Shown piece after piece: positions 1 to 64,000 of a DNA stretch of 64,000 nt (position 1 is the first letter of the stretch; every line of letters begins with the position of its first letter). The position numbers were made by a program, and so were the translations under genes. Origin of the DNA: Paramacrobiotus metropolitanus (Eukaryota > Tardigrada > Eutardigrada > Parachela > Macrobiotidae). The notes under the pieces were generated by a model that worked only from the letters and a program-made list of their open reading frames with translations, had not been told where the DNA came from and did no database searches. Location of the stretch: assembly GCF_019649055.1 (NCBI RefSeq), contig NW_026570238.1:682001-746000 (forward strand), given 5' to 3'.

Positions 1-351
1 TAATCAATATTTTAATATAAAATAATATTACATCAGTACAGTACATTCATTTCGTATACTCGTATTTCAGTATGCGTAATTACTCGTATTGTACGAGTAA
101 TTATTATATTCATTTTGTACTGTATGCTCATCATCAGCCCCTATAATAAAGACCGCGTTATAAGGTCAAAGTCAGGCAGTGCGCACCTTTACGGAATCTT
201 TCCTGTCATCTCGTACTTGGGTTTTGGTTGCTGTAATTAGTAAAAAACAGAAAATTAAAGGATGAGAACAAAGGGGCGCTAATTTACGTTAACAGAGGTA
301 CCCAGACTTACGTTATGATAGACAGCGCAGCTATTCAACAACTACATATTC
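1..351. other. intergenic, 3' flank of the first gene
   Basis: AT-rich sequence with many short words of the tactcgtat/gtacgagta kind, which recur across the window. I see no coding exon, RNA gene or convincing regulatory site. It lies downstream of the minus-strand gene that stops at 352. Confidence 0.5.
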
Positions 352-1903
352 TTATATACGAGTACCTGTTCGGCTGCTATCAGGCGCTTCATCCACGATA
401 TCCACGCTAATCTGCCTTTGTTTACCGCCTTTGCCGCTGCGCTGTGAAGCATCCGGCCATTCGAAATTCTTTTCTGTGGCCACATCTTCATCTTTGTCTT
501 CTCTTACCATGGTTTCTTTTCCCGGTTCCGTTCCCGGCCACGCAAAGGCCACCGGATCCTCCTTGGCGAGGCTGGGCAAGGCGGGATCAACTTCAATGGC
601 ATCGCGCACTTGTGTCTGCGTCTCTGTGTAATATTTGTAGCATGTATGAAATAACTGCACCAGCTATGTTTTTCGGTGTAGAAACTACCCGTTACCATCT
701 TTTTCATCTCTTTTCATGTACCACGACTGAGGATGGTGCTTACTGTCGTGATAAATAGCTTCGGCTGGCATCTGACCAGTGACCTCATCGGCATCCCCTG
801 TTTCCGTCATGTAGCTGGTGTTGCTGCCGCGGCGTGCTTTCTGACCGGTGACTTCGTCACTGTCGCTTATCACAGACGGTCGTCGATGACCTAATTCTAT
901 CATATCCTCAGCATTATCTACATTGCGGATGAGGGCTGGTTGAGTGGCTTGTACGATATTCGTAGTATCGTCCCGCACTTCGGTACGGGTGTCCACTTCT
1001 GTTCCACCAGAGACTTCAGCGGGCTCTGTGGCTTGTGTACTTGAAGTGTCATCCCGTACTTCTGTACGGGTTTCCGCTTCCGCATTACCTGCAGCCGGAT
1101 GCTATTGATTTAGATTTTAGTATATCACTGTATATCTACAGAAAATCTACAGATGTTTCGGTTTCAGACGCAACTCTTGACCTTTAAGTAAAACCAGTAA
1201 AACGCTAAACCTAAATCTTACAATGGAGCAGAACTATAGACTGAAATAAAGTATTTGCACCTGAAGTAGTTTCGTTGTTCGGTTCTACATCGCGAACGAC
1301 CATCGGGGCCGAGTCTACGTCAGTGTCGTCTTTGACAACAGTTGTCGTTTCACTGTCATCCGCGGCGATCATACTAGCGTATGGTCCTTCTTCTTGTTCG
1401 GCATCCCGAATGACTGTCGGTGTGTCATTGTTGCCATTGTCGTCGGCAACCACGGTTTTTGTCGCATCGTTATTCTCGGCGTCTGCGGCTGCAGCCTGGT
1501 CTTCGCGAACGGTGGTACGTGTTTCCTCATTTCCACTAGCCGGGCGCACAACCGTGGGTGTCTCTTCCGCAGTCGGTTGTTCCCCATCGTCTCGAACGGT
1601 CGTAACCTGTTCTGCGTTTTTATTTGAACCTTCCATCTCGTCGTCAACTGGTGGAACAAATCGCGGATATTTTGAATCTCCATGGGAATCCATTCCAGCG
1701 GTATTCGGCTCTTCCGGTTCTGCTTCGCGCACTTGTGTTGCGCTTTCCTCAACATCGGGACTAGGGCTCATGCGGTCTTCACAATAATTCTCTAAAGCCT
1801 TTTCCAGGGCTTCTTCGCCCCGACTTAACCGGCCGGAGCTGGATTCTTGTCCACCATTTTCGTTTGGTCCATTGATACCGCGTACTCCATTCACGACAGG
1901 CAT
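352..1903 (-). CDS. acidic TxVRDD-repeat protein with one EDGPYA-type motif, unknown function
   Basis: Three coding exons read on the minus strand: 1903-1261, 1088-696 and 623-352. Junctions are phase 1 (TCAG|GTGCAA, then GCAG|GTAATG; GATG|GTAACG, then ACAG|AGACGC), giving 435 aa. The protein is very rich in D, E, T, V and N with no hydrophobic segment, so probably disordered. About 13 imperfect copies of a short unit (TTVRDD, TEVRDD, TVIRDA, TVVKDD, TQVREA, TMVRED) run along its length. Around residue 164 the unit expands to TVIRDAEQEEGPYASMI, matching the repeat of the protein at 6714-7436. The start is the ATG at 1903; the frame stays open a little upstream to a possible acceptor (TTAACAG), so a 5' coding exon is possible. 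No function is recognised; it could bind nucleic acid or partner proteins, but that is speculation. Confidence 0.6.
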
Positions 1904-2629
1904 CACGACGCCATTTATCGCGGCTGCCCCCGCAACTGTTAATCCAGAGAAAGTGTTACAAGAAATGCACGGATATTGACAAAGACAGGGACAAAAAAGC
2001 AGACCGAAACATATTTAATCGATTCTTATTCTTTCGGCTATCGTTTAACGATGTCAAGGCTCAAAAACTTTATAAGGTAAAATATACTTGAGAATTTGAG
2101 ATGGCTCGAACAAGTCAGTTTATTCGATTGAAAATATAAGTCACCGAGAGCGGTGCTTACGAAAACACATTCATGCAAGCGCGATTTTGACGTTAATTCC
2201 ATTTTCACATTATATAACTGCAATCCCTTTTGACTTCGAGCACTGAAGTTTATGGGATTTCCGATTTTCCAGTGGATAAACCGTTTTTCAAATTCTCTGA
2301 TAATTAAGGGGAAAACTTAAGTACTTATGATAATACAAGACGTACAATCAGAAGCAATGTACGGCCGGTACTGCATGTTTTTTAATTCACCATGCAGTGC
2401 GCGATACGGAGCGGCACGTACTGCATGTTTACGTTATAATACGTACTCCCGCTTGTTGAGTATTTTTGAAATTTACGGGGAACAGGGATCCAAATTTCAC
2501 ACACTGTATAAAATATTGAAACGTCATGCTTGAATTCTGCGACGTATGTGTGTGATTTTGCTAATGATACTCGTAATATTGACATTGGCGGGCAAAAAGT
2601 GTTCTCTTTTCCTTTTAGGCCCAAGCACG
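1904..2629. other. intergenic
   Basis: Lies upstream of the acidic repeat gene and downstream of the Ser/Arg-rich gene. A short near-direct repeat containing GTACTGCATGTTT occurs near 2369 and 2418. I see no coding exon; a 5' exon of the acidic repeat gene could lie here but I cannot place it. Confidence 0.4.
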
Positions 2630-4272
2630 CTAAGAGTTGATATAATAGCGAACAAGGAGTTGTAAATTGGCACCCACTATGGTTGTGGGAGCGTTCTGTT
2701 TACATCCTAATGTCCCACCTGTTTTTCCTAAGGTCTTAGTGTTTGTTCTCTGGAGCGGTGCCGGAGACTGATCGCGTCTGCGTGGCCGTGATATTGATCG
2801 GCTTCGTAGAATGTTGGCCGTACCATTATTTCGACTGTTTCTTTGATCATCTGGTCCAGTACTGTCACCACTTGGTGACGGCAACATCTGCGGCTTTTCC
2901 GAAAATCGACGCGGAACACTGGCACTTCTTGTCTGGTTCGAACCCTTCTTAAATGACTGCAGCATAAACTCGTGACCTTTACATCGAAAGCACAGTACCA
3001 CGTTGGTACAGTCAACGACTTTGAAGTGAACGGCCTTCGTTCCAATCATGGAGTGGTTAGTTCGCAGCTTGTTTAAGCAGCAAACGTTAAGCCGATGAAA
3101 GAACTGCCCGTCGAGATAAAAACCAAAATTGAGCGGAAATCTTGAGCTGATGGATTGCTGATTAACCGGGAATTTGGCTGCAGCTGCAACAAGGAATACC
3201 AGTATTAAAGCGCTACTGCATACTATTTGTTGCACTACTGAACACCGCATTGAACAAGTCTAACTTCTTTGCAGAAGTAGTATAGTACTGATCCCGAACC
3301 GATCGCTGAGGAAGCTTAAGGATTGCAAAAAGGTCAATACTAAGTTTGGTTGGCAATTTTGTTAATTAGGCAATTAAATAATTAATTAGAGCAGCCATCT
3401 GTGTGTAAATTTCCAGGTATTACAAACATACAATGTGGATCTGGGATAAAAACATACGCAATCTTTCCTGCATACTCAGTATGACATAGATTTGCATTAG
3501 ATATTACAGAATGATATGCAGATTATCGATAGGTAACCTGTAAGCATATTCATGCGAGATTAATGTTCGTTATTATATTAATTCCTTAAAACTAACCATT
3601 ACCATTGCACCAACGCACATGTACAAAACAATTTATGCAAATATGGGAAATTTAATTATGTTAGACGCACGCCAACATATTGTAGTACAATCGAGAATTT
3701 TTGTCATTCTTTTGATTATCAAAGTTGATTTATCCAGCCTAACTATAGCTTTATGCATCTGTCGGGCCGGAAGTGATGGCGTGCACACCGGGCTGTTGGC
3801 AGGCACCACGAGAACACCCGATCTAAAAGCCTCTAATGCGCGCGGCCAAATCTGTGCCTAATGCAATGCAAATGAAAAACTTACTTTCGCTTTGCATCCA
3901 GAATTCATGGGTGTTCCGACTGGCGCCCTTCCCTTGACCAATATACTGAATAACTTTGACATTGTGTAATGGATCAGCATTTGTATTGCGCTTTGCGGTA
4001 ATGCTGTCTTTCCGATAATCAATAAAGGCCACGGTAACTTCACCGACCATCGGGTCAGCACTATTCAGCGTTCGATCACTTTTGTCCGAGCCCGAACCAG
4101 TTCCGGCGATTTGCGGTAACCGGGTTTCTGTGCTAGGCGATTTGGCTTGTCCATTAGTAAGTTCATTCTTCATGGCACCCTTTCTGGGAGGACGTCGGCT
4201 GGGAGACCGCGAGGGGGCACGGGTACGGAAGTAATCCCCTTTCGTCAGCGCTTCCGGCAAAACAGTGTTCGC
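2630..4272 (-). CDS. unrecognised Ser/Arg-rich protein, at least two exons, 5' end missing
   Basis: Proposed exons 4272-3885 and 3183-2630, joined in phase 1 (GCGAAA|GTAAGT; TTGTTGCAG|CTGCAG), 313 codons. The first exon opens with a basic SR-like stretch (APSRSPSRRPPRKG), then a segment that looks folded (EVTVAFIDYRKD, VKVIQYIGQGKG). The second continues with an aromatic and Cys-containing segment (FGFYLDGQFFHRLNVCC, VVLCFRCKGHEF), then another SR-rich tail (LRSRSISRPRRRDQSP). No ATG precedes the acceptor ATATAG at 4273, so either a 5' exon is missing or translation starts at the internal MKNELTNG. Alternatively the 3' part is a separate single-exon secreted protein starting at ATG 3250, whose first 25 residues resemble a signal peptide. 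I cannot exclude that, but T-rich intron ends often mimic signal peptides. Family unknown. Confidence 0.35.
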
Positions 4273-6713
4273 CTATATCGTGGAGCCATACATTCATAAT
4301 CATAATTCATAAACAGCTACAGACATCAAACCATTACCATACGGCATACGTACACTTTTACAAGTAAAGGAAACCCGCTTGAAATATCATGCTAGGGGGA
4401 CCGGCTGATATAAAATAGTATGCTCAAACTAGGTGTTATAGAATTATTCATATCATACTGGTATATATGTACTAGCCAAACGATTAAATTAGGTGCAAGT
4501 CGTGTTTATACTGGAAAACTTGGTAGTTAAACTTTTACTGGCGAAAAATTTGACTGGCTTTAAATACGTTTAAAGTTTATTTCAAAGAATATAACTCTTA
4601 CCTTTCGGCTCATGCTACTTTATTTTGTTGAGGCCAGTTTCCAGATAAAGTTTTAGCTGCCTTTTATCGACGAGCGCCCGAAATCCTAAAAACTGACAGT
4701 GGAAAAAACATTGTCTCATGTAGTCCACAATAAATATTTTTGTTAACTGCTACTGTTAGGATTTCTCAAAGCATGAATATTTCTCCATTCTCGGTACGCA
4801 AGAATCACAGTCGTCCGTACATAACAACACCTACGAGCATCGAAGACGCAGAATTTTGTTGTAGTAGCCAAAGAAATGGTCATTGGACTAGTCATACATA
4901 TAGCTCAAGCGTTTATTCACTCGGCTAATCAATTTGTCTTCATCATTTCCAGATCTCTGTAACTGCATGTAAGTACAACTTTCGCCAAAATTGTTGTGCG
5001 AGGCTCATGACTGACTAAGTAAGTATCTGATTCACAGAAAACGTGCTATCGATTATGTGCCATTTTCCAGTAGATTTTTTTAACTAAATACGATACTGCT
5101 GTCATGAAAAACATCTGCGAGTACACATATTTCAAAATCTAATTTTTATTTCCGGAAAAGACGTTTCTGATATGGGAACCAGTTCAAATGAATTGCGTAA
5201 CATGTAACACAGTACTCCAGAATCTTGGATCCATCATACCATGCACAGGCCATATAGCGCCATTCTAGAAGCGGTAGATTTAACAAAACACCTCTGCGCT
5301 TGATGTTCTCAAGTATCCAATTTAATTTTTGACAGTATAAAGGTGCGGCTGCAGCGCAATCTGATAGCGCGGCTAGCAGCACTGAATTTCCTACAGCTAC
5401 CGTTTACATTGCAGAGTCAAGGACGATTTCGTTATTGATTTTATCCAACTAAAATTCAATGATTTTCACTTAAAATCACACTCCCAATTTAAATTATAAA
5501 ACACATCTTAAAACCCAAAGGTTTTAGATCAAATTGTACTGACGGTTTTGTTCCATGCTAACTATTCCCATTTTTTAAAGGAAGTCGACGACACATGTTT
5601 TAGTACTGTATCTTCGCACGAATAAGACGCACACGAAACATACCGAAGCACGCAAATACAGATACAACAGCCAAATGCGTAAAAATCAACTGTAAATTAT
5701 TGACGTATAAATGAATTTCGCGTACAGATAAAGATAGAAATAGGTAAATTTTAAATGCAAATTAAAGTATTCCTTTTACTTTTGGAACTGTTTAAACATA
5801 ACTGGAGTTGCGCCTATTATGGTTCGAAAAAATAGCGCACGTTTTGATAAAATATTTTTGGCGGCTTGTACAAAGGCTGTTTGTTCCCCATGCCATTATA
5901 ATTATAAAATACAAAATAAACTTTAGAGAGCACAATTACTTGCCATAATAAAATTCTGAAATATTTTGTAACAATCTTGAATCTCATAAGAAGTGATAAA
6001 GGTCAATTTACCTGGTCGCCTTACATGCAGAGTATCCAAGATTCACATCGCAGCTAAGAAAGGCTTCGAAGAAATTATCGGTGCGTTAAATTAGACCGAA
6101 AAATTACGTTGTTGACGAGCTCAAGGGCAAGGCTAGTGGCTGCGACTGAAAGACACAATTTAATGAACTGAAAGTATAAAGCACAACAACTGCAGTATGT
6201 GTGGGTGTTAAAAGCACACACCAACAAGATCCCAGGAAGATAGAGATCACGGAGGCAGGGGACGTGCTTCTGCTGAACCACGAATGCTGGAGACTGGAGA
6301 GTTAATAGCGTACACACAAGGTAGCACACCAGGTGATCAGCATCTGTCCTGTAAATGCAAAAAACTGATCGATAGCTATCCGGCAAATTCTACAGGTAAC
6401 GAACATTCGTACGTGCTTGCAAATGGTTTTCAGCTCCGGCAACTGCTTTATGATGCCGGAGCTTTTATCGACTGATTCTCGGCGACTGCTCCCGGTGCCA
6501 ATTCTGGAGCGCGTGCACGGTTGAGAGTATTCACAGTTTTCTATTCCTTGCTGCTGATCTACAGGAAGCTAACGTGGCTTTCTAAATCAATATACATATA
6601 TTCCGGAAGGTTTTGACAGACGTCACCGCAAACAAGCAGGCATTTTTCTGTTGCCCCTGATTCATATATTCACGTTTAGCGCGCTCCTTTTTTAAGCAGA
6701 GTCCGGCAGCGTT
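4273..6713. other. intergenic, 2.4 kb
   Basis: Mostly AT-rich with only short unsupported frames. A GC-richer patch at about 6100-6500 has small ORFs on both strands without a family signature; it may be an untranslated exon of the next gene. A good acceptor (CTTTTTTAAGCAG, ending at 6700) sits just before the ATG at 6714, so that gene probably has an intron in its 5' UTR. Confidence 0.4.
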
Positions 6714-7436
6714 ATGGAATCAAAAGGAGAATCACAACAGCGAGCACGCAGCCGTTCGCCCACTGAAGAGGGAGAAAAGAAGAAAACCAGCAATAACGAG
6801 ACAGTGCCCGTGATTCGCAATGCCGAACAGGAAGATGGCCCGTACGCTAAAATGATCTCGCACGAACAGGAAACGCCGATCATCATCCATCCGGCCGCTA
6901 GCGTGAATGGCAAAGAGGAAGTCCCGGACAAGAGGAAGGTGACTGTCACGGATGAGGATGAGGACGATGATCCTTATATGCACATGATTGCGCATGATGA
7001 TCCCGGTGAGCGCAAAGAACTGGAAAAGGCCCGCGATATGCGGCAGGAACAGCCACTCAAAAAGCCCGTCGTGGTGGAGGAGGAGAACGAAGATGGGCCA
7101 TATGCACGGATGATGGCGCATGAGGATCTACGCGCACAGGTCAACGAAAATCTGCGCTCGCAGGTACGTCGTTTGAGCGCTACGGACGACGTTGAGCCGC
7201 AGATGAAGAAGGCGCGAACGGTCATTCAGAACGCTCAACAGGAAGACGGACCGTATGCGACCATGTTGAGCCATGAAGACCACTCGGCAGAAGTCATTTC
7301 CGTAAAAGACAAGAGCAAAAGCAACACGAAGGAAGAAGAAAGCAAACCGAAAAAGGTGATTCGTAATGCGGAACAAGAGGACGGCCCCTATGCAACGCTA
7401 ATTGCTGGCCACGAGGACAATCCGTCGCAGTCGTAA
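6714..7436 (+). CDS. five-copy EDGPYA-repeat protein, unknown function
   Basis: Single coding exon of 240 aa. After an SR-like N-terminus (QQRARSRSPTEEGEKKK) the protein carries five copies of a 17-20 residue unit, at about residues 33-51, 78-95, 119-137, 169-188 and 215-234. The consensus is V-I-R-N-A-E-Q-E-D-G-P-Y-A-x-M-I-x-H-E-D, spaced 41-50 residues apart. Copy 2 is the most diverged (EDEDDDPYMHMIAHDD). Linkers are rich in K, E, D and S, so the protein is highly charged, without signal peptide or membrane segment. The regular invariant core (GPYAxM followed by HED) in a disordered setting suggests short linear binding motifs. The protein at 352-1903 carries one copy of the same unit, so the two are related. 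No known family is recognised. The start is supported by an upstream splice acceptor and a purine-rich coding onset. Confidence 0.75.
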   Translation: MESKGESQQRARSRSPTEEGEKKKTSNNETVPVIRNAEQEDGPYAKMISHEQETPIIIHPAASVNGKEEVPDKRKVTVTDEDEDDDPYMHMIAHDDPGERKELEKARDMRQEQPLKKPVVVEEENEDGPYARMMAHEDLRAQVNENLRSQVRRLSATDDVEPQMKKARTVIQNAQQEDGPYATMLSHEDHSAEVISVKDKSKSNTKEEESKPKKVIRNAEQEDGPYATLIAGHEDNPSQS

Positions 7437-8074
7437 GCCTTAATCAACTTATGTACGCACTCATTGGTACTCGGTTCCTAAATAATTTTTCGTCGATTCC
7501 GATTTGTTGCGTTTTATTGGTTATTTTATTGGACCGTGCTGCATATTTCAGTTGTAAGATGGCAATCATTCATGTTTTTAATCAATACTAAGAAGTAATA
7601 ACCGTGTGGCGCGTGATAACCAAGGAGGATGTTGCCGTTGCATCGCATGCATAACGTCTCACTAATCAATAATTGCTCGCACTTTAAATTGTGTTTCAGC
7701 AGCTTTGTCTCTGGACTTCGAGTTTCTAAATTTACAGATGCAATACTATCGATGGCAATGGATTTTAATATTGTGTTTAGTTGACGCATGCTTGGTTCGA
7801 TTGACTTCAGCTGCTTCTGATGTATAAAATTGACTACAGAGTACAGTAGATATGTACATACAAGTACAATACAGGACAGGACATGAATCTTTTACTTGTG
7901 CTTTTTACATAAAATACGAATAAATTGCAGAATTCAGTTAGCAGCTTGGCATCGGTGACTATGCTTTTGCAATTGTGACGGGATTCCTTAGTAAAAAAAA
8001 TATCAAAATCATGAGCCCATCTAGATCCAGAATACAGGCATTGCCAGCTTTTGCGGGCTACGGGTTTTCCAGCT
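7437..8074. other. intergenic between convergent genes
   Basis: 3' flanks of the EDGPYA-repeat gene (plus) and the NYN gene (minus). Only short frames without any family signature. Confidence 0.4.
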
Positions 8075-9268
8075 TTACATTTGAGGGAACAAAATGTCAA
8101 AGTGGCCGGCATCATCCAGTTCTTGCGCGGTGTTGCGATTCCTCGTTTCTATGCGGTTGACTGCATTTCGGTTGCGGCTGTTTGCGTTCGCATTGGCGAA
8201 AGGATCAATGTCATGAACGCCTTCTCGAGCAAAAATTTCGACATCGTTGACAGGGAAATCGTTTTCGTGGCTCTTGCCGGCCCTGACCACTTCTTCAAAC
8301 ATGTAAATCTGAATCCGTCTTCCTCGTCCGGCGTTTTCACGTCGCACATTGCGACAGTGGCCGGTGACGTTGCGGAGTTCTCGGTTTCCGCGTAAAATGA
8401 CGATGACTAAATCGAACTGCGCACTGAAGGCGTTTACCTGTCGGATTATGTCTTTATCCCCGGTCATCAAGTAAATAACAACTTTCTGCCCGTTTTGATA
8501 TGATTGCACGTATATGTTGGCCCGGCGAATTATCTCTTTATCGCAGTAATCTTTGGCTCGGGAAAAGGGCAAATCAATTAATTCCACCTGCGATATTCTT
8601 TGTAATTAGCGAAATTTGCATTGTCGCTAGTAGGGTTGCAACTTGCAAACGTGGATACAATTGTGCAAACTGACGTACAATACTGTACAACATAATATGA
8701 ACGGTAAAAATTATTGCGGTTTTCCATCAAGAACAAACGAGTTTATTGCTAAAGGCAACATTAAGCAATAATATCGCTTTGGTACGCCAGATATACGAGT
8801 AACGAGACAACACTTATTAGCATTCTCAGTAGACAATCAATGTTCGAAAGTAATCGATCTGTAAATTAAAAATTACTGTGATCGTAATCAGTATCATTTT
8901 GAGGTTTGATAAATATATTTTTCTTTATTTCTTACCACTGGTACAGTCGGCTTGTTTTCTACCGACCGTTTTCGTTTTCGCTGCATCAGTATACTGACCC
9001 CATGTGCCACAACGCGATCTTTGCTAATTTGAGGAGTTGATATGTAATCTCCATCTTTGCGGGCAACAATGACGAATTTCTTAATTATTTTTATAAGTTC
9101 AGCAAAGTTTGAGTCATTGAAGTGGTTTGTCTGAGCGAGTTTATTCATTCCCACTACTGCATCTTTGGCTTCTTCGTCCGCGTTATATGCATGAATGGGA
9201 ATGTTCTCAATATCCCAGTAAATACCGGCATGTAGCTCGTTGCCGTTGGCACTGGCATTTGTTTCCAT
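8075..9268 (-). CDS. small NYN-domain (PIN-like) putative ribonuclease
   Basis: Two exons, 9268-8936 and 8587-8075, phase 0 (CCAGTG|GTAAGA; TATCGCAG|GTGGAA), giving 281 aa. The N-terminus reads GIYWDIENIPI, the first acidic strand of NYN domains. The second exon holds YVQSYQNGQKVVIYLMTGDKDI followed by VIVILRGN, the TGDxD element that completes the acidic metal site. NYN domains are PIN-like nucleases of the MARF1/LabA group acting on RNA. Here the domain fills most of the protein; I see no LOTUS, RRM or zinc finger. The C-terminal 50 residues are Asn/Arg-rich (NANANSRNRN). The segment between the two domain halves is basic (MQRKRKRS). Substrate and location cannot be told from sequence. Confidence 0.75.
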
Positions 9269-10346
9269 TGGTCCGGTTGTTTTGACTTTCGAATAATATG
9301 AACCGGCTCGCGCTTTTAGGTTGGAAAATAGTACAAATTTTAATACAGTAGTAACATCCTTTGATATCGTCGCTGGTCAAGGTTTTTGGTAATACAGTAA
9401 TGATTTCTGACACAATTAAATATGTTACTAGTGCAGCTATCCGACAGATCATCGATGTGGCCAAATCGCGTAAGCATATTTTTATGAGTTTATGCAGCCA
9501 TTAGCAATCAACGCCACATTCCGGCACCGGACATTTTTTTTCGGCTACGTAATACCATACCAGTATAATGAGGCATACAGTACATCTTATTTTATTACGG
9601 TGTCATTTATGTGACCTTTTACGCGATCAACTACTAAAGTATGCTCGTTACCAGGAGAGAAGCGAGCTTAAATGACAATCTTTACGTATTTAGTATTTCA
9701 ATTTTATGAAAAACAGCATTCAAAAGAAAAGGCCGTTATTCGTAATTTTACTACATGACCAGGTAAAAAAAGAGATCCGTTCAAATTGGCCGGCTAGGGA
9801 GTCAAAAGTTGCTGTCATTTATAAGCCCGCTTCCAAATCTCAAAAATGAAGGCAGTAGAATGGAAACTAAAAAACAACGTCCTATTGAGAGTAATGTGCT
9901 AAACCGGCCGCTATGGTGATTAGACGATGAATTCCGCGCAACAATGAAAATACCTGTAGAACACATCCAGAGGAACAACCATATGTAGCAGAACAATCCA
10001 CCTAATAAAAAAACTCTGTAGGTGCATCTGTTAAGCGCAAAAAATTAATTTGGCTCGTAATTCAGCGGATACTTTAGTTAAATCAGTTAATACGCCCACT
10101 CAGTATAACTGTTGCAGCAAAACGTTTTACGTATCGTCGAAACCCGAAGAATATTTCGATATCAGAGCAGAATTTGCACGCGGTCAACTTACTGTCGTTC
10201 TCCGTAAAAATCCCGTTGTACTGGGGAAGCCTTAGTGTCCAGGGAACAAAATACCTGCAAAACAAAGAAAATTATTTTTTAAGTATGCAATGCCCATTGA
10301 TCATAAGTAAAATTGTTTAGGTTTAGGGAATGATTTCTAGTTAAAG
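9269..10346. other. intergenic
   Basis: AT-rich flank upstream of the NYN gene and downstream of otopetrin. Short frames at 9802-9996 (minus) and 10050-10235 (plus) lack an ATG start or family signature; I do not call them genes. Confidence 0.4.
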
Positions 10347-13300
10347 CTACATGTCATTCCCTATATATGAAATATCATAGCGGGTTACCTTCACCGCCCA
10401 AAGAGCCAAATTTGTGATCAGCAAAAGTGTCAGTGTTTGACGAGCTGGTTTATGCTGTTTCCCTGTGGCATCATGCTTAGTCATTTTTGTACGTTTGCTG
10501 GCATCAAACAGAAACAACGTCTGAGCTGTTGTCTGTACCAAAGTCAGCACTCCGACACCAAACGAAAGGTTGGAAAGGGTGCCGGGAGTACTGGAGGCTC
10601 CCAGTAGGGTAATAATACAATACGCATACACCCCAATCTGCAAAAAAAACAAATACGGTACCCTGAAAAATTGTAATTAGTTACGTAAAGGTACACCAAA
10701 TTCGAATGGCACAGTATTCATCGATGTTTGCAGTTGCACCAAATCCTACCATTGCAATTAGAAGAAGTGCATCGTCCAGTTCCTGGTTAACTGATTTATG
10801 GGCCTGCGTCCTTTGTAACTTTCGAGAAAATTGTACGGCGCAGATTATCACAGCAATCAAATTGATGCCGTGCAAAGTAAGATCCATGGTGTTAAATTCG
10901 ATGACAGCAAAGAAGTGCCATTCGGGATCGTTCACAGCCCAGAAAAACATAACAACACCCACTGTGACGCCCACTATAATAATCAGTCCAACAAACAGCC
11001 CTATCAGTGCTTGATCACAATCCACACGATAAACTGTCCGGCTGACGGGCTTCTTGCCGTGACCTTTATTGACCACATGTACTGAAGGTGCTGATTTATC
11101 GGAAACCATTCCAACGCCGCGCCACATGACAAAAAATATTCCAGCACATATTAACGCCATTTCTATTATGCAAGGAAAGAGTATGGGTGTGGCACTTCGA
11201 AGAATGCTGCACATCATGGAATCCTTTCCCACACATGGTGTCAAATAGGCCCCTATACAAGCATTCATTAGCCTATTCAAAACTTTCATTAGGTTTGCAA
11301 ACTTTCTAGAATTTTTTGGGTTAATTAAAAGTACAAAGTGCATAGTTCTGTTCAGGTAAAATGTCACGATTCATGCCAGTATTAACGTTACCCTCCCAAG
11401 CCATATTAAACACCACTGCGCAATCACTGGTGAATTAAGAAACGCTACGGTTTGCGTGAACGCTGTCATGGTCAAATTTGAAAACTATGTAAAAAGCATG
11501 AATACACTGTAACACCGAGTCAGCTCGATCGTCGCCTACATCGACATTATTATCAGACAGTCCTTCTGGTACCATATGTGTTCACTACACTTTACGGTAC
11601 CCACCTGTTCCAGATGAAGACTGTGAACGTGCCCACACACGAGATTTATGTTGACCAAGGTTTGCATCGGAGTTGTTTGTGTTGGCGCTTAATTCGTGTT
11701 CCCTTAGTTCCGCGAACTCATGAAGAGTTTCATCGAGAACGCAGCGAAAACTAACGCACAGATTGGTTGCGGCAAGATGAATAAGACCAAGCCTTCCTAT
11801 TGTTTTGTACTTGGTTAACGTAAACTGCAAAGATCAGATATGATTTCGTATGCGTTTATGATTTCGTAATATTTTACCTTTAAGGCATAAAAAGTGATCA
11901 AGGTACAAATCTCTTCTACTTTGTAAGCCTATCACAAGCACAGGGACACAAAATTTTGTTAAATAAAGCTTCGCATAAATTATATTTGCCATTGCAAAAT
12001 CTAAAAGGGCGGGTTTTCGATCTGGTGGTAATTACTCAACGCTGGTTAGAATTCATTCTTTTACTGCTAATGGATAATTAGGACTTTCGAAACGAAAGCT
12101 CAAGATTACCCGGAGCAGGCTATAACGAAAGGTCAGTCACTATAATCATTTGCTGTCACTTACGTGCGAATTGCGAAACAGGAAAAATAACTGGAGCACT
12201 TGAAAGATTATGAAAATCGAAGGATTTAGTGCCATAACAGATGGAAAATCAGCTGAATTTTCGATTACGATCCCGAGAGTTACACAGGCATAAATCATCG
12301 AACCCACGGTGAATATAAGGCATCCCACTTTGAGGTACATGCTGCCACTGTCTGTGTTCTGCAGAGTCACGTGCCTGTTTACCGGCACCCGCATACAGAC
12401 TCCGGGATCTAATTTCGGTAGATTCTGCCGTTTCAACCACTTGTTTTGCAATCGAAGTTTCAGTCGCCCCCATGCCGACAAGGCTTCAGGTTCGTCCGGC
12501 GCACAGACTGTTACCGATGTTGGAGCGCGAAAAAGGAAGGTAAATGCGAACACCAAAAATGCTATTGCGATCACCAACAATCCGGTCTCGATCCACTATA
12601 AAATAATAACAGAACCACTGCATATTGATTGAACTTATGATTCATAAAAACGTTTTCCATTACTAGCTCGAGAAATAGTAAATTTTTCTAGTAATTATTT
12701 TAAATTATCACGAACTAATCGAATTGGTCGATACAACAGCAGTATCGCACATGCGCCTCTCAAGATTGTGCTACCGGAACACTGCCATATCACTACTTCA
12801 AATATAGTGTATGTGTATAGTATTTTGAAGTATATACTTCTATGTATATAAAATATATACGTACTTCAAATATAAATAAATTATGTACTTCACCACTTCA
12901 AAGTATATATCTATACTCGTATATGTATAGAAGTATAAAATTCAAATATTAACACTGCAGTGCGCTACCGAACTAAAGGTGCACCTACACCCGCAAATAT
13001 TCAAGTTTTCCATCTCGATTATTTGGTTAATTAACCTACACTCGGAACTAGGGTAATTTGAAGGGAATTTGAAGGGAACTAGTTCCCTTCAAATCGAAGC
13101 TTACACGCAAGAAATCCGACTGGTAATTAGGGATTAATTCAACAAGTGGTACCAGACATAACGCAGAAACAACAATAAACAATCCATAAACAGTGCTGAA
13201 ATCTTTGGATAATTCAGATTTGATTTCCACTGTGTCATCCTTAGCAGTTTCTCCGTGATCCCTCTTGGACGAAGCAATGTCCTTAAGGTCAAACTGCTCC

Positions 13301-13356
13301 TGATCTTTTTCCAACACCGTCACCGAATGCTCGAAATCTGATATATTGCTTGCCAT
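10347..13356 (-). CDS. otopetrin-like proton channel
   Basis: Five exons: 13356-13105, 12595-12164, 11824-11605, 11252-10750 and 10637-10347, all phase-compatible, 565 aa. Otopetrins are multi-pass (12 TM) proton-selective channels of the plasma membrane. Family landmarks: SMYLKVGCLIFTVGSMIYAC and FQVLQLFFLFRNSH in exon 2; RLGLIHLAATNLCVSFR in exon 3, matching the conserved HxxATNLC helix; ELDDALLLIAM joined to IGVYAYCIITLLG across exons 4/5; and LLLITNLALW near the end. The first exon supplies an acidic cytosolic N-terminus and TM1 (YGLFIVVSALCLVPLVELI). The exon 4 donor (AATG|GTAGGA at 10749) was preferred over nearer ones because it restores family spacing. A 28-bp palindrome lies in intron 1. 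Ion selectivity cannot be judged from this reading. Confidence 0.88.
12795..12955. repeat. AT-rich degenerate repeat in otopetrin intron 1
   Basis: Irregular repetition of acttcaaatata / gaagtatata words on both strands, giving local inverted symmetry. It resembles a decayed low-complexity array, not a defined transposon. Confidence 0.5.
13067..13094. repeat. 28-bp perfect palindrome in otopetrin intron 1
   Basis: Half-site ATTTGAAGGGAACT is followed immediately by its exact reverse complement with no spacer. A partial extra copy of TTTGAAGGGA precedes it. It begins 10 nt inside the intron from the exon 1 donor at 13104. Confidence 0.9.
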
Positions 13357-15255
13357 AATATTGCACAGGTAGATGTGAGATCCCGTTTTCAAAAATAAGT
13401 TTTCTCAACGGTCAAGTTAATTTTTATCTTAAGTTAATCCATAACGCGTATTTTTACTTTGCGCTATGTATAACGAAGAAACATCTGGAGTCCACAGCTT
13501 CAAATGAGTAAAACGGTAACAAAACTTCACTAACAGCTTATCTGTGACTTCCGATTTAAGAATAGGATTATCACTCTATGGTGACGGTGTTTCCTTAACC
13601 ATTTGTGTCGAGAAAAATGTAGATAAGATTAACAACGCAAATATCCACGTTCTCTGCTGTTATGCCTACCTTTATAGTAAAACTGGCTAAGAAAAGTAAG
13701 GGAATTATGAGTAGTCACACAAGTCAATAAGATTTTTAACAGTTAGTACGACAAACTTGGCAGATGGCGAACTTTTTTTGCGAAATCATCGTTTAGGTTT
13801 ACTTATTTGTGTAAACAGTCTTTGCTGCGTAGGTCATCAACGGGCAATATCTGGTGCATACACACAATACTAACAGTGCGACATTTTGAAGACGTTCAAA
13901 ACTATGTCGAAATTATAACAGAGGCCGAATTTAAGCGGAACAAGTCGTTGCAATGGGGACTTTTTTCGTTTATAAATCATAATTTTTCAAAAACTTTTTG
14001 CTGTTTTTGTATTTTATGAATAGCATGCGCATGCGCAGCCAAGTTCAACAACTCAATAATTATTAGCAATTTTGACTTCTCAATCCTGATCGGTCTTGCA
14101 TCCATAGGTAATTGATAAAACCGTGATTTGAAAAGCAACAGGTCCCTGTTACATTTTTTATGGAACATTGTACGGAGCTGCGTTCGTATCTGTTATTATT
14201 ACTACCTAAAATATTTGAATTTTGTGTAAAAGTTTTGCGGACATACGGAATGTAAATGTGTTTTAATTAGAGCCATACAATAAATAAAATTAGAAAAATT
14301 AAGTAATTACATAGCACCAGCAGAGTGACCCCAGTTGAATGCATGAAGCTATGATTTCGAACAGTGACTCGAAACCGAAAGATAGCCGAAACAATAAAGT
14401 ACATCATATAAGATAATGGTTGCTTCCGTCCAGTGGTCAGCAGCGGCCATCAAAATCAGCAAAAATCTATGTAGCTGACCTCTGGTCAGCAAAATTCTGA
14501 AAACAATTATGCAGCTGGAATTTTTTTATCGACCTATCCTAGTTTCCGCGGTCTAATTCGAACGGAATATGGTACCTGGAAGTCTTGGGTTAAAAGAAAG
14601 CCTAGAATGCCGTATGCTTATCTTCTCTAGTTTTTAATCCCATTTTTTAGTTTCATTTCTAGCCTTTTCTATTTTTTTACTAGATCCCTCTGCTTGTTAA
14701 TTTTTCGTTACAGTATCTTTAACAGGTATCGCATGCAACTGATCTAACCATGTAAGTATAAACTATAAACTGAGTACTCGCACTAAAAGTCTAAAATAGA
14801 AACAAAATTCATAACAAAACACTTGCTAATTAGAAATACATAGGATCGTAACAAAAATTTTGAACTACCGCTTGTTCGACCGCACGTAGCCGGCGATTAC
14901 ACAGCCCTGCACTAGGATTTTTCCAGCAGTCCTCGTCCCAGTCTTCATCAGATTTTAGAAATTTGAGATTTATGCGGGATTGAGGTTAGATCAAGTTACG
15001 GGTTACCAAAAAAGTTCTTGTAGTTAAGATCTACAAGTATGATTTATCAGCTGCGTATATTTTTGTTTTTTCGGATTACTGATGGGTGTACATTTTGAAT
15101 GCATTAAATGGTACTCTTGCAGAGAATCTTGTGATAGAGCGGACTGAATCTTGGAATTTACGCATTTATGAGAATAGTTGGATTCTTGTAGTCGGATAAA
15201 ATACTGAAATAAGTTACAGGCAGTCGAAGCTGGCTGTTACTTCTTATTGAATCGG
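13357..15255. other. 1.9-kb intergenic between divergent genes
   Basis: Separates otopetrin (minus) and the mitochondrial carrier (plus), so it should hold both promoters. The word GGTCAGC recurs near 14436 and 14483. No TATA box or other site is convincing, and no coding exon is seen. Confidence 0.4.
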
Positions 15256-18232
15256 ATGGCTCGAATGTCTTCGAGTTTTAGCGGAGATGCCGACAGTCCT
15301 CCAATAGCTCCTTCGAGCGCATTGACTCGGCTAAATTCAATTTTGCATCGTCCTGAACAGTTGGAGCATCTTGTTGCTGGAATCAGGTACGTACAGTCAG
15401 TATTACTCCTGCTTCGGATGATGATAGTTTGAGGTTTGCTCCTTTACTGTGCTCGCTTTGGTGCGGTGAATAAACTTTGATTTTTTCGTTTTAGCGGTGG
15501 TGTGGTATCCACTTTAGTATTGCATCCACTGGACTTAATTAAAGTCCGATTCGCCGGTGAGGTGGTTCTTAGCCGATCCCGGTTGCTATTGTTTTGAATA
15601 TGTTGTATTTTGCAGTAAACGATGGCACGTCACCGCACAGTGCTGTTGTCTCGCGTGGCCTCCGATATGCATTTGCCCATACCTGGCGAGAAGGCGGAAT
15701 CCGAGCCTTATACCAGGGAGTTACGCCTAGCTGTCTGGGCGCAGGGACTTCATGGGGAGTGTATTTCTTGATGTAAGTCAAACGTCGCAATCACGTTATA
15801 ATTATTACGTGGAATGAAATGCCACTATTGTTAAAATTAGTGTCTTTCGTTCTTTGTAACTTTACCTGGTTGAATCATAACAGCCAGTTCCTTTTTTTTG
15901 AATCGTTATTATTTCACCGATTTTTTGGAGCGAATTACAGTTGGCGCCTGTAGTCTGTACCTTGAGAATTTTACTATTCGATTTTGCGCAACTCACTCTT
16001 ATTAGAATCTTTTGCGGAATTTTCAGATGGCAGTGGCGGTTTTCGCACATCTTATGTAACTGTAGTTTTTATTGCTACCTGAAAATAATTTTTTTTGCTA
16101 AATATTGTGTTAAATGCTGATGCGGAAATGTTTAAGTTCTTGTTTTAGTTTAGAAGTATTTCTTGCAATACTGGCCATTTGTAGGTACAATCTTACCAAA
16201 GAATGGATGGCTGGAATTAATAATTCCACGGAAAACTTGACTCCGGTACAGCACATGTTAGCAGCTGCCAATGCAGGTTAGTGCGTTGCTTATCTGTATG
16301 TATTCTGTAAAAATTCTGGTAAGAATGTTGTTTGGCATGGGAAATAAAATCTTTATGTGCAGGTGTTTGGACATTATTCGTTACTAACCCAATCTGGGTG
16401 GTGAAGACCAGAATATGTCTGCAATATAATCAGTCCGAATTGGATTTGCCGCAGAGTAAGCGCTATAAAGGGCTTGTGGACTGTTTTGCAAAGATTTACA
16501 AGTACGAAGGCATCAGGGGCCTTTATAAAGTAAGCTTACAAGTTACTTTGTTTAAAATAGCTGGATTTGTTACTTACCAGTTTTCTTGGTAGGGATTAAT
16601 ACCCGGTATGTTCGGTGTATCCCACGGCGCTCTGCAGTTTATGGCCTATGAAGAATTAAAAAAGCGTGCCAATAAATTCAAGGGAGCGGGTCCGGAAGCC
16701 AAATTGGTATGCCTACTGAAATAGGATCGGTTATTAATGTGCTGTTATGTTTGTATCTGTATCTGCTGTTTTTCAGGGCACTGTCGAATATTTGACTTAT
16801 GCAGCTATATCGAAACTTTTCGCGGCTACCGCGACGTACCCATACCAAGTTATCAGGGCTCGATTACAGGACCAACATAAAAATTATAACGGATTGTGGG
16901 ATGTGATTGTGAGAACATGGAGGTACGTCCCCATTTCAATACAACGAAAAGCTGCACAATGTTCTCTGATATTACGGTATTTATATGCCACGGAACGATT
17001 TCGCATTGACCTTTGAGGCATTACATGCAAAAAATGACTAAAATGGGATAGTCAAATTAGTAGCTATTGTTAATCTGGTTAACGCAATTTACAAGTATCG
17101 CAGTTTATTCAATCCCTGTTTTTAGTTCTTCCAGAAAAATGTAACTCCTGAGGTACTTAAATATTTGCTCAGATACGATACAAAAATGCTATAAAGCGAA
17201 AGTCTTGCGAAACGAAGCGCTTCTTGGTTGCTTGTTTTAGCGAAATCGAAAGAAGCAGGCACGGTTTTGCTGGTTCTCGTAACTCAGTGACAAACAACGT
17301 GGACCGCTTGGTTGTTAACTGCTTGTTGATTGTAGAAAAGAAAGGATACTGGGATTTTACAAAGGTCTCGTGCCTTACCTCCTTGCCGTTACACCAAATG
17401 TCTGCCTTGTTTTCCTGACTTACGAGAAACTGGCTCCGCGTGCAAAAGAAAAGCCGACGTTGAAAACTGATAAATCGCTGGAATCTTAGCGTTTTGAAGT
17501 TTTCTAAGTTTTCCGGCATGCTTCAATAATTTTTAAGAGTGCTTTAAAACTCAGGTTTTTTATTGAATTTTTAAATTTGTGCCCGGAGTACTCGTATATG
17601 AAAAAAGGTGTACGTTTTGAATAGATTAGTTTGGGGATTTTCTTGTGTTAGTACCGATTTTTCGTGGCTCACTTCGTACTGTGATTACAAAGAGTATGTA
17701 CAAATAATTGCTGGAAATATTCTATCTTCAGCTACGAGTAGTGTTTTGATTCTACCCTACTGGTAGTGATCATATATTTTTCGATGTGTTGGGGAACTGG
17801 ATGAAGAACAAATAATGACGGAACTGTTTTTTTGCAGCCGGGAAGGATATCGTGGATTTGTAAGTACAAAAAGTACCTAAATTCTTTTGTAGAATTGATG
17901 CCTGCATTTGCAATCAAAGTCAGAGGCGTAAGCGTGATAGTTTACTAGAGTAGCTCGGTAGCTCCATCACTCGCGGAAACGACTGTAAGATTAGTAGATT
18001 ACACAAGAAAATAGATGTGATACAAATTGTAAGCAAACATCGCCATTAATTTTTAATGAACGTGACTACATTTACTTATTCGAACTAGTTCAAAGGAATG
18101 ATCCCCAACGTTCTCCGCATTACGCCGGCATCAGCAGTTACCATAACTGTTTACGAAGAAATGCGAACTCTAATGGAAAAACGACGGCTCAAAAACGAAG
18201 AAATTATAGCCGATAGGCAGATAAAGAGTTAG
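15256..18232 (+). CDS. SLC25A32: mitochondrial carrier, SLC25A32 (folate/FAD) type, two alternative C-termini
   Basis: Common exons: 15256-15386, 15495-15556, 15616-15772, 16185-16276, 16363-16529, 16593-16706 and 16777-16922. The last is phase 2 and can join exon 17336-17489 (340 aa), or exon 17838-17859 (22 nt) plus 18089-18232 (344 aa). All junctions have GT/AG and totals divide by three. Carrier signatures: [11 protein letters not shown] (repeat 1), [11 protein letters not shown] (repeat 2), [14 protein letters not shown] (repeat 3). The PIWVVKTR and [11 protein letters not shown] forms are typical of the SLC25A32 folate/FAD carrier of the inner mitochondrial membrane, though related pyrimidine/NAD carriers cannot be wholly excluded. 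Both ends encode the last helix: [16 protein letters not shown] in the near version, [16 protein letters not shown] in the far one. The far version is closer to the usual family end. Confidence 0.88.
17336..17489 (+). other. alternative last coding exon of the carrier gene
   Basis: Acceptor GATTGTAG joins exon 7 in phase 2 and runs to a TAG at 17487. The 51 residues align without gaps over the first 14 positions with those of 17838-17859 plus 18089: [14 protein letters not shown] against [15 protein letters not shown] see no canonical AATAAA between 17490 and 17837, so the 3' end of this isoform is unplaced. It probably arose by duplication of the terminal exon region. Confidence 0.7.
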
Positions 18233-18667
18233 TGGTTTTAGCAAGTTTTATCTGTTTTTTTTGTGAGATAAATATACGACTGCAATCTTCTTGCTCAACT
18301 GAGACAAGACGCAATAAGTAAGTAACTTTAACTGAAATGTATTTTCGCAGCATGGTAACCAAAATGAGCTACTGCAAGCTGGACCAAGTTGATACATAAC
18401 TACTAACTTCAGATAAAATTTTAGTTTGAAGTAGTTTCCATTTTTATCCTTCGCGATGGCTTTGAATCTGACACCTACTGAATGCCTTACAGAACTCAAC
18501 GGTTGTGCCGCCGCACGAGTGTCAGTAAAAACACTTAATTAAAATTACTGAAGAAATGTAATTCACTGGGAAAAATCTGCAGTATCCGCATCTTTTTAAT
18601 CTGTTTTTTTCCCGCCGTATAAACATAAGATGTTTGCAGTTCCGCCAGTACCATTCATAGTCCAGAC
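18233..18667. other. intergenic between convergent genes
   Basis: 3' flanks of the carrier (plus) and RPS15A (minus). Nothing else seen. Confidence 0.5.
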
Positions 18668-19753
18668 TCAAAAGAAAAATCCTAAAATCTTTCCTCCGAC
18701 GTGTTTTCTCCTTGCTTCTTCGTGGTCCATAATGCCGCTGCTGGTTGTCAAAACAACATATCTGAAAAAAGAAACGACAGGTCAACCCCAGAAATTAACT
18801 AATCCAGGCTTCATTTAGCATTTCAATAATCACCAGTGTCACCTATCACATTATTTGCACTTCTCAGTTTTCTTTTAACGAATTCAAGTAAGTCAGTACC
18901 AGTGAGACCGAACACAATGGCAAAGCAATCTATGCAAGCCAAGCCTGATTTCAGTTAAAAATACCTCCTAATCCTACAATCATACAACGACGGGAAAAAA
19001 GCAAAAACAGAATGTGGAGCCAAATACCAATATCCAACAACTGACTCGCAGGCTAATTTAAAGTTCTTAAAATCGTTAGTAGACCGTCACGCTTTAATTG
19101 TACACTAATTTAACAACTGAAGAATCGGAAAACACAAATCTAATAAGGCCAACAAAGATATTAGGTCGGGAAAAACCCTGGCTCTATGCAACTTTTGCTC
19201 AATATTCAAACAAGTATAGTAAGCTGTCAGTAATCACTAATCAGTACTCGTATTACACGTAAGAATGCAGGATCCTTACCCGAACTGACGCGAAGGTAGC
19301 AATCGACCTAACCAGCGGTCGTAATCCCTTATGGCTAGGTCAAAACGTGGAGAAATCACGCCACACTGCAAAGTAAAATCAAATCAGAACCACTTTTGTT
19401 ACGAACCGTGATTCAAACAAGGCATGGCTGTGAGTGCATTTAAACAGAATCAATTAATTATTAGTTCATACTTTGTTCAGTCTGCCATTGAGGTTCACAA
19501 CGATCTTTCCAGCTCGGTGATCATCAATAATTTCAAATTCTCCAATGTAACCTGGATAGAAATAACACGATTGACTCACGGTACAACAACGAATGCACGT
19601 CAAGGAGCCACTGCAGATACCATGCTTCATCATGACGGTCAGGAATTTCACGATCACTTTGGACGCAGGTCGGATCAAAACCTGACGCTTTCCTCGCTTT
19701 TCGGCATTGTTGATCGCGTTTAACGCGTCTGCAAGCACATTCATCCGCACCAT
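18668..19753 (-). CDS. RPS15A: 40S ribosomal protein uS8 (RPS15A)
   Basis: Four exons: 19753-19621, 19551-19472, 19365-19280 and 18761-18668, giving 130 aa, the length of animal RPS15A. The protein begins [20 protein letters not shown], continues with [21 protein letters not shown] across the first junction and [23 protein letters not shown] across the last, and ends GGKILGFFF. It is a small-subunit core protein contacting 18S rRNA. The last intron is about 520 bp, the others under about 110 bp. No substitutions in the conserved core suggest a pseudogene. Confidence 0.97.
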
Positions 19754-20619
19754 GATGGCTCCGGAACAACAAACAGAATCTACAAAACAACCACAGTTCG
19801 CTGATATGCCGTCGACCCAAACACGAGATTTTGTCGGCGTACAACACAAGAACTTCCACTCACGATGCGAATTTACTTCAAAGACTCGCTCAAATACTGA
19901 AAAAATCCAGATGGTCTTCACACTGGCATTAGAAACTGCATAAGAACGGGAAGATAGAAGGTACTTCGCTAGTCACAGAAAGTAAAAACGCCGCAATTCT
20001 GGAGAGCTCGATTTTGCGAAGCATTCCCTACGTAAACGGTATATCGCAAAATTGTGAGTGAACCATGTGAATCATTCGGCTCGAAAGCGGACTCCGCCTA
20101 GCTCATCAATAGTTGTTCAAATAGCACAAAAATCTGCGATTGGGCGATAGGAAGCTTTACCGTGGTTAACCAACCCGGACCGCCTTAGAAAACCACGGTC
20201 CAACAGCCCCGTATCAGGCTGCGTAAGCTTTTTCGTTTTGTTGTAAGATTTTATCCCATCTGAACATTATTATTTGCCTTATTCAATTACTAGATCGTAA
20301 AATGTATAACTCAGTGACAACAGTATTGTTATGCAAAAGTGGCGAAATTATATACAACTTCTTCGGTAAACAGAATATGGAAAATGGTTGGTGCCGAATT
20401 ATCTAAAATTCTAAACCCAAACTGCGGTGCGCCTATCGGGTAAGACCGACTTCGGACTGAATGAGCCTGAAATCAAGGTGACATTCAAATCCTATCAGCT
20501 GCTGCTCGTCGCGATTTATCTGATTGCTTCCTGGCTTTCTTCTACCAAAACTTCTGCAGTAGCATTTTCTCGCGTTCTCGTTTAGTTCTGGAAAAGGCGC
20601 ATCTTCTTTATCTTCAAAA
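19754..20619. other. intergenic between divergent RPS15A and MDH genes
   Basis: Probably contains both promoters and untranslated first exons. On the minus strand near 19950-19970 there is a pyrimidine-rich CCTTCTATCTTCCCG that could belong to a ribosomal-protein 5' end, but I cannot fix a start site. Confidence 0.4.
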
Positions 20620-23172
20620 ATGGTAAGAGCATTCATCTCAACTCCGTTTTTTGCACACTGATTTTGATATTGTTACGTATTGATATAGCATGTACGATTT
20701 CCCTAGGCTCCTGCTACTGCTAGTAATGAACCAATCCGTGTTTTGATCACTGGTGCCGCGGGCCAGATCGCGTACTCCCTGATTCCTCTAATCGCCAAGG
20801 GAGAAGTTTTTGGGCAAAAACAGGTAAATTTTTTACTGTCCACCATTTCACCCTGCAAAGTCGTCTCACTCGGTGCAGCATTTCATCCTGCAAAAAGTCG
20901 TCTCACTCGGTGCAGCCAGTACAGGTTGAGCCCGTTGAAGTATGCATCGAGAGATTCTATTGATATTAGAAGATTTTAGCTTTAATAGCCATAAATTATG
21001 ATAAATGTAAATATTTGAATTGTTCTAAATTCTAATTACTTAACTTACCGTATTGAAAGCATGGTTTCCCTTCCTAGGAAATCATCTTACACCTTTTGGA
21101 TATTCAGCCGATGCTCGGGGTTTTGAATGGAGTGGCTATGGAGATATCGGATTGCGCTTTTCCTCTGCTACGAGGTGTGTCGTGCATTTTTTTTCAAAAT
21201 CTTTTAGTTCAGTTTTCTACCTTTTCCGTGGTTATCGTTATACAAGTCTTCGGTTTAATAACGAGTACTGTATATTGCAGACGTGGTTGCTACTGCGGAT
21301 GTTGCTGCTGCCTTTAAAGGCATCAGCTACGCTTTCCTTGTCGGTGCAATGCCTCGACGCGAGGGTATGGAGCGAAAAGACCTTCTCAAAGCCAATGTTC
21401 GCATTTTCAAAGATCAGGGAGGTGCGCTGGACCAGTTTGCGAAAAAGGACGTCAAGGTGCTTGTGGTCGGCAATCCAGCCAATACGAACGCTCTGATTTG
21501 CAGCAAATACGCACCGTCGATTCCGAAGGAAAACATCACTGCTATGACACGACTAGATCAAAATCGCGCTACTGCTCAGGTGACTTGATAGTTGATAGTG
21601 ATACTGGTCTAATTGAATACTAAAATTATGATACAGTTCTGACATCAGTTTTATACTGACTTTCCTTCGCAGTTACCTGTTACTGATTTGATTTGACTTA
21701 TTTTCGAGTAGCCAAGTCCGTAAACGGGCATGTAAGTCATGTAGACGGGACTTTCGCAGGTATCCTTATTACTTCTCTCAGTTTGTTGGAAGTTTTTTTG
21801 CGTATTACTAATTATCTCCATGAATATACTGTAGGTACAATTGCTCAATTTACAGTAGACATATGATACTCACTTGTGGTACATACTCGTTCTCCTTGTA
21901 AGTTACTATAGTTTTAGCCACTAATGAGTAAATATTTGTTAGTATTGTCTTAACTCAAAACCTGCAACCGTATACACTATTCAGTAAGTAATTCGGAGTG
22001 TGGATATTAGGTTGCTCAACACGTTCAAGCTCGCATTCAGGACGTGCGAAAAGTGATTATTTGGGGGAATCATTCAAACACTCAGTTTCCGGATGCCAGG
22101 TTCGTTGAAGTTCAAAAGGACGGTAGCTGGACTTCCATCAGCAAGGTGCAGCATGATGAAAAATGGTTGAAAGAAAGTTTGATTCCCCTCGTTCAGAAGC
22201 GTGGAGCCGAAGTTATCGCTGCCCGTAAATTGTCGTCAGCTATGTCTGCTGCGCAAGCAGCTGCTGATCACATGCGAAATTGGTTTAACGGCACCGAGAA
22301 AGTAAGTGTTATGAGTATTGAGTATTGTCTATATGGGAAATTTGTACAATACAGCCGAAACGAGCTTTCACTTTGTCGTTTGCTTTTACAGTTATGAGTT
22401 ATGACTTCTTGTATTAATTTTTAGACTTCAGTCTTTTCCCACTGTGTACTGTACTCGTACAGTCTATACTTTATATCTATATTGTGCGGATTATTTTTAC
22501 GTTAGAGCAAGGTCTTGGTTAGAGTATTGAAAGACGTTTTGTTACAGTGTGATAAGGTGTTTTCTGGAACGATTCAAGTGTCATCCTTAGTTTAATTTCT
22601 GTAACGGTTTTTATTTTGTTGGCTGAACTTGCCTCTATAAACTGATACGAACTAACACAAGGACTAATTTTATGCGCGTAATTATACTTTGCCTAGGTAT
22701 TAGGCTGTGATGGTGCAATTATACAGTAGATACTTATGTTGTATTAATTGTATGTCCTTGGAGGCTTGGACTTGGAGTTGCTTATAGAGAGAATATTACT
22801 TGAAGATATTTGAGAAGAGCAAAACGATGTTAAATTTGGTGTGCTAACTAGATTTAATAACCGTTTATTCATCCGCAGTATGATTTTTGAATGTCGTGAT
22901 AATGGACAGGAGTCAGGCTGATCATCATTCTGGAGTCATTTAATGGAATGTTGTTTTTTGCGTAGGACCAGTGGGTCAACATGGCGGTGGTGTCAAAAGG
23001 AGAGTACGGAATTCCAGAAGGCTTGGTGTTTAGCTTTCCTGTAACCGTGGAAAACGGGCAGTGGAAAATTGTGCCTAACCTAGCCATCGATGATTTTTCA
23101 AAGGAAAAATTGAAGATCACTACGACGGAGTTAGAGGAAGAGCGTACTGAGGCACATGCCGCTTGCGAATAA
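20620..23172 (+). CDS. MDH1: cytosolic malate dehydrogenase
   Basis: Six exons: 20620-20622 (only the ATG codon), 20707-20823, 21078-21174, 21281-21579, 22011-22301 and 22966-23172, 337 aa. It interconverts malate and oxaloacetate with NAD(H). Landmarks: [12 protein letters not shown] (Rossmann glycine motif), the substrate loop [15 protein letters not shown] with its arginines, [11 protein letters not shown], the active-site segment MTRLDQNRA, and [13 protein letters not shown] with the catalytic His. Animal MDH1 usually has TRLDHNRA, so the residue after the catalytic Asp is Gln here. There is no N-terminal targeting peptide, fitting the cytosolic form. Splitting the start codon into its own coding exon leaves the ATG directly against a GTAAGA donor. 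Confidence 0.95.
20845..20916. repeat. tandem duplication of about 36 bp in MDH intron 2
   Basis: ATTTCACCCTGCAAAGTCG...GGTGCAGC at 20845-20879 is repeated with a few changes at 20880-20916. It is intronic and shows no coding sense. Confidence 0.85.
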
Positions 23173-23173
23173 A
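23168..23173 (+). promoter_or_regulatory. AATAAA overlapping the MDH stop codon
   Basis: The hexamer spans the last Glu codon and the TAA stop (GCG AATAAA AC). Another AATAAA lies about 150 bp downstream near 23326 and is the likelier poly(A) signal. Confidence 0.4.
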
Positions 23174-24364
23174 ACATTTTATTGAAATTTCTTTATGTGG
23201 TGGCGGTCTAAAATAATATTTTGTGGATGGATTGGCTGGACAAATTTCAGCTAAACGTTTTGATGCTTCTTCCATGGTATGTTGCCGGTGCTGTTAATTT
23301 GCCGTTGATAAATTATGTTTTAGTGTTAATAAATTTGTTTCGTGTTTCAAATTAAATTGGATCACCTGCCGGTGTATTCAGCATTCTGGCAAGAAGATTC
23401 AGTAATTCACATTAAATTTTGAATTCACCTTGCTGAACTAATGTTAACTGCATGACAAGCATTAATGCTAGAAGATCTTTCTACATTGTTCACTACTTCC
23501 CGTACCGTATTGATTTTTATATCGAACTTTATTCGCGATGGTTTGCGATCGGTCACGATCTTAGACAAGTGCATTAAGCTGATCAAATTTCCAGCATCCC
23601 TTGTGACTGGCATGGTTATCTTCTGACAACAATGGCACACTGTGACACTGGCACTGTACGTACAGCTGTGCGAAGTATCGATTATTGTGATGGGCTTTTA
23701 ATGGATTTCTCAGCGCGGCCAGAGTATGAGAAGCGGGAAAGCGCAATGGTTTGGATGAAATATACATGCTTATATATAGGCTATTCATCGTCAAATTTTT
23801 GGTAGACGCTTCAGCCGCCGCGGAAGCGTTTCAGGCTGTAGCTTTGGAGTGTAATGCATATAAACAACAGCTTCGGCGCTAACCGGAAGTGCGTCCCGCT
23901 CTTGCATGGGTCCTCTCAGTCAGCTCACTCTACTGCTGGTTATGACGTCACGTGTGGATGTTTAGTTTTCGCGCCCACTTGCTTGGATTGGAGAGTTAAT
24001 TTGCAAGCTTGCGAAGTAGGTTTGCACTTGCATTTGATAAAATCGGGAGATTGCATCAGAAATTCGATACAGGAACTGAAAAATCTTTTAAACTGCTGTG
24101 TGAGTTTAACCAAAAACGTTTGTAGTTTGTACGAGTACGCTTGTTACGGTGATTGGATCAAAAGGTACCGTGTTGCGGTGTAGGCCGTGTAGCGGCTCTG
24201 TGCGACTTTGACGATCTCCGCCCTAAGCTGCTTGTAACACGATTTTTGGATTTTGCAGTCATTTTGCGGATTTGCTGGTCTGTGATCGGTACGCTTTCGG
24301 AATTGGCTAATTCGACTCCGTCAGATATAAATATTGTTGGATCTCCTGTTTTACTGAGCCTATA
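23173..24364. other. intergenic, 3' of MDH and upstream of sideroflexin
   Basis: A TATATATA run near 23771 lies about 590 bp before the sideroflexin ATG and could be a core promoter element or chance. The long frame at 23854-24183 has no family signature. Confidence 0.4.
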
Positions 24365-26470
24365 ATGTCTGCCACCAAAGCATCAGCAGTAGAGAAAACG
24401 TATCCCGCGATCGAGCCTGCCCAGAGTGTGGTGAAGCCCGGACAGATTAACATTGACGCACCAAGATGGGATCAGTCAACATATTCCGGCCGCGCCAAAC
24501 ACTTCTTCACTACCACCAACCCTTTGAATCTCCTTAAGGGCGATAAGGAGCTGGAAGAAGTTAAACGCATTATCATTAATTATAAGTGAGTTCGGTTTAT
24601 AGTTACCGAACTCTAGTAACTAGAGTACTCATAGTATTTCGCAGTATTTTAATTTATCCTATTTGCGGCGTTCGTGTTTTTTTGCATTTAAGTCGATAAT
24701 TTTTATTTATGATAACCATTTAAGATCAGAGATAATTAGCTATATCACTATTTTCAACAGCTTTGCTGAATTGTCAGTAGGATTTATAACGGCAAATGTT
24801 TTACATCTAGAAAAGGCGATGTTCCAGCTGGATTGACGGTTGAAAATTTGTGGAACGCCAAGCATGTGTACGATTCTGCCTTCCATCCGGATACGGGAGA
24901 GAAGATGTTTATTTTGGGCCGCATGAGCGCACAAGTTCCTTGCAACATGTTCATCACAGGTAAGCTGACCGGCATTCAGTAATGTAATTAGTGCTTCTTG
25001 GTTGTAAAGGAAAGTATTTTGTTGCAGGCATGATGATGACTTTCTACAAGTTCGTACCGTTGCATTACTTGCTTGCGTCCATTGATATAACTTGAAGAAA
25101 GTAGAAACTACAAAAGGTTGTCGTTTTTTTCCTTCCAGGAGCACACCGGCTGTCGTGTTTTGGCAGTGGTTCAATCAGTCGTTCAACGCCATAGTGAATT
25201 ACACCAACAGAAGCGGGGATTCACCGATTAGCAACAAGACTTTGGGAACCGCTTACGCCCTGGCTACAACTGGTGCAACTGCTACTGCGCTATCTTTGAA
25301 TGCACTCACCAAGGTAAGATATGCGTTGTACGCTGTAAAAGTAAAGATTAATACAATGCATGTAGTATTTTCGCTTTTTCAGCTTGCAATATTAGCAAGT
25401 GCTCCGTAATGTTGTCAGACTAAAGTACTGTATGTAAAAGTTTCCATATTTCCTTGAACCGCCAGCGCGATGCTGTTGAAGCACATAATGGCATCCTCCC
25501 AGAAATCAGAGCAATTCGAATCGCAAAACCGTTTTACTTAGAATACAATTCTTAGTTTTTTTCTAGCAGTATTGCTCATTCTGGAAGGTTTCTTGTAACC
25601 AGGAATCGCTTTATAGAAATTTCCTCCGATTGTCGGGCGATTTGTGCCATTCGCAGCCGTCGCAGCTGCTAACTGCATTAACATCCCTATCATTCGCCAA
25701 CGGTAAGTGAACTCTTTCTCATTTCGTAAGCGTTATATTTTTGATTGTTGAAGGAATAATTCAACTTTGTTAGGGTTAGTTTACGAAATTATTGTGATTT
25801 GCCAGTTGCCACCGTGTTGTGCGCGTCCTAGTCTGAAGTACCTTTATCGTATTATATTTGATTAAAGTACTGTGTTTTCATTGTTTCGTGTTATGCTCAT
25901 GGTTTTGTGAATCGTGTAGTTGATCCAACTTACAAGGTTTGTACTTTTCATGGATTGCAGCGAGCTGGTAGATGGCATTCCAGTTACCGATAAGGATGGA
26001 AATAAAATTGGCAGTTCCAGTATCGCTGCTAATTGGGCTATCATCAAGGTTGCTCTATCCAGAATCTGCATGGCTGTGCCCGGCATGGGTAAGCAATTCC
26101 GCGAAGCATATGTGACTAGATTTTTGCGGCAACGTACAATGCTTAACTGAACATTTTCGGCAGTTCTTCCACCCATTCTTATGAACCACTTGGAACAGAA
26201 GACGACTTTTTTCCAACGCTATCCATGGGCTCCCGCCCCGTTGCAGATTGGAATTTGCGGTGTTTGCTTGATCTTCGCTACACCTCTATGCTGCGCACTT
26301 TTCCCCCAGCGCAGGTACGTGAATCAGAACGTGATATATTGTCTGATTCTGTGCATTTAACGCAGTTCTGGTTTTGTAGCTCGATCAGTGTGAAGGATGT
26401 TGAACCTCATTTGCAAAAGGTTGCTGCTTTGAAAGGAATCGATGAATTACATTACAATAAGGGCCTTTAA
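24365..26470 (+). CDS. sideroflexin (SFXN1/3-like mitochondrial serine transporter)
   Basis: Eight exons: 24365-24585, 24811-24959, 25028-25049 (22 nt), 25139-25313, 25617-25702, 25961-26088, 26164-26314 and 26380-26470, 340 aa. Sideroflexins sit in the inner mitochondrial membrane; SFXN1 and SFXN3 carry serine into mitochondria for one-carbon metabolism. Signatures: [18 protein letters not shown] at the N-terminus, [11 protein letters not shown] (family motif), [35 protein letters not shown] and the C-terminal [12 protein letters not shown]. The tiny exon 3 encodes GMMMTFYK; its donor is weak (TACAA|GTTCGT) but is the only one keeping the frame and the conserved [13 protein letters not shown] join. 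Confidence 0.94.
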
Positions 26471-27388
26471 TGACTGTTTGTGTAATTGTAATTAGTTACG
26501 GACTTCCGGTGAATGGAAGACGATATCGTGGGTGTGATTGTGTGTACGCAATATTTTGCATTTGAAATGTCACCGTTGTAAAAGCGATCTCGTGTCGTTT
26601 CTCTTTTGTCGCGGTCACAAAGTTCATATGCTACTTTACTGTGAAAACAGAATTTCAGTTACTTATTTATTGCATTAAGCCTGGTCCAGCTTGCAGTAAC
26701 TCATTTTGGTTGACAAAGAAAATATGAAACGACTTCGCGAATACATTAATACGTACTTTATTACCCTTCTGCATTTCGAGTTCCGACTACCGTAGTTATT
26801 TCAATCCCTGCACAGAGTGAGAGATAAAAAAATTTCAGTCACTTCAGTCTTACACATGAGATAAGAGGTAGATTAGGATCACTAGGTGCTCGTAGGATGT
26901 TTTTCGGACGAGCCGGACAACGGGAGTTTGGCTTGATCGTGCCGGTGGTGAGATGATGTTTGACTACGTGTGCTTACGATTAATAAAGAGCCCGGAAACA
27001 ATTCATTAACAAAAATTAATTTACAAAATTGTTTCTTCAAAGTACTTGTATTTCCTTCATAAATTTGTGACTAATGAGCAGGAACTTATCGCTAGTACAG
27101 TATGTACTGTGCAACTACTGTTGTGACATGACACATAACCACAAGCATTCTTATCAGTACTTGTACAGTACTTTATTGTCCACCATTTGGTGTCGGATTC
27201 CGGCATTCTGCGTTCAGAAACGTCAAAGTAGTAAAGCACAACCACCAAACGAGAGAAAAAAAACGGAAAAAAGTCGCTAACTCGCCAGTTCTTACTTCTT
27301 CGTGACCTTACATCGCCGCGTGTGGATTACACAGTCCCGTTAGAAATTTATTTTTCAGTGTCCAGTTTCATTACATAAAACACCTCTA
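26471..27388. other. intergenic between convergent genes
   Basis: 3' flanks of sideroflexin and eEF1B-delta. No coding exon or structural RNA recognised. Confidence 0.5.
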
Positions 27389-29841
27389 TTAAATTTTGTT
27401 AAAGGCGACAATATCAACAGACTGAACAAGATCTTCAAAACCGGTAATCTGTTCCTCCAAATAATCCGTACCAACTTTGTCGTCCTCCACAACGCAAGTT
27501 ATCTGGAGCTTCTTGATGCCGTAGGCAACTTCAACAAACTTGGCTGCAGAAAAAAATTTTAATTTAATTTCTCTCAACACCAAAAAGATCGATTTTTTTT
27601 GGGGTTGGCAAACTTAGCAGATTTTACTTACATGTTCCCCAGATCAAGCCATCGGTTTGAATGCTTCGGACCTGCAAAAACAAGCGTAATGCAGATAATT
27701 TTACACGTTACTCTGTACGAGTACGCTATCAGCGAGGTTTGTGCTTTCCGTTTTCAATAACGTAATCCTATCTTGGCCACTGGCCGGTAACACCGTTATT
27801 TTCGCTACATTTTTTAGCACTTATGATACTTCATGTAGTGGTAATTCGTGCTAAATGAACATTTAAGAGGAAGTGGATTTTAACCGACAAACGTCGAAAA
27901 GAATACGGGTACCTTGGTTTCCATTTCTTTCACATCAGTTTCGTCATCCCAAGGTTTAACATCCAGAATGATCATAGATTTGGCGATCAAAGCAGGCTTC
28001 TTTGCCTTTTTCGCTTCGTACGCGGCAAGACGTTCCTCTCGACGCTTGATAGCTTCGGGATCTTCCTAGAAAGCACATATGAACCTAAATCAGAACTGTC
28101 ACCGGCAATGTTCGGAATCAGCGAATAATTAAAAATTTCTAACTATGTACATACACAAAAGTGCTTTTGTTGTGTTTCTTTACAATGCCGCTAAAATATC
28201 ATACCTCCTCTTCATCAGAGCCGAACAAGTCGATGTCATCGTTATCTTTCTTTTCGGTTGTTTCCTTTTTGTCGGCATCCCCAGCCACTTTTTTAGCGTG
28301 TGTGGAATCCTGGGTAGCACCAGAGGCAGGAGCAAGGGACAGGCCGTTCAGTCGGGCTTCCAGTTTGCCAAGTGCTCCAATCACATGTTTCGATACTACA
28401 ATTATGCGTTCCAGTACGATCGTCACTTCTACAATTTTCAGCAATGGAACGAAAAAATTTAGTACTAACACTGCTCGATTTCTTTACGGAGTTCCTTCAC
28501 TTCAGAATCCACGGCATTCAATTTATCCAAAGCCGCCGGCATTTTATCAATGCTGTCAATCTGTGCAAGTGGTAACGATTCAGTAATTAATTGCATAATT
28601 TATCTGTCCACATCACCTACAGGTGTTTATTATTTCACGTGCACGCTTACTTTCTGAAATAATTTACCATGCAAAAACTGTCAAAAATTAATGTTATTAA
28701 CACTAAAGTAAGCACTAGCTGCTAGACGAAGACGTTAGACAAAAGTAAAACGTCTGTTAAGTTCAGTATAATTTAGTAATCCATGCTCAATCTCACATGT
28801 TTAATTTAGCGAACTCAATGCGGCGTACACCCACGAAGAAAGAAGCGGAAGGGGCAAATCAATAACATATCCCAGGTAATGCGACGCACTGATGGATCAT
28901 CTCCTCGAGTAGCTGGCAAAGCAATTGCGGATAAGCCAGTTACGAAGTGCATCTCAATCTGATTGTAAGGTATTAATTTTCTTAGCGATCGCGTTTTGCA
29001 GTCGCAGAGTGCAGACCATGCAGTTCGTGCACAAGCTAACAACTGGAGAAAATGATCCATGAACCGATTGCGGCAAACGATAAAAATACAGGCCAAAGCG
29101 AATCGCAGCCTAATGTGCCTAAATTCCAGGGAACGAAGAGCATGCAGCACTAAGCTGTACGCAAATACGGACAGGATACCGTACGTACGTCGCCCGACAA
29201 GACCTCCTGGATATCACGCCTGATTTTGTCTATGTCCGCCAACAGCTGGGACTTTCGACCGGAAGTCGTTGTACTCGCTTGACCGACGGGATCAGATTTA
29301 CAACCCACACCCGGGGGAAACACACCGCCACCAGCAATGTAACGCTGCTTATTAGCCTGAATACACAAATCATTACTTAAAATAAAATTGTATCAAGCAG
29401 AAACAGTGTACAAATTTGGCCTCTGCAAAATATCTATATAATTACCAGTTGCAGTATGTACGTCAGCTGAAGAAATATATTAAAGTAATTAAACCTCTTA
29501 AAACAGCTATGCCAAAGTCACAAGGAATTCGGAAGCGGTTAAATACGGCAAATGGACCAACATTAAAACTAACGTTAAATGTAGGTCAAACCAAACTGTA
29601 AAGTGTAACTAATAAAATTTCACGAACTATTAATTTCCGCTTTAACTATAGAAATTAGAAGTCCTCAAAATACTAATACTCTTGTTTTTCGGCTGCTCTA
29701 AGGCTTGAAAAGCAGGCAATTCAGCCCTACCCATCACGACAAAGTACTTACCAGAGCTTTGGCCTCATGATACTCTTGTTCCGCTTTCAGGATGGCAGGG
29801 ACGTTCAAGGATGATTTTTCGTTCAGAATAGAGTGCACCAT
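27389..29841 (-). CDS. EEF1D: translation elongation factor eEF1B delta
   Basis: Seven exons: 29841-29752, 29356-29189, 28560-28470, 28395-28205, 28065-27913, 27671-27632 and 27543-27389, 295 aa. It is a guanine-nucleotide exchange subunit recharging eEF1A with GTP. The N-terminus includes [19 protein letters not shown] coiled coil follows ([19 protein letters not shown] then KLEARLN), then the acidic [12 protein letters not shown], the CAGC-like [12 protein letters not shown], the exchange domain ([46 protein letters not shown]) and the C-terminal VDIVAFNKI. For the intron inside the coil I chose CAGT|GTTAGT and ATTGTAG|TATCG because they preserve heptads; a CTCC|GTAAAG donor is an alternative. 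The leucine zipper separates delta from beta. Confidence 0.93.
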
Positions 29842-30688
29842 TTTGATAAAATTCTGAATTGGCTTACTGGCCCTTTATAACAAAAACCGGTCGTAACTCG
29901 TAAGGCTCCGATCGTGGTGCGACAGCAAAAGGAAAGCAAGAACCTTTTCTCAAGGGCTGGAAGCCTGGAACTCTTCGACGACGACATTAGAATTTAGCTA
30001 GCCGGAAGAGTGGAACTGTAATTACAGGATTTGCGTTGGATTTAAACAGTGGTGATTCGTTGGCTACTAATAACGCCCAGTGAAATCGCTGGTACGATTC
30101 GTTCAACTTCCGGGTGGAGGTTGACAATATAATTTAAGAGTTCCATTAAGTACTACAACTGGAAGTGATACACCGTCTTATTTCTTTTCGATTTCAATTT
30201 TCAACAGCAAGCGAGAATATGAAAAATATCAACAATCAATACGATTTTCCTTAATGCTCACGTTGTTCGGGTAACATATGTGAATAAATAATAACTTGTT
30301 AAAAACTTAAAACTTCAGTGCCATTGCCAGCGAAAGGAAAACCCAACATTATTGGTGTGACAAATAAATCGTTGTTGCGGCCTGCGCATTCTCGACAATA
30401 TTTGCACGGTAAGCTACAATACAGTACGTGGTTAACCGTTAACCAGTGCATATGTGTTGTAGCCTGTGCTTGGTATCGTTAGAATTCTTATTAAAAATTC
30501 AGCAGTTTTCTTTGAAAGTCAAAAGCGGGCGAGGTAAATAACTTGAATTCAGGGATCTCTGAGAAACTGAAGTGGATGTGCATGTAATACAATAAAGTCC
30601 CTGGAGAACGGCATTGGCTCGGCACTTGCGGGCTGTGTCTGTCTAGCAGACTCTAGCTTCCACTGCTTCCAGTCTCCATTTTCGACCC
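29842..30688. other. intergenic between divergent eEF1B-delta and COA8 genes
   Basis: Should hold both promoters. An acceptor-like CTGTCTAGCAG ending at 30649 is followed by 13 open codons in frame with the COA8 ATG (LASTASSLHFRP), so a targeting-peptide exon of COA8 may lie here; I cannot place its start. Confidence 0.4.
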
Positions 30689-31212
30689 ATGATGACAACT
30701 CCAAAGAAAAGTTTGAAGCCCGAATCTGTATGGATTCGCGGTGATTTGTATGGGCCACCTGATCCAGTATCGAATCTGCCTCATATTAAGTTTATGGTAC
30801 GGGAAAATGAAACGCATGCAGAGAGGAAATTACGAGAAATGCGCCAAGAAGCTCACGAATGGAACCACACATTTTGGCACGGACACAATACGAAATTTCT
30901 GAAGGTGAATAAATTTTACGACGAATTACTAGTTTATCTTGAACAATTACCTGAAAAAAATTTAGCCTGGCTGCGTTTTTTATTATTTACATTTTGGCTT
31001 TTTCGTTTTAGGAAAAGGAGGACTACATCACTCGTTTTCCAAATAGGAAGTTATCCGCTGATGAGATGTCTGTATTTTATAAAGATTTTCTTGACCGTAA
31101 CCGAAATCTCCACCGGGCGTACAATATGGAGTTGTACAGTAGGAACTTCAGATTGTTATGGCCGGAATTGCTTGTTAGTGTCGAACGACTAATTCGGAGA
31201 CTCCGATTATAA
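30689..31212 (+). CDS. COA8: cytochrome c oxidase assembly factor 8 (COA8/APOPT1)
   Basis: Two exons, 30689-30904 and 31012-31212, phase 0 (CTGAAG|GTGAAT; TTTTAG|GAAAAG), 138 aa. Family core: WIRGDLYGPPDPVSNLPHIK, then HEWNHTFWHGHNTKFLK|EKEDYI. COA8 is a mitochondrial matrix factor that protects complex IV assembly from oxidative damage. At 138 aa the model lacks the N-terminal targeting peptide of the human protein (about 190-200 aa). The frame is open upstream to 30650 with a likely acceptor, so the true start is probably in an unplaced 5' exon. Confidence 0.87.
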
Positions 31213-33217
31213 TTTAACAGTGCATAGACTTCCTCAGGAAGTCTTCCTGTTACCTTGTAGTAGAGGAATAACTTGAGGGGTAAGGCGCAACAGTATGAGT
31301 TTTTTGTTATCTATTATTATTTATTGAGTGGCTGCTAACCAACGAACTGCTGGATGTCCATATCGATATCCATCAGGGAGAAACTTATTGTTGTACGCGA
31401 TCTATACAAGTATGAAAGATTTCCAGCTTTTTCAGAGACTGATAGAAAACCATGGAGCTGATCGGCAGATGCCAGTCTTGGAAAATATACAGTAACTCCA
31501 TTGAAAACGGTTAACAATCTACGTAAAACACCTTAAGCTGCATTTTCGACCAGTTATGAGTTATGCACGCAACCTGAAAAGAACAAGGTGCGATAATTTC
31601 ATCCAGTGAAACGTATCTACGTCATTTTTACTGTGTCACAATAATCGTAGTGAAATGACTGAAATTACAAAAGCGTACCGCCGTACATAGTCTTGTTTGA
31701 TCTAATGCGAAATTGCAAATATTCAGTTAAATCAGAATTATTCATTCCATACAAATATTTTCACCAATTGCAGAAACTCAAACGAAGCTAACTGGAGAGC
31801 ACCTATCCGAAGCAACATTCACATGACATACATAAAACGATTCAAACTCAAAACATATCAAATACTTATTAGTACAAGTAGTTAGTACCAATACCGGCAA
31901 TACGACATCATCGTCGACATGAGCCTGAGTTATTTCAGGGAAATACCAGACCTACAAGTTCCATGGCTACCTATACAAAACCCACTCAACTGACTCAAAG
32001 GAGCTAACCGGACACGAGTATCCGATGAAACTAAACCGCTGGGATCCATGAAACACATCCAACAAGATTCTGGCTGACAAATCGCTATCCAAACGACCAA
32101 ACGCTTCCGACGTTGGTCGTGCTAGGCGAAAAGTATGCTCCCAATGGTAATGGGCGGCATGCCGGGCTCAGTTCCGCTGCGTATTCCTGAAAATAAATAA
32201 CGCTGATTTCAACAAAAGCCGGTTCATGCCTTGTATTTCAGTATTTGGTAATACTTGAAGCTGCAACTGGATACTAACATAGTAGGCTGAGTAATAATAA
32301 TAAAATGAGTAATCTGTAATAATAATAAAATAATAGAGAAAGGAAAAGCACAGAGAATGAAAGAAAAATTAGAAAATCTACTCAGACAAGGTATCTTACT
32401 GTTCAACTTAGTCGTAACTTACCTAAGTAAATGACTGTAGGAATAAAGGCATAATGGAATACAACCCCACAGAAATTAAAAAATTTCGCAGCGTTTTCGC
32501 GAGCTTTTCCAGCAGTTCCCCGTGCTCTTGGAGAGCGATCCATCGTTTGCAGTTTGCTCGGTGGTTTACACTTTTAGCCAACTATCTTACTATCACACAA
32601 GCAGAACCAGCTGTGCCAGTAAGAAGTCCTTTCAGTAACTACCGCAAAATATTAATTATTTACTCATTAACTGTGACAGTTTGAACGTAATTAAAAATAT
32701 CGCAAAATAATGTAATAAGACCAAAAACAACAAAACACGACTTTACTGACTTAGGCTCACTTATTAGCCTCTTAGTCTTAGGTTTTGGCTTTGGCCCTTG
32801 GGACGCGGTCGGTCTTCACTATTAACGAGTAAATCAAAATCAGTAGCATGGATACTATAGTATGCCGGATAACGTCAACCTCGAAATCTGCAAACCCTTT
32901 GGGGGGCTGGCTGTACTGTAACTGCAGCCGGCGTCGTGGCCGACGAGTACCCCACTACTCGAATCTTTAAATCCACGTGTAGCGAAAAATGCGCAAAGAC
33001 GAAGAAAATTCAGACAAAACTGAAAAACTAATAAAATTATAAAAGTTATGTATGATCAATTTTGTGAAGAAGTGTTGAAAGTTTTAGACCTCGTAATCTG
33101 CAGCATTATTGGCAGGATTTCTCAAGAGTCGTTAAAAATTTAAATGCTGAATTGTTATCATCCACGGCTTGAGTGCAATCAACTTGATCACTTTGGGTAA
33201 CATTAGTAAAAGTTAGC
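31213..33217. other. 2-kb intergenic
   Basis: 3' flank of COA8 and 5' flank of eIF3f. Includes a short AATAATAATAAAAT duplication near 32290-32335. Small frames at 31335-31517 (minus) and 32454-32684 (plus) lack support. Confidence 0.4.
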
Positions 33218-34820
33218 ATGGCGTCTACGAAAATCTCAGCACCACCGTCGGGCACTCGGCCGATGCTTGTGCGTTTGCATCCTGTGGCTATCGTTGGCAT
33301 TTGCGATTTGTATGAACGGAGAAAAGACAAAGCTAATCGTGTAGTGGGTACTCTGATGGGACGAGTGGAAGGGGATGTGGTGGAAGTCACTAATTGTTTC
33401 GCGGTTCCCCATGATGAAGGCGCACAGGTGGGTTCTCATAAAGTTGAATTCTATTCTTATCTCCGAACACTTAAATTTAAGGGATATTAACTTTGATGCT
33501 TTGTTAGACCCCTTTACGTATGGACACTGACTTTGCGCAAAATATGATTGAGTTAACGAAGCGAGCGAGTCCGCAAGAAGATGTCGTTGGATGGTTTTCC
33601 ACGCGACCAGCAGTTCTTGACACATCATTTTACATTCACGATTTCTATGTCCGGCTAAGTAATCCGAACATTATCCACCTTACGATCGATTGCACAGCAG
33701 AATCGGATCGGATGCCGATCAAAGCATACGTTCATTCTACTCTGGGAATCCCTCAAACCTCTAAAGACCCAAAAGATCCCAGTTCTCGGTTCGAACAGGC
33801 CGCTCTCTTCGCGCAGGTGCCTGTGGAGATATATTGCTGGGATGCCGAACGTGTTGGACGTAGGTGGTTACTTTAAAACATTAAGCATTTGTTAATTCAA
33901 AACATTTGTTAATTAGCGGTTTTTGACAAAGTGCTGGGTTTTTGCAGTGGATTTAATTACGAATGGTCGTCTGGATCCTGCTCGAGTGGTTAACATTCCC
34001 ACTGATACGGATCAAGTATTGCAGACAGCGAAGCTTTTGGATGACATGTTAGAAAGCCTGTTGTCTCATGTTGGTAAAGTTTTGGTGAGTGGCTGATTTT
34101 TATGTTTAAAAATGAATGTACCTTACAGTTGTTTTCTTTTACAACTGCAAAGCGTTTTTAAATTTTTGCTATTCTGCTCTGTGCTATCTTTTTCTGATTT
34201 ATATATTTAAATGTTATTAAGACTAGGTACTAGTTTTATTTTATTTACTAGCAGTTCTTGGCTCTAGGTATTAGTAGCGATACACCAAAAAACCGTACAG
34301 TATTCGAATTTCTGAGGTTTGTTATCGGTTATTGAATTGACTGCACAGTGCATCTTGTAAATATCGTACTTACGAGTTAATTAAGAAGCTCGTCGTATAT
34401 CTGTAAGTAGCAGCTAGCACCTGTTCTTGGTTTGTTAACTTTTGGTAGTTTTTGACCCAAAAGCTTTACCCATTCCTACTTGATTTTTATTCGAGCATAA
34501 GTTTTTGCTACAGAAACTTTTGTGTACATGGTGAATTTTGACTAATAATGACGATGTTGCAGAAAGATGAAGTGCCCGCTGATCCTGAAATTGGGCGTGC
34601 GCTGATGGATATAATGGGTACCATTCCAAAGATGGATGACGAAGCGTTTGAGAAAATGGTCAATTCTAGTCGAAAGGTATTTGCTTTATCATCGCTAAAA
34701 CGATTTGTTGTGTTTAGCTTGAAATTCATAATTTTTTAGGACGTGTTGATGGTGATGTATTTGGCAGAATTAGCGAAAGCGCAGTTGGCTCTTCAAGAAA
34801 AGGTCAATGTTCTGCCGTAA
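33218..34820 (+). CDS. EIF3F: translation initiation factor eIF3 subunit F
   Basis: Five exons: 33218-33427, 33508-33859, 33948-34084, 34563-34676 and 34740-34820, 297 aa. eIF3f is one of the two MPN-domain subunits of the eIF3 octamer that loads mRNA onto 40S subunits. Signatures: VRLHPVAIVGICDLYERR, RVVGTLMGRVEGDVVEVTNC, FAVPHDEG, then VVGWFSTRPAVLD, HLTIDC, MPIKAYVHSTLG and the helical tail DVLMVMYLAELAKAQLALQEK. The catalytic JAMM histidine pattern is absent, as in other eIF3f proteins. The second join runs GGAC|GTAGGT to TTTGCAG|TGGAT, giving GLDLI where vertebrates have GVDLI. Confidence 0.95.
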
Positions 34821-35160
34821 TTGCCTGTAGGTACCAGCTTTTTAAGATTTACCTTGATATTTATTGACGAGCAAGGAAGTTCGTCATCGTTTGCTGAAGG
34901 CGCATCTCTTTAATTCACACCATGTTTTACTTAATGATTTACTTTGTTTCTTTTTTATTCTCTCGGAATATCATGGTTGTTTTTTCACTGCTAACTTTTC
35001 AGTTTCGACAGATAGGTGGTTTATTGTGTCTTCATGATCACTGCGCTAAAAGGTTTGCGTCAGAGCATAAAACAGACTGCGGGTTTCCTACTCTGTGGAT
35101 CTTATGTTGACCTGCCGAATAGATAACCACAAATCTGTGCACTAGAGAGCATTTGTGCTT
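34821..35160. other. intergenic between convergent genes
   Basis: 3' flanks of eIF3f and the first SOD-like gene; nothing else recognised. Confidence 0.5.
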
Positions 35161-37039
35161 TCAAAATTGGATAACATAAATAGAAACTAATAACATGGCA
35201 AACGTCACAAAATTAAATGCATAAATCGGTTGTTCCACACCGTTCAGAGCTGCCTCATAAGCCGCAACTTGCTCTTCCTTGACATCTTCCACTTGTACTG
35301 CTGCCACATCGTCTGCGTTAATTTCCGTAAATGTTTCCTGGACGCGGGCCACTACACCGCACGCGATCTTTTTCGATGAGTCAGAGTAATCGAAAGCATC
35401 GTTGGTTTGTCCATATCCACCGAAATTATCGGCCTCTTCACTGATTACCAGCATGCGTCCAATGATACTCCAGTCACCATTGAGCGAAAGGACACTGTCC
35501 GACAGTGTGAAGGTTGCAGCCCCACTGGCTACAGATTGATCCCAGACATTATAAGTGAAAAATTTGAATACGTGTACAGTAGCGTACGAACTTGAACCAG
35601 AAGGCCTAAGCGCTTACAATCGGCACGGATGTTCTCCAGATCGCCGGCATATCGCTTTGTGTCACTGGATTGGCCGCCGGAAGAGTTACTTTGGCGCACG
35701 CCAAAGGGTTTTCCGCCCGAGTTGCATCCATCTTTCAAATTGCCATACTGTAAAATTTAATCGATCTTCCATGTTGTCTGACAGGTAGAAAAATACGTGA
35801 AGTGTTAAAGTACTATATTACATATAAAATTATATGCGCAGTTTTTGCATTTGCATGCATTTTTACATGCCAACTTTCACAAAAAAAGGACAAAATTAGC
35901 AAAATCGACTTACTGAGTAAACTTTGAATCCATGTTGTCCTACAGAATACCAATCCATGAAATAGTATACCAATCCATGCCAAGATTTAATATCTCACCA
36001 ATGGTACTTTAAGCTAATTTCTGGTATACGCTTATAGCATTAAATTTATAATTACCGGGTGTAAGTCCAGATATGTTTCCTGTAATGGTAATTGGTCCTG
36101 TTCCTTCGTTCTGGACAATTTCGATGCTTCCCGATATTTTACCACTTCGATCACTGTTTCCGGAAATAGACACCGCCGCTTTGCTCACAGTATCTTTGGC
36201 AGCGCTGAAAGTTAAAATGATTTGTGCGCATGCAAGTTTTTCAATATTGGGAAAATAGTTCAAAATACCGTTATTGCATTATTTACGCATTATAAAAGCA
36301 CATGGATATTTGGGAGTAGTAATTTGGGCAGTGGCCACTTACATCTATGAAGCTACTGCAAATTTGTTTACTGCATGGCATGTAATTATCCTGTGCGAAT
36401 ACAATATTAGGGAATTTCAGGGTGATAATTACCAACCACAAGCAAGTCAGTAGGTGCATTATTTGCTATTATTAATAGTTTCAACTGAAATAGTTAGTAT
36501 TAGTGATCATTTGACTTATCCGTCGCAGCAGCTGAACTGCACATAACTAAATGCAAAACCTTAAATATCTTAAAAGTTTAAATATCTTAAAAGTTTTTTT
36601 AGTTACTTGCACAATTCTTGTAGCTGGTCCGGGGAAAGTTCACCAATTGGAAAGAAACCAGCTTCCGGCTGAAATCCACGATGCGGTGCCGCATTATTTC
36701 CCCATTCTTGATCCTCTTCCGGTCCGCCTGGCCGATGTTGACCATGCTCACCAAAATGCGGTTCGTGCTCGACATTTTCCGATCCCCTTGTGCAGGGCCA
36801 TGGTGCTCGAATTCTGGATGTTGTTGTTGGTGCTGATGATGCGTCATCCCGTTGTGTGCGTCTTCATAGTCGCCCGCTCCTCCATGGGCAACCGCCCCCG
36901 TATCCGACTGGTCTTCATCACCTCTCCTGTCCATAAAAGCATGATCCTGGTTGTGAGGTGATTGTTGACAGAGGAAACAAGGTAACCGCAACAACAAAAT
37001 TACATAAGGAACGCTAAGCGTTAACAATCGCCGGTTCAT
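35161..37039 (-). CDS. secreted SOD-like pseudoenzyme, His-rich N-terminus, hydrophobic C-terminal tail
   Basis: Exons 37039-36607, 36204-36056, 35939-35914 (26 nt), 35747-35618 and 35528-35161. A signal peptide (LTLSVPYVILLLRLPCFLC) leads into a Gly/His/Glu-rich region (THHQHQQQHPEFEHHGP), then a Cu/Zn-SOD fold (TGPITITGNISGLTPG, YGNLKDGC, RYAGDLENIRAD, SLNGDWSIIGRMLVIS, KKIACGVV). By alignment with the canonical copy at 40896-41867, all six His ligands are replaced (H46K, H48Y, H63P, H71S, H80Y, H120S, standard SOD1 numbering); only D83 and both disulfide cysteines remain. R143 becomes K. The C-terminus is hydrophobic (FNFVTFAMLLVSIYVIQF), suggesting a GPI signal or anchor. It cannot be a normal dismutase. 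Exon 1 changes frame: either an 83-nt intron (about 36757-36675) or a one-base error near a GGGG run; see findings. Length 340 or 368 aa. Confidence 0.8.
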
Positions 37040-38265
37040 TGTGGTGAAATAGTCAATCGGGTGAGTTATGCGACGAAAAAGGAATTCGTCGAATACGTCT
37101 TCAGGTCAAATAACGCCGTCAATATAAGTAATTAAATAATGAGTTAAACAGTAGTATATTTATAAAAATAGTTATGGTTTCAGTTAAGAACGAGTATACC
37201 ACGTCAGTGATCATGCAATGATCCACTCAAATCTGTACACGAAATTATGGCAGTATGTAGAGGTATAAGGATGTTTTGGAAACTTCTGGCAGAGGGGATA
37301 TATTGCAAACTTGCAAAAATATAATTGTAGTATCGGAGAGTTTGTCTTATTTCACCATTTCAAATAAAATAAAGAAAAAACAGTATTACATTTTACGGTT
37401 ATCTTCGTAAATACTGACAGTTATGATAAGTTCTGTCTTTTTTCGTTTTCGGTTGTTGCGCCCGTGCACGCAACCACCGGTATCAGTTTTTTCGAAATAT
37501 GAGTTCTGAACGGTGACATTTTTGGCCGTTGGGCAAATTTTTGGTGCTTTATTTCCTTTCGGCAAAAGCCAGCAACGAAAGAAAATTTCCGAGGGCTTAA
37601 TTTTGTCGGCTAATCGGCTTGCGATGTCGGGCAGGCTACAAGTCTGCGTTAAAGTATTACATACAGCTAGACTTTCAGTCAGTAATTCAATCAAAATTAT
37701 AACAGTACGGTACTACCGTACTGCAAATAAATCAAATGCACCAGATTTTCTAATTGTAACTACAAAGCTATTGATTTAACTTTCTCCGTGAAAATTTTTG
37801 ATAGGTTTTTTTCAGATGCGCTAGTTTGGTAACTAGTAGCATCTGAAGATTTGTGTAGCAGTATATATATACCGCTTATCGCACACCTTCTTATGGTATG
37901 CAAAGTTGTCACAAAACAACGAAACATTAACAGTTTGTGGTCTGATATAATATTGTGATGTGATATTAATAGTGTAATATTAGTATTCTGTGGTACTTCC
38001 TTATGAGTGCCGAATACAGAGCGCACCAGTAGGTTCACACCATCTCGTATTTCAGCAGTCTTTGGTGATAAAATTCCGAACAGAATATCAGATTTTGTTT
38101 AAAAAACATTGTTGCCGATATAAGAACACTGTTTCGAATATTGAGTACGTATTTCATGACCGCAACCAAAATACAGGCAAAAGAAGTCAAGATAAATGTT
38201 TACCAAAGGAAAAATCATTAAGAAATGCGCAAATCATTTGTAAAACACACCGAAACAATTAAAGG
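37040..38265. other. intergenic between SOD genes, one doubtful ORF
   Basis: Minus frame 37694-37386 lacks an ATG but could be a 3' exon after the acceptor TTTAACGCAG (near 37649): it reads TCSLPDIASRLADKIKPSE, then Cys-containing and basic sequence (RNNRKRKK). A further minus frame near 38060-37985 (SPKTAEIRDGVNLLVRS) might be upstream of it. No family is recognised and I give it low weight. Confidence 0.25.
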
Positions 38266-40149
38266 TTACAGCTCGTTACTGTTGACATTATGTTGTGGAT
38301 TTATTTCCTGTGTGGCGATACCAATTACTCCACACGCTATGGGTTCACCAACGTTGCCGTTGTCCAGACTTTCCGTGCTGTTTTCTCGCCCGTAATCGTC
38401 CTCATTCTGATAGATTACAATGGCTCTTCCGATGACGCTGTAATCTCCATTCAAACTAAATGCACTGCTTCGCATGTTCAGAACAGCCGTGCCCCGAGCT
38501 GCAAAAAGGCAAGATATTGTATGTGCTTTACTTACAAGCAACTAAAGTATAACGGCATGATGTAACCCTTGCGGCATCGCTAAAATTTCTCTTTGCTTTT
38601 GATACAACATTGCGCATTATTCCAGGTTGAATACTATTACACGCTAATAGGTTTTTTTAAATTGCATGCTATGTCTTACAGTACTTCTGGTCAGAAATTT
38701 ACTTACCATTGGCATTAATGTTTCCTAGATCGCCGGCATGACGCTCAGGATCACTGGGGCCCCCATGATGATAATTGTCAGGATTGTAATCCGCTCCAGC
38801 ATTGCCACAACCATCTTTGATGTTGCCGTATTCCTAAAAATTTGTATAAACGACATGCAGATGAAGCACATGAAGTGACTGGTGACACAATGTTTTTTAC
38901 ACTGCATTGGCCTTAATGCGGAACTAATATCTTCAAATTTAACCAAATGTCTTGCCAGTTATGTCACAATCACACTTATCGGGTTATAATAACCATCACA
39001 TCAACCGCAGTCCTACGATTCCTATCGTTTACCTGTATGTGCACTCCATGTTTCCCTAAAAAGTATACAAAATTATACCAAACAGTAAACCCCAATTAAA
39101 TACTGGGAACTGAGCCTTATCGTTTGCTTGAGCCTTTGTACCTCTTGTAAGGCCACTGATAGCTCCAGAGATAGTGACTGGCCCGGCTCCGTAGGCCTGG
39201 TCAAACTGGATGGTTCCAGAAACATCCGAGCTAAAGCGATAGATAGTTAAGTACGTAATTAATAGCAAGCAAAAGGACACTACCGGCACTCGTATGTAAT
39301 TGTAACGCGCCGTTTTTGCATAGGTGTGGTTGAAGTGGGTACTTCTATTGAAAACAGGATTGTAATCTAAATAGAACACGTGGAGTATATAGTTCTGTAG
39401 ATATAGAAGTATGCAATGCCGTGACTGCTATCAAAAGGGATGCTTATTGCTTGGATAGCTGTAGACTGTTACAAATCTAAAGAAATGCAGGTATTCATGT
39501 AAGGGACATAATTTATTAACAGATTTGTTGGATTTGACGCATTTAATTTTCTTACTCGTCAGCTCCTAAGACAGCAATTGCTTGAGTGGTGATGAAAGCA
39601 GGCCTGAAAACAAGGAAGAATCAAATACCAAGTTTTTCTACGATACGTGTATAGCGGTAGATAAGTAGTTTTAACTGTTGTTAACAACACAACGTTGTGT
39701 CATCTATATAGTTTTGACATCATTAATTATCAAGAATTCGCCCAGTACTTGTACACAGCACACAAATGCCATAAAAAACGAGCTTAAATGCAATAATAAC
39801 TGACTTGTGGAAAGCAAGCGTTATCATAGCTGTTTTGAACTTCTGCATAATTAAAGTATTACGACCAAATACGCGGACGTATTATATGGCTCTACTACTG
39901 CTAATAGTGAAAACTATCGAACAACCAAAAAACAAAGCATGAATTGAACCAAAACTTTAGCCTCTTTGTACAAGTTTACTGCTGGCTTACGCACCCATTT
40001 TCGCAGCCTGCCGCTCCAGCAATTTCCGGCTCGCCTTCGACAACAACGGCAGGACCCGTTGATCGCCAGCTAGCGGTTGTGGATGTTCTGGATGAACGCC
40101 CTTGTACTAACGCGCCACACAAACAGAAAACAATAACTGCAGACCACAT
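38266..40149 (-). CDS. extracellular Cu/Zn SOD-family protein with partly lost metal ligands
   Basis: Six exons: 40149-39995, 39603-39556, 39230-39142, 39055-39033 (23 nt), 38833-38707 and 38498-38266, 224 aa. A signal peptide (MWSAVIVFCLCGALVQG) and a linker precede the SOD fold: SGTIQFDQAYGAGPVTISG, KHGVHIQ|EYGNIKDGCGNAG, NYHHGGPSDPERHAGDLG, LNGDYSVIGRAIVIYQNEDD, IACGVIGIA. Against the canonical paralogue, H46, H71, H80 and D83 remain, while H48 is Q, H63 is D, H120 is Y and R143 is P. The zinc site is mostly kept (with Asp for the bridging His) and the copper site mostly lost, so normal dismutation is unlikely. Tardigrade SODs with an altered copper ligand are known from published structural work. 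The C-terminus has an extra Asn-rich tail. Confidence 0.87.
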
Positions 40150-40895
40150 CTTGACTTTATATTTAAAAAATTAATGAATCTTCCGATTAAAAAGTTTTCA
40201 ACATGCCGACCTCGCCAGTTCCCTGCGAATCTCCCGAGAGAACATCAAAGGCAGACCAAAAGCGGAAAAACCATGAAAAATATGAAAATATGATTTGAGG
40301 CCCAAACTACACCAGAAGCAGCAAAGACTAGCTGGGAGGCACATTTGTGAAGACGTTTACCTTCCGGCATACTGTTGGTTAGAAGTTTTGTCTCGTAATA
40401 ACACCGGCAGACTGAATAGCTTTCGTTTGTTAGCGTCTTTTTAACGATGGTAAATCTAAGCCAAAAGGACCCGCTTGCTAGTAACCAAAAGGTGCGCACT
40501 ACATTCTCTATTTTCAGTCAAATCTATTGACAAAATTATACTTACTGGATACTGGTTGCAAAATTAGTCGCTCCTATCCTACGAGTACATGCACAGTAGA
40601 AAGTATCTTCATAGACACTTGCACTGACCAAAGGTCACTGGAATGAACCTTTTACTAATTCAACCCGGGAAAGCGAAACTCGCTATTACAACCAATCGCA
40701 AATGTAAAACAATCAGGTTAACTGTCATTTTAGCCGGTAAGAAATTCGCAACCACCACCACCACCGCTATGAGAACTCTCTATAAAATCATGCATTAAAA
40801 CACATTAGAAAGGTAGAAGAATGTGTTACAGTTTGAACTCTGAACCATAATCAATGAAAAAACCTCGCAGGGCTGAATTGATTTTCGCAAATATT
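40150..40895. other. intergenic between SOD genes
   Basis: Promoter side of the secreted SOD and 3' flank of the canonical SOD. A CACCACCACCACC run near 40752 is the only simple repeat seen. Confidence 0.4.
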
Positions 40896-41867
40896 CTACT
40901 TTGTGACACCAATGACTCCACAGGCCAGACGGGGTCCAGCGTTACCGGTCTTCTTGCTCTCATCATCACCTCCTTTGCCCAGATCATCCTTCTTTTCATG
41001 GACGACCATGGCGCGGCCAACGATACTATTCTGTCCTTCCAGAGAAATTTGCGCATCCTCAATGCTCAATTTCACGCTACCATCCGCTGCAGACATACAA
41101 TAATTCTACAACACTTTCAAATCTATTATGAGCACATTATGAGCTACTATGAGCACATACAGTTATGAAAATTTTCTGACGCGACATTAGTGATTAAAGT
41201 AAATAACCAGCAAATGTCATTAACATACATGCAGCAATACGCAAACATCCAATAAATGACAAAAATCGTCTTAAAAATAAAGCGATAATAATACAACAAA
41301 ATCACTGGCAATCTAATGTTGACTGTCAGCTAAACATTGTTCCGCAGCTGAGCACTGACGAAATACTTACAGCCAGCAGTGACATTGCCCAAATCTCCAA
41401 CATGACGCTCAGTATCCTTAGGACCACCATGGTTCTTGCCATATGGATTGAAATGCGCGCCCGCACTGGTGCATCCGTTGGTCAAATCACCGAATTCACT
41501 GAAAAATTCACAGCATCAGCTTAGGCCATTCAAAACACGCAAGACGAATCTAGTCTGCGAAGTGCATGGGGATTATCCTGCAAACAGGCGCACAATACAT
41601 TCTGCAAGTTCAGCCTGCAAACCGGCAAACAGCAAAACTGTTTGCTGCCGTTATAAGTAACTTACTGAACATGGAAACCATGCTCTCCTGCAAAGTAAGC
41701 CGACATTAGATAAACAAACGGCAATCCCAGAACACCTTTTTACCGGGGGCCAATCCTTTCAGTTCTCCGCTGATTTTCACAGGTGCACCGGGACCAGCCT
41801 GCTCGAACTGTACGACACCCTTCACCGGAGAATCGCCGCAAAGAATGGCAACAGCTTTGATAACCAT
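40896..41867 (-). CDS. SOD1: canonical intracellular Cu/Zn superoxide dismutase
   Basis: Four exons: 41867-41744, 41687-41666 (22 nt), 41498-41371 and 41086-40896, 154 aa, the usual SOD1 length. It begins [17 protein letters not shown] without signal peptide. All ligands are present: EHGFHVH (H46, H48; the second His codon is split by intron 2), GAHFNP (H63), [15 protein letters not shown] (H71, H80, D83) and VVHEKKDD (H120), plus the active-site arginine in [10 protein letters not shown]. It converts superoxide to oxygen and hydrogen peroxide in the cytosol. It is the intact reference copy for the two altered paralogues lying downstream in the same orientation. Confidence 0.95.
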
Positions 41868-44800
41868 TTTTAATTGTTGGGTAATGCACAAATCTTTCAG
41901 AAACAGGTAAAAAAGGGAAATAAAGTTCGAGGGATCGGGTGTGTATTATCAGGCAAAACTATTTACGGTACAAATGAAACAAATCTCAATCATAACACAG
42001 AATCACTGATCGTTCCAGCTGGTAATGCACCCCGATGACAACGCATTTTCCGTTTGAACGGCAATTTCCGATGTCGCAAATATCAGAGTAGATGACATAG
42101 CCCAATATTCGAGATCTGACGTTTCTTTTTGCCCACACGACTGCCTCATAGCCGGTAAGTAAAGCGACAAATGTGAGAGTGCCTTGGCTTCCGGGGGACG
42201 AAACGGGAGCACAACACACCACACACCTTGTTTTCAACAATTACTTATTAAGGTCATGCCTTATCTTACATCTTACCTGCCATCATAAGCCATAACCCTT
42301 ATATTCGGTTCGCCGCTTCAACAACTCTTTTAAATGTCGATTTGACTAACATTACAGACCTTAACATTTTTTTGAATGTGTGCCGACTGCCGATCGGCTA
42401 ACATTGCCGCAACGCCGCGGTCTAAAATGTTCAGTTCTCTTCTGTAGTACCGGAAGGCGGGAATTACTTACCTACTCATAGTCTTCATGTCCTCATAGTC
42501 TTCATGTACAGTGCAAAAGACTAAAACGTACACGAGAATTTTTAATTTTCCAAACGGTAAACGTTGATTTTGCAAGTGACAATAAATCAACGCGCACATA
42601 GTTTTAACATTACGCCTTATTTTCCGTAGTTTTGAACTGCGTTTTTACGATTGTGAATAATTGGTTACACGTTGTATCACAGAAAGAAAGCGCAGATCGA
42701 GCAATTAAGAAAAATGATTATTATCTGTATGTTGATATGCGCGGAACTTACGCGTTCTGTAAATCCGTATTAAGCTTTTGCAAGTATTATTTTGCAAGTG
42801 TATTGCAAGTATAGCTTGCTATGTAATTAGTTTTACATACGGAAACTGTTCCAGAAATATTGTTTTACGCAAATTTGTATGGGGTTAAGGGTTTGCTGGA
42901 TGCAGTACACATGCATGTGCAAATGAACAGTTTGCTTGTTTGTTTGTTACAACACTAATCAATAGGGATGGCTGCATAAAAAGTTCATCGATTTTTGCAA
43001 CAGGCCTGATCGTAGTTGGAGTTCGAGACAGAAATAACGTCAGATGATTTAATAATAACATGCTACACAGAAACAGTTTTGTATCTTTTGTGTCCTTCCA
43101 CTTTCAGTATCCTACTTTACAGACTGGATAGTGGATCAAGCATGTTCACTTCATTTTAGCCAGAAACTTTTACTCTGGATGTTTTCGCTTTTTTATCGAG
43201 TAGAAGTACCGTACAATGTATGTATATTTACGTCAAAGTTTCTAATCAATATGCGCAATATAGGAACTGTCCCAGAAATCCTATATTGTAATATTCGTAC
43301 CGCGCTTTCGATCGGGTTGTTTTCACAAACGGGTACTGTCTCCGACGCTGTATAAAAGCCGCAAGTACAATGCTGAATGTTTTTTTATTTCCTCGTTACT
43401 TTTTCCGCAAAAGTTTTCCATTACTATAGTCTGTTACCTGCTTAATATATACAAAACCGTTTATAATCAACGCAAATGTACGGATATGCATAATCTTATA
43501 GACTATTCTATTTATATATCGTATATGGATATACAAAGTGTAAGCATCACAAGTGTGGGTAGGAATTCCACACTTAACGTAGTCCGCTCACTTGAAACAC
43601 AAGAAATGTACTGCATATTAACTAAACGTTTGTAAGAAAATATGGGAATTATACGCAGCCCAAGCTCGATACCAAGCTCGATATCAGTACAAAGAATAAT
43701 AACCTTAATAATAATGCTAATAGTCTGCATCCTAGCAGATACTGTACAATTATATAACAACTGTGTATAGTAAAGATCCGGTAATCCAGGCAAATGATGG
43801 CATTGACTAATACAGATCTGCACTCTGCATCCATCGTTTAACATTTATAGCGCAAGTGCTTTTCAAATAAATCAGCATTGCACTTGTCGTGCATAATAAT
43901 GTTTAATTTGCAACCACTACGTTCTTTGAAGTCCAACATGCCCCCGCTCATGGAAATTATCCACGACGAAAACAATTCAATTCTTTTTAGATATTCAGTG
44001 CCTTGGAGGTGGATCGTATATACATGTGCATACCGATTCTAATTGCCAACCATCCATTTTCTGCCTGTACTTCATCAGACTTTAAGACGGGGTTGATGAT
44101 GATTTCCGCCTCATCCGGCGCACATGTAAAGCGCCGGAGCGCAGATGTGCATTGCCATATTCAGCGGACGGGATTGGTTTTCCTGGAGCAAACGCAGACA
44201 CTGGAGAACAAACTGCCGTAGCCGTTACTTTCCTCTCTAACAGCCGCACATATCCCTGGGTGTACAAAAATGTAGTGCGTGAATACTTATTGAGTAGCTT
44301 GTTGGGACAAGTTAGTTACCGGGCAGCTCATCGGGAATATACTGCATATATGTGTGCTCCGGCGGCGTCCGAGCAAGCTGTGCAGACAGTGTATTGTACA
44401 GTATATGTTCTATGTATATTCCTTTTCGTTCCAGTCTGAATTTTCCTTGTAGCACGCTTCCAAAATGATCCCTGCCGGCTTGTTCGATCGCATTCTGGTC
44501 CAGTAACATGAAATTGCATTCCCTTCTATTTGATCGTTGATTATTCTATTATGCCTACAAATGAATGGAAAATATCCAGTGTTTCGTTAGTTAACTTAAT
44601 TACTACGGATTCTAAATGTCTGTCCGCCGTGAAAATTAAGCGGATGCGCCAAAACATGGGACATATAATATTGTCCATCAACGATGCAGGGAATATTTGC
44701 GATAAGACACTATTTGTAAGGATTGCATAATATTCATACTGATAGCGTCATTCACCCTCGTCCTCGTAAACCTTTACTGTTACATAACGCGGAACGCGGG

Positions 44801-44921
44801 CACGGGAAAGCACACAGGTGAGCAGCAAAATAACAACTGTACAGTAATTTGAAAGTACGCAACAAACAACCGTTTTTTACGGGTTTAATGCACTGCGGTT
44901 TGAGCAGATAGCCAATCGAAA
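41868..44921. other. gene-poor interval, first part
   Basis: A minus frame at 42240-42000 contains GYEAVVWAKRNVRSRILGY then VIYSDICD, faintly like the LGYxIYDxC segment of class C receptor ectodomains, but it has no ATG and no partner exon I can join. Short duplications occur near 42478-42508 (CATAGTCTTCATGT twice). A GC-richer patch at 44080-44230 has ORFs on both strands with no signature. Confidence 0.3.
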
Positions 44922-45170
44922 ATGTCACCGTTAGATATGTACGCTGCGCTTATATGCGCGGCAGGATGGTGTGTTATGATTGCTGTGGTATTAATAGCAT
45001 TTGTTATTATCGATTGCGGCTATGCTGGTTATATTAGGTCGCAGGAAGAACTATTACTGGTATCCCATTACGATGTTGATCCAAATGTTTTATCTAACCA
45101 ACAGGAAATTATTGATAGACGCCGCTGCCGATTTAAACGGGTTTGCGACGTTTTGCAAACCAAATGTTAA
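44922..45170 (+). CDS. possible small single-pass membrane protein
   Basis: An 82-aa ATG-to-stop frame with one clear hydrophobic segment (CAAGWCVMIAVVLIAFVIID), then an acidic/basic tail with RRRCRFKR. No family is recognised, no splice evidence or neighbour supports it, and chance ORFs of this size exist. It could also be the first exon of something longer. Confidence 0.25.
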   Translation: MSPLDMYAALICAAGWCVMIAVVLIAFVIIDCGYAGYIRSQEELLLVSHYDVDPNVLSNQQEIIDRRRCRFKRVCDVLQTKC

Positions 45171-48100
45171 TACGGTAACTTTCAGTCTCTCTAACCTCAA
45201 AGGGCGAAAAACTTGACAGGCGTGGCTTGTTTTTCGGTTTTTGGGCATATAATTATGACGATAGTAGTCCTAATAGAATATTTAATACATATTGAAATAC
45301 CCTAAGTTTTTTTTTGTCAACACTGGGTTAACTCTATGGAAATATTCCATTTGAAAATTTGCAGTATGGTTTTATGTCTAAAACAATGTTGTGCCTATAT
45401 GTTCTTTGCCAAATTTTATTACAGTATGTACAACAATTTTAGCACCATAGGCAAGGGCAAAAAATAAAATGTAACAGTTTAGGTTAAGTTTTATGTGCGA
45501 CTCGCATTACACTGGTATTGTATTTTAAGGACTAAAAGTACGTGAATAAGCGTTTGCGTGCAATATCTATCATACGATGGCAAAACGTGTTGACCAGTTG
45601 AACTGCTACAATTGGTACTGTACATTTGTTTTTGACGGAACTACAGTAAGCGTTTGCTCAGAAAATAGTTTTAGAGTTATATTTTAAGAGAACAGCAACT
45701 TGGCACGTTAAAGCATTACATATACCGCACATCCCGAACAGTTGTAATAATGACTAAAACTTGTAAGACCACTACTCGATCGTACAGCCACAGACATAGT
45801 GGAATGGATTGTTTCTAGCCATAAATCAACGATAAAAACTACAGTAATTACATCTGTTAGCGCTGAGCATTTTGAACTTTAGTCGGATATTTAGTTTCGC
45901 GTATTATTTGGTTGGAATATTATACTACTATTGACACATTTTATGATTTTACTAAAACGTGTCTTTGTGTTAAATAAAATTAATTTGGCATTAGCATTAA
46001 GAAAATAACGTCGAGGCTTTCGTTCCCCCTTTTTCGTTCTACGGCCAACGACCACGTGGGCAGAACTACAAATAGAACAATAATACAGATATGACTACGT
46101 CCTTACCATTACATACTCGATCAAACAAACTATTGTAGTATTATTTGTTTGTAATGCCGGCACTTGTAATTTGTGTTTGCTTTGATGAATCGATGTTGTC
46201 AAGTATATATATCACAACAATTAATAAATACATTAATTGGTGACAAGTGGCCAGTGAAAAGGGCGATGAGTGTGGGTACCTACAGAATTTTTTTAATACT
46301 GTGGCTGTTTATCACACACAACCAACATACAAGATTTTTTAACGGCCACCATAAATAATGACGCACTAAATGTTTTGCATCTCTTTATTCGTATCATTTT
46401 TGTTTCCTGTCGGTTTGTACAGAATATTAATACCGTACTCACAGACCTCAAGGGATCAATTGGATTGCGTATGTCCCTTTTAAAACTGGTTACTTTTCCA
46501 TAATTTAGACGACTTATTTATCGAAATCATGTAGGCTTCGGGCTCTTGCATATGTGACTAGAGTTAGCATGTAGTATGCACTATCCCATCCTATTCGGCT
46601 CCTCATTAATCGAGTTTTCTTGTCAAAAATGATTCCATCTGTCAAGCTATCCATCCCGAAAGTATGCGAAATAAACTCTTGAGATCCAACGAAATTATGA
46701 AGAAATCATTTCACGTACCAGTTGCACTGTAACTTCCGTCGCTTTTATAATACTTCTATCGAAGTATCTGTATCTATATGCAGTTGTGCACTTCGTTCAC
46801 GCACAATATGAAAGGAATGGCCAGTGTACATAATTAGTAGCTGCACTGTACCGCTTACAATTCATAAAGACAAAAAATACGAGCAAAACTCCTATAATTT
46901 TATTGTTTATGGTTAGTAAGTCATGTGCTAAATACTTCATTTTTCATATGCTCGTCGAAATTAAGGCTTGTATCTCGTCATATTTTATACAATACCTATA
47001 GAAAAACTAAAAAAATTCTTAATAAGCGCTAATATCTTCGTTGCCTTGTACATACATTCTGTCTGTGTGGCACATTTTTTATACTCTGTTGTTTATTATC
47101 GTAATAAATAAACGTGTCATCATTTTTTTGCACCATTAAATGATTTGCGGCTTGCACATGATATAAAGGTATAGGCGCGTAGTTAAACCGAAAAACCTAT
47201 TAATGCAGGAGGCATATCGCTTGAAAACGACCAAAACCAGCAAGCTAACACCACACTAACTTCCTAAATGCAAATTTAAATAATGTTTTAAGCACGTATC
47301 GTTACTGCAAGCAGCGATCATCTCCGATTACTTTTTAAAGCGAGATGTATCCCAAATGGATTCGAAGATAAGTAGCTGACGCTACTTGATATGGACAGCA
47401 GTCACAGCACCAGGATGACAATGCGCGAAACTACTATGCTGAAAGGTTACTGAATTTTTCCCGCTCTCGCGCAAAAGTTATCTTTTGATAGTTTGTCTGC
47501 AGCAAACATCACATCACTGTCACATCCCCACGTAAATATAAACCTTGTTCGCAAAGTCACCTCCAAAAATGTTTTTAGAAATTAAAATTTTTTGAGCTAA
47601 AAAGAATCCGTTATTGCACTCATTCTTTCACGCTGTGTTTTCTTTCACATCAGCTATGCAGCGAGTACTACGAGTACAGTATATCCGACGGCTCTACAGC
47701 TGTTAGTACGTGTCATATGCTAATTTCGCAAATTTCGCACAAGAAAACGATATTTGTCTATTAAAAATTCAGAGTCATTTCCAAAACGCACTTTATTAAA
47801 ACTGCGACTAGCTGTTTCTATAACTAAACGCGTGAAATCCGTCATTTTCTCAAAAAAGTAATTTTCACGTTGAGGTGTACCAGTCAAATGCAAAGTGAGG
47901 ACTATGTAAAGCAATTGTTTCTGTCCCACACGAAAGTGATGCGGTCAGAATGCGAACGTGCGCATTCTGGATTCGTTTATTCTGCACGATTTCTGAAACT
48001 AACGACTTTTAAAAAATCTATGCTATTATATTTTTCTCCTTCAATTAAAAGCCCAGTTGGCTAGAAATTCAATGGTCGAAGTCGATCGGATTTCGCGCCA

Positions 48101-50185
48101 GCTCCGTTGGAAAATTGGACGTTCTGCAAAGTGCTGTTAAAATGTGCGCAAGCGATGAAGCGTCCGTATCTGAGCGCATACCTGGGATGCGATTTAGAGA
48201 CGACCAACTAACTACATAATAGCAACACTCGAATTTGCGCAAAGTTTAATTGGAAATATACGGAAACACGACCAAATCAGCATAGTTTTTCCGCATCACT
48301 TTCATGCGGGTGTAATTGTTGTGCTCTAAGGAGATTGGAAAACGTGGGTGATCAATTGTTCAAAATCTCTAGTGCAAGTGGTCAATTGTTAACAAAAGTC
48401 GAAGTATGTACTGCTAGGATTTTTTTACAGTTGTTTTTGAAGTGACGATGGTTAGCTGTGGCGTAATTACTAGTACTGTAATATCTAACAGAGTTACAGA
48501 GCTAAAGATACTGTATGTGTATGCTAATTTTGTATTGGTTCTGGACCGCAGCGCATCCATTGCAGCCCGGGTTACCCATTGTCCGCTGCAATCTATAGAT
48601 GATTAAATGTAATAATCATTTCATGTAATCTACTCACACGAATTTCATGCTACGGATAGGAAGTAGGTGTCGCGTTCGCCGTTGTTTATGATCATCACCC
48701 CTCCTCACCGGATGAGTCGTTTTTAATAAAAGCATGCTACTGAGTTCTTCAGGCGCGTCTTTTTCAAACAAGTGCGAACTTCCTGAAAGATTTCTTGCTC
48801 CGACGGTCTCATATACACAAGGGAGGGATTCGCGTGCCTTACTTGTCATCCAAGAAGCAGAACAGTAACAATACGCTTAATAGGCACTAATATCATCCAC
48901 ACTACACGCCCTTTTTATGTACGATATACACTATGCCCATTCTAAACCAGGTCTGAAAATGGTATTAGTAAGCAGTATCAGAACCATAACGGAATGATTA
49001 CGCGAACAAAGATGTACTTGTACGTGCGAAGAACGTTTTGGAGGTTTTTGCCTTTGATACCAAACAATATTCATAAAATTAAGCCTTCAGGTTTTATCTT
49101 ACTGTAAACGTTTTGTTGCTTCCACATGAAACTCGACCAATATATTTGTATTATTACTGTCGCTTTTACGTAAGCTGTTAATTTCTAAGTCATCAGGCAC
49201 ATGCACCAATCAGCATTCGCTAGTTTTGCCGTGCTAAAACGTTTTTCGCAGTAGTTAATTAATAAACTTTATGTACCGTATGCTCTGTAAAATGCAGCCT
49301 TTAACTGCGCTCTAATGCACAATGAATGCGCAGAAATATTCATCCATTCTGTAGAATACTCTACGAGTAGCACGCGGTTTTGGTATGGACTATGGAGCAT
49401 TGAATGCAGGTGGCAATCTGTAAGAGTAAAAGCGCATTTAATTTGTCACACAGCAGGAGGGCTGATCCTTTTTATGATTTAAACCTGCTCAAAGAAATAT
49501 CCGCTTAACGGTATAAAGTTATTGCGTAAAATACAATTTTAGAGCACATAGAGCCGTCGCATTACAATCTACCCGAAAGCCGAATAGGGAACACCCTACG
49601 GTTAAGGGCCACACAGCCGATCCATATCATTCACCCTGGGTAATACACAAATAGCCAGAATATTTCCCATTTTTACGAGCTTATATTGATATTTATTCAA
49701 CTTTTATTGCAGTTGATTAAACCACCGATCACGCAATCGGAAATGGTATTTAACGTTGTGGATACAGATTTGCACGCGGTGTCCAGCGCATAGTAAACTG
49801 GGATATGTAGAGGATGTGTTAAACAGAGTTGCAATCCGCTGCAAGTTGAGCTGCTCTTATGAATGCCGATCCAGACAAAACATCATGAGCGTCTGCGTAT
49901 GCCGGTACATTGGCCTGTGTGGACACTTTCCAATCTCCTCGGCGTTGTGGTACGACTGCAGACATTGTCGGGTGAGTGGAGAGTTTGCCGGGAACAAGTT
50001 TAAATGTCATCTGTGCCTGTACAACAACCGCGGCGGTTGTAGCTCGGCCTCTGTTAACTAGCCATACTCTGCTGTTGAGGCGGCGCCCCGGCCCAGGTCC
50101 TTCCTGTACTGTTTGCTGGCTGGCGTAGTACGGAGGTACATAGCTAGAGAGTGGCGGGATATATTACGACTAAGTACCTTACATT
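45171..50185. other. gene-poor interval, 5 kb upstream of the CNG channel
   Basis: AT-rich. A minus ATG frame at 48849-48634 (71 aa) and a Cys-rich plus frame at 49756-50061 without ATG have no recognisable family. GC content rises at about 49,840-50,185 directly before the CNG start, which may be its promoter or 5' UTR. No tRNA or rRNA seen. Confidence 0.35.
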
Positions 50186-53100
50186 ATGGATCAGCTAAGC
50201 AATAGCAGCGATCACAAATCACACACTATCATGACCGCACCAAGTGGCTCAACTGGATTCACTAACAAACGCCCCAGCGAAGCAATATACTTGCGTAAGT
50301 CATCGGGCGCCCGGAATTGGTTCCAAACCCAGCTGAATCGATTGCGTGGTGGTGGGGGACGGAGAAATCGACGCCACTTTGCTGCCAGTACGAGCTGCAG
50401 TCCTAATGATCCCTTTAGTCAGGACTTGACAGGACGAGCCGGTCGCCTATCACGCAGCCGTAGTCCCGCTGGCTCCCAGCATGATAAGCGACATTCCGTT
50501 GGCCAAAAGAAGCGCTTTCTCCAAACCCTGGATGCACAAGAAATTGCCGGTTCCCTGTCCTCAGCTGATCGCAGGACAGGTACTGTTACAGCTGCATTTT
50601 TGTACTGCACTTTATGTAGATTTTGTGCTTTTTCATCTGCCCTATATTGCGTGGTAATTACAAGTACGCTTGAGTAAGTAAAAAATAACTGAATCCATTT
50701 GCATAATTATGGTAGAAATGCGTGGAAAAAATGAATACAGATGAAAGCATGAAGAAAAGTTGCACACCCAAATAATAAGTACAATTCATAATGTTTACCT
50801 AAGCATGTGTTATAAGTGAACATACAATGAATTTTCTCTGTTGACCATTTCTTTCTTATAATTAAGGATGCCGCTGGACGTTTGTATTCGATCCTTCCGG
50901 CCGCTTGGCTTATTATTGGTGAGCGGATATGCGTAGATTATTGATACTAGATTGACTGTTATCACCGTATCGCGGACATGGTTATTACATACGTCATAGT
51001 GTGGGAACGATTGGCGATAGTGTGACACCTGTCAGGATCACTTAGGATAAATCGCTGACAGTTGACAAGTAACCTATATAACAATCTCGCAAACATAACC
51101 GCGAAAGAATTCCAGTTTGTTACACGTAGGCAGCTAATTATTGCGGCCTACGGAAGATGCAATTTTTGGTCCACCAAAGCCAATATTACAGCATTAACGC
51201 TGTATGTACTGTACGAAGTATACCATTGTCATAATTATATTTTTAGGTCCTGTGTTGTCAGTATCGCCTTTTTGTACAATTTATGGGTCATCGTCTACCG
51301 GTTTTCCTTTCAAGAAATTAATAGCTCAAATGTTCATTTATGGATGCCTTTGGATTACTTTGCTGATATACTGTACCTGTGCGATATTGCTTTTAATTTT
51401 CGTACCGGTTATCTGGAAGATGGCGTATTACAAACCGAACCAACGAAATTACGAATGCATTACATGAACACGACATTATTTTATGTGGATTGTCTCTGCC
51501 TCTTACCGCTGGATATTTTATATTTGTCATTGGGGTTTAATTCAGCACTGCGTAGTTTTCGATTGGTGAAAATTTATCGATTCTGGGGCTTTCTGGACCG
51601 CACGGAACGACATACCAATTATCCCAATGTTTTCCGTAGTGTGGTGTTGATTCATTACCTGTTGGCGTTGTTCCACTGGAATGCATGCATTTATTATTTG
51701 CTCTCCTCGTGCCGGTTCTGTGACTTTCGTGCTAATTGGTCCAAACCGGAAGACCAGCTGGATACAGTGCGGCTGTACCTGTACGCTCTGTACTGGTCAA
51801 CACTGTTCTTAACGAATGTGGGTGATATTCCCCGACCGGAATCCAGAGTCGAACACATATTTGTCATATTGGAGCTAATATGCGGCCTGCTCTTGTTTGC
51901 TACCGTGCTGGGCCACATAGCGAATATTGTGGCTAATGTTGCTGCTGCGCGAAAGGAATTTCAAGGTAAAACAGAATCAGTCGCATTTGTATGTTTTGCC
52001 ACGCTGCAGCAATCGCGAAAGGAACACTTCAACATTTATGTTCAAGAGCAACGCACACTGAAAAGGGCTTGTTATACCTGTGTGCATAGTGAATCCGATT
52101 ATATGATGCAGCACATATACATTGTACATAACTAATCGATAGCCTCTGTTATCAGCATAGTGAACATCAAGCTGCAAAATATATTACGGAAAGGTTTTAA
52201 CAAACTACTGGATTTCAAAAAGAGTTTATAATGCATTATTTGCAGGCTGTATGGTAATTACGCAACAGAGGCAATGAAAATCGGTCTAAGAGTTTTCTGG
52301 TGATGTCTTGCTAAATATTTAATGCTAACTGCTCATCGAAATATCATTACCATAGTGCAAGTAGCGATGCGTAAGCACAATAAAGTTGTACTATCCATGC
52401 GCGGATGATTTATTTTCACGTCAGATTACATATTACCCAGACCGTCGAGGTTTTCGCCGATGTAGATGTGAACTTTATGAAAATGTCATATTCGTAGTAA
52501 AATGACGGTTATTTGTGGATTTATCAGCGCAACATTTACAAACTTCCCGGCAATAACTCAGCATCCTGTCAAAATGAAAATTTGTAAAATTATTTGCTTA
52601 TTAATTCCCATGACAGGGCTGATTGTAAATGGATCTTATCAATCTTCAAAAGAATTGTCGTCGTATGCTCCTTTCGACCACGCTAACGTAGGAAAGGATA
52701 CTTTTTGTCTTAACAATCTTAAAAGACTGCATGCAGAAAACGTAGTCTACTTTCACACATCACGCAATGGTTAGCACTGAACATAAAAATCTCTTGTCAG
52801 GTCAAGAAAACATTTCGTCAAAACCACATTCATTTTGAGGCACGCACACGATGCCATAACGGATGACCGGATCCGCACGGTAAACAGGGAAGAGTAATTA
52901 CTATTTCGCTATTACCCAGCTGATATCAACCATCCCGTTCGTGTGCGGATTATGCAAATATCGCTGATATTTTGCACACCCATGCACAATGCGGCAGGCC
53001 GTCACATATATGCGGATGCAGTGTACATATATATATCAGAGCTCAAAACGTTGCAGCATATGGGCAAAATATGGTATTGTAGATTCGGTGCGAGCAATGT

Positions 53101-55984
53101 CTTTACAGGCTTTTTGTAAATGTGTTGGCAATCAGACAATACAACAAACAATTGCTTTTTTGCAATTGGCTGTTATTACAATTTATTATACTTCGAAAAT
53201 TAATATTACATACCGTTTTTTAACTGCAAAATCCCATGAGTTGCAGGCATGCTGCACATTTCACTAAAATTGTACATATTGTTGGAACGAAGGAAGTTTT
53301 GTAAATGGTTTTTGTAGCTGGGAAAACAGTACGATGTTTTTGACTTTATAATTTTTCTTACGCCGTATAACTTATGGATGCGTACGGCATGATAAACTAG
53401 AAAGCAGATCTAAAGTTACTGTAGCTGGAACAAATGGAACGGCGCGGGTATCGGGTTCCGAGTCTGTTAACTCTGTTAAGCGGTGAATTGCAGATCATGA
53501 TCTGTAGAGCATCCCGCTAAATTTCTTAATGAACCTTACGCACGTCCCCGCATCCTTTACACTTGTTCCTATATCCCTGCGTCTGGTAGTAAATTTCCGC
53601 TTGCGTTTGCTTAAGCAATAGCATTGGTTTATATGCTCTAGTACGGCTAATCCTGTCAATGGAGGATAATCTAACATAAACGAAGCCGCAGGAATCCACG
53701 TAATCAATTTCCAACATCATTTGTTTTTGTGTCGCAGCAAAGCTGGATAATGTGAAGACATACATGAATCTACGACGCGTGCCGGACCATCTACAGAAAA
53801 AGGTCATTAAATGGTTCGATTATCTGTGGATGACCAAAAAGTCGTCTGACGAAGAAAAGTCCGTCATGGCATGTCTGCCGGATAAACTCAAAGCGGAAAT
53901 AGCCATTCATGTACACCTGGATACGCTGAAGCGAGTGGAAATTTTTCAGAACACCGAGGCTGGTTTCCTCTGTGAACTGGTACTGCGATTGCGTCCTGTG
54001 CTTTTCTCTCCCGGTGATTACATTTGTCGCAAAGGTTGGTTAAAAAAACACACCCATGGGCCCATGGCATCTTTTAAAATAATATATCTTTTCTTGCTAG
54101 GCTTACGTAATTGGTTTAGTTAACGTGGTCCTATATAACACATATTCAGTATAAAATTTTAATCTATACATATGTGTCAATCTACCAAATACAGGAAAAA
54201 TATATGTCGGTTATTAACTAGAAGCCCCACAAATAAGAACAACGTTTACGGCAGTTAAAATATTGGCTACTGATATGGTGCATTTTTGTAGGTGAAGTTG
54301 GCAAAGACATGTACATTGTGGCTCGTGGAAAACTGCAAGTGGTGGCTGACAATGGGCGAACTGTATTAGCCACACTGAAAGCCGGAAGTTACTTCGGAGA
54401 GATCTCAGTACTTAATATGGGTACTTTGGGTAACCGGAGGACAGCAAGTGTGCGTTCCGTCGGCTACTCAGACCTTTTCTGCCTTAGTAAACAGGATATG
54501 TGGGACGTATTACAAGAGTATCCCGCTGCGCGGGTCAGATTGGAAGCCATTGCTCAAAAGCGTTTGCGCAAGTACGAGAAAAGTCCACTGGAAAAAGGTG
54601 AGTGAAAATTACGTTGTTGCGGTTAGGCTTCACCGCTTCGGCAATCAGAAAAAAATCGGAAATAACAAAATTATTTGTAGATGGTTGTGGTTTATATATG
54701 TTCTTAAATAAACTCAAACAATATTGTCGGAACCGCAAATCGCACCTGACTTTTTCTGAATAGAAATTAATTAGATTACGAGTACTGAACTTCAAAGTTT
54801 GTCACAGAAAAAATTTTTGCTTATGGCAGATGCTCGTAAACATCGGTATATATACTGCTCAAACTCACGTACTACGAGTTCTCTTGATACTTTACTGAGG
54901 AATCTACTGTTGTATTAAAGGCAGCTGCCGAAAAACATTTATCTGGATACGTTATCAGCATTTCAGGGCACTTCCATAAAGCAGGTGAAATTAAATACGG
55001 GGTTTTAATTTGTTTAATGGTGATTGACAAAATCCGGCGTACATGCAGTGCTCTAGCATTACCCGTTGACAAACTGCTCTAGTCGACAACGGAGGAAAGT
55101 GTGGCTTGCAGATACTTGCGGACAATGTTTTCCTGCGACCCTTGCATCCGTTGTTTAATTATTCTGTTTGCACTGCAGCCTCGATGAATCGGAGTCAAAG
55201 TACTCCCGGCCTGGTGGAGCCCGGTGTGACCCATTCACCGCGCATCGACCGGGCCACCATCATTCGCATGCCTTCAATGCCCGCAGGACTTCCTGGACAG
55301 AGCTTCATGGACCACACGCCTTCCCTGCCCCATGAGCAGGGCCCCGCCCACGTCGCATCCGACCCTTCCGCCACCACGCTCTCACTACCGGCTTCCACCA
55401 AGGCCCCCCTGCTGCAGTTGCCCGACCGGTCCAAAGAGACCGCTGCTGTGCTGATTGTTCCTTCCGCGCTGCCCATGTCTTCCAGTCGTACCGGCACCGG
55501 CTACCACTCTCCCCAACCGCCCCATTCCATGACGGCCTCCTTTAGTCCCCTTCCTTCCGTTCCCATGTCCACCGCGCCGGTGGCCGCAGTGACCACTACT
55601 GCATTCCAGCAACACCTAACCGTTCCCAACCGGCGACCGGTTAATGTTACCAGCTCGCATACCGTGAGCCGATCCACGACACCGGGGGCATTAACATTAA
55701 TAGCCGATGACGGACATCATTGTCAAGTAACTCCCTCAACGACCGAAGAGTTAATAGCGGAAATACGCCGGCTGCGCGAGCGCCTAGTGCAGCTCGAGAC
55801 GGAGAACGCTAGTATGAGTATTAAGCTAAGTCAACAGCAGTGGGAAGTGGAGCATCGCTTGGCTGAGATCGAGATGCATATATGCGCCGGAAGTGAGAGT
55901 CCCACGAGTGGAAGTGACTTTTCAGAGCTGACTGTTTCAAATTTGCCTACTCTTGAGAAACCAAACAGGGAATCGGTTATATAA
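50186..55984 (+). CDS. cyclic-nucleotide-gated channel, CNGA type
   Basis: Six exons: 50186-50579, 50867-50918, 51247-51965, 53738-54034, 54292-54597 and 55179-55984, 857 aa. It is a plasma-membrane cation channel opened by cGMP or cAMP. A long polar N-terminus leads to [14 protein letters not shown]1-S6 in exon 3 (S4 [15 protein letters not shown]), the pore [16 protein letters not shown], the C-linker ([29 protein letters not shown]) and the binding domain with [23 protein letters not shown] and NRRTASV, which keeps the nucleotide-contact Arg-Thr. The last exon carries a Ser/Pro/Thr-rich stretch and a coiled coil ([18 protein letters not shown]) like the CLZ of alpha subunits. The filter is NVGD where CNGA proteins usually have TIGE. 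Intron 3 is about 1.8 kb, the largest in the gene. Confidence 0.93.
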
Positions 55985-56714
55985 TGGTCTCTGTGTGAGT
56001 CTGTGGTGTTTTTTCCCTTTTGTTTTTGTACTGTAGCCTGCCAGATAATGTATGTATATTATGTGAATAATGTGATCCACTGTTGAATAACCATTAATAC
56101 GTGATGGTTGTCAATAGAAAGTTTGAACGATACACTGTACTGTATATTATATCGTCGCCGGCTCGACAGTCGCGACCGTCGCTCCAAGAACGAACGGATG
56201 ACGGAGTCAGAGTGGGAGACAGGAAGAGAGAATAAAATCGATACACACAAAACTGAAACTGATGAATCCCAAAAGAATGGGCAAATCAATAAGCAAACGG
56301 CACTTTGATAACGGCAACGTAACATATACTGCCAACTTAATTATACCCGATCATCATACCATTTCAGACTTTATTGATCTGGACGTGCCAGAAAGGAGAC
56401 GCTGAGACTGCGTCGATGTGTACTCGACAGTCTCTGAATGTTAATTTTAATTACTAAAACATCCACTTTTTTCACTGGTTCCGCAGTTGTCTCTACCATC
56501 GATAAGCATGCGGAAGCAAGTTTATCCCAGTGATAAATGGTCCCGCAACTGAAAGACAAATGAGGCATTCAGTCGAATTCATCATCACCGCCGGCACCAT
56601 CGCCACTCGTTGGATAATGCCTTATATAATTTCCAGTCGTGCATCAGGCCTAGCAGAAAATTATGGGATGACGATAACGACGTCACTCTAGCACAGCCCG
56701 TCCCGTCCACGCAC
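55985..56714. other. intergenic between convergent genes
   Basis: 3' flanks of the CNG channel and ARL2. Nothing else recognised. Confidence 0.5.
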
Positions 56715-58143
56715 TCATTCAAGCGTAAAAATCCGTGACGCAACATCTTTGGTTAACCATTCCATTCCGGCTAAGAGATTCTCCCCCGACATGGCGCAAC
56801 ACGGCAGTATCATCCAATTATGTGTCTTAATGTTCTTCAGGTCAAGCATCTAGTTACAGAAACACGAAGTTACATGGAGTGCCGGGTCAAGTGTCCATTT
56901 AAAGGCCCGTCTTGAGCATCGAAGGGCGGCACCGCTACCAAAAACCACAGAAGAGGTCTGCGGTCGGTCTACCAACCTCTGCAATCGCCGGAGAGGGAAG
57001 AGCATTAGACAGATCCTGCTTATTGGCGAAAACCAACAGGGTGGCGCCGGCTAGCCTCTGCAAAACAATAACTACGAGTACAATCAATACTCCAAGGATC
57101 CTGCAGTCGTGCTGCAGACACGGAATTTAATGCGCTTACAAAGCCATTCACAACAATAAATAATACCAGGACAGTAATACCGTGAGGTAGTTAAAGACTA
57201 ATGAAGATTCATATTTCAAGGTAAGTAAAATTTCGCTGAGAATCCAAATCAAACAGATTAAAAAGTCGACCTTTTGGACTTAACGCATACATGTTCGTCT
57301 GTATCAATCAACTTTAAAGATTACCTGAGTGTCGAAAAATATGCTTTACAAAAAACAAAAACACATGGGTGTTCTTTATCAAAACTGGGTTTTTTTATTG
57401 TACTTCGAAACTTTGGAGTCGTAACTTCGTTTTTCGAAACTCCCTAATTGTAAGATCTACCAGTATGCAGTGTATGTAATAATATTAAATATAAACCTGC
57501 AAAATTATAAATAAAAACAATTCTGTATTTACTACAATAGTTACTTACAGTACACCAAAGACAGAATTTTAAGTTAACAACCAAATGACTGTTTAACTTA
57601 TCATTAGTGAGATAAAGAACCATCCTACCTCTTCCAGTAGTAGGGAATGCAATTCCCTTTTACAATCTTCCAGTCGAAGTCGATCAGCACTATCAATAAC
57701 CCAAATCAGAGCATCCGTATTCTCGAAATAGTTTCGCCAGAACGAACGCAAACTCTTCTGTCCACCAACATCCCAAAAAGTCAGCTTGTAGCTAAATGGC
57801 AAATAAAAACCAGTTAAAAAGCATAAATGTGAAAAGAAAACAATTCGAATACTACCCTCGAAATTCCAAAGTTTCGATATTGAATCCAAGGGTTGGCGCA
57901 ATGATGTTAACGTCCTTTCCACAAAACTTAGACATGATAGTCGTCTTGCCAGCATTGTCGAAGCCCCTAGCAATCAATGTTCTATTTCACGAGAAATTAA
58001 ATGAAACGAAAAAGTGGAAAATTCAACAGATACGTAGAAAGCGCTTTCCTAATTATGGCATGCTGGCAAGCGACTTACAGTAATAAAATGCGAACCTCCT
58101 TCTCGTTTTGTTTAAGCTTCTTCAGAATCCTCATCAACCCCAT
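56715..58143 (-). CDS. ARL2: ADP-ribosylation factor-like GTPase ARL2
   Basis: Five exons: 58143-58079, 57966-57856, 57791-57629, 57057-56977 and 56849-56715, 184 aa, exactly the usual ARL2 length. N-terminus [21 protein letters not shown]-loop GFDNAGKTT; switch region [44 protein letters not shown] (guanine specificity); final [19 protein letters not shown]2 works with tubulin cofactor D in tubulin folding and releases lipidated cargo from PDE6D/UNC119 carriers. All GTP-binding motifs look intact. Confidence 0.94.
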
Positions 58144-58821
58144 TTTTGCGATAATACAGCACCCGGTTTCAGGCTCACGTAGATCAGTTTATACTTTCGT
58201 GAAAATAAATCATCGAGAACGGTGATCAATGATTTCAAAAATCGCACAGAACTCTTCCAAATATACATAAAATAATAAACTGCACGAAAAATTCTCTGCT
58301 GTGTAAAAACCACAACAAGCGCAAATTCGAGATAAAGTTCGTGTTGTCGCTGTGACACATTTTGCTGCAGTTTTGATCGGGGACTCGTGGAGGGGACAGT
58401 AAGATAAACCGGAACTGAGCACCCCCGTCTATCAGGCGGCAGTCTGATGTGTATAAGCGTAGTCGATCCAGCATTCCTTCTTAGCTAAAATCTGGATTCT
58501 GGAAGGGCTTTTGGTTAGAACATGGAAACTTTTCATCACGGTATTCTTTGAAGTCAAGTACTTTGCACTACTTGCTGTAAGTTTGGTTCATTTGGATAAA
58601 AATTTGATAGTCTGAATAATATATGCTGTTCGGAAAGGCAACATGTGTTGGAGAACACAGACGGCTAATGCGGAGAAAGTGGGATTCTGACTCATTACAT
58701 GAATTTTGGATTCTTGTGCTGCCTGTGCACCCTTTGTCACGCTTCCATTTGCTTGAAGCTGGGCCCAAATAATTAATTAGTCAGGCGGGTTTAGATTTTA
58801 CTAGTTCTGAAAGGATTAAAC
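58144..58821. other. intergenic between divergent ARL2 and hyccin genes
   Basis: About 0.7 kb that should contain both promoters. Minus frames at 58134-58474 overlap each other and have no family signature. Confidence 0.4.
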
Positions 58822-60395
58822 ATGAGTGATCGCTCTGGAAATCAGACGAAAATGGATTCCCACAAATCCCTCAAAGTAACCCTGGATTTCGTGAGGGACG
58901 TGGAGCAGTTGTCTGTAGATTCGTTAATCAGACAGGGATCTTCCTTTCATTCGGATGAAAAGCTGTTGGGCAATCTGATGGAATTTCTCTTCTCGGAGCA
59001 GTCGGCCGAAGAACAGGCGCTTCTGGAACGCTTCTATTACCAGCTCCTCCGCTGTTATCGAACATACGATGAGCACTTAATCAAGTTTGTCCACCAGTTC
59101 GTGTTTTGTTTGATATGGCGCCATTTCCAGGACACCATGAAATCCCGGCAGTATGGCATCACCATTCGACCAGGACTGGATGCCTTATTGATTGTGGTGT
59201 ACAATTTGATGATTGTTGACAACGAAGGCCAATATAAAACCGAGAGCTATACCATACCGTCCCTAGCTAATCTCAGCCTGTATCATGATCCGGCCGAATT
59301 TACGGTGAACATTTTGAAAGGCAGTGCGGGCGGACGAGGTCGCAGCGAGACAGATGAAGAGCGCCGCGTGGTCATGGAAAGCCATCCTCCGGTGGAAAGT
59401 TTGACGCGCACAAGAAAATGGACGGTATTCTGCGTTCTGCTGAGGACTGTCGCGCTGGATTTAGCGTATTACTCACGGGCATGCCAAAAAAGTGCTATCA
59501 TTATGGGTCGGTTGCTCCTGCCTGTAAGCGCGGCCAGCGCCGTCCGTGCTGATTTGGAACTAACTATCCGCAAGGAACCCAGACCTTTTGATAAACTTAA
59601 TTTCAAGTCTTTTTCGGTTGGAAAAGATAAGAACAGGTACTTAACGTTCTCGTTTCACGGCTTGCGTTTAGCTCGCGTATTATCATTGGAATGTCTTTTC
59701 AGCTAGGCACTGTCGGCATCATGAGTCTGCAGTGTAGTGAGAAGGCTTTGGAAATGATAATTTTGATTTTTGAGATTTATTTCGACATAGCACCTGGCTT
59801 GTGAAAATTTATTTTTTGATTTTGCAGGATGAGTCAAGTGGTTCAGCCCAAAACAATTTTGGACGAACGGTTTTTGTTGGACTTTCTGGATATTCTGTAT
59901 ATCTTAGCTTACCAGGGATACTTCGACGAATCTTTGGGTCTTGTTACCGACATCTTGGACGAAGGTGAATATCGTTTCCTGGCATCAGTGGTGCTCCTGG
60001 CTAGCGCCATAAAAAACCGCTTAGAAACCGGTAAACAAGATCCGGACGAGTTAGAGGAAGTGCCGCCGATTGGTGTCAGCGCAGCAGAAGATGAGAAAGA
60101 GAAGCCAAGCCGTAAAATCTCGCATTCCAGCGGTTCTGTGCGAGAGAAACGTCGAAAATCCTTTATGTCACGTAAAGAAACAATGGTTCCGTCTGGATCT
60201 AAAGATCGCGGCGGAGATTCCGTCACCGAAGTTCCGGAGAATGAAAACTCATGGAGATCGGAGACGCCTAATGACTCGATGATGGATATAGGCGACGGGT
60301 TGCACCGGTCTGCGGAGGCCTCACCCCAGCAGTCCAAAGTTTCGCCACGAACGTTTCAGGGTAATTCTCCCCATTCCAGTGAAACCATCATCTAA
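58822..60395 (+). CDS. hyccin (FAM126 family), PI4KA complex subunit
   Basis: Two exons, 58822-59636 and 59828-60395, phase 2 (GAACAG|GTACTT; TTTGCAG|GATGAG), 460 aa. The hyccin fold is seen in FLFSEQSAEEQALLERFYYQ, GLDALLIVVYNLMIVDNEGQ, TIPSLANLSLYHDPAEF and LLDFLDILYILAYQGYFDES. Hyccin binds TTC7 and helps EFR3 recruit PI 4-kinase alpha to the plasma membrane to make PI4P. The C-terminal third (after about residue 350) is polar, Ser/Glu/Lys-rich and probably disordered, as in vertebrate FAM126A. Only one intron is found, unlike the many in vertebrates. Confidence 0.85.
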
Positions 60396-60876
60396 TCATT
60401 AATGTGTCTTTGATTTGATAGGCTTATTGTAATTTACTGTGTTTGCGCTGTCCGGTGGTTAAGTGATTCACGCCTTTGATCTGTTTTTCAGTATGATTTT
60501 GGGTTTTATATGTACATACATTTGATTTTACTGCACCACTTTCTGTTTGTATTGTGAGCGCATTTTTTGAGATTTAGTTTTACTGGTCAGTACTTCGGAC
60601 TTTAGTTTTACTGGTCAGTAGTTTAATATTTAGTTAGGTTGTTTGATTTGTATCCGCACCACTCCTGAAAACGTGTTTCCGTTTGGAACCATTGAAACTT
60701 GGCAATAAATGTAGAAGTGCATCCTGATAGGTGGTACGCAGCAGTGCGCTACTGTATTTTGGATCTAATGCGGTTCAGTTTCCGATTCCGCATTGCCACC
60801 TGCTGAAATCTAGGTTTTTAATGTAGCTTCCCAGGAAATAATAGTAACCGATCATCTATACTCCGAAGGATTAGCG
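60396..60876. other. intergenic with short direct repeat
   Basis: Between hyccin and CFAP299, same strand. TTTAGTTTTACTGGTCAGTA occurs twice, near 60572 and 60600, probably in the hyccin 3' UTR. The CFAP299 promoter should be here. Confidence 0.5.
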
Positions 60877-62878
60877 ATGGCGAATTCGCTTACGCCCAGC
60901 ACGAATACTGAACGACGTAAAACTGTCAACTCAGAAGCAGATATGCAGACTGACCCCGATGAAAAACGCGGTGTCAACATGATGCGAATCGAGCATATCG
61001 TAAAAAAGTTTCCCAACTACGAAGACTTCCTGAACAGTCAGATTAATGAAACGGACATGTACTACTTGGAGGATCGCGGTATTGCGCGGACGATTAAGGA
61101 ACTTGGCTTTCACAATAACGCCGAAAAGGTCACACGCGAACAGTTTGCCAGCAAGAAAACGGAGCAAGCAATGGTAAAAAAAATAGAAGAGCACAAATCC
61201 GGCGCAAAATATCTCCACACGGATCGCGATGTTTTTCTGCTAGAATTAGCACGCCGCGAAGAGGCGAATCTTAATGGGCGTTTAGTGACAATTATCTACT
61301 TGCGCGATCGAAATGCAAAAGGTCAAGAGATCTCCTCGTATATTGATTACGCACAAAGGTTACGGGAAGAGGATTTCGCCGAGATTTTTGCTGGTCGAGA
61401 GCGATTGGTTGCAAAAGCAACCGACATCAGTCATTTCAACTGGGACACGAATGTGACACATAGCAACAACACAAGGAATTTCGATGTTATTTATCAGGGC
61501 CCCGAAGGGCTGCAGCTCAAGTGCAGAAAAGATCGACGAATCATCCATGTTAACCCCAGCAGGAAAATTAAAAATCCTAATTTGGAAGATACCTCCCGAA
61601 CTGTTTTAAGATCGAGAAACCATGCACAGGTATTTATTTCTCAATATACATTTTTTTAAAATGTATAATTATTGTACGATGGACTTCGAAAATGATTTGA
61701 CGCTAGCGGATGCAGCCGATTGCGCAACCGGTCCAGTCTGGCGATAATTAATTTCCGAAGTCCGTTGTACAGTTGAATATCATTTGTCTAGGCCACTAGT
61801 AAACCACAAGTACAGGTAGCGCCGCAGTTAGTCTATTAAATGTTAAGCTATCTTCCTTTAGGTCGTTTTGTTTGACCACTTTATTCGGTTTTGGGCAAAA
61901 GATGACGATCCGGATGCAGACACAACACCGGAAACACTCCCTACGTTCGACGGAATCACCGATACCAAACTGAACTTGTACGATGCTGTAACCGCAGCCA
62001 TTTACGAGGACGATCTATTGGAAATTGCAAAAAATGCATTAGGCGGTCATCTGCATCAGGAACATCATGGTCAATGGGCGCCAGCCGATCTCATAACCAG
62101 CTCAAAACCCGGCGAAACAAATGTCATCCCGGAGAGCAGCTCGCAGCCGCTGGAGACATCGGTGTTGAGCACCATCCGGGAACTGTACGACGCCCACAAG
62201 AATGATCTGTCTTACGGTACTCTGGGCAATTTCACGTTCATGCAGTTGATCGAGCAGCTAGGACATTTGCTCCCACCGGAAGCCAGGAAGCAGTGCAATA
62301 AGGAAATCGACCAAATCGCCAGCGATACAGCCTTCAGTAAAGGCCCGGCGGCGGAGACGCTGCCACGGGTTGTAGCTGATCCAGACACCTTAATGGATGC
62401 ACAGGCGAAAAAAATTTCGCAAATGTCCGATGACGATAATCTTCAGGTAAACGGTGTATCCAATGATCGGGACGCTTTTATTTTGCCGGCATCCCGAATT
62501 GAAACGGTCAGCTCGGAGTTATTTCGCGACCGCCAGGTTGACCAACTATTCGATTCCGATTTCCACAACCAAAAACTGAAGGATTTGCTCGCGAAAAGCA
62601 ACACTACTGGAGAGGTCACAAAAACTACTTATACCCAAATCCAGTTCGAAGAAGAGAAAGAGGGCGTCCGCAATTCTTCGTCTGTCGCCCAGGCAAAGCC
62701 TGGCGTCGCTAATGTCAGCAATAACGGGGAAAAGCACGATCCGGTGGAAGGTCCCTATAAATCTTTAGAAAAGCAGATGATAGACCGATTCAAAAAGAAA
62801 ACCAGAACGCATACCGATGCGCTGCCGGCGTATCCTCAGCCAGTGAAGTTGGGAGCCCCAGATAGACCAGACTCTTGA
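60877..62878 (+). CDS. CFAP299: CFAP299 (C4orf22) with a long C-terminal extension
   Basis: Two exons, 60877-61629 and 61862-62878, phase 0 (CACAG|GTATTT; CTTTAG|GTCGTT), 589 aa. The first 260 residues match CFAP299: FPNYEDFLNSQINETDMYYL, IKELGFHNNAEKVTREQF, RREEANLNGRLVTIIYLRDR, GQEISSYIDYAQRL, NPSRK. The family normally ends shortly after the VVLFDH-like segment (about 230 aa in vertebrates). Here the same frame runs on for over 320 residues: acidic, then a helical block (STIRELYDAHKNDL, FTFMQLIEQLGHLLPPEARK), then a charged tail. CFAP299 is linked to cilia and spermatogenesis. The extension has no domain I recognise. Confidence 0.88.
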
Positions 62879-63556
62879 TTTATTGTACTTCGAGTACAGT
62901 ACAGCGATGCCGTATTTAGTATGGTCCGGTACTTACTACTTACTAACAATCTATTTATATAGATATTTACTGGGTCAGATACAAAACTGATACAGTACAG
63001 TAACTGACTGATTGGTACAAGTACTTGTACAAAGCCCTTTTTCCGGCCTTTGGACCCCAGAAAATTGTGCCACCATATTCAGGGGCGACTGCCTTGTTGT
63101 GTGTACACGCAGACGTTCACGCAGACCGTATTTACTATTAATTTTATATTTTACGACACTGTACAATCTTTGTACGAGTATTAAGTGCGGTCGCAAATTC
63201 CATGCTGGAAATGTACTCCTGGATGAATTGACCGAATTCTGTACCGGCTTATTCCTACTCACACTGAAATTCGCAATACGATTGATAGTTTTGAAAACGG
63301 AATTTGGATGGTTCCACAAATCAGTGCACTGGTACTTTAACGTACTTAAATCATTCTAACAGTTTTGTAATGGACACTAGGAATTTTAAATCCTTGTCTT
63401 CGTTTAATCACACACCGCAGCAATCATTCAATCAAGCCAGAAATAATAAATACCAAAACGAAAGCAAATGCCATTAAATTTCACGTTAAGTCAGCGTTAA
63501 GATATTCCACTGGAACGACCACAATACACAACGAAAACTGGATCATAATAACACAT
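62879..63556. other. intergenic between convergent genes
   Basis: 3' flanks of CFAP299 and MIC60, with several GTACTTGTAC-type palindromic words near 63015. No coding exon seen. Confidence 0.45.
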
Positions 63557-64000
63557 CTATTTCCTGCCATCCATGGGCACAGTGGACAATCCCACGGCCG
63601 ATGCGTGTGCTAGCAGCAATTTGGCTATCTGCTGCGTTTCCAAATATAAACGTGCTTCTTTGAGCCAGTCCTGCGCAACTTTCCTCGGCTCGCCTTTCAA
63701 CTGACCAATAAACCTGACGGCTGTTTCCACATCCCCCCGCTGCATACATTTGCGAGCCGTTCCCAATATGCGAAAAGTGTCCAACTGGGTTGAATCGAAT
63801 TCTTTTTGCGAAGATAAATCGTAACAGGTTTCATTAACCAAAACAGATTGCAGATAAGAAAGGAAATATTGATAAAGACTGCTGTGGTTTTCATCAATCA
63901 GGGCCACTTTCCGGGCGGCATTCCGTAACCGGCTAAACCGTTCACGCAGACCATCTTCGGTGTACACGCCACGTACTAAAGCCTCTTCAGGAACAGCCTG
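63557..64000 (-). CDS. IMMT: MICOS subunit MIC60 (mitofilin), C-terminal part
   Basis: Partial: the frame is open from the window edge to a TAG at 63557, 147 residues. It matches the conserved mitofilin signature: VPEEALVRGVYTEDGLRERF, VALIDENHSSLYQYFLSYLQ, GDVETAVRFIGQLKGEP, then QDWLKEARLYLETQQI. MIC60 anchors cristae junctions in the inner mitochondrial membrane, and this region is the one that binds MIC19 and shapes membrane. The N-terminal targeting peptide, membrane segment and coiled coil would lie beyond 64000. No intron is seen in this part. Confidence 0.95.
   Translation of the reverse strand, partial: QAVPEEALVRGVYTEDGLRERFSRLRNAARKVALIDENHSSLYQYFLSYLQSVLVNETCYDLSSQKEFDSTQLDTFRILGTARKCMQRGDVETAVRFIGQLKGEPRKVAQDWLKEARLYLETQQIAKLLLAHASAVGLSTVPMDGRK

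Follow-up and report, generated by a model that had tools for sequence, protein, structure and literature searches.

RvSOD15 and other unusual superoxide dismutases (SODs) of the tardigrade Ramazzottius varieornatus belong to an expanded family, carry altered metal-binding residues and have perhaps lost SOD function (Sim and Inoue 2023, as described in a passage of PMC11313143). In oysters, cavortin (Cg-EcSOD) and dominin are extracellular SOD-domain proteins without SOD activity which have been retained and are abundant in plasma; the roles proposed for them in the cited sections are metal handling and pathogen binding (PMC6530089, PMC9118643). Domain II of CCS has the SOD fold and, as outlined in part of PMC13017621, has lost the copper site. 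Furthermore, Cu-only SODs and the CSRP/Rsod proteins are extracellular or membrane-anchored SOD-fold proteins, and tardigrade and moth CSRPs are said, in the relevant excerpts, to be without an obvious copper site (PMC13017621, PMC9524095).

Here we analyse a window of 64,000 nucleotides from the tardigrade Paramacrobiotus metropolitanus (contig NW_026570238.1, positions 682,001 to 746,000). Spliced models place three head-to-tail Cu/Zn SOD genes, copies A, B and C, on its minus strand within less than 7 kb. With a probability of roughly 70%, B and C, which belong to the lineage of L007, are exported pseudoenzymes whose SOD fold was kept by selection after loss of the copper site, and A is an ordinary cytosolic SOD1. 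L007 is a fully liganded SOD on another contig (C10), apparently secreted and with a GPI- or TM-like tail. The features, in coordinates of the window, are as follows:

40896–41867, minus strand: copy A, cytosolic-type SOD1 of 154 amino acids, with all ligands and R143 in the spliced model; four exons at 41867–41744, 41687–41666, 41498–41371 and 41086–40896
38266–40149, minus strand: copy B, probably secreted SOD-fold protein of 224 amino acids (spliced model, Pfam, ligand alignment); six exons at 40149–39995, 39603–39556, 39230–39142, 39055–39033, 38833–38707 and 38498–38266
39995–40149, minus strand: exon 1 of copy B, with the signal-peptide-like start MWSAVIVFCLCGALVQG (hydropathy 2.88 and inspection by eye)
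35161–37039, minus strand: copy C, SOD-fold protein in which D83 is the sole ligand kept (spliced model, alignment); exons at 37039–36607 (with an inner frame change or a further intron), 36204–36056, 35939–35914, 35747–35618 and 35528–35161
37039–36968, minus strand: signal-like start of copy C (hydropathy and inspection by eye)
36752–36967, minus strand: histidine-rich linker of copy C, 10 His in 72 amino acids, in the ATG frame up to a candidate 83-base intron, a reading which hinges on the frame chosen for the first coding exon
35164–35223, minus strand: hydrophobic C-terminal end of copy C, GPI- or TM-like (Kyte-Doolittle)

Copies B and C have GT-AG junctions and open SOD-domain exons. 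Each matches the whole Pfam domain Sod_Cu (PF00080), for which the curated cut-off is 28.9 bits (B 143.1 bits, E = 9e-42; C 101.1 bits, E = 8.3e-29). The exons of copy A exceed this cut-off as well; since the aligner was queried with a model of A first assembled by eye, that model has the backing of splice sites and homology but no independent confirmation. In a sequence search of the PDB, SOD chains are among the matches listed for all three copies, with E-values of 8.7e-67 for A (a single-domain chain), 2.7e-43 for B and 2.3e-30 for C. Copy A is 67% identical to PDB chain 1fun, which we take to be human SOD1. The three same-strand neighbouring SOD-fold genes of a preliminary description, made from the sequence alone, are borne out by these models and matches. 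Genome-wide, 13 SOD-family loci were found in 170 Mb.

The alignment assigns to copy A the ligands H46, H48, H63, H71, H80, D83 and H120, plus R143. At the same positions copy B has H46, Q48, D63, H71, H80, D83, Y120 and P143 (H48Q, H63D, H120Y, R143P). Its bridging histidine is replaced by aspartate, and the four zinc positions read D/H/H/D; a Tyr at position 63, read by eye, was discarded in favour of the aligned Asp. Copy C has K46, Y48, P63, Y80, D83, S120 and K143, and its position 71 is S or G, varying with the alignment. The copper ligands (H46, H48, H63, H120) are kept in 4/4, 1/4 and 0/4 cases in A, B and C respectively, and the zinc ligands (H63, H71, H80, D83) in 4/4, 3/4 (position 63 being Asp) and 1/4. 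These assignments agree with the preliminary description, which had given A six histidines, D83 and R143, B only H46, H71, H80 and D83, and C only D83; the Asp at the bridging position of B is a refinement. Judged by their aligned residues, B and C each lack the full copper and the full zinc ligand set of an active Cu/Zn superoxide dismutase.

Signal-like starts were judged by hydropathy and by eye. The N-terminus of B scores 2.88, that of A 2.60 (its first strand, without a signal peptide) and that of C 2.29, the weakest but one among the ten N-termini scored. Since copy A outscores it, the signal peptide of C is among the least sure. A hydrophobic tail is common to C and L007, with Kyte-Doolittle maxima over 15 residues of 2.15 and 1.97, respectively. 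In Pfam, B and C each show a single Sod_Cu stretch, and no domain other than Sod_Cu was found in them.

Is the fold of these copies maintained? Nine intact copies share 28 invariant non-ligand columns, of which B keeps 26 and C 19; for the ligand and R143 columns the counts are 4/8 and 1/8. When each intact copy was left out in turn, 28/28 to 28/31 non-ligand columns were kept, so that the framework of B is about as conserved as that of an active enzyme. The equivalent control for ligand retention is circular, since a complete ligand set is what defines an intact copy. For ligand loss, Fisher tests gave p values of 0.014 (B) and 0.008 (C), which are not independent, as B and C were chosen for ligand loss. 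All three copies retain the disulfide cysteines C57 and C146. The framework conservation claimed in the preliminary description accordingly extends to the cysteines in all copies and to B as a whole, and is looser in C.

A dN/dS check, proposed in that description, rejects a neutral rate for both copies: fixing dN/dS at 1 costs a 2ΔlnL of 291 on the branch of B and 189 on that of C. The test used 141 gap-free codons from 11 of the 13 SOD-family models, leaving out L009 (CCS) and L010 (a broken copy). Synonymous sites are saturated or nearly so, with dS in 11 pairs ranging from 1.8 to values too large to estimate; the rate test therefore gives an average across the entire history and is blind to recent relaxation, and pairwise dN/dS is uninformative for the same reason. 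B and C both have codon branch lengths at the bound, and the omegas of the M0 and branch models (0.003–0.006) are unreliable as values; the conclusion drawn from these models is limited to the rejection of omega = 1. These results support constraint on the fold, as opposed to plain decay, best for B. The earlier argument for such selection therefore stands firmly for B and with less certainty for C, with its 19/28 columns and a first coding exon which is out of frame if read as a single exon.

Because of this exon, copy C could be decaying, but an account in which B is a retained pseudoenzyme and C a gene without present function is unlikely. It would suit the loss of 9/28 non-ligand invariant residues, the branch of C, the longest apart from CCS, and the weak signal-like start. 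However, the SOD-domain exons and the 62-residue tail of C contain no stop or frameshift, and a neutral rate is rejected when averaged over the history of this copy. Furthermore, an 83-base GT-AG intron inside the first coding exon, ranking 4 of 44 candidates by score, would restore one open frame. A small indel error in the exon is also possible, because the matching assembly is nanopore-based with Illumina polishing (PMC8277472). An alternative first exon, the signal-like ORF at 36283–36465 in the long intron, was rejected: judged by eye, the phase 0 of its good donor does not match the phase 2 required at the SOD exon.

With the ligand columns removed, B, C and L007 form a clade with support of 97/99. 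This tree has 13 rows (11 models and two PDB chains), contains long branches (C 2.31) and leaves out CCS (L009, with a very long branch of 3.34) and the broken L010. Introns lie at q50 phase 0 in both B and L007, at q51 phase 0 in C and at q49 phase 2 in A. Common descent of B and C with L007, apart from their neighbour A, is thus supported by the sequence comparison. L010, on contig C514, is a broken L007-like copy; with its frame lost and several ligands kept, it represents the opposite pattern to B and C (one case).

The preliminary description had instead proposed a series of stepwise ligand loss in which the altered copies gained signal peptides. A tandem duplication of A, followed by ligand loss in B and then in C, would fit the adjacent head-to-tail arrangement, and the clustering of the genes among so few SOD-family loci points to some ancient tandem event. 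The AU test nevertheless rejects the groupings that join A with the altered copies (A+B+C p = 0.0025; A+B p = 0.0022; A+C p = 0.025), and the ligand columns of the alignment contain no replacement common to B and C. In addition, signal-like N-termini are present in 7/9 intact SODs of this genome, so a gain by B and C is not needed, and this part of the proposal was dropped. We regard the stepwise route as very improbable.

The copper chaperone CCS works inside the cell. Regulation of this chaperone, or of another SOD, through binding of B and C, as reported for the inert leporipoxvirus SOD homologues, is very improbable: there are published examples of decoy SODs (Teoh 2003, cited in a passage of PMC10211241) and a CCS gene is present (L009, with a SOD domain and MxCxxC and CxC motifs), but B and C begin with signal-like sequences.

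We return to exported pseudoenzymes of the L007-type lineage. The gene models, the ligand loss, the lineage and the long-term constraint are established here, and secretion, anchoring, zinc binding and the role are inferred. The ancestor of B and C would have been an extracellular SOD lineage of which L007 is the intact member. Copy B is predicted to be a soluble secreted protein which, with three of the four copper histidines gone, would not cycle copper; zinc could still be held at D63/H71/H80/D83. Copy C is predicted to be a cell-surface protein, GPI- or TM-held, with a barrel devoid of metal, and its histidine-rich linker may bind copper or zinc. Since both copies kept the fold and lost most or all metal-holding residues, they probably have another job outside the cell. 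By analogy with oyster cavortin and dominin, the likeliest role would be extracellular binding of a metal, a microbial surface or a partner protein. Of the earlier suggestion that SOD was repurposed into extracellular non-dismutases, the end point is likely, given the ligands and N-termini; the stepwise route and the signal-peptide gain fall away. A more elaborate version, which we consider doubtful, would make C an L007-type surface SOD rebuilt for copper or zinc capture or sensing, in which a membrane-held, metal-free barrel carries a flexible histidine-rich arm doing the metal work, with B as the soluble zinc-only counterpart.

SOD gene counts in tardigrades are readily read as antioxidant capacity, and two SOD-fold genes at this locus should not encode ordinary dismutases. 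This agrees with the caution published for RvSOD15 (in the passage of PMC11313143 cited above). The genome also offers a test set within one species: a cytosolic SOD with all ligands, the fully liganded GPI/TM-like L007, a copy lacking most copper ligands, a copy nearly devoid of ligands and the broken copy on C514.

How do B and C relate to the known systems? Like domain II of CCS, as portrayed in the source excerpt, copy B has lost the copper site, with zinc positions that are potentially usable. Unlike CCS, however, B and C are without the extra copper-binding N-terminal domain (Pfam finds Sod_Cu only), and CCS is encoded by the separate gene L009. CSRP/Rsod proteins, as the cited sections present them, have several SOD domains per protein and have lost the zinc side, whereas there is a single SOD domain in each of B and C, and most of the zinc side survives in B. 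The loss of copper ligands in B and C would fit extracellular pseudoenzymes that work like cavortin and dominin. These are mollusc plasma proteins, whereas a GPI/TM-like tail and a histidine-rich linker mark copy C; the grouping of B and C with L007 of the same genome suggests an origin independent of the oyster proteins. RvSOD15 is, like B and C, a tardigrade SOD-fold protein with changed metal-binding residues. Going by its description in PMC11313143, one histidine is replaced (H87V), compared with three copper histidines lost in B and all in C. According to these sources, tardigrades (RvSOD15) and oysters (cavortin and dominin) were known to have inactive SOD-fold proteins before, and B and C add members to them.

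The window, G000:C18:682001-746000, holds three Cu/Zn SOD-family gene copies on the minus strand, arranged head-to-tail and named A, B and C. Their exons were modelled with a small spliced aligner using the hand-spliced product of A as query:

41867-40896, minus strand: copy A, four coding exons by spliced alignment (the query being A itself)
40149-38266, minus strand: copy B, six exons forming a single open frame of 224 aa
36204-35161, minus strand: SOD domain and tail of copy C, four exons

The B protein begins with MWSAVIVFCLCGALVQG. In the alignments, A possesses all six histidine ligands together with D83 and R143. The corresponding positions of B are H46, Q48, D63, H71, H80, D83, Y120 and P143, while those of C are K46, Y48, P63, S or G at 71, Y80, D83, S120 and K143. 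Gene models and alignments thus establish that three SOD copies exist, with ligand loss in B and C, and the residue states assigned to them in the preliminary description are correct. The zinc positions of B read D/H/H/D, a predicted site which could bind zinc.

The first coding stretch of C is more difficult to model. From an ATG at 37039 to a donor at 36607, it encodes a signal-like start followed by a histidine-rich part; as a single exon, it is out of frame with the SOD exon. Inside this stretch, 44 GT-AG introns are possible which restore one open frame. We prefer by eye a candidate of 83 bases (36751-36669; fourth of the 44 by score, without a good pyrimidine tract) because it retains most of what looks like coding sequence. 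Instead of an intron, the stretch may contain an indel introduced by the assembly or a genuine break. We take the genome to be that of Paramacrobiotus sp. TYO, listed by NCBI as P. metropolitanus; no sequence matched a named tardigrade protein, and two cytochrome b5 searches of the PDB failed to bring up the tardigrade entry 7BWH. The published TYO assembly is described as combining nanopore and Illumina reads (PMC8277472). Within the long intron of C, an ORF (36283-36465, minus strand) has by eye the look of a signal peptide and a GTAAGT donor, its phase being mismatched to the SOD exon; it may reflect chance or an alternative first exon.

A Pfam scan of 17 window ORFs matched eight neighbours of the cluster, all ordinary genes:

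10684-11370, minus strand: Otopetrin
22011-22394, plus strand: Ldh_1_C
30647-31189, plus strand: COA8
33508-33873, plus strand: JAB domain
51059-54602, plus strand: ion channel and cyclic-nucleotide domain
58795-60392, plus strand: Hyccin
60814-61656, plus strand: DUF4464
63560-64000, minus strand: Mitofilin

A PF00080 profile search of the whole genome (169.8 Mb, 533 contigs) returned 24 exon matches in 13 loci, three of which lie in the window. Genome searches with B or C as query, in which only the best candidates were scored, added no further locus. The ten outside loci (L001-L010) were modelled alongside A, B and C. Eight of them (L001-L008) are intact-looking SODs with every ligand present, making nine intact copies including A. 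L009 is a copper chaperone CCS, so called because of an MxCxxC motif upstream of the SOD domain and a CxC motif after it. L010 (G000:C514:1-6000, on a contig of 13 kb) resembles L007, with pieces 76-86% identical in DNA. Its first SOD exon is unaligned, its reading frame breaks ahead of D83 and another residue stands in place of C57; H48, H63, H71, H120 and R143 are still present. It is a broken relative of L007.

By eye and hydropathy, seven intact copies have a signal-like N-terminus; of the other two, A has none and the start of L004 could not be placed. The signal-like start is in frame with the SOD exon in L001, L002, L003, L005, L006 and L008, and joins it through a consistent splice in L007. 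The best 9-residue hydropathy means are 2.88 for B, 2.29 for C, 3.09 for L007, 2.02 for L001 and 2.63-3.41 for the others. The maximum of A (2.60) falls on the SOD domain's first strand and not on a signal peptide, hence hydropathy alone cannot tell signal-like starts from A. Confidence is lowest for the starts of C and L001. C and L007 have hydrophobic-ended tails of the same kind (62 and 56 residues), and we infer a putative GPI or membrane anchor in both; B has only 16 residues beyond the SOD domain. L007 (G000:C10:1446000-1451500), with all ligands, a signal-like start and a GPI/TM-like tail, is possibly a membrane-anchored single-domain Cu/Zn SOD of an animal. In the intact L001 (contig C12), L006 and L008 (both C28), low-complexity linkers of 253, 96 and 57 residues separate the signal-like start from the SOD domain. 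They contain 0, 2 and 1 histidines respectively, versus 10 in the 72 linker residues of C, read up to the candidate intron.

B, C and L007 form one group with support of 83/78 on all columns and 97/99 once the seven ligand columns and R143 are masked, a precaution taken because shared losses could otherwise draw rows together. Forcing A+B+C together costs 23.4 lnL (AU p 0.0025), A+B 22.3 lnL (p 0.0022) and A+C 11.4 lnL (p 0.025); a sister relation of B and C (p 0.39) is decided neither way. With its long branches and few other forks resolved, the tree does not give the deeper order of the family. By identity, A matches the PDB SOD chain 1fun at 67%, and B matches L007 at 50%, L004 at 49% and A at 44%. 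C matches B and L007 at 40%, 1fun at 41% and A at 34%, so that identity alone would not place it. Intron positions relative to the query fit the grouping only loosely: q50 phase 0 in B and L007, q51 phase 0 in C and also L006, q49 phase 2 in A, and q48 and q52 in L004 and L005. As B and C group with L007 and against A, the altered copies derive from a lineage with signal-like starts. The stepwise A to B to C series proposed earlier is therefore disfavoured, window order not being a time series, and no gain of signal-like starts by B and C has to be assumed. The three-gene cluster is probably the trace of an old tandem duplication.

Selection on the fold, as opposed to plain decay, had also been proposed. 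Synonymous sites are saturated or nearly so in 11 pairs (pS 0.68-0.82, dS from 1.8 to beyond estimation). In a codon model of 141 gap-free codons from 11 copies, fixing omega at 1 gave 2dlnL of 291 for the B branch and 189 for the C branch, but both branch lengths are at the bound, which makes omega values unreliable and recent relaxation still possible. The nine intact copies agree on a single residue in 36 of the 141 columns, of which 28 are non-ligand and eight ligand or R143. B retains 26/28 and 4/8 of these, C 19/28 and 1/8 (one-sided Fisher p 0.014 and 0.008, not fair tests because B and C were selected for ligand loss). Each intact copy, scored against the remaining ones, keeps 28/28 to 28/31 of the non-ligand columns; its ligand columns stand at 8/8 because intact was defined by ligands. 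The framework of B is thus conserved like that of an active copy and its metal site is not, so that selection on the fold is clearly supported for B. For C, the codon model points the same way but the framework is looser, and a decaying gene is the main alternative to a retained pseudoenzyme. The broken L010 offers one contrasting case of decay: its frame is lost while several ligands are kept.

B and C are best seen as SOD-fold pseudoenzymes that are predicted to be exported; they belong to a known class of proteins, with an ancestry unlike that first proposed. A literature search over mainly open-access papers found no published account of the three P. metropolitanus copies. For tardigrades in general, an expanded set of SOD genes has been described (PMC6652013). 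The oyster proteins cavortin and dominin are reported as extracellular SOD-domain proteins without activity, for which metal and pathogen binding have been proposed (PMC6530089), and most extracellular SODs of oysters have apparently lost activity via missing ligands (PMC9118643). The CSRPs of a moth and of tardigrades are described as having no obvious copper site (PMC13017621).
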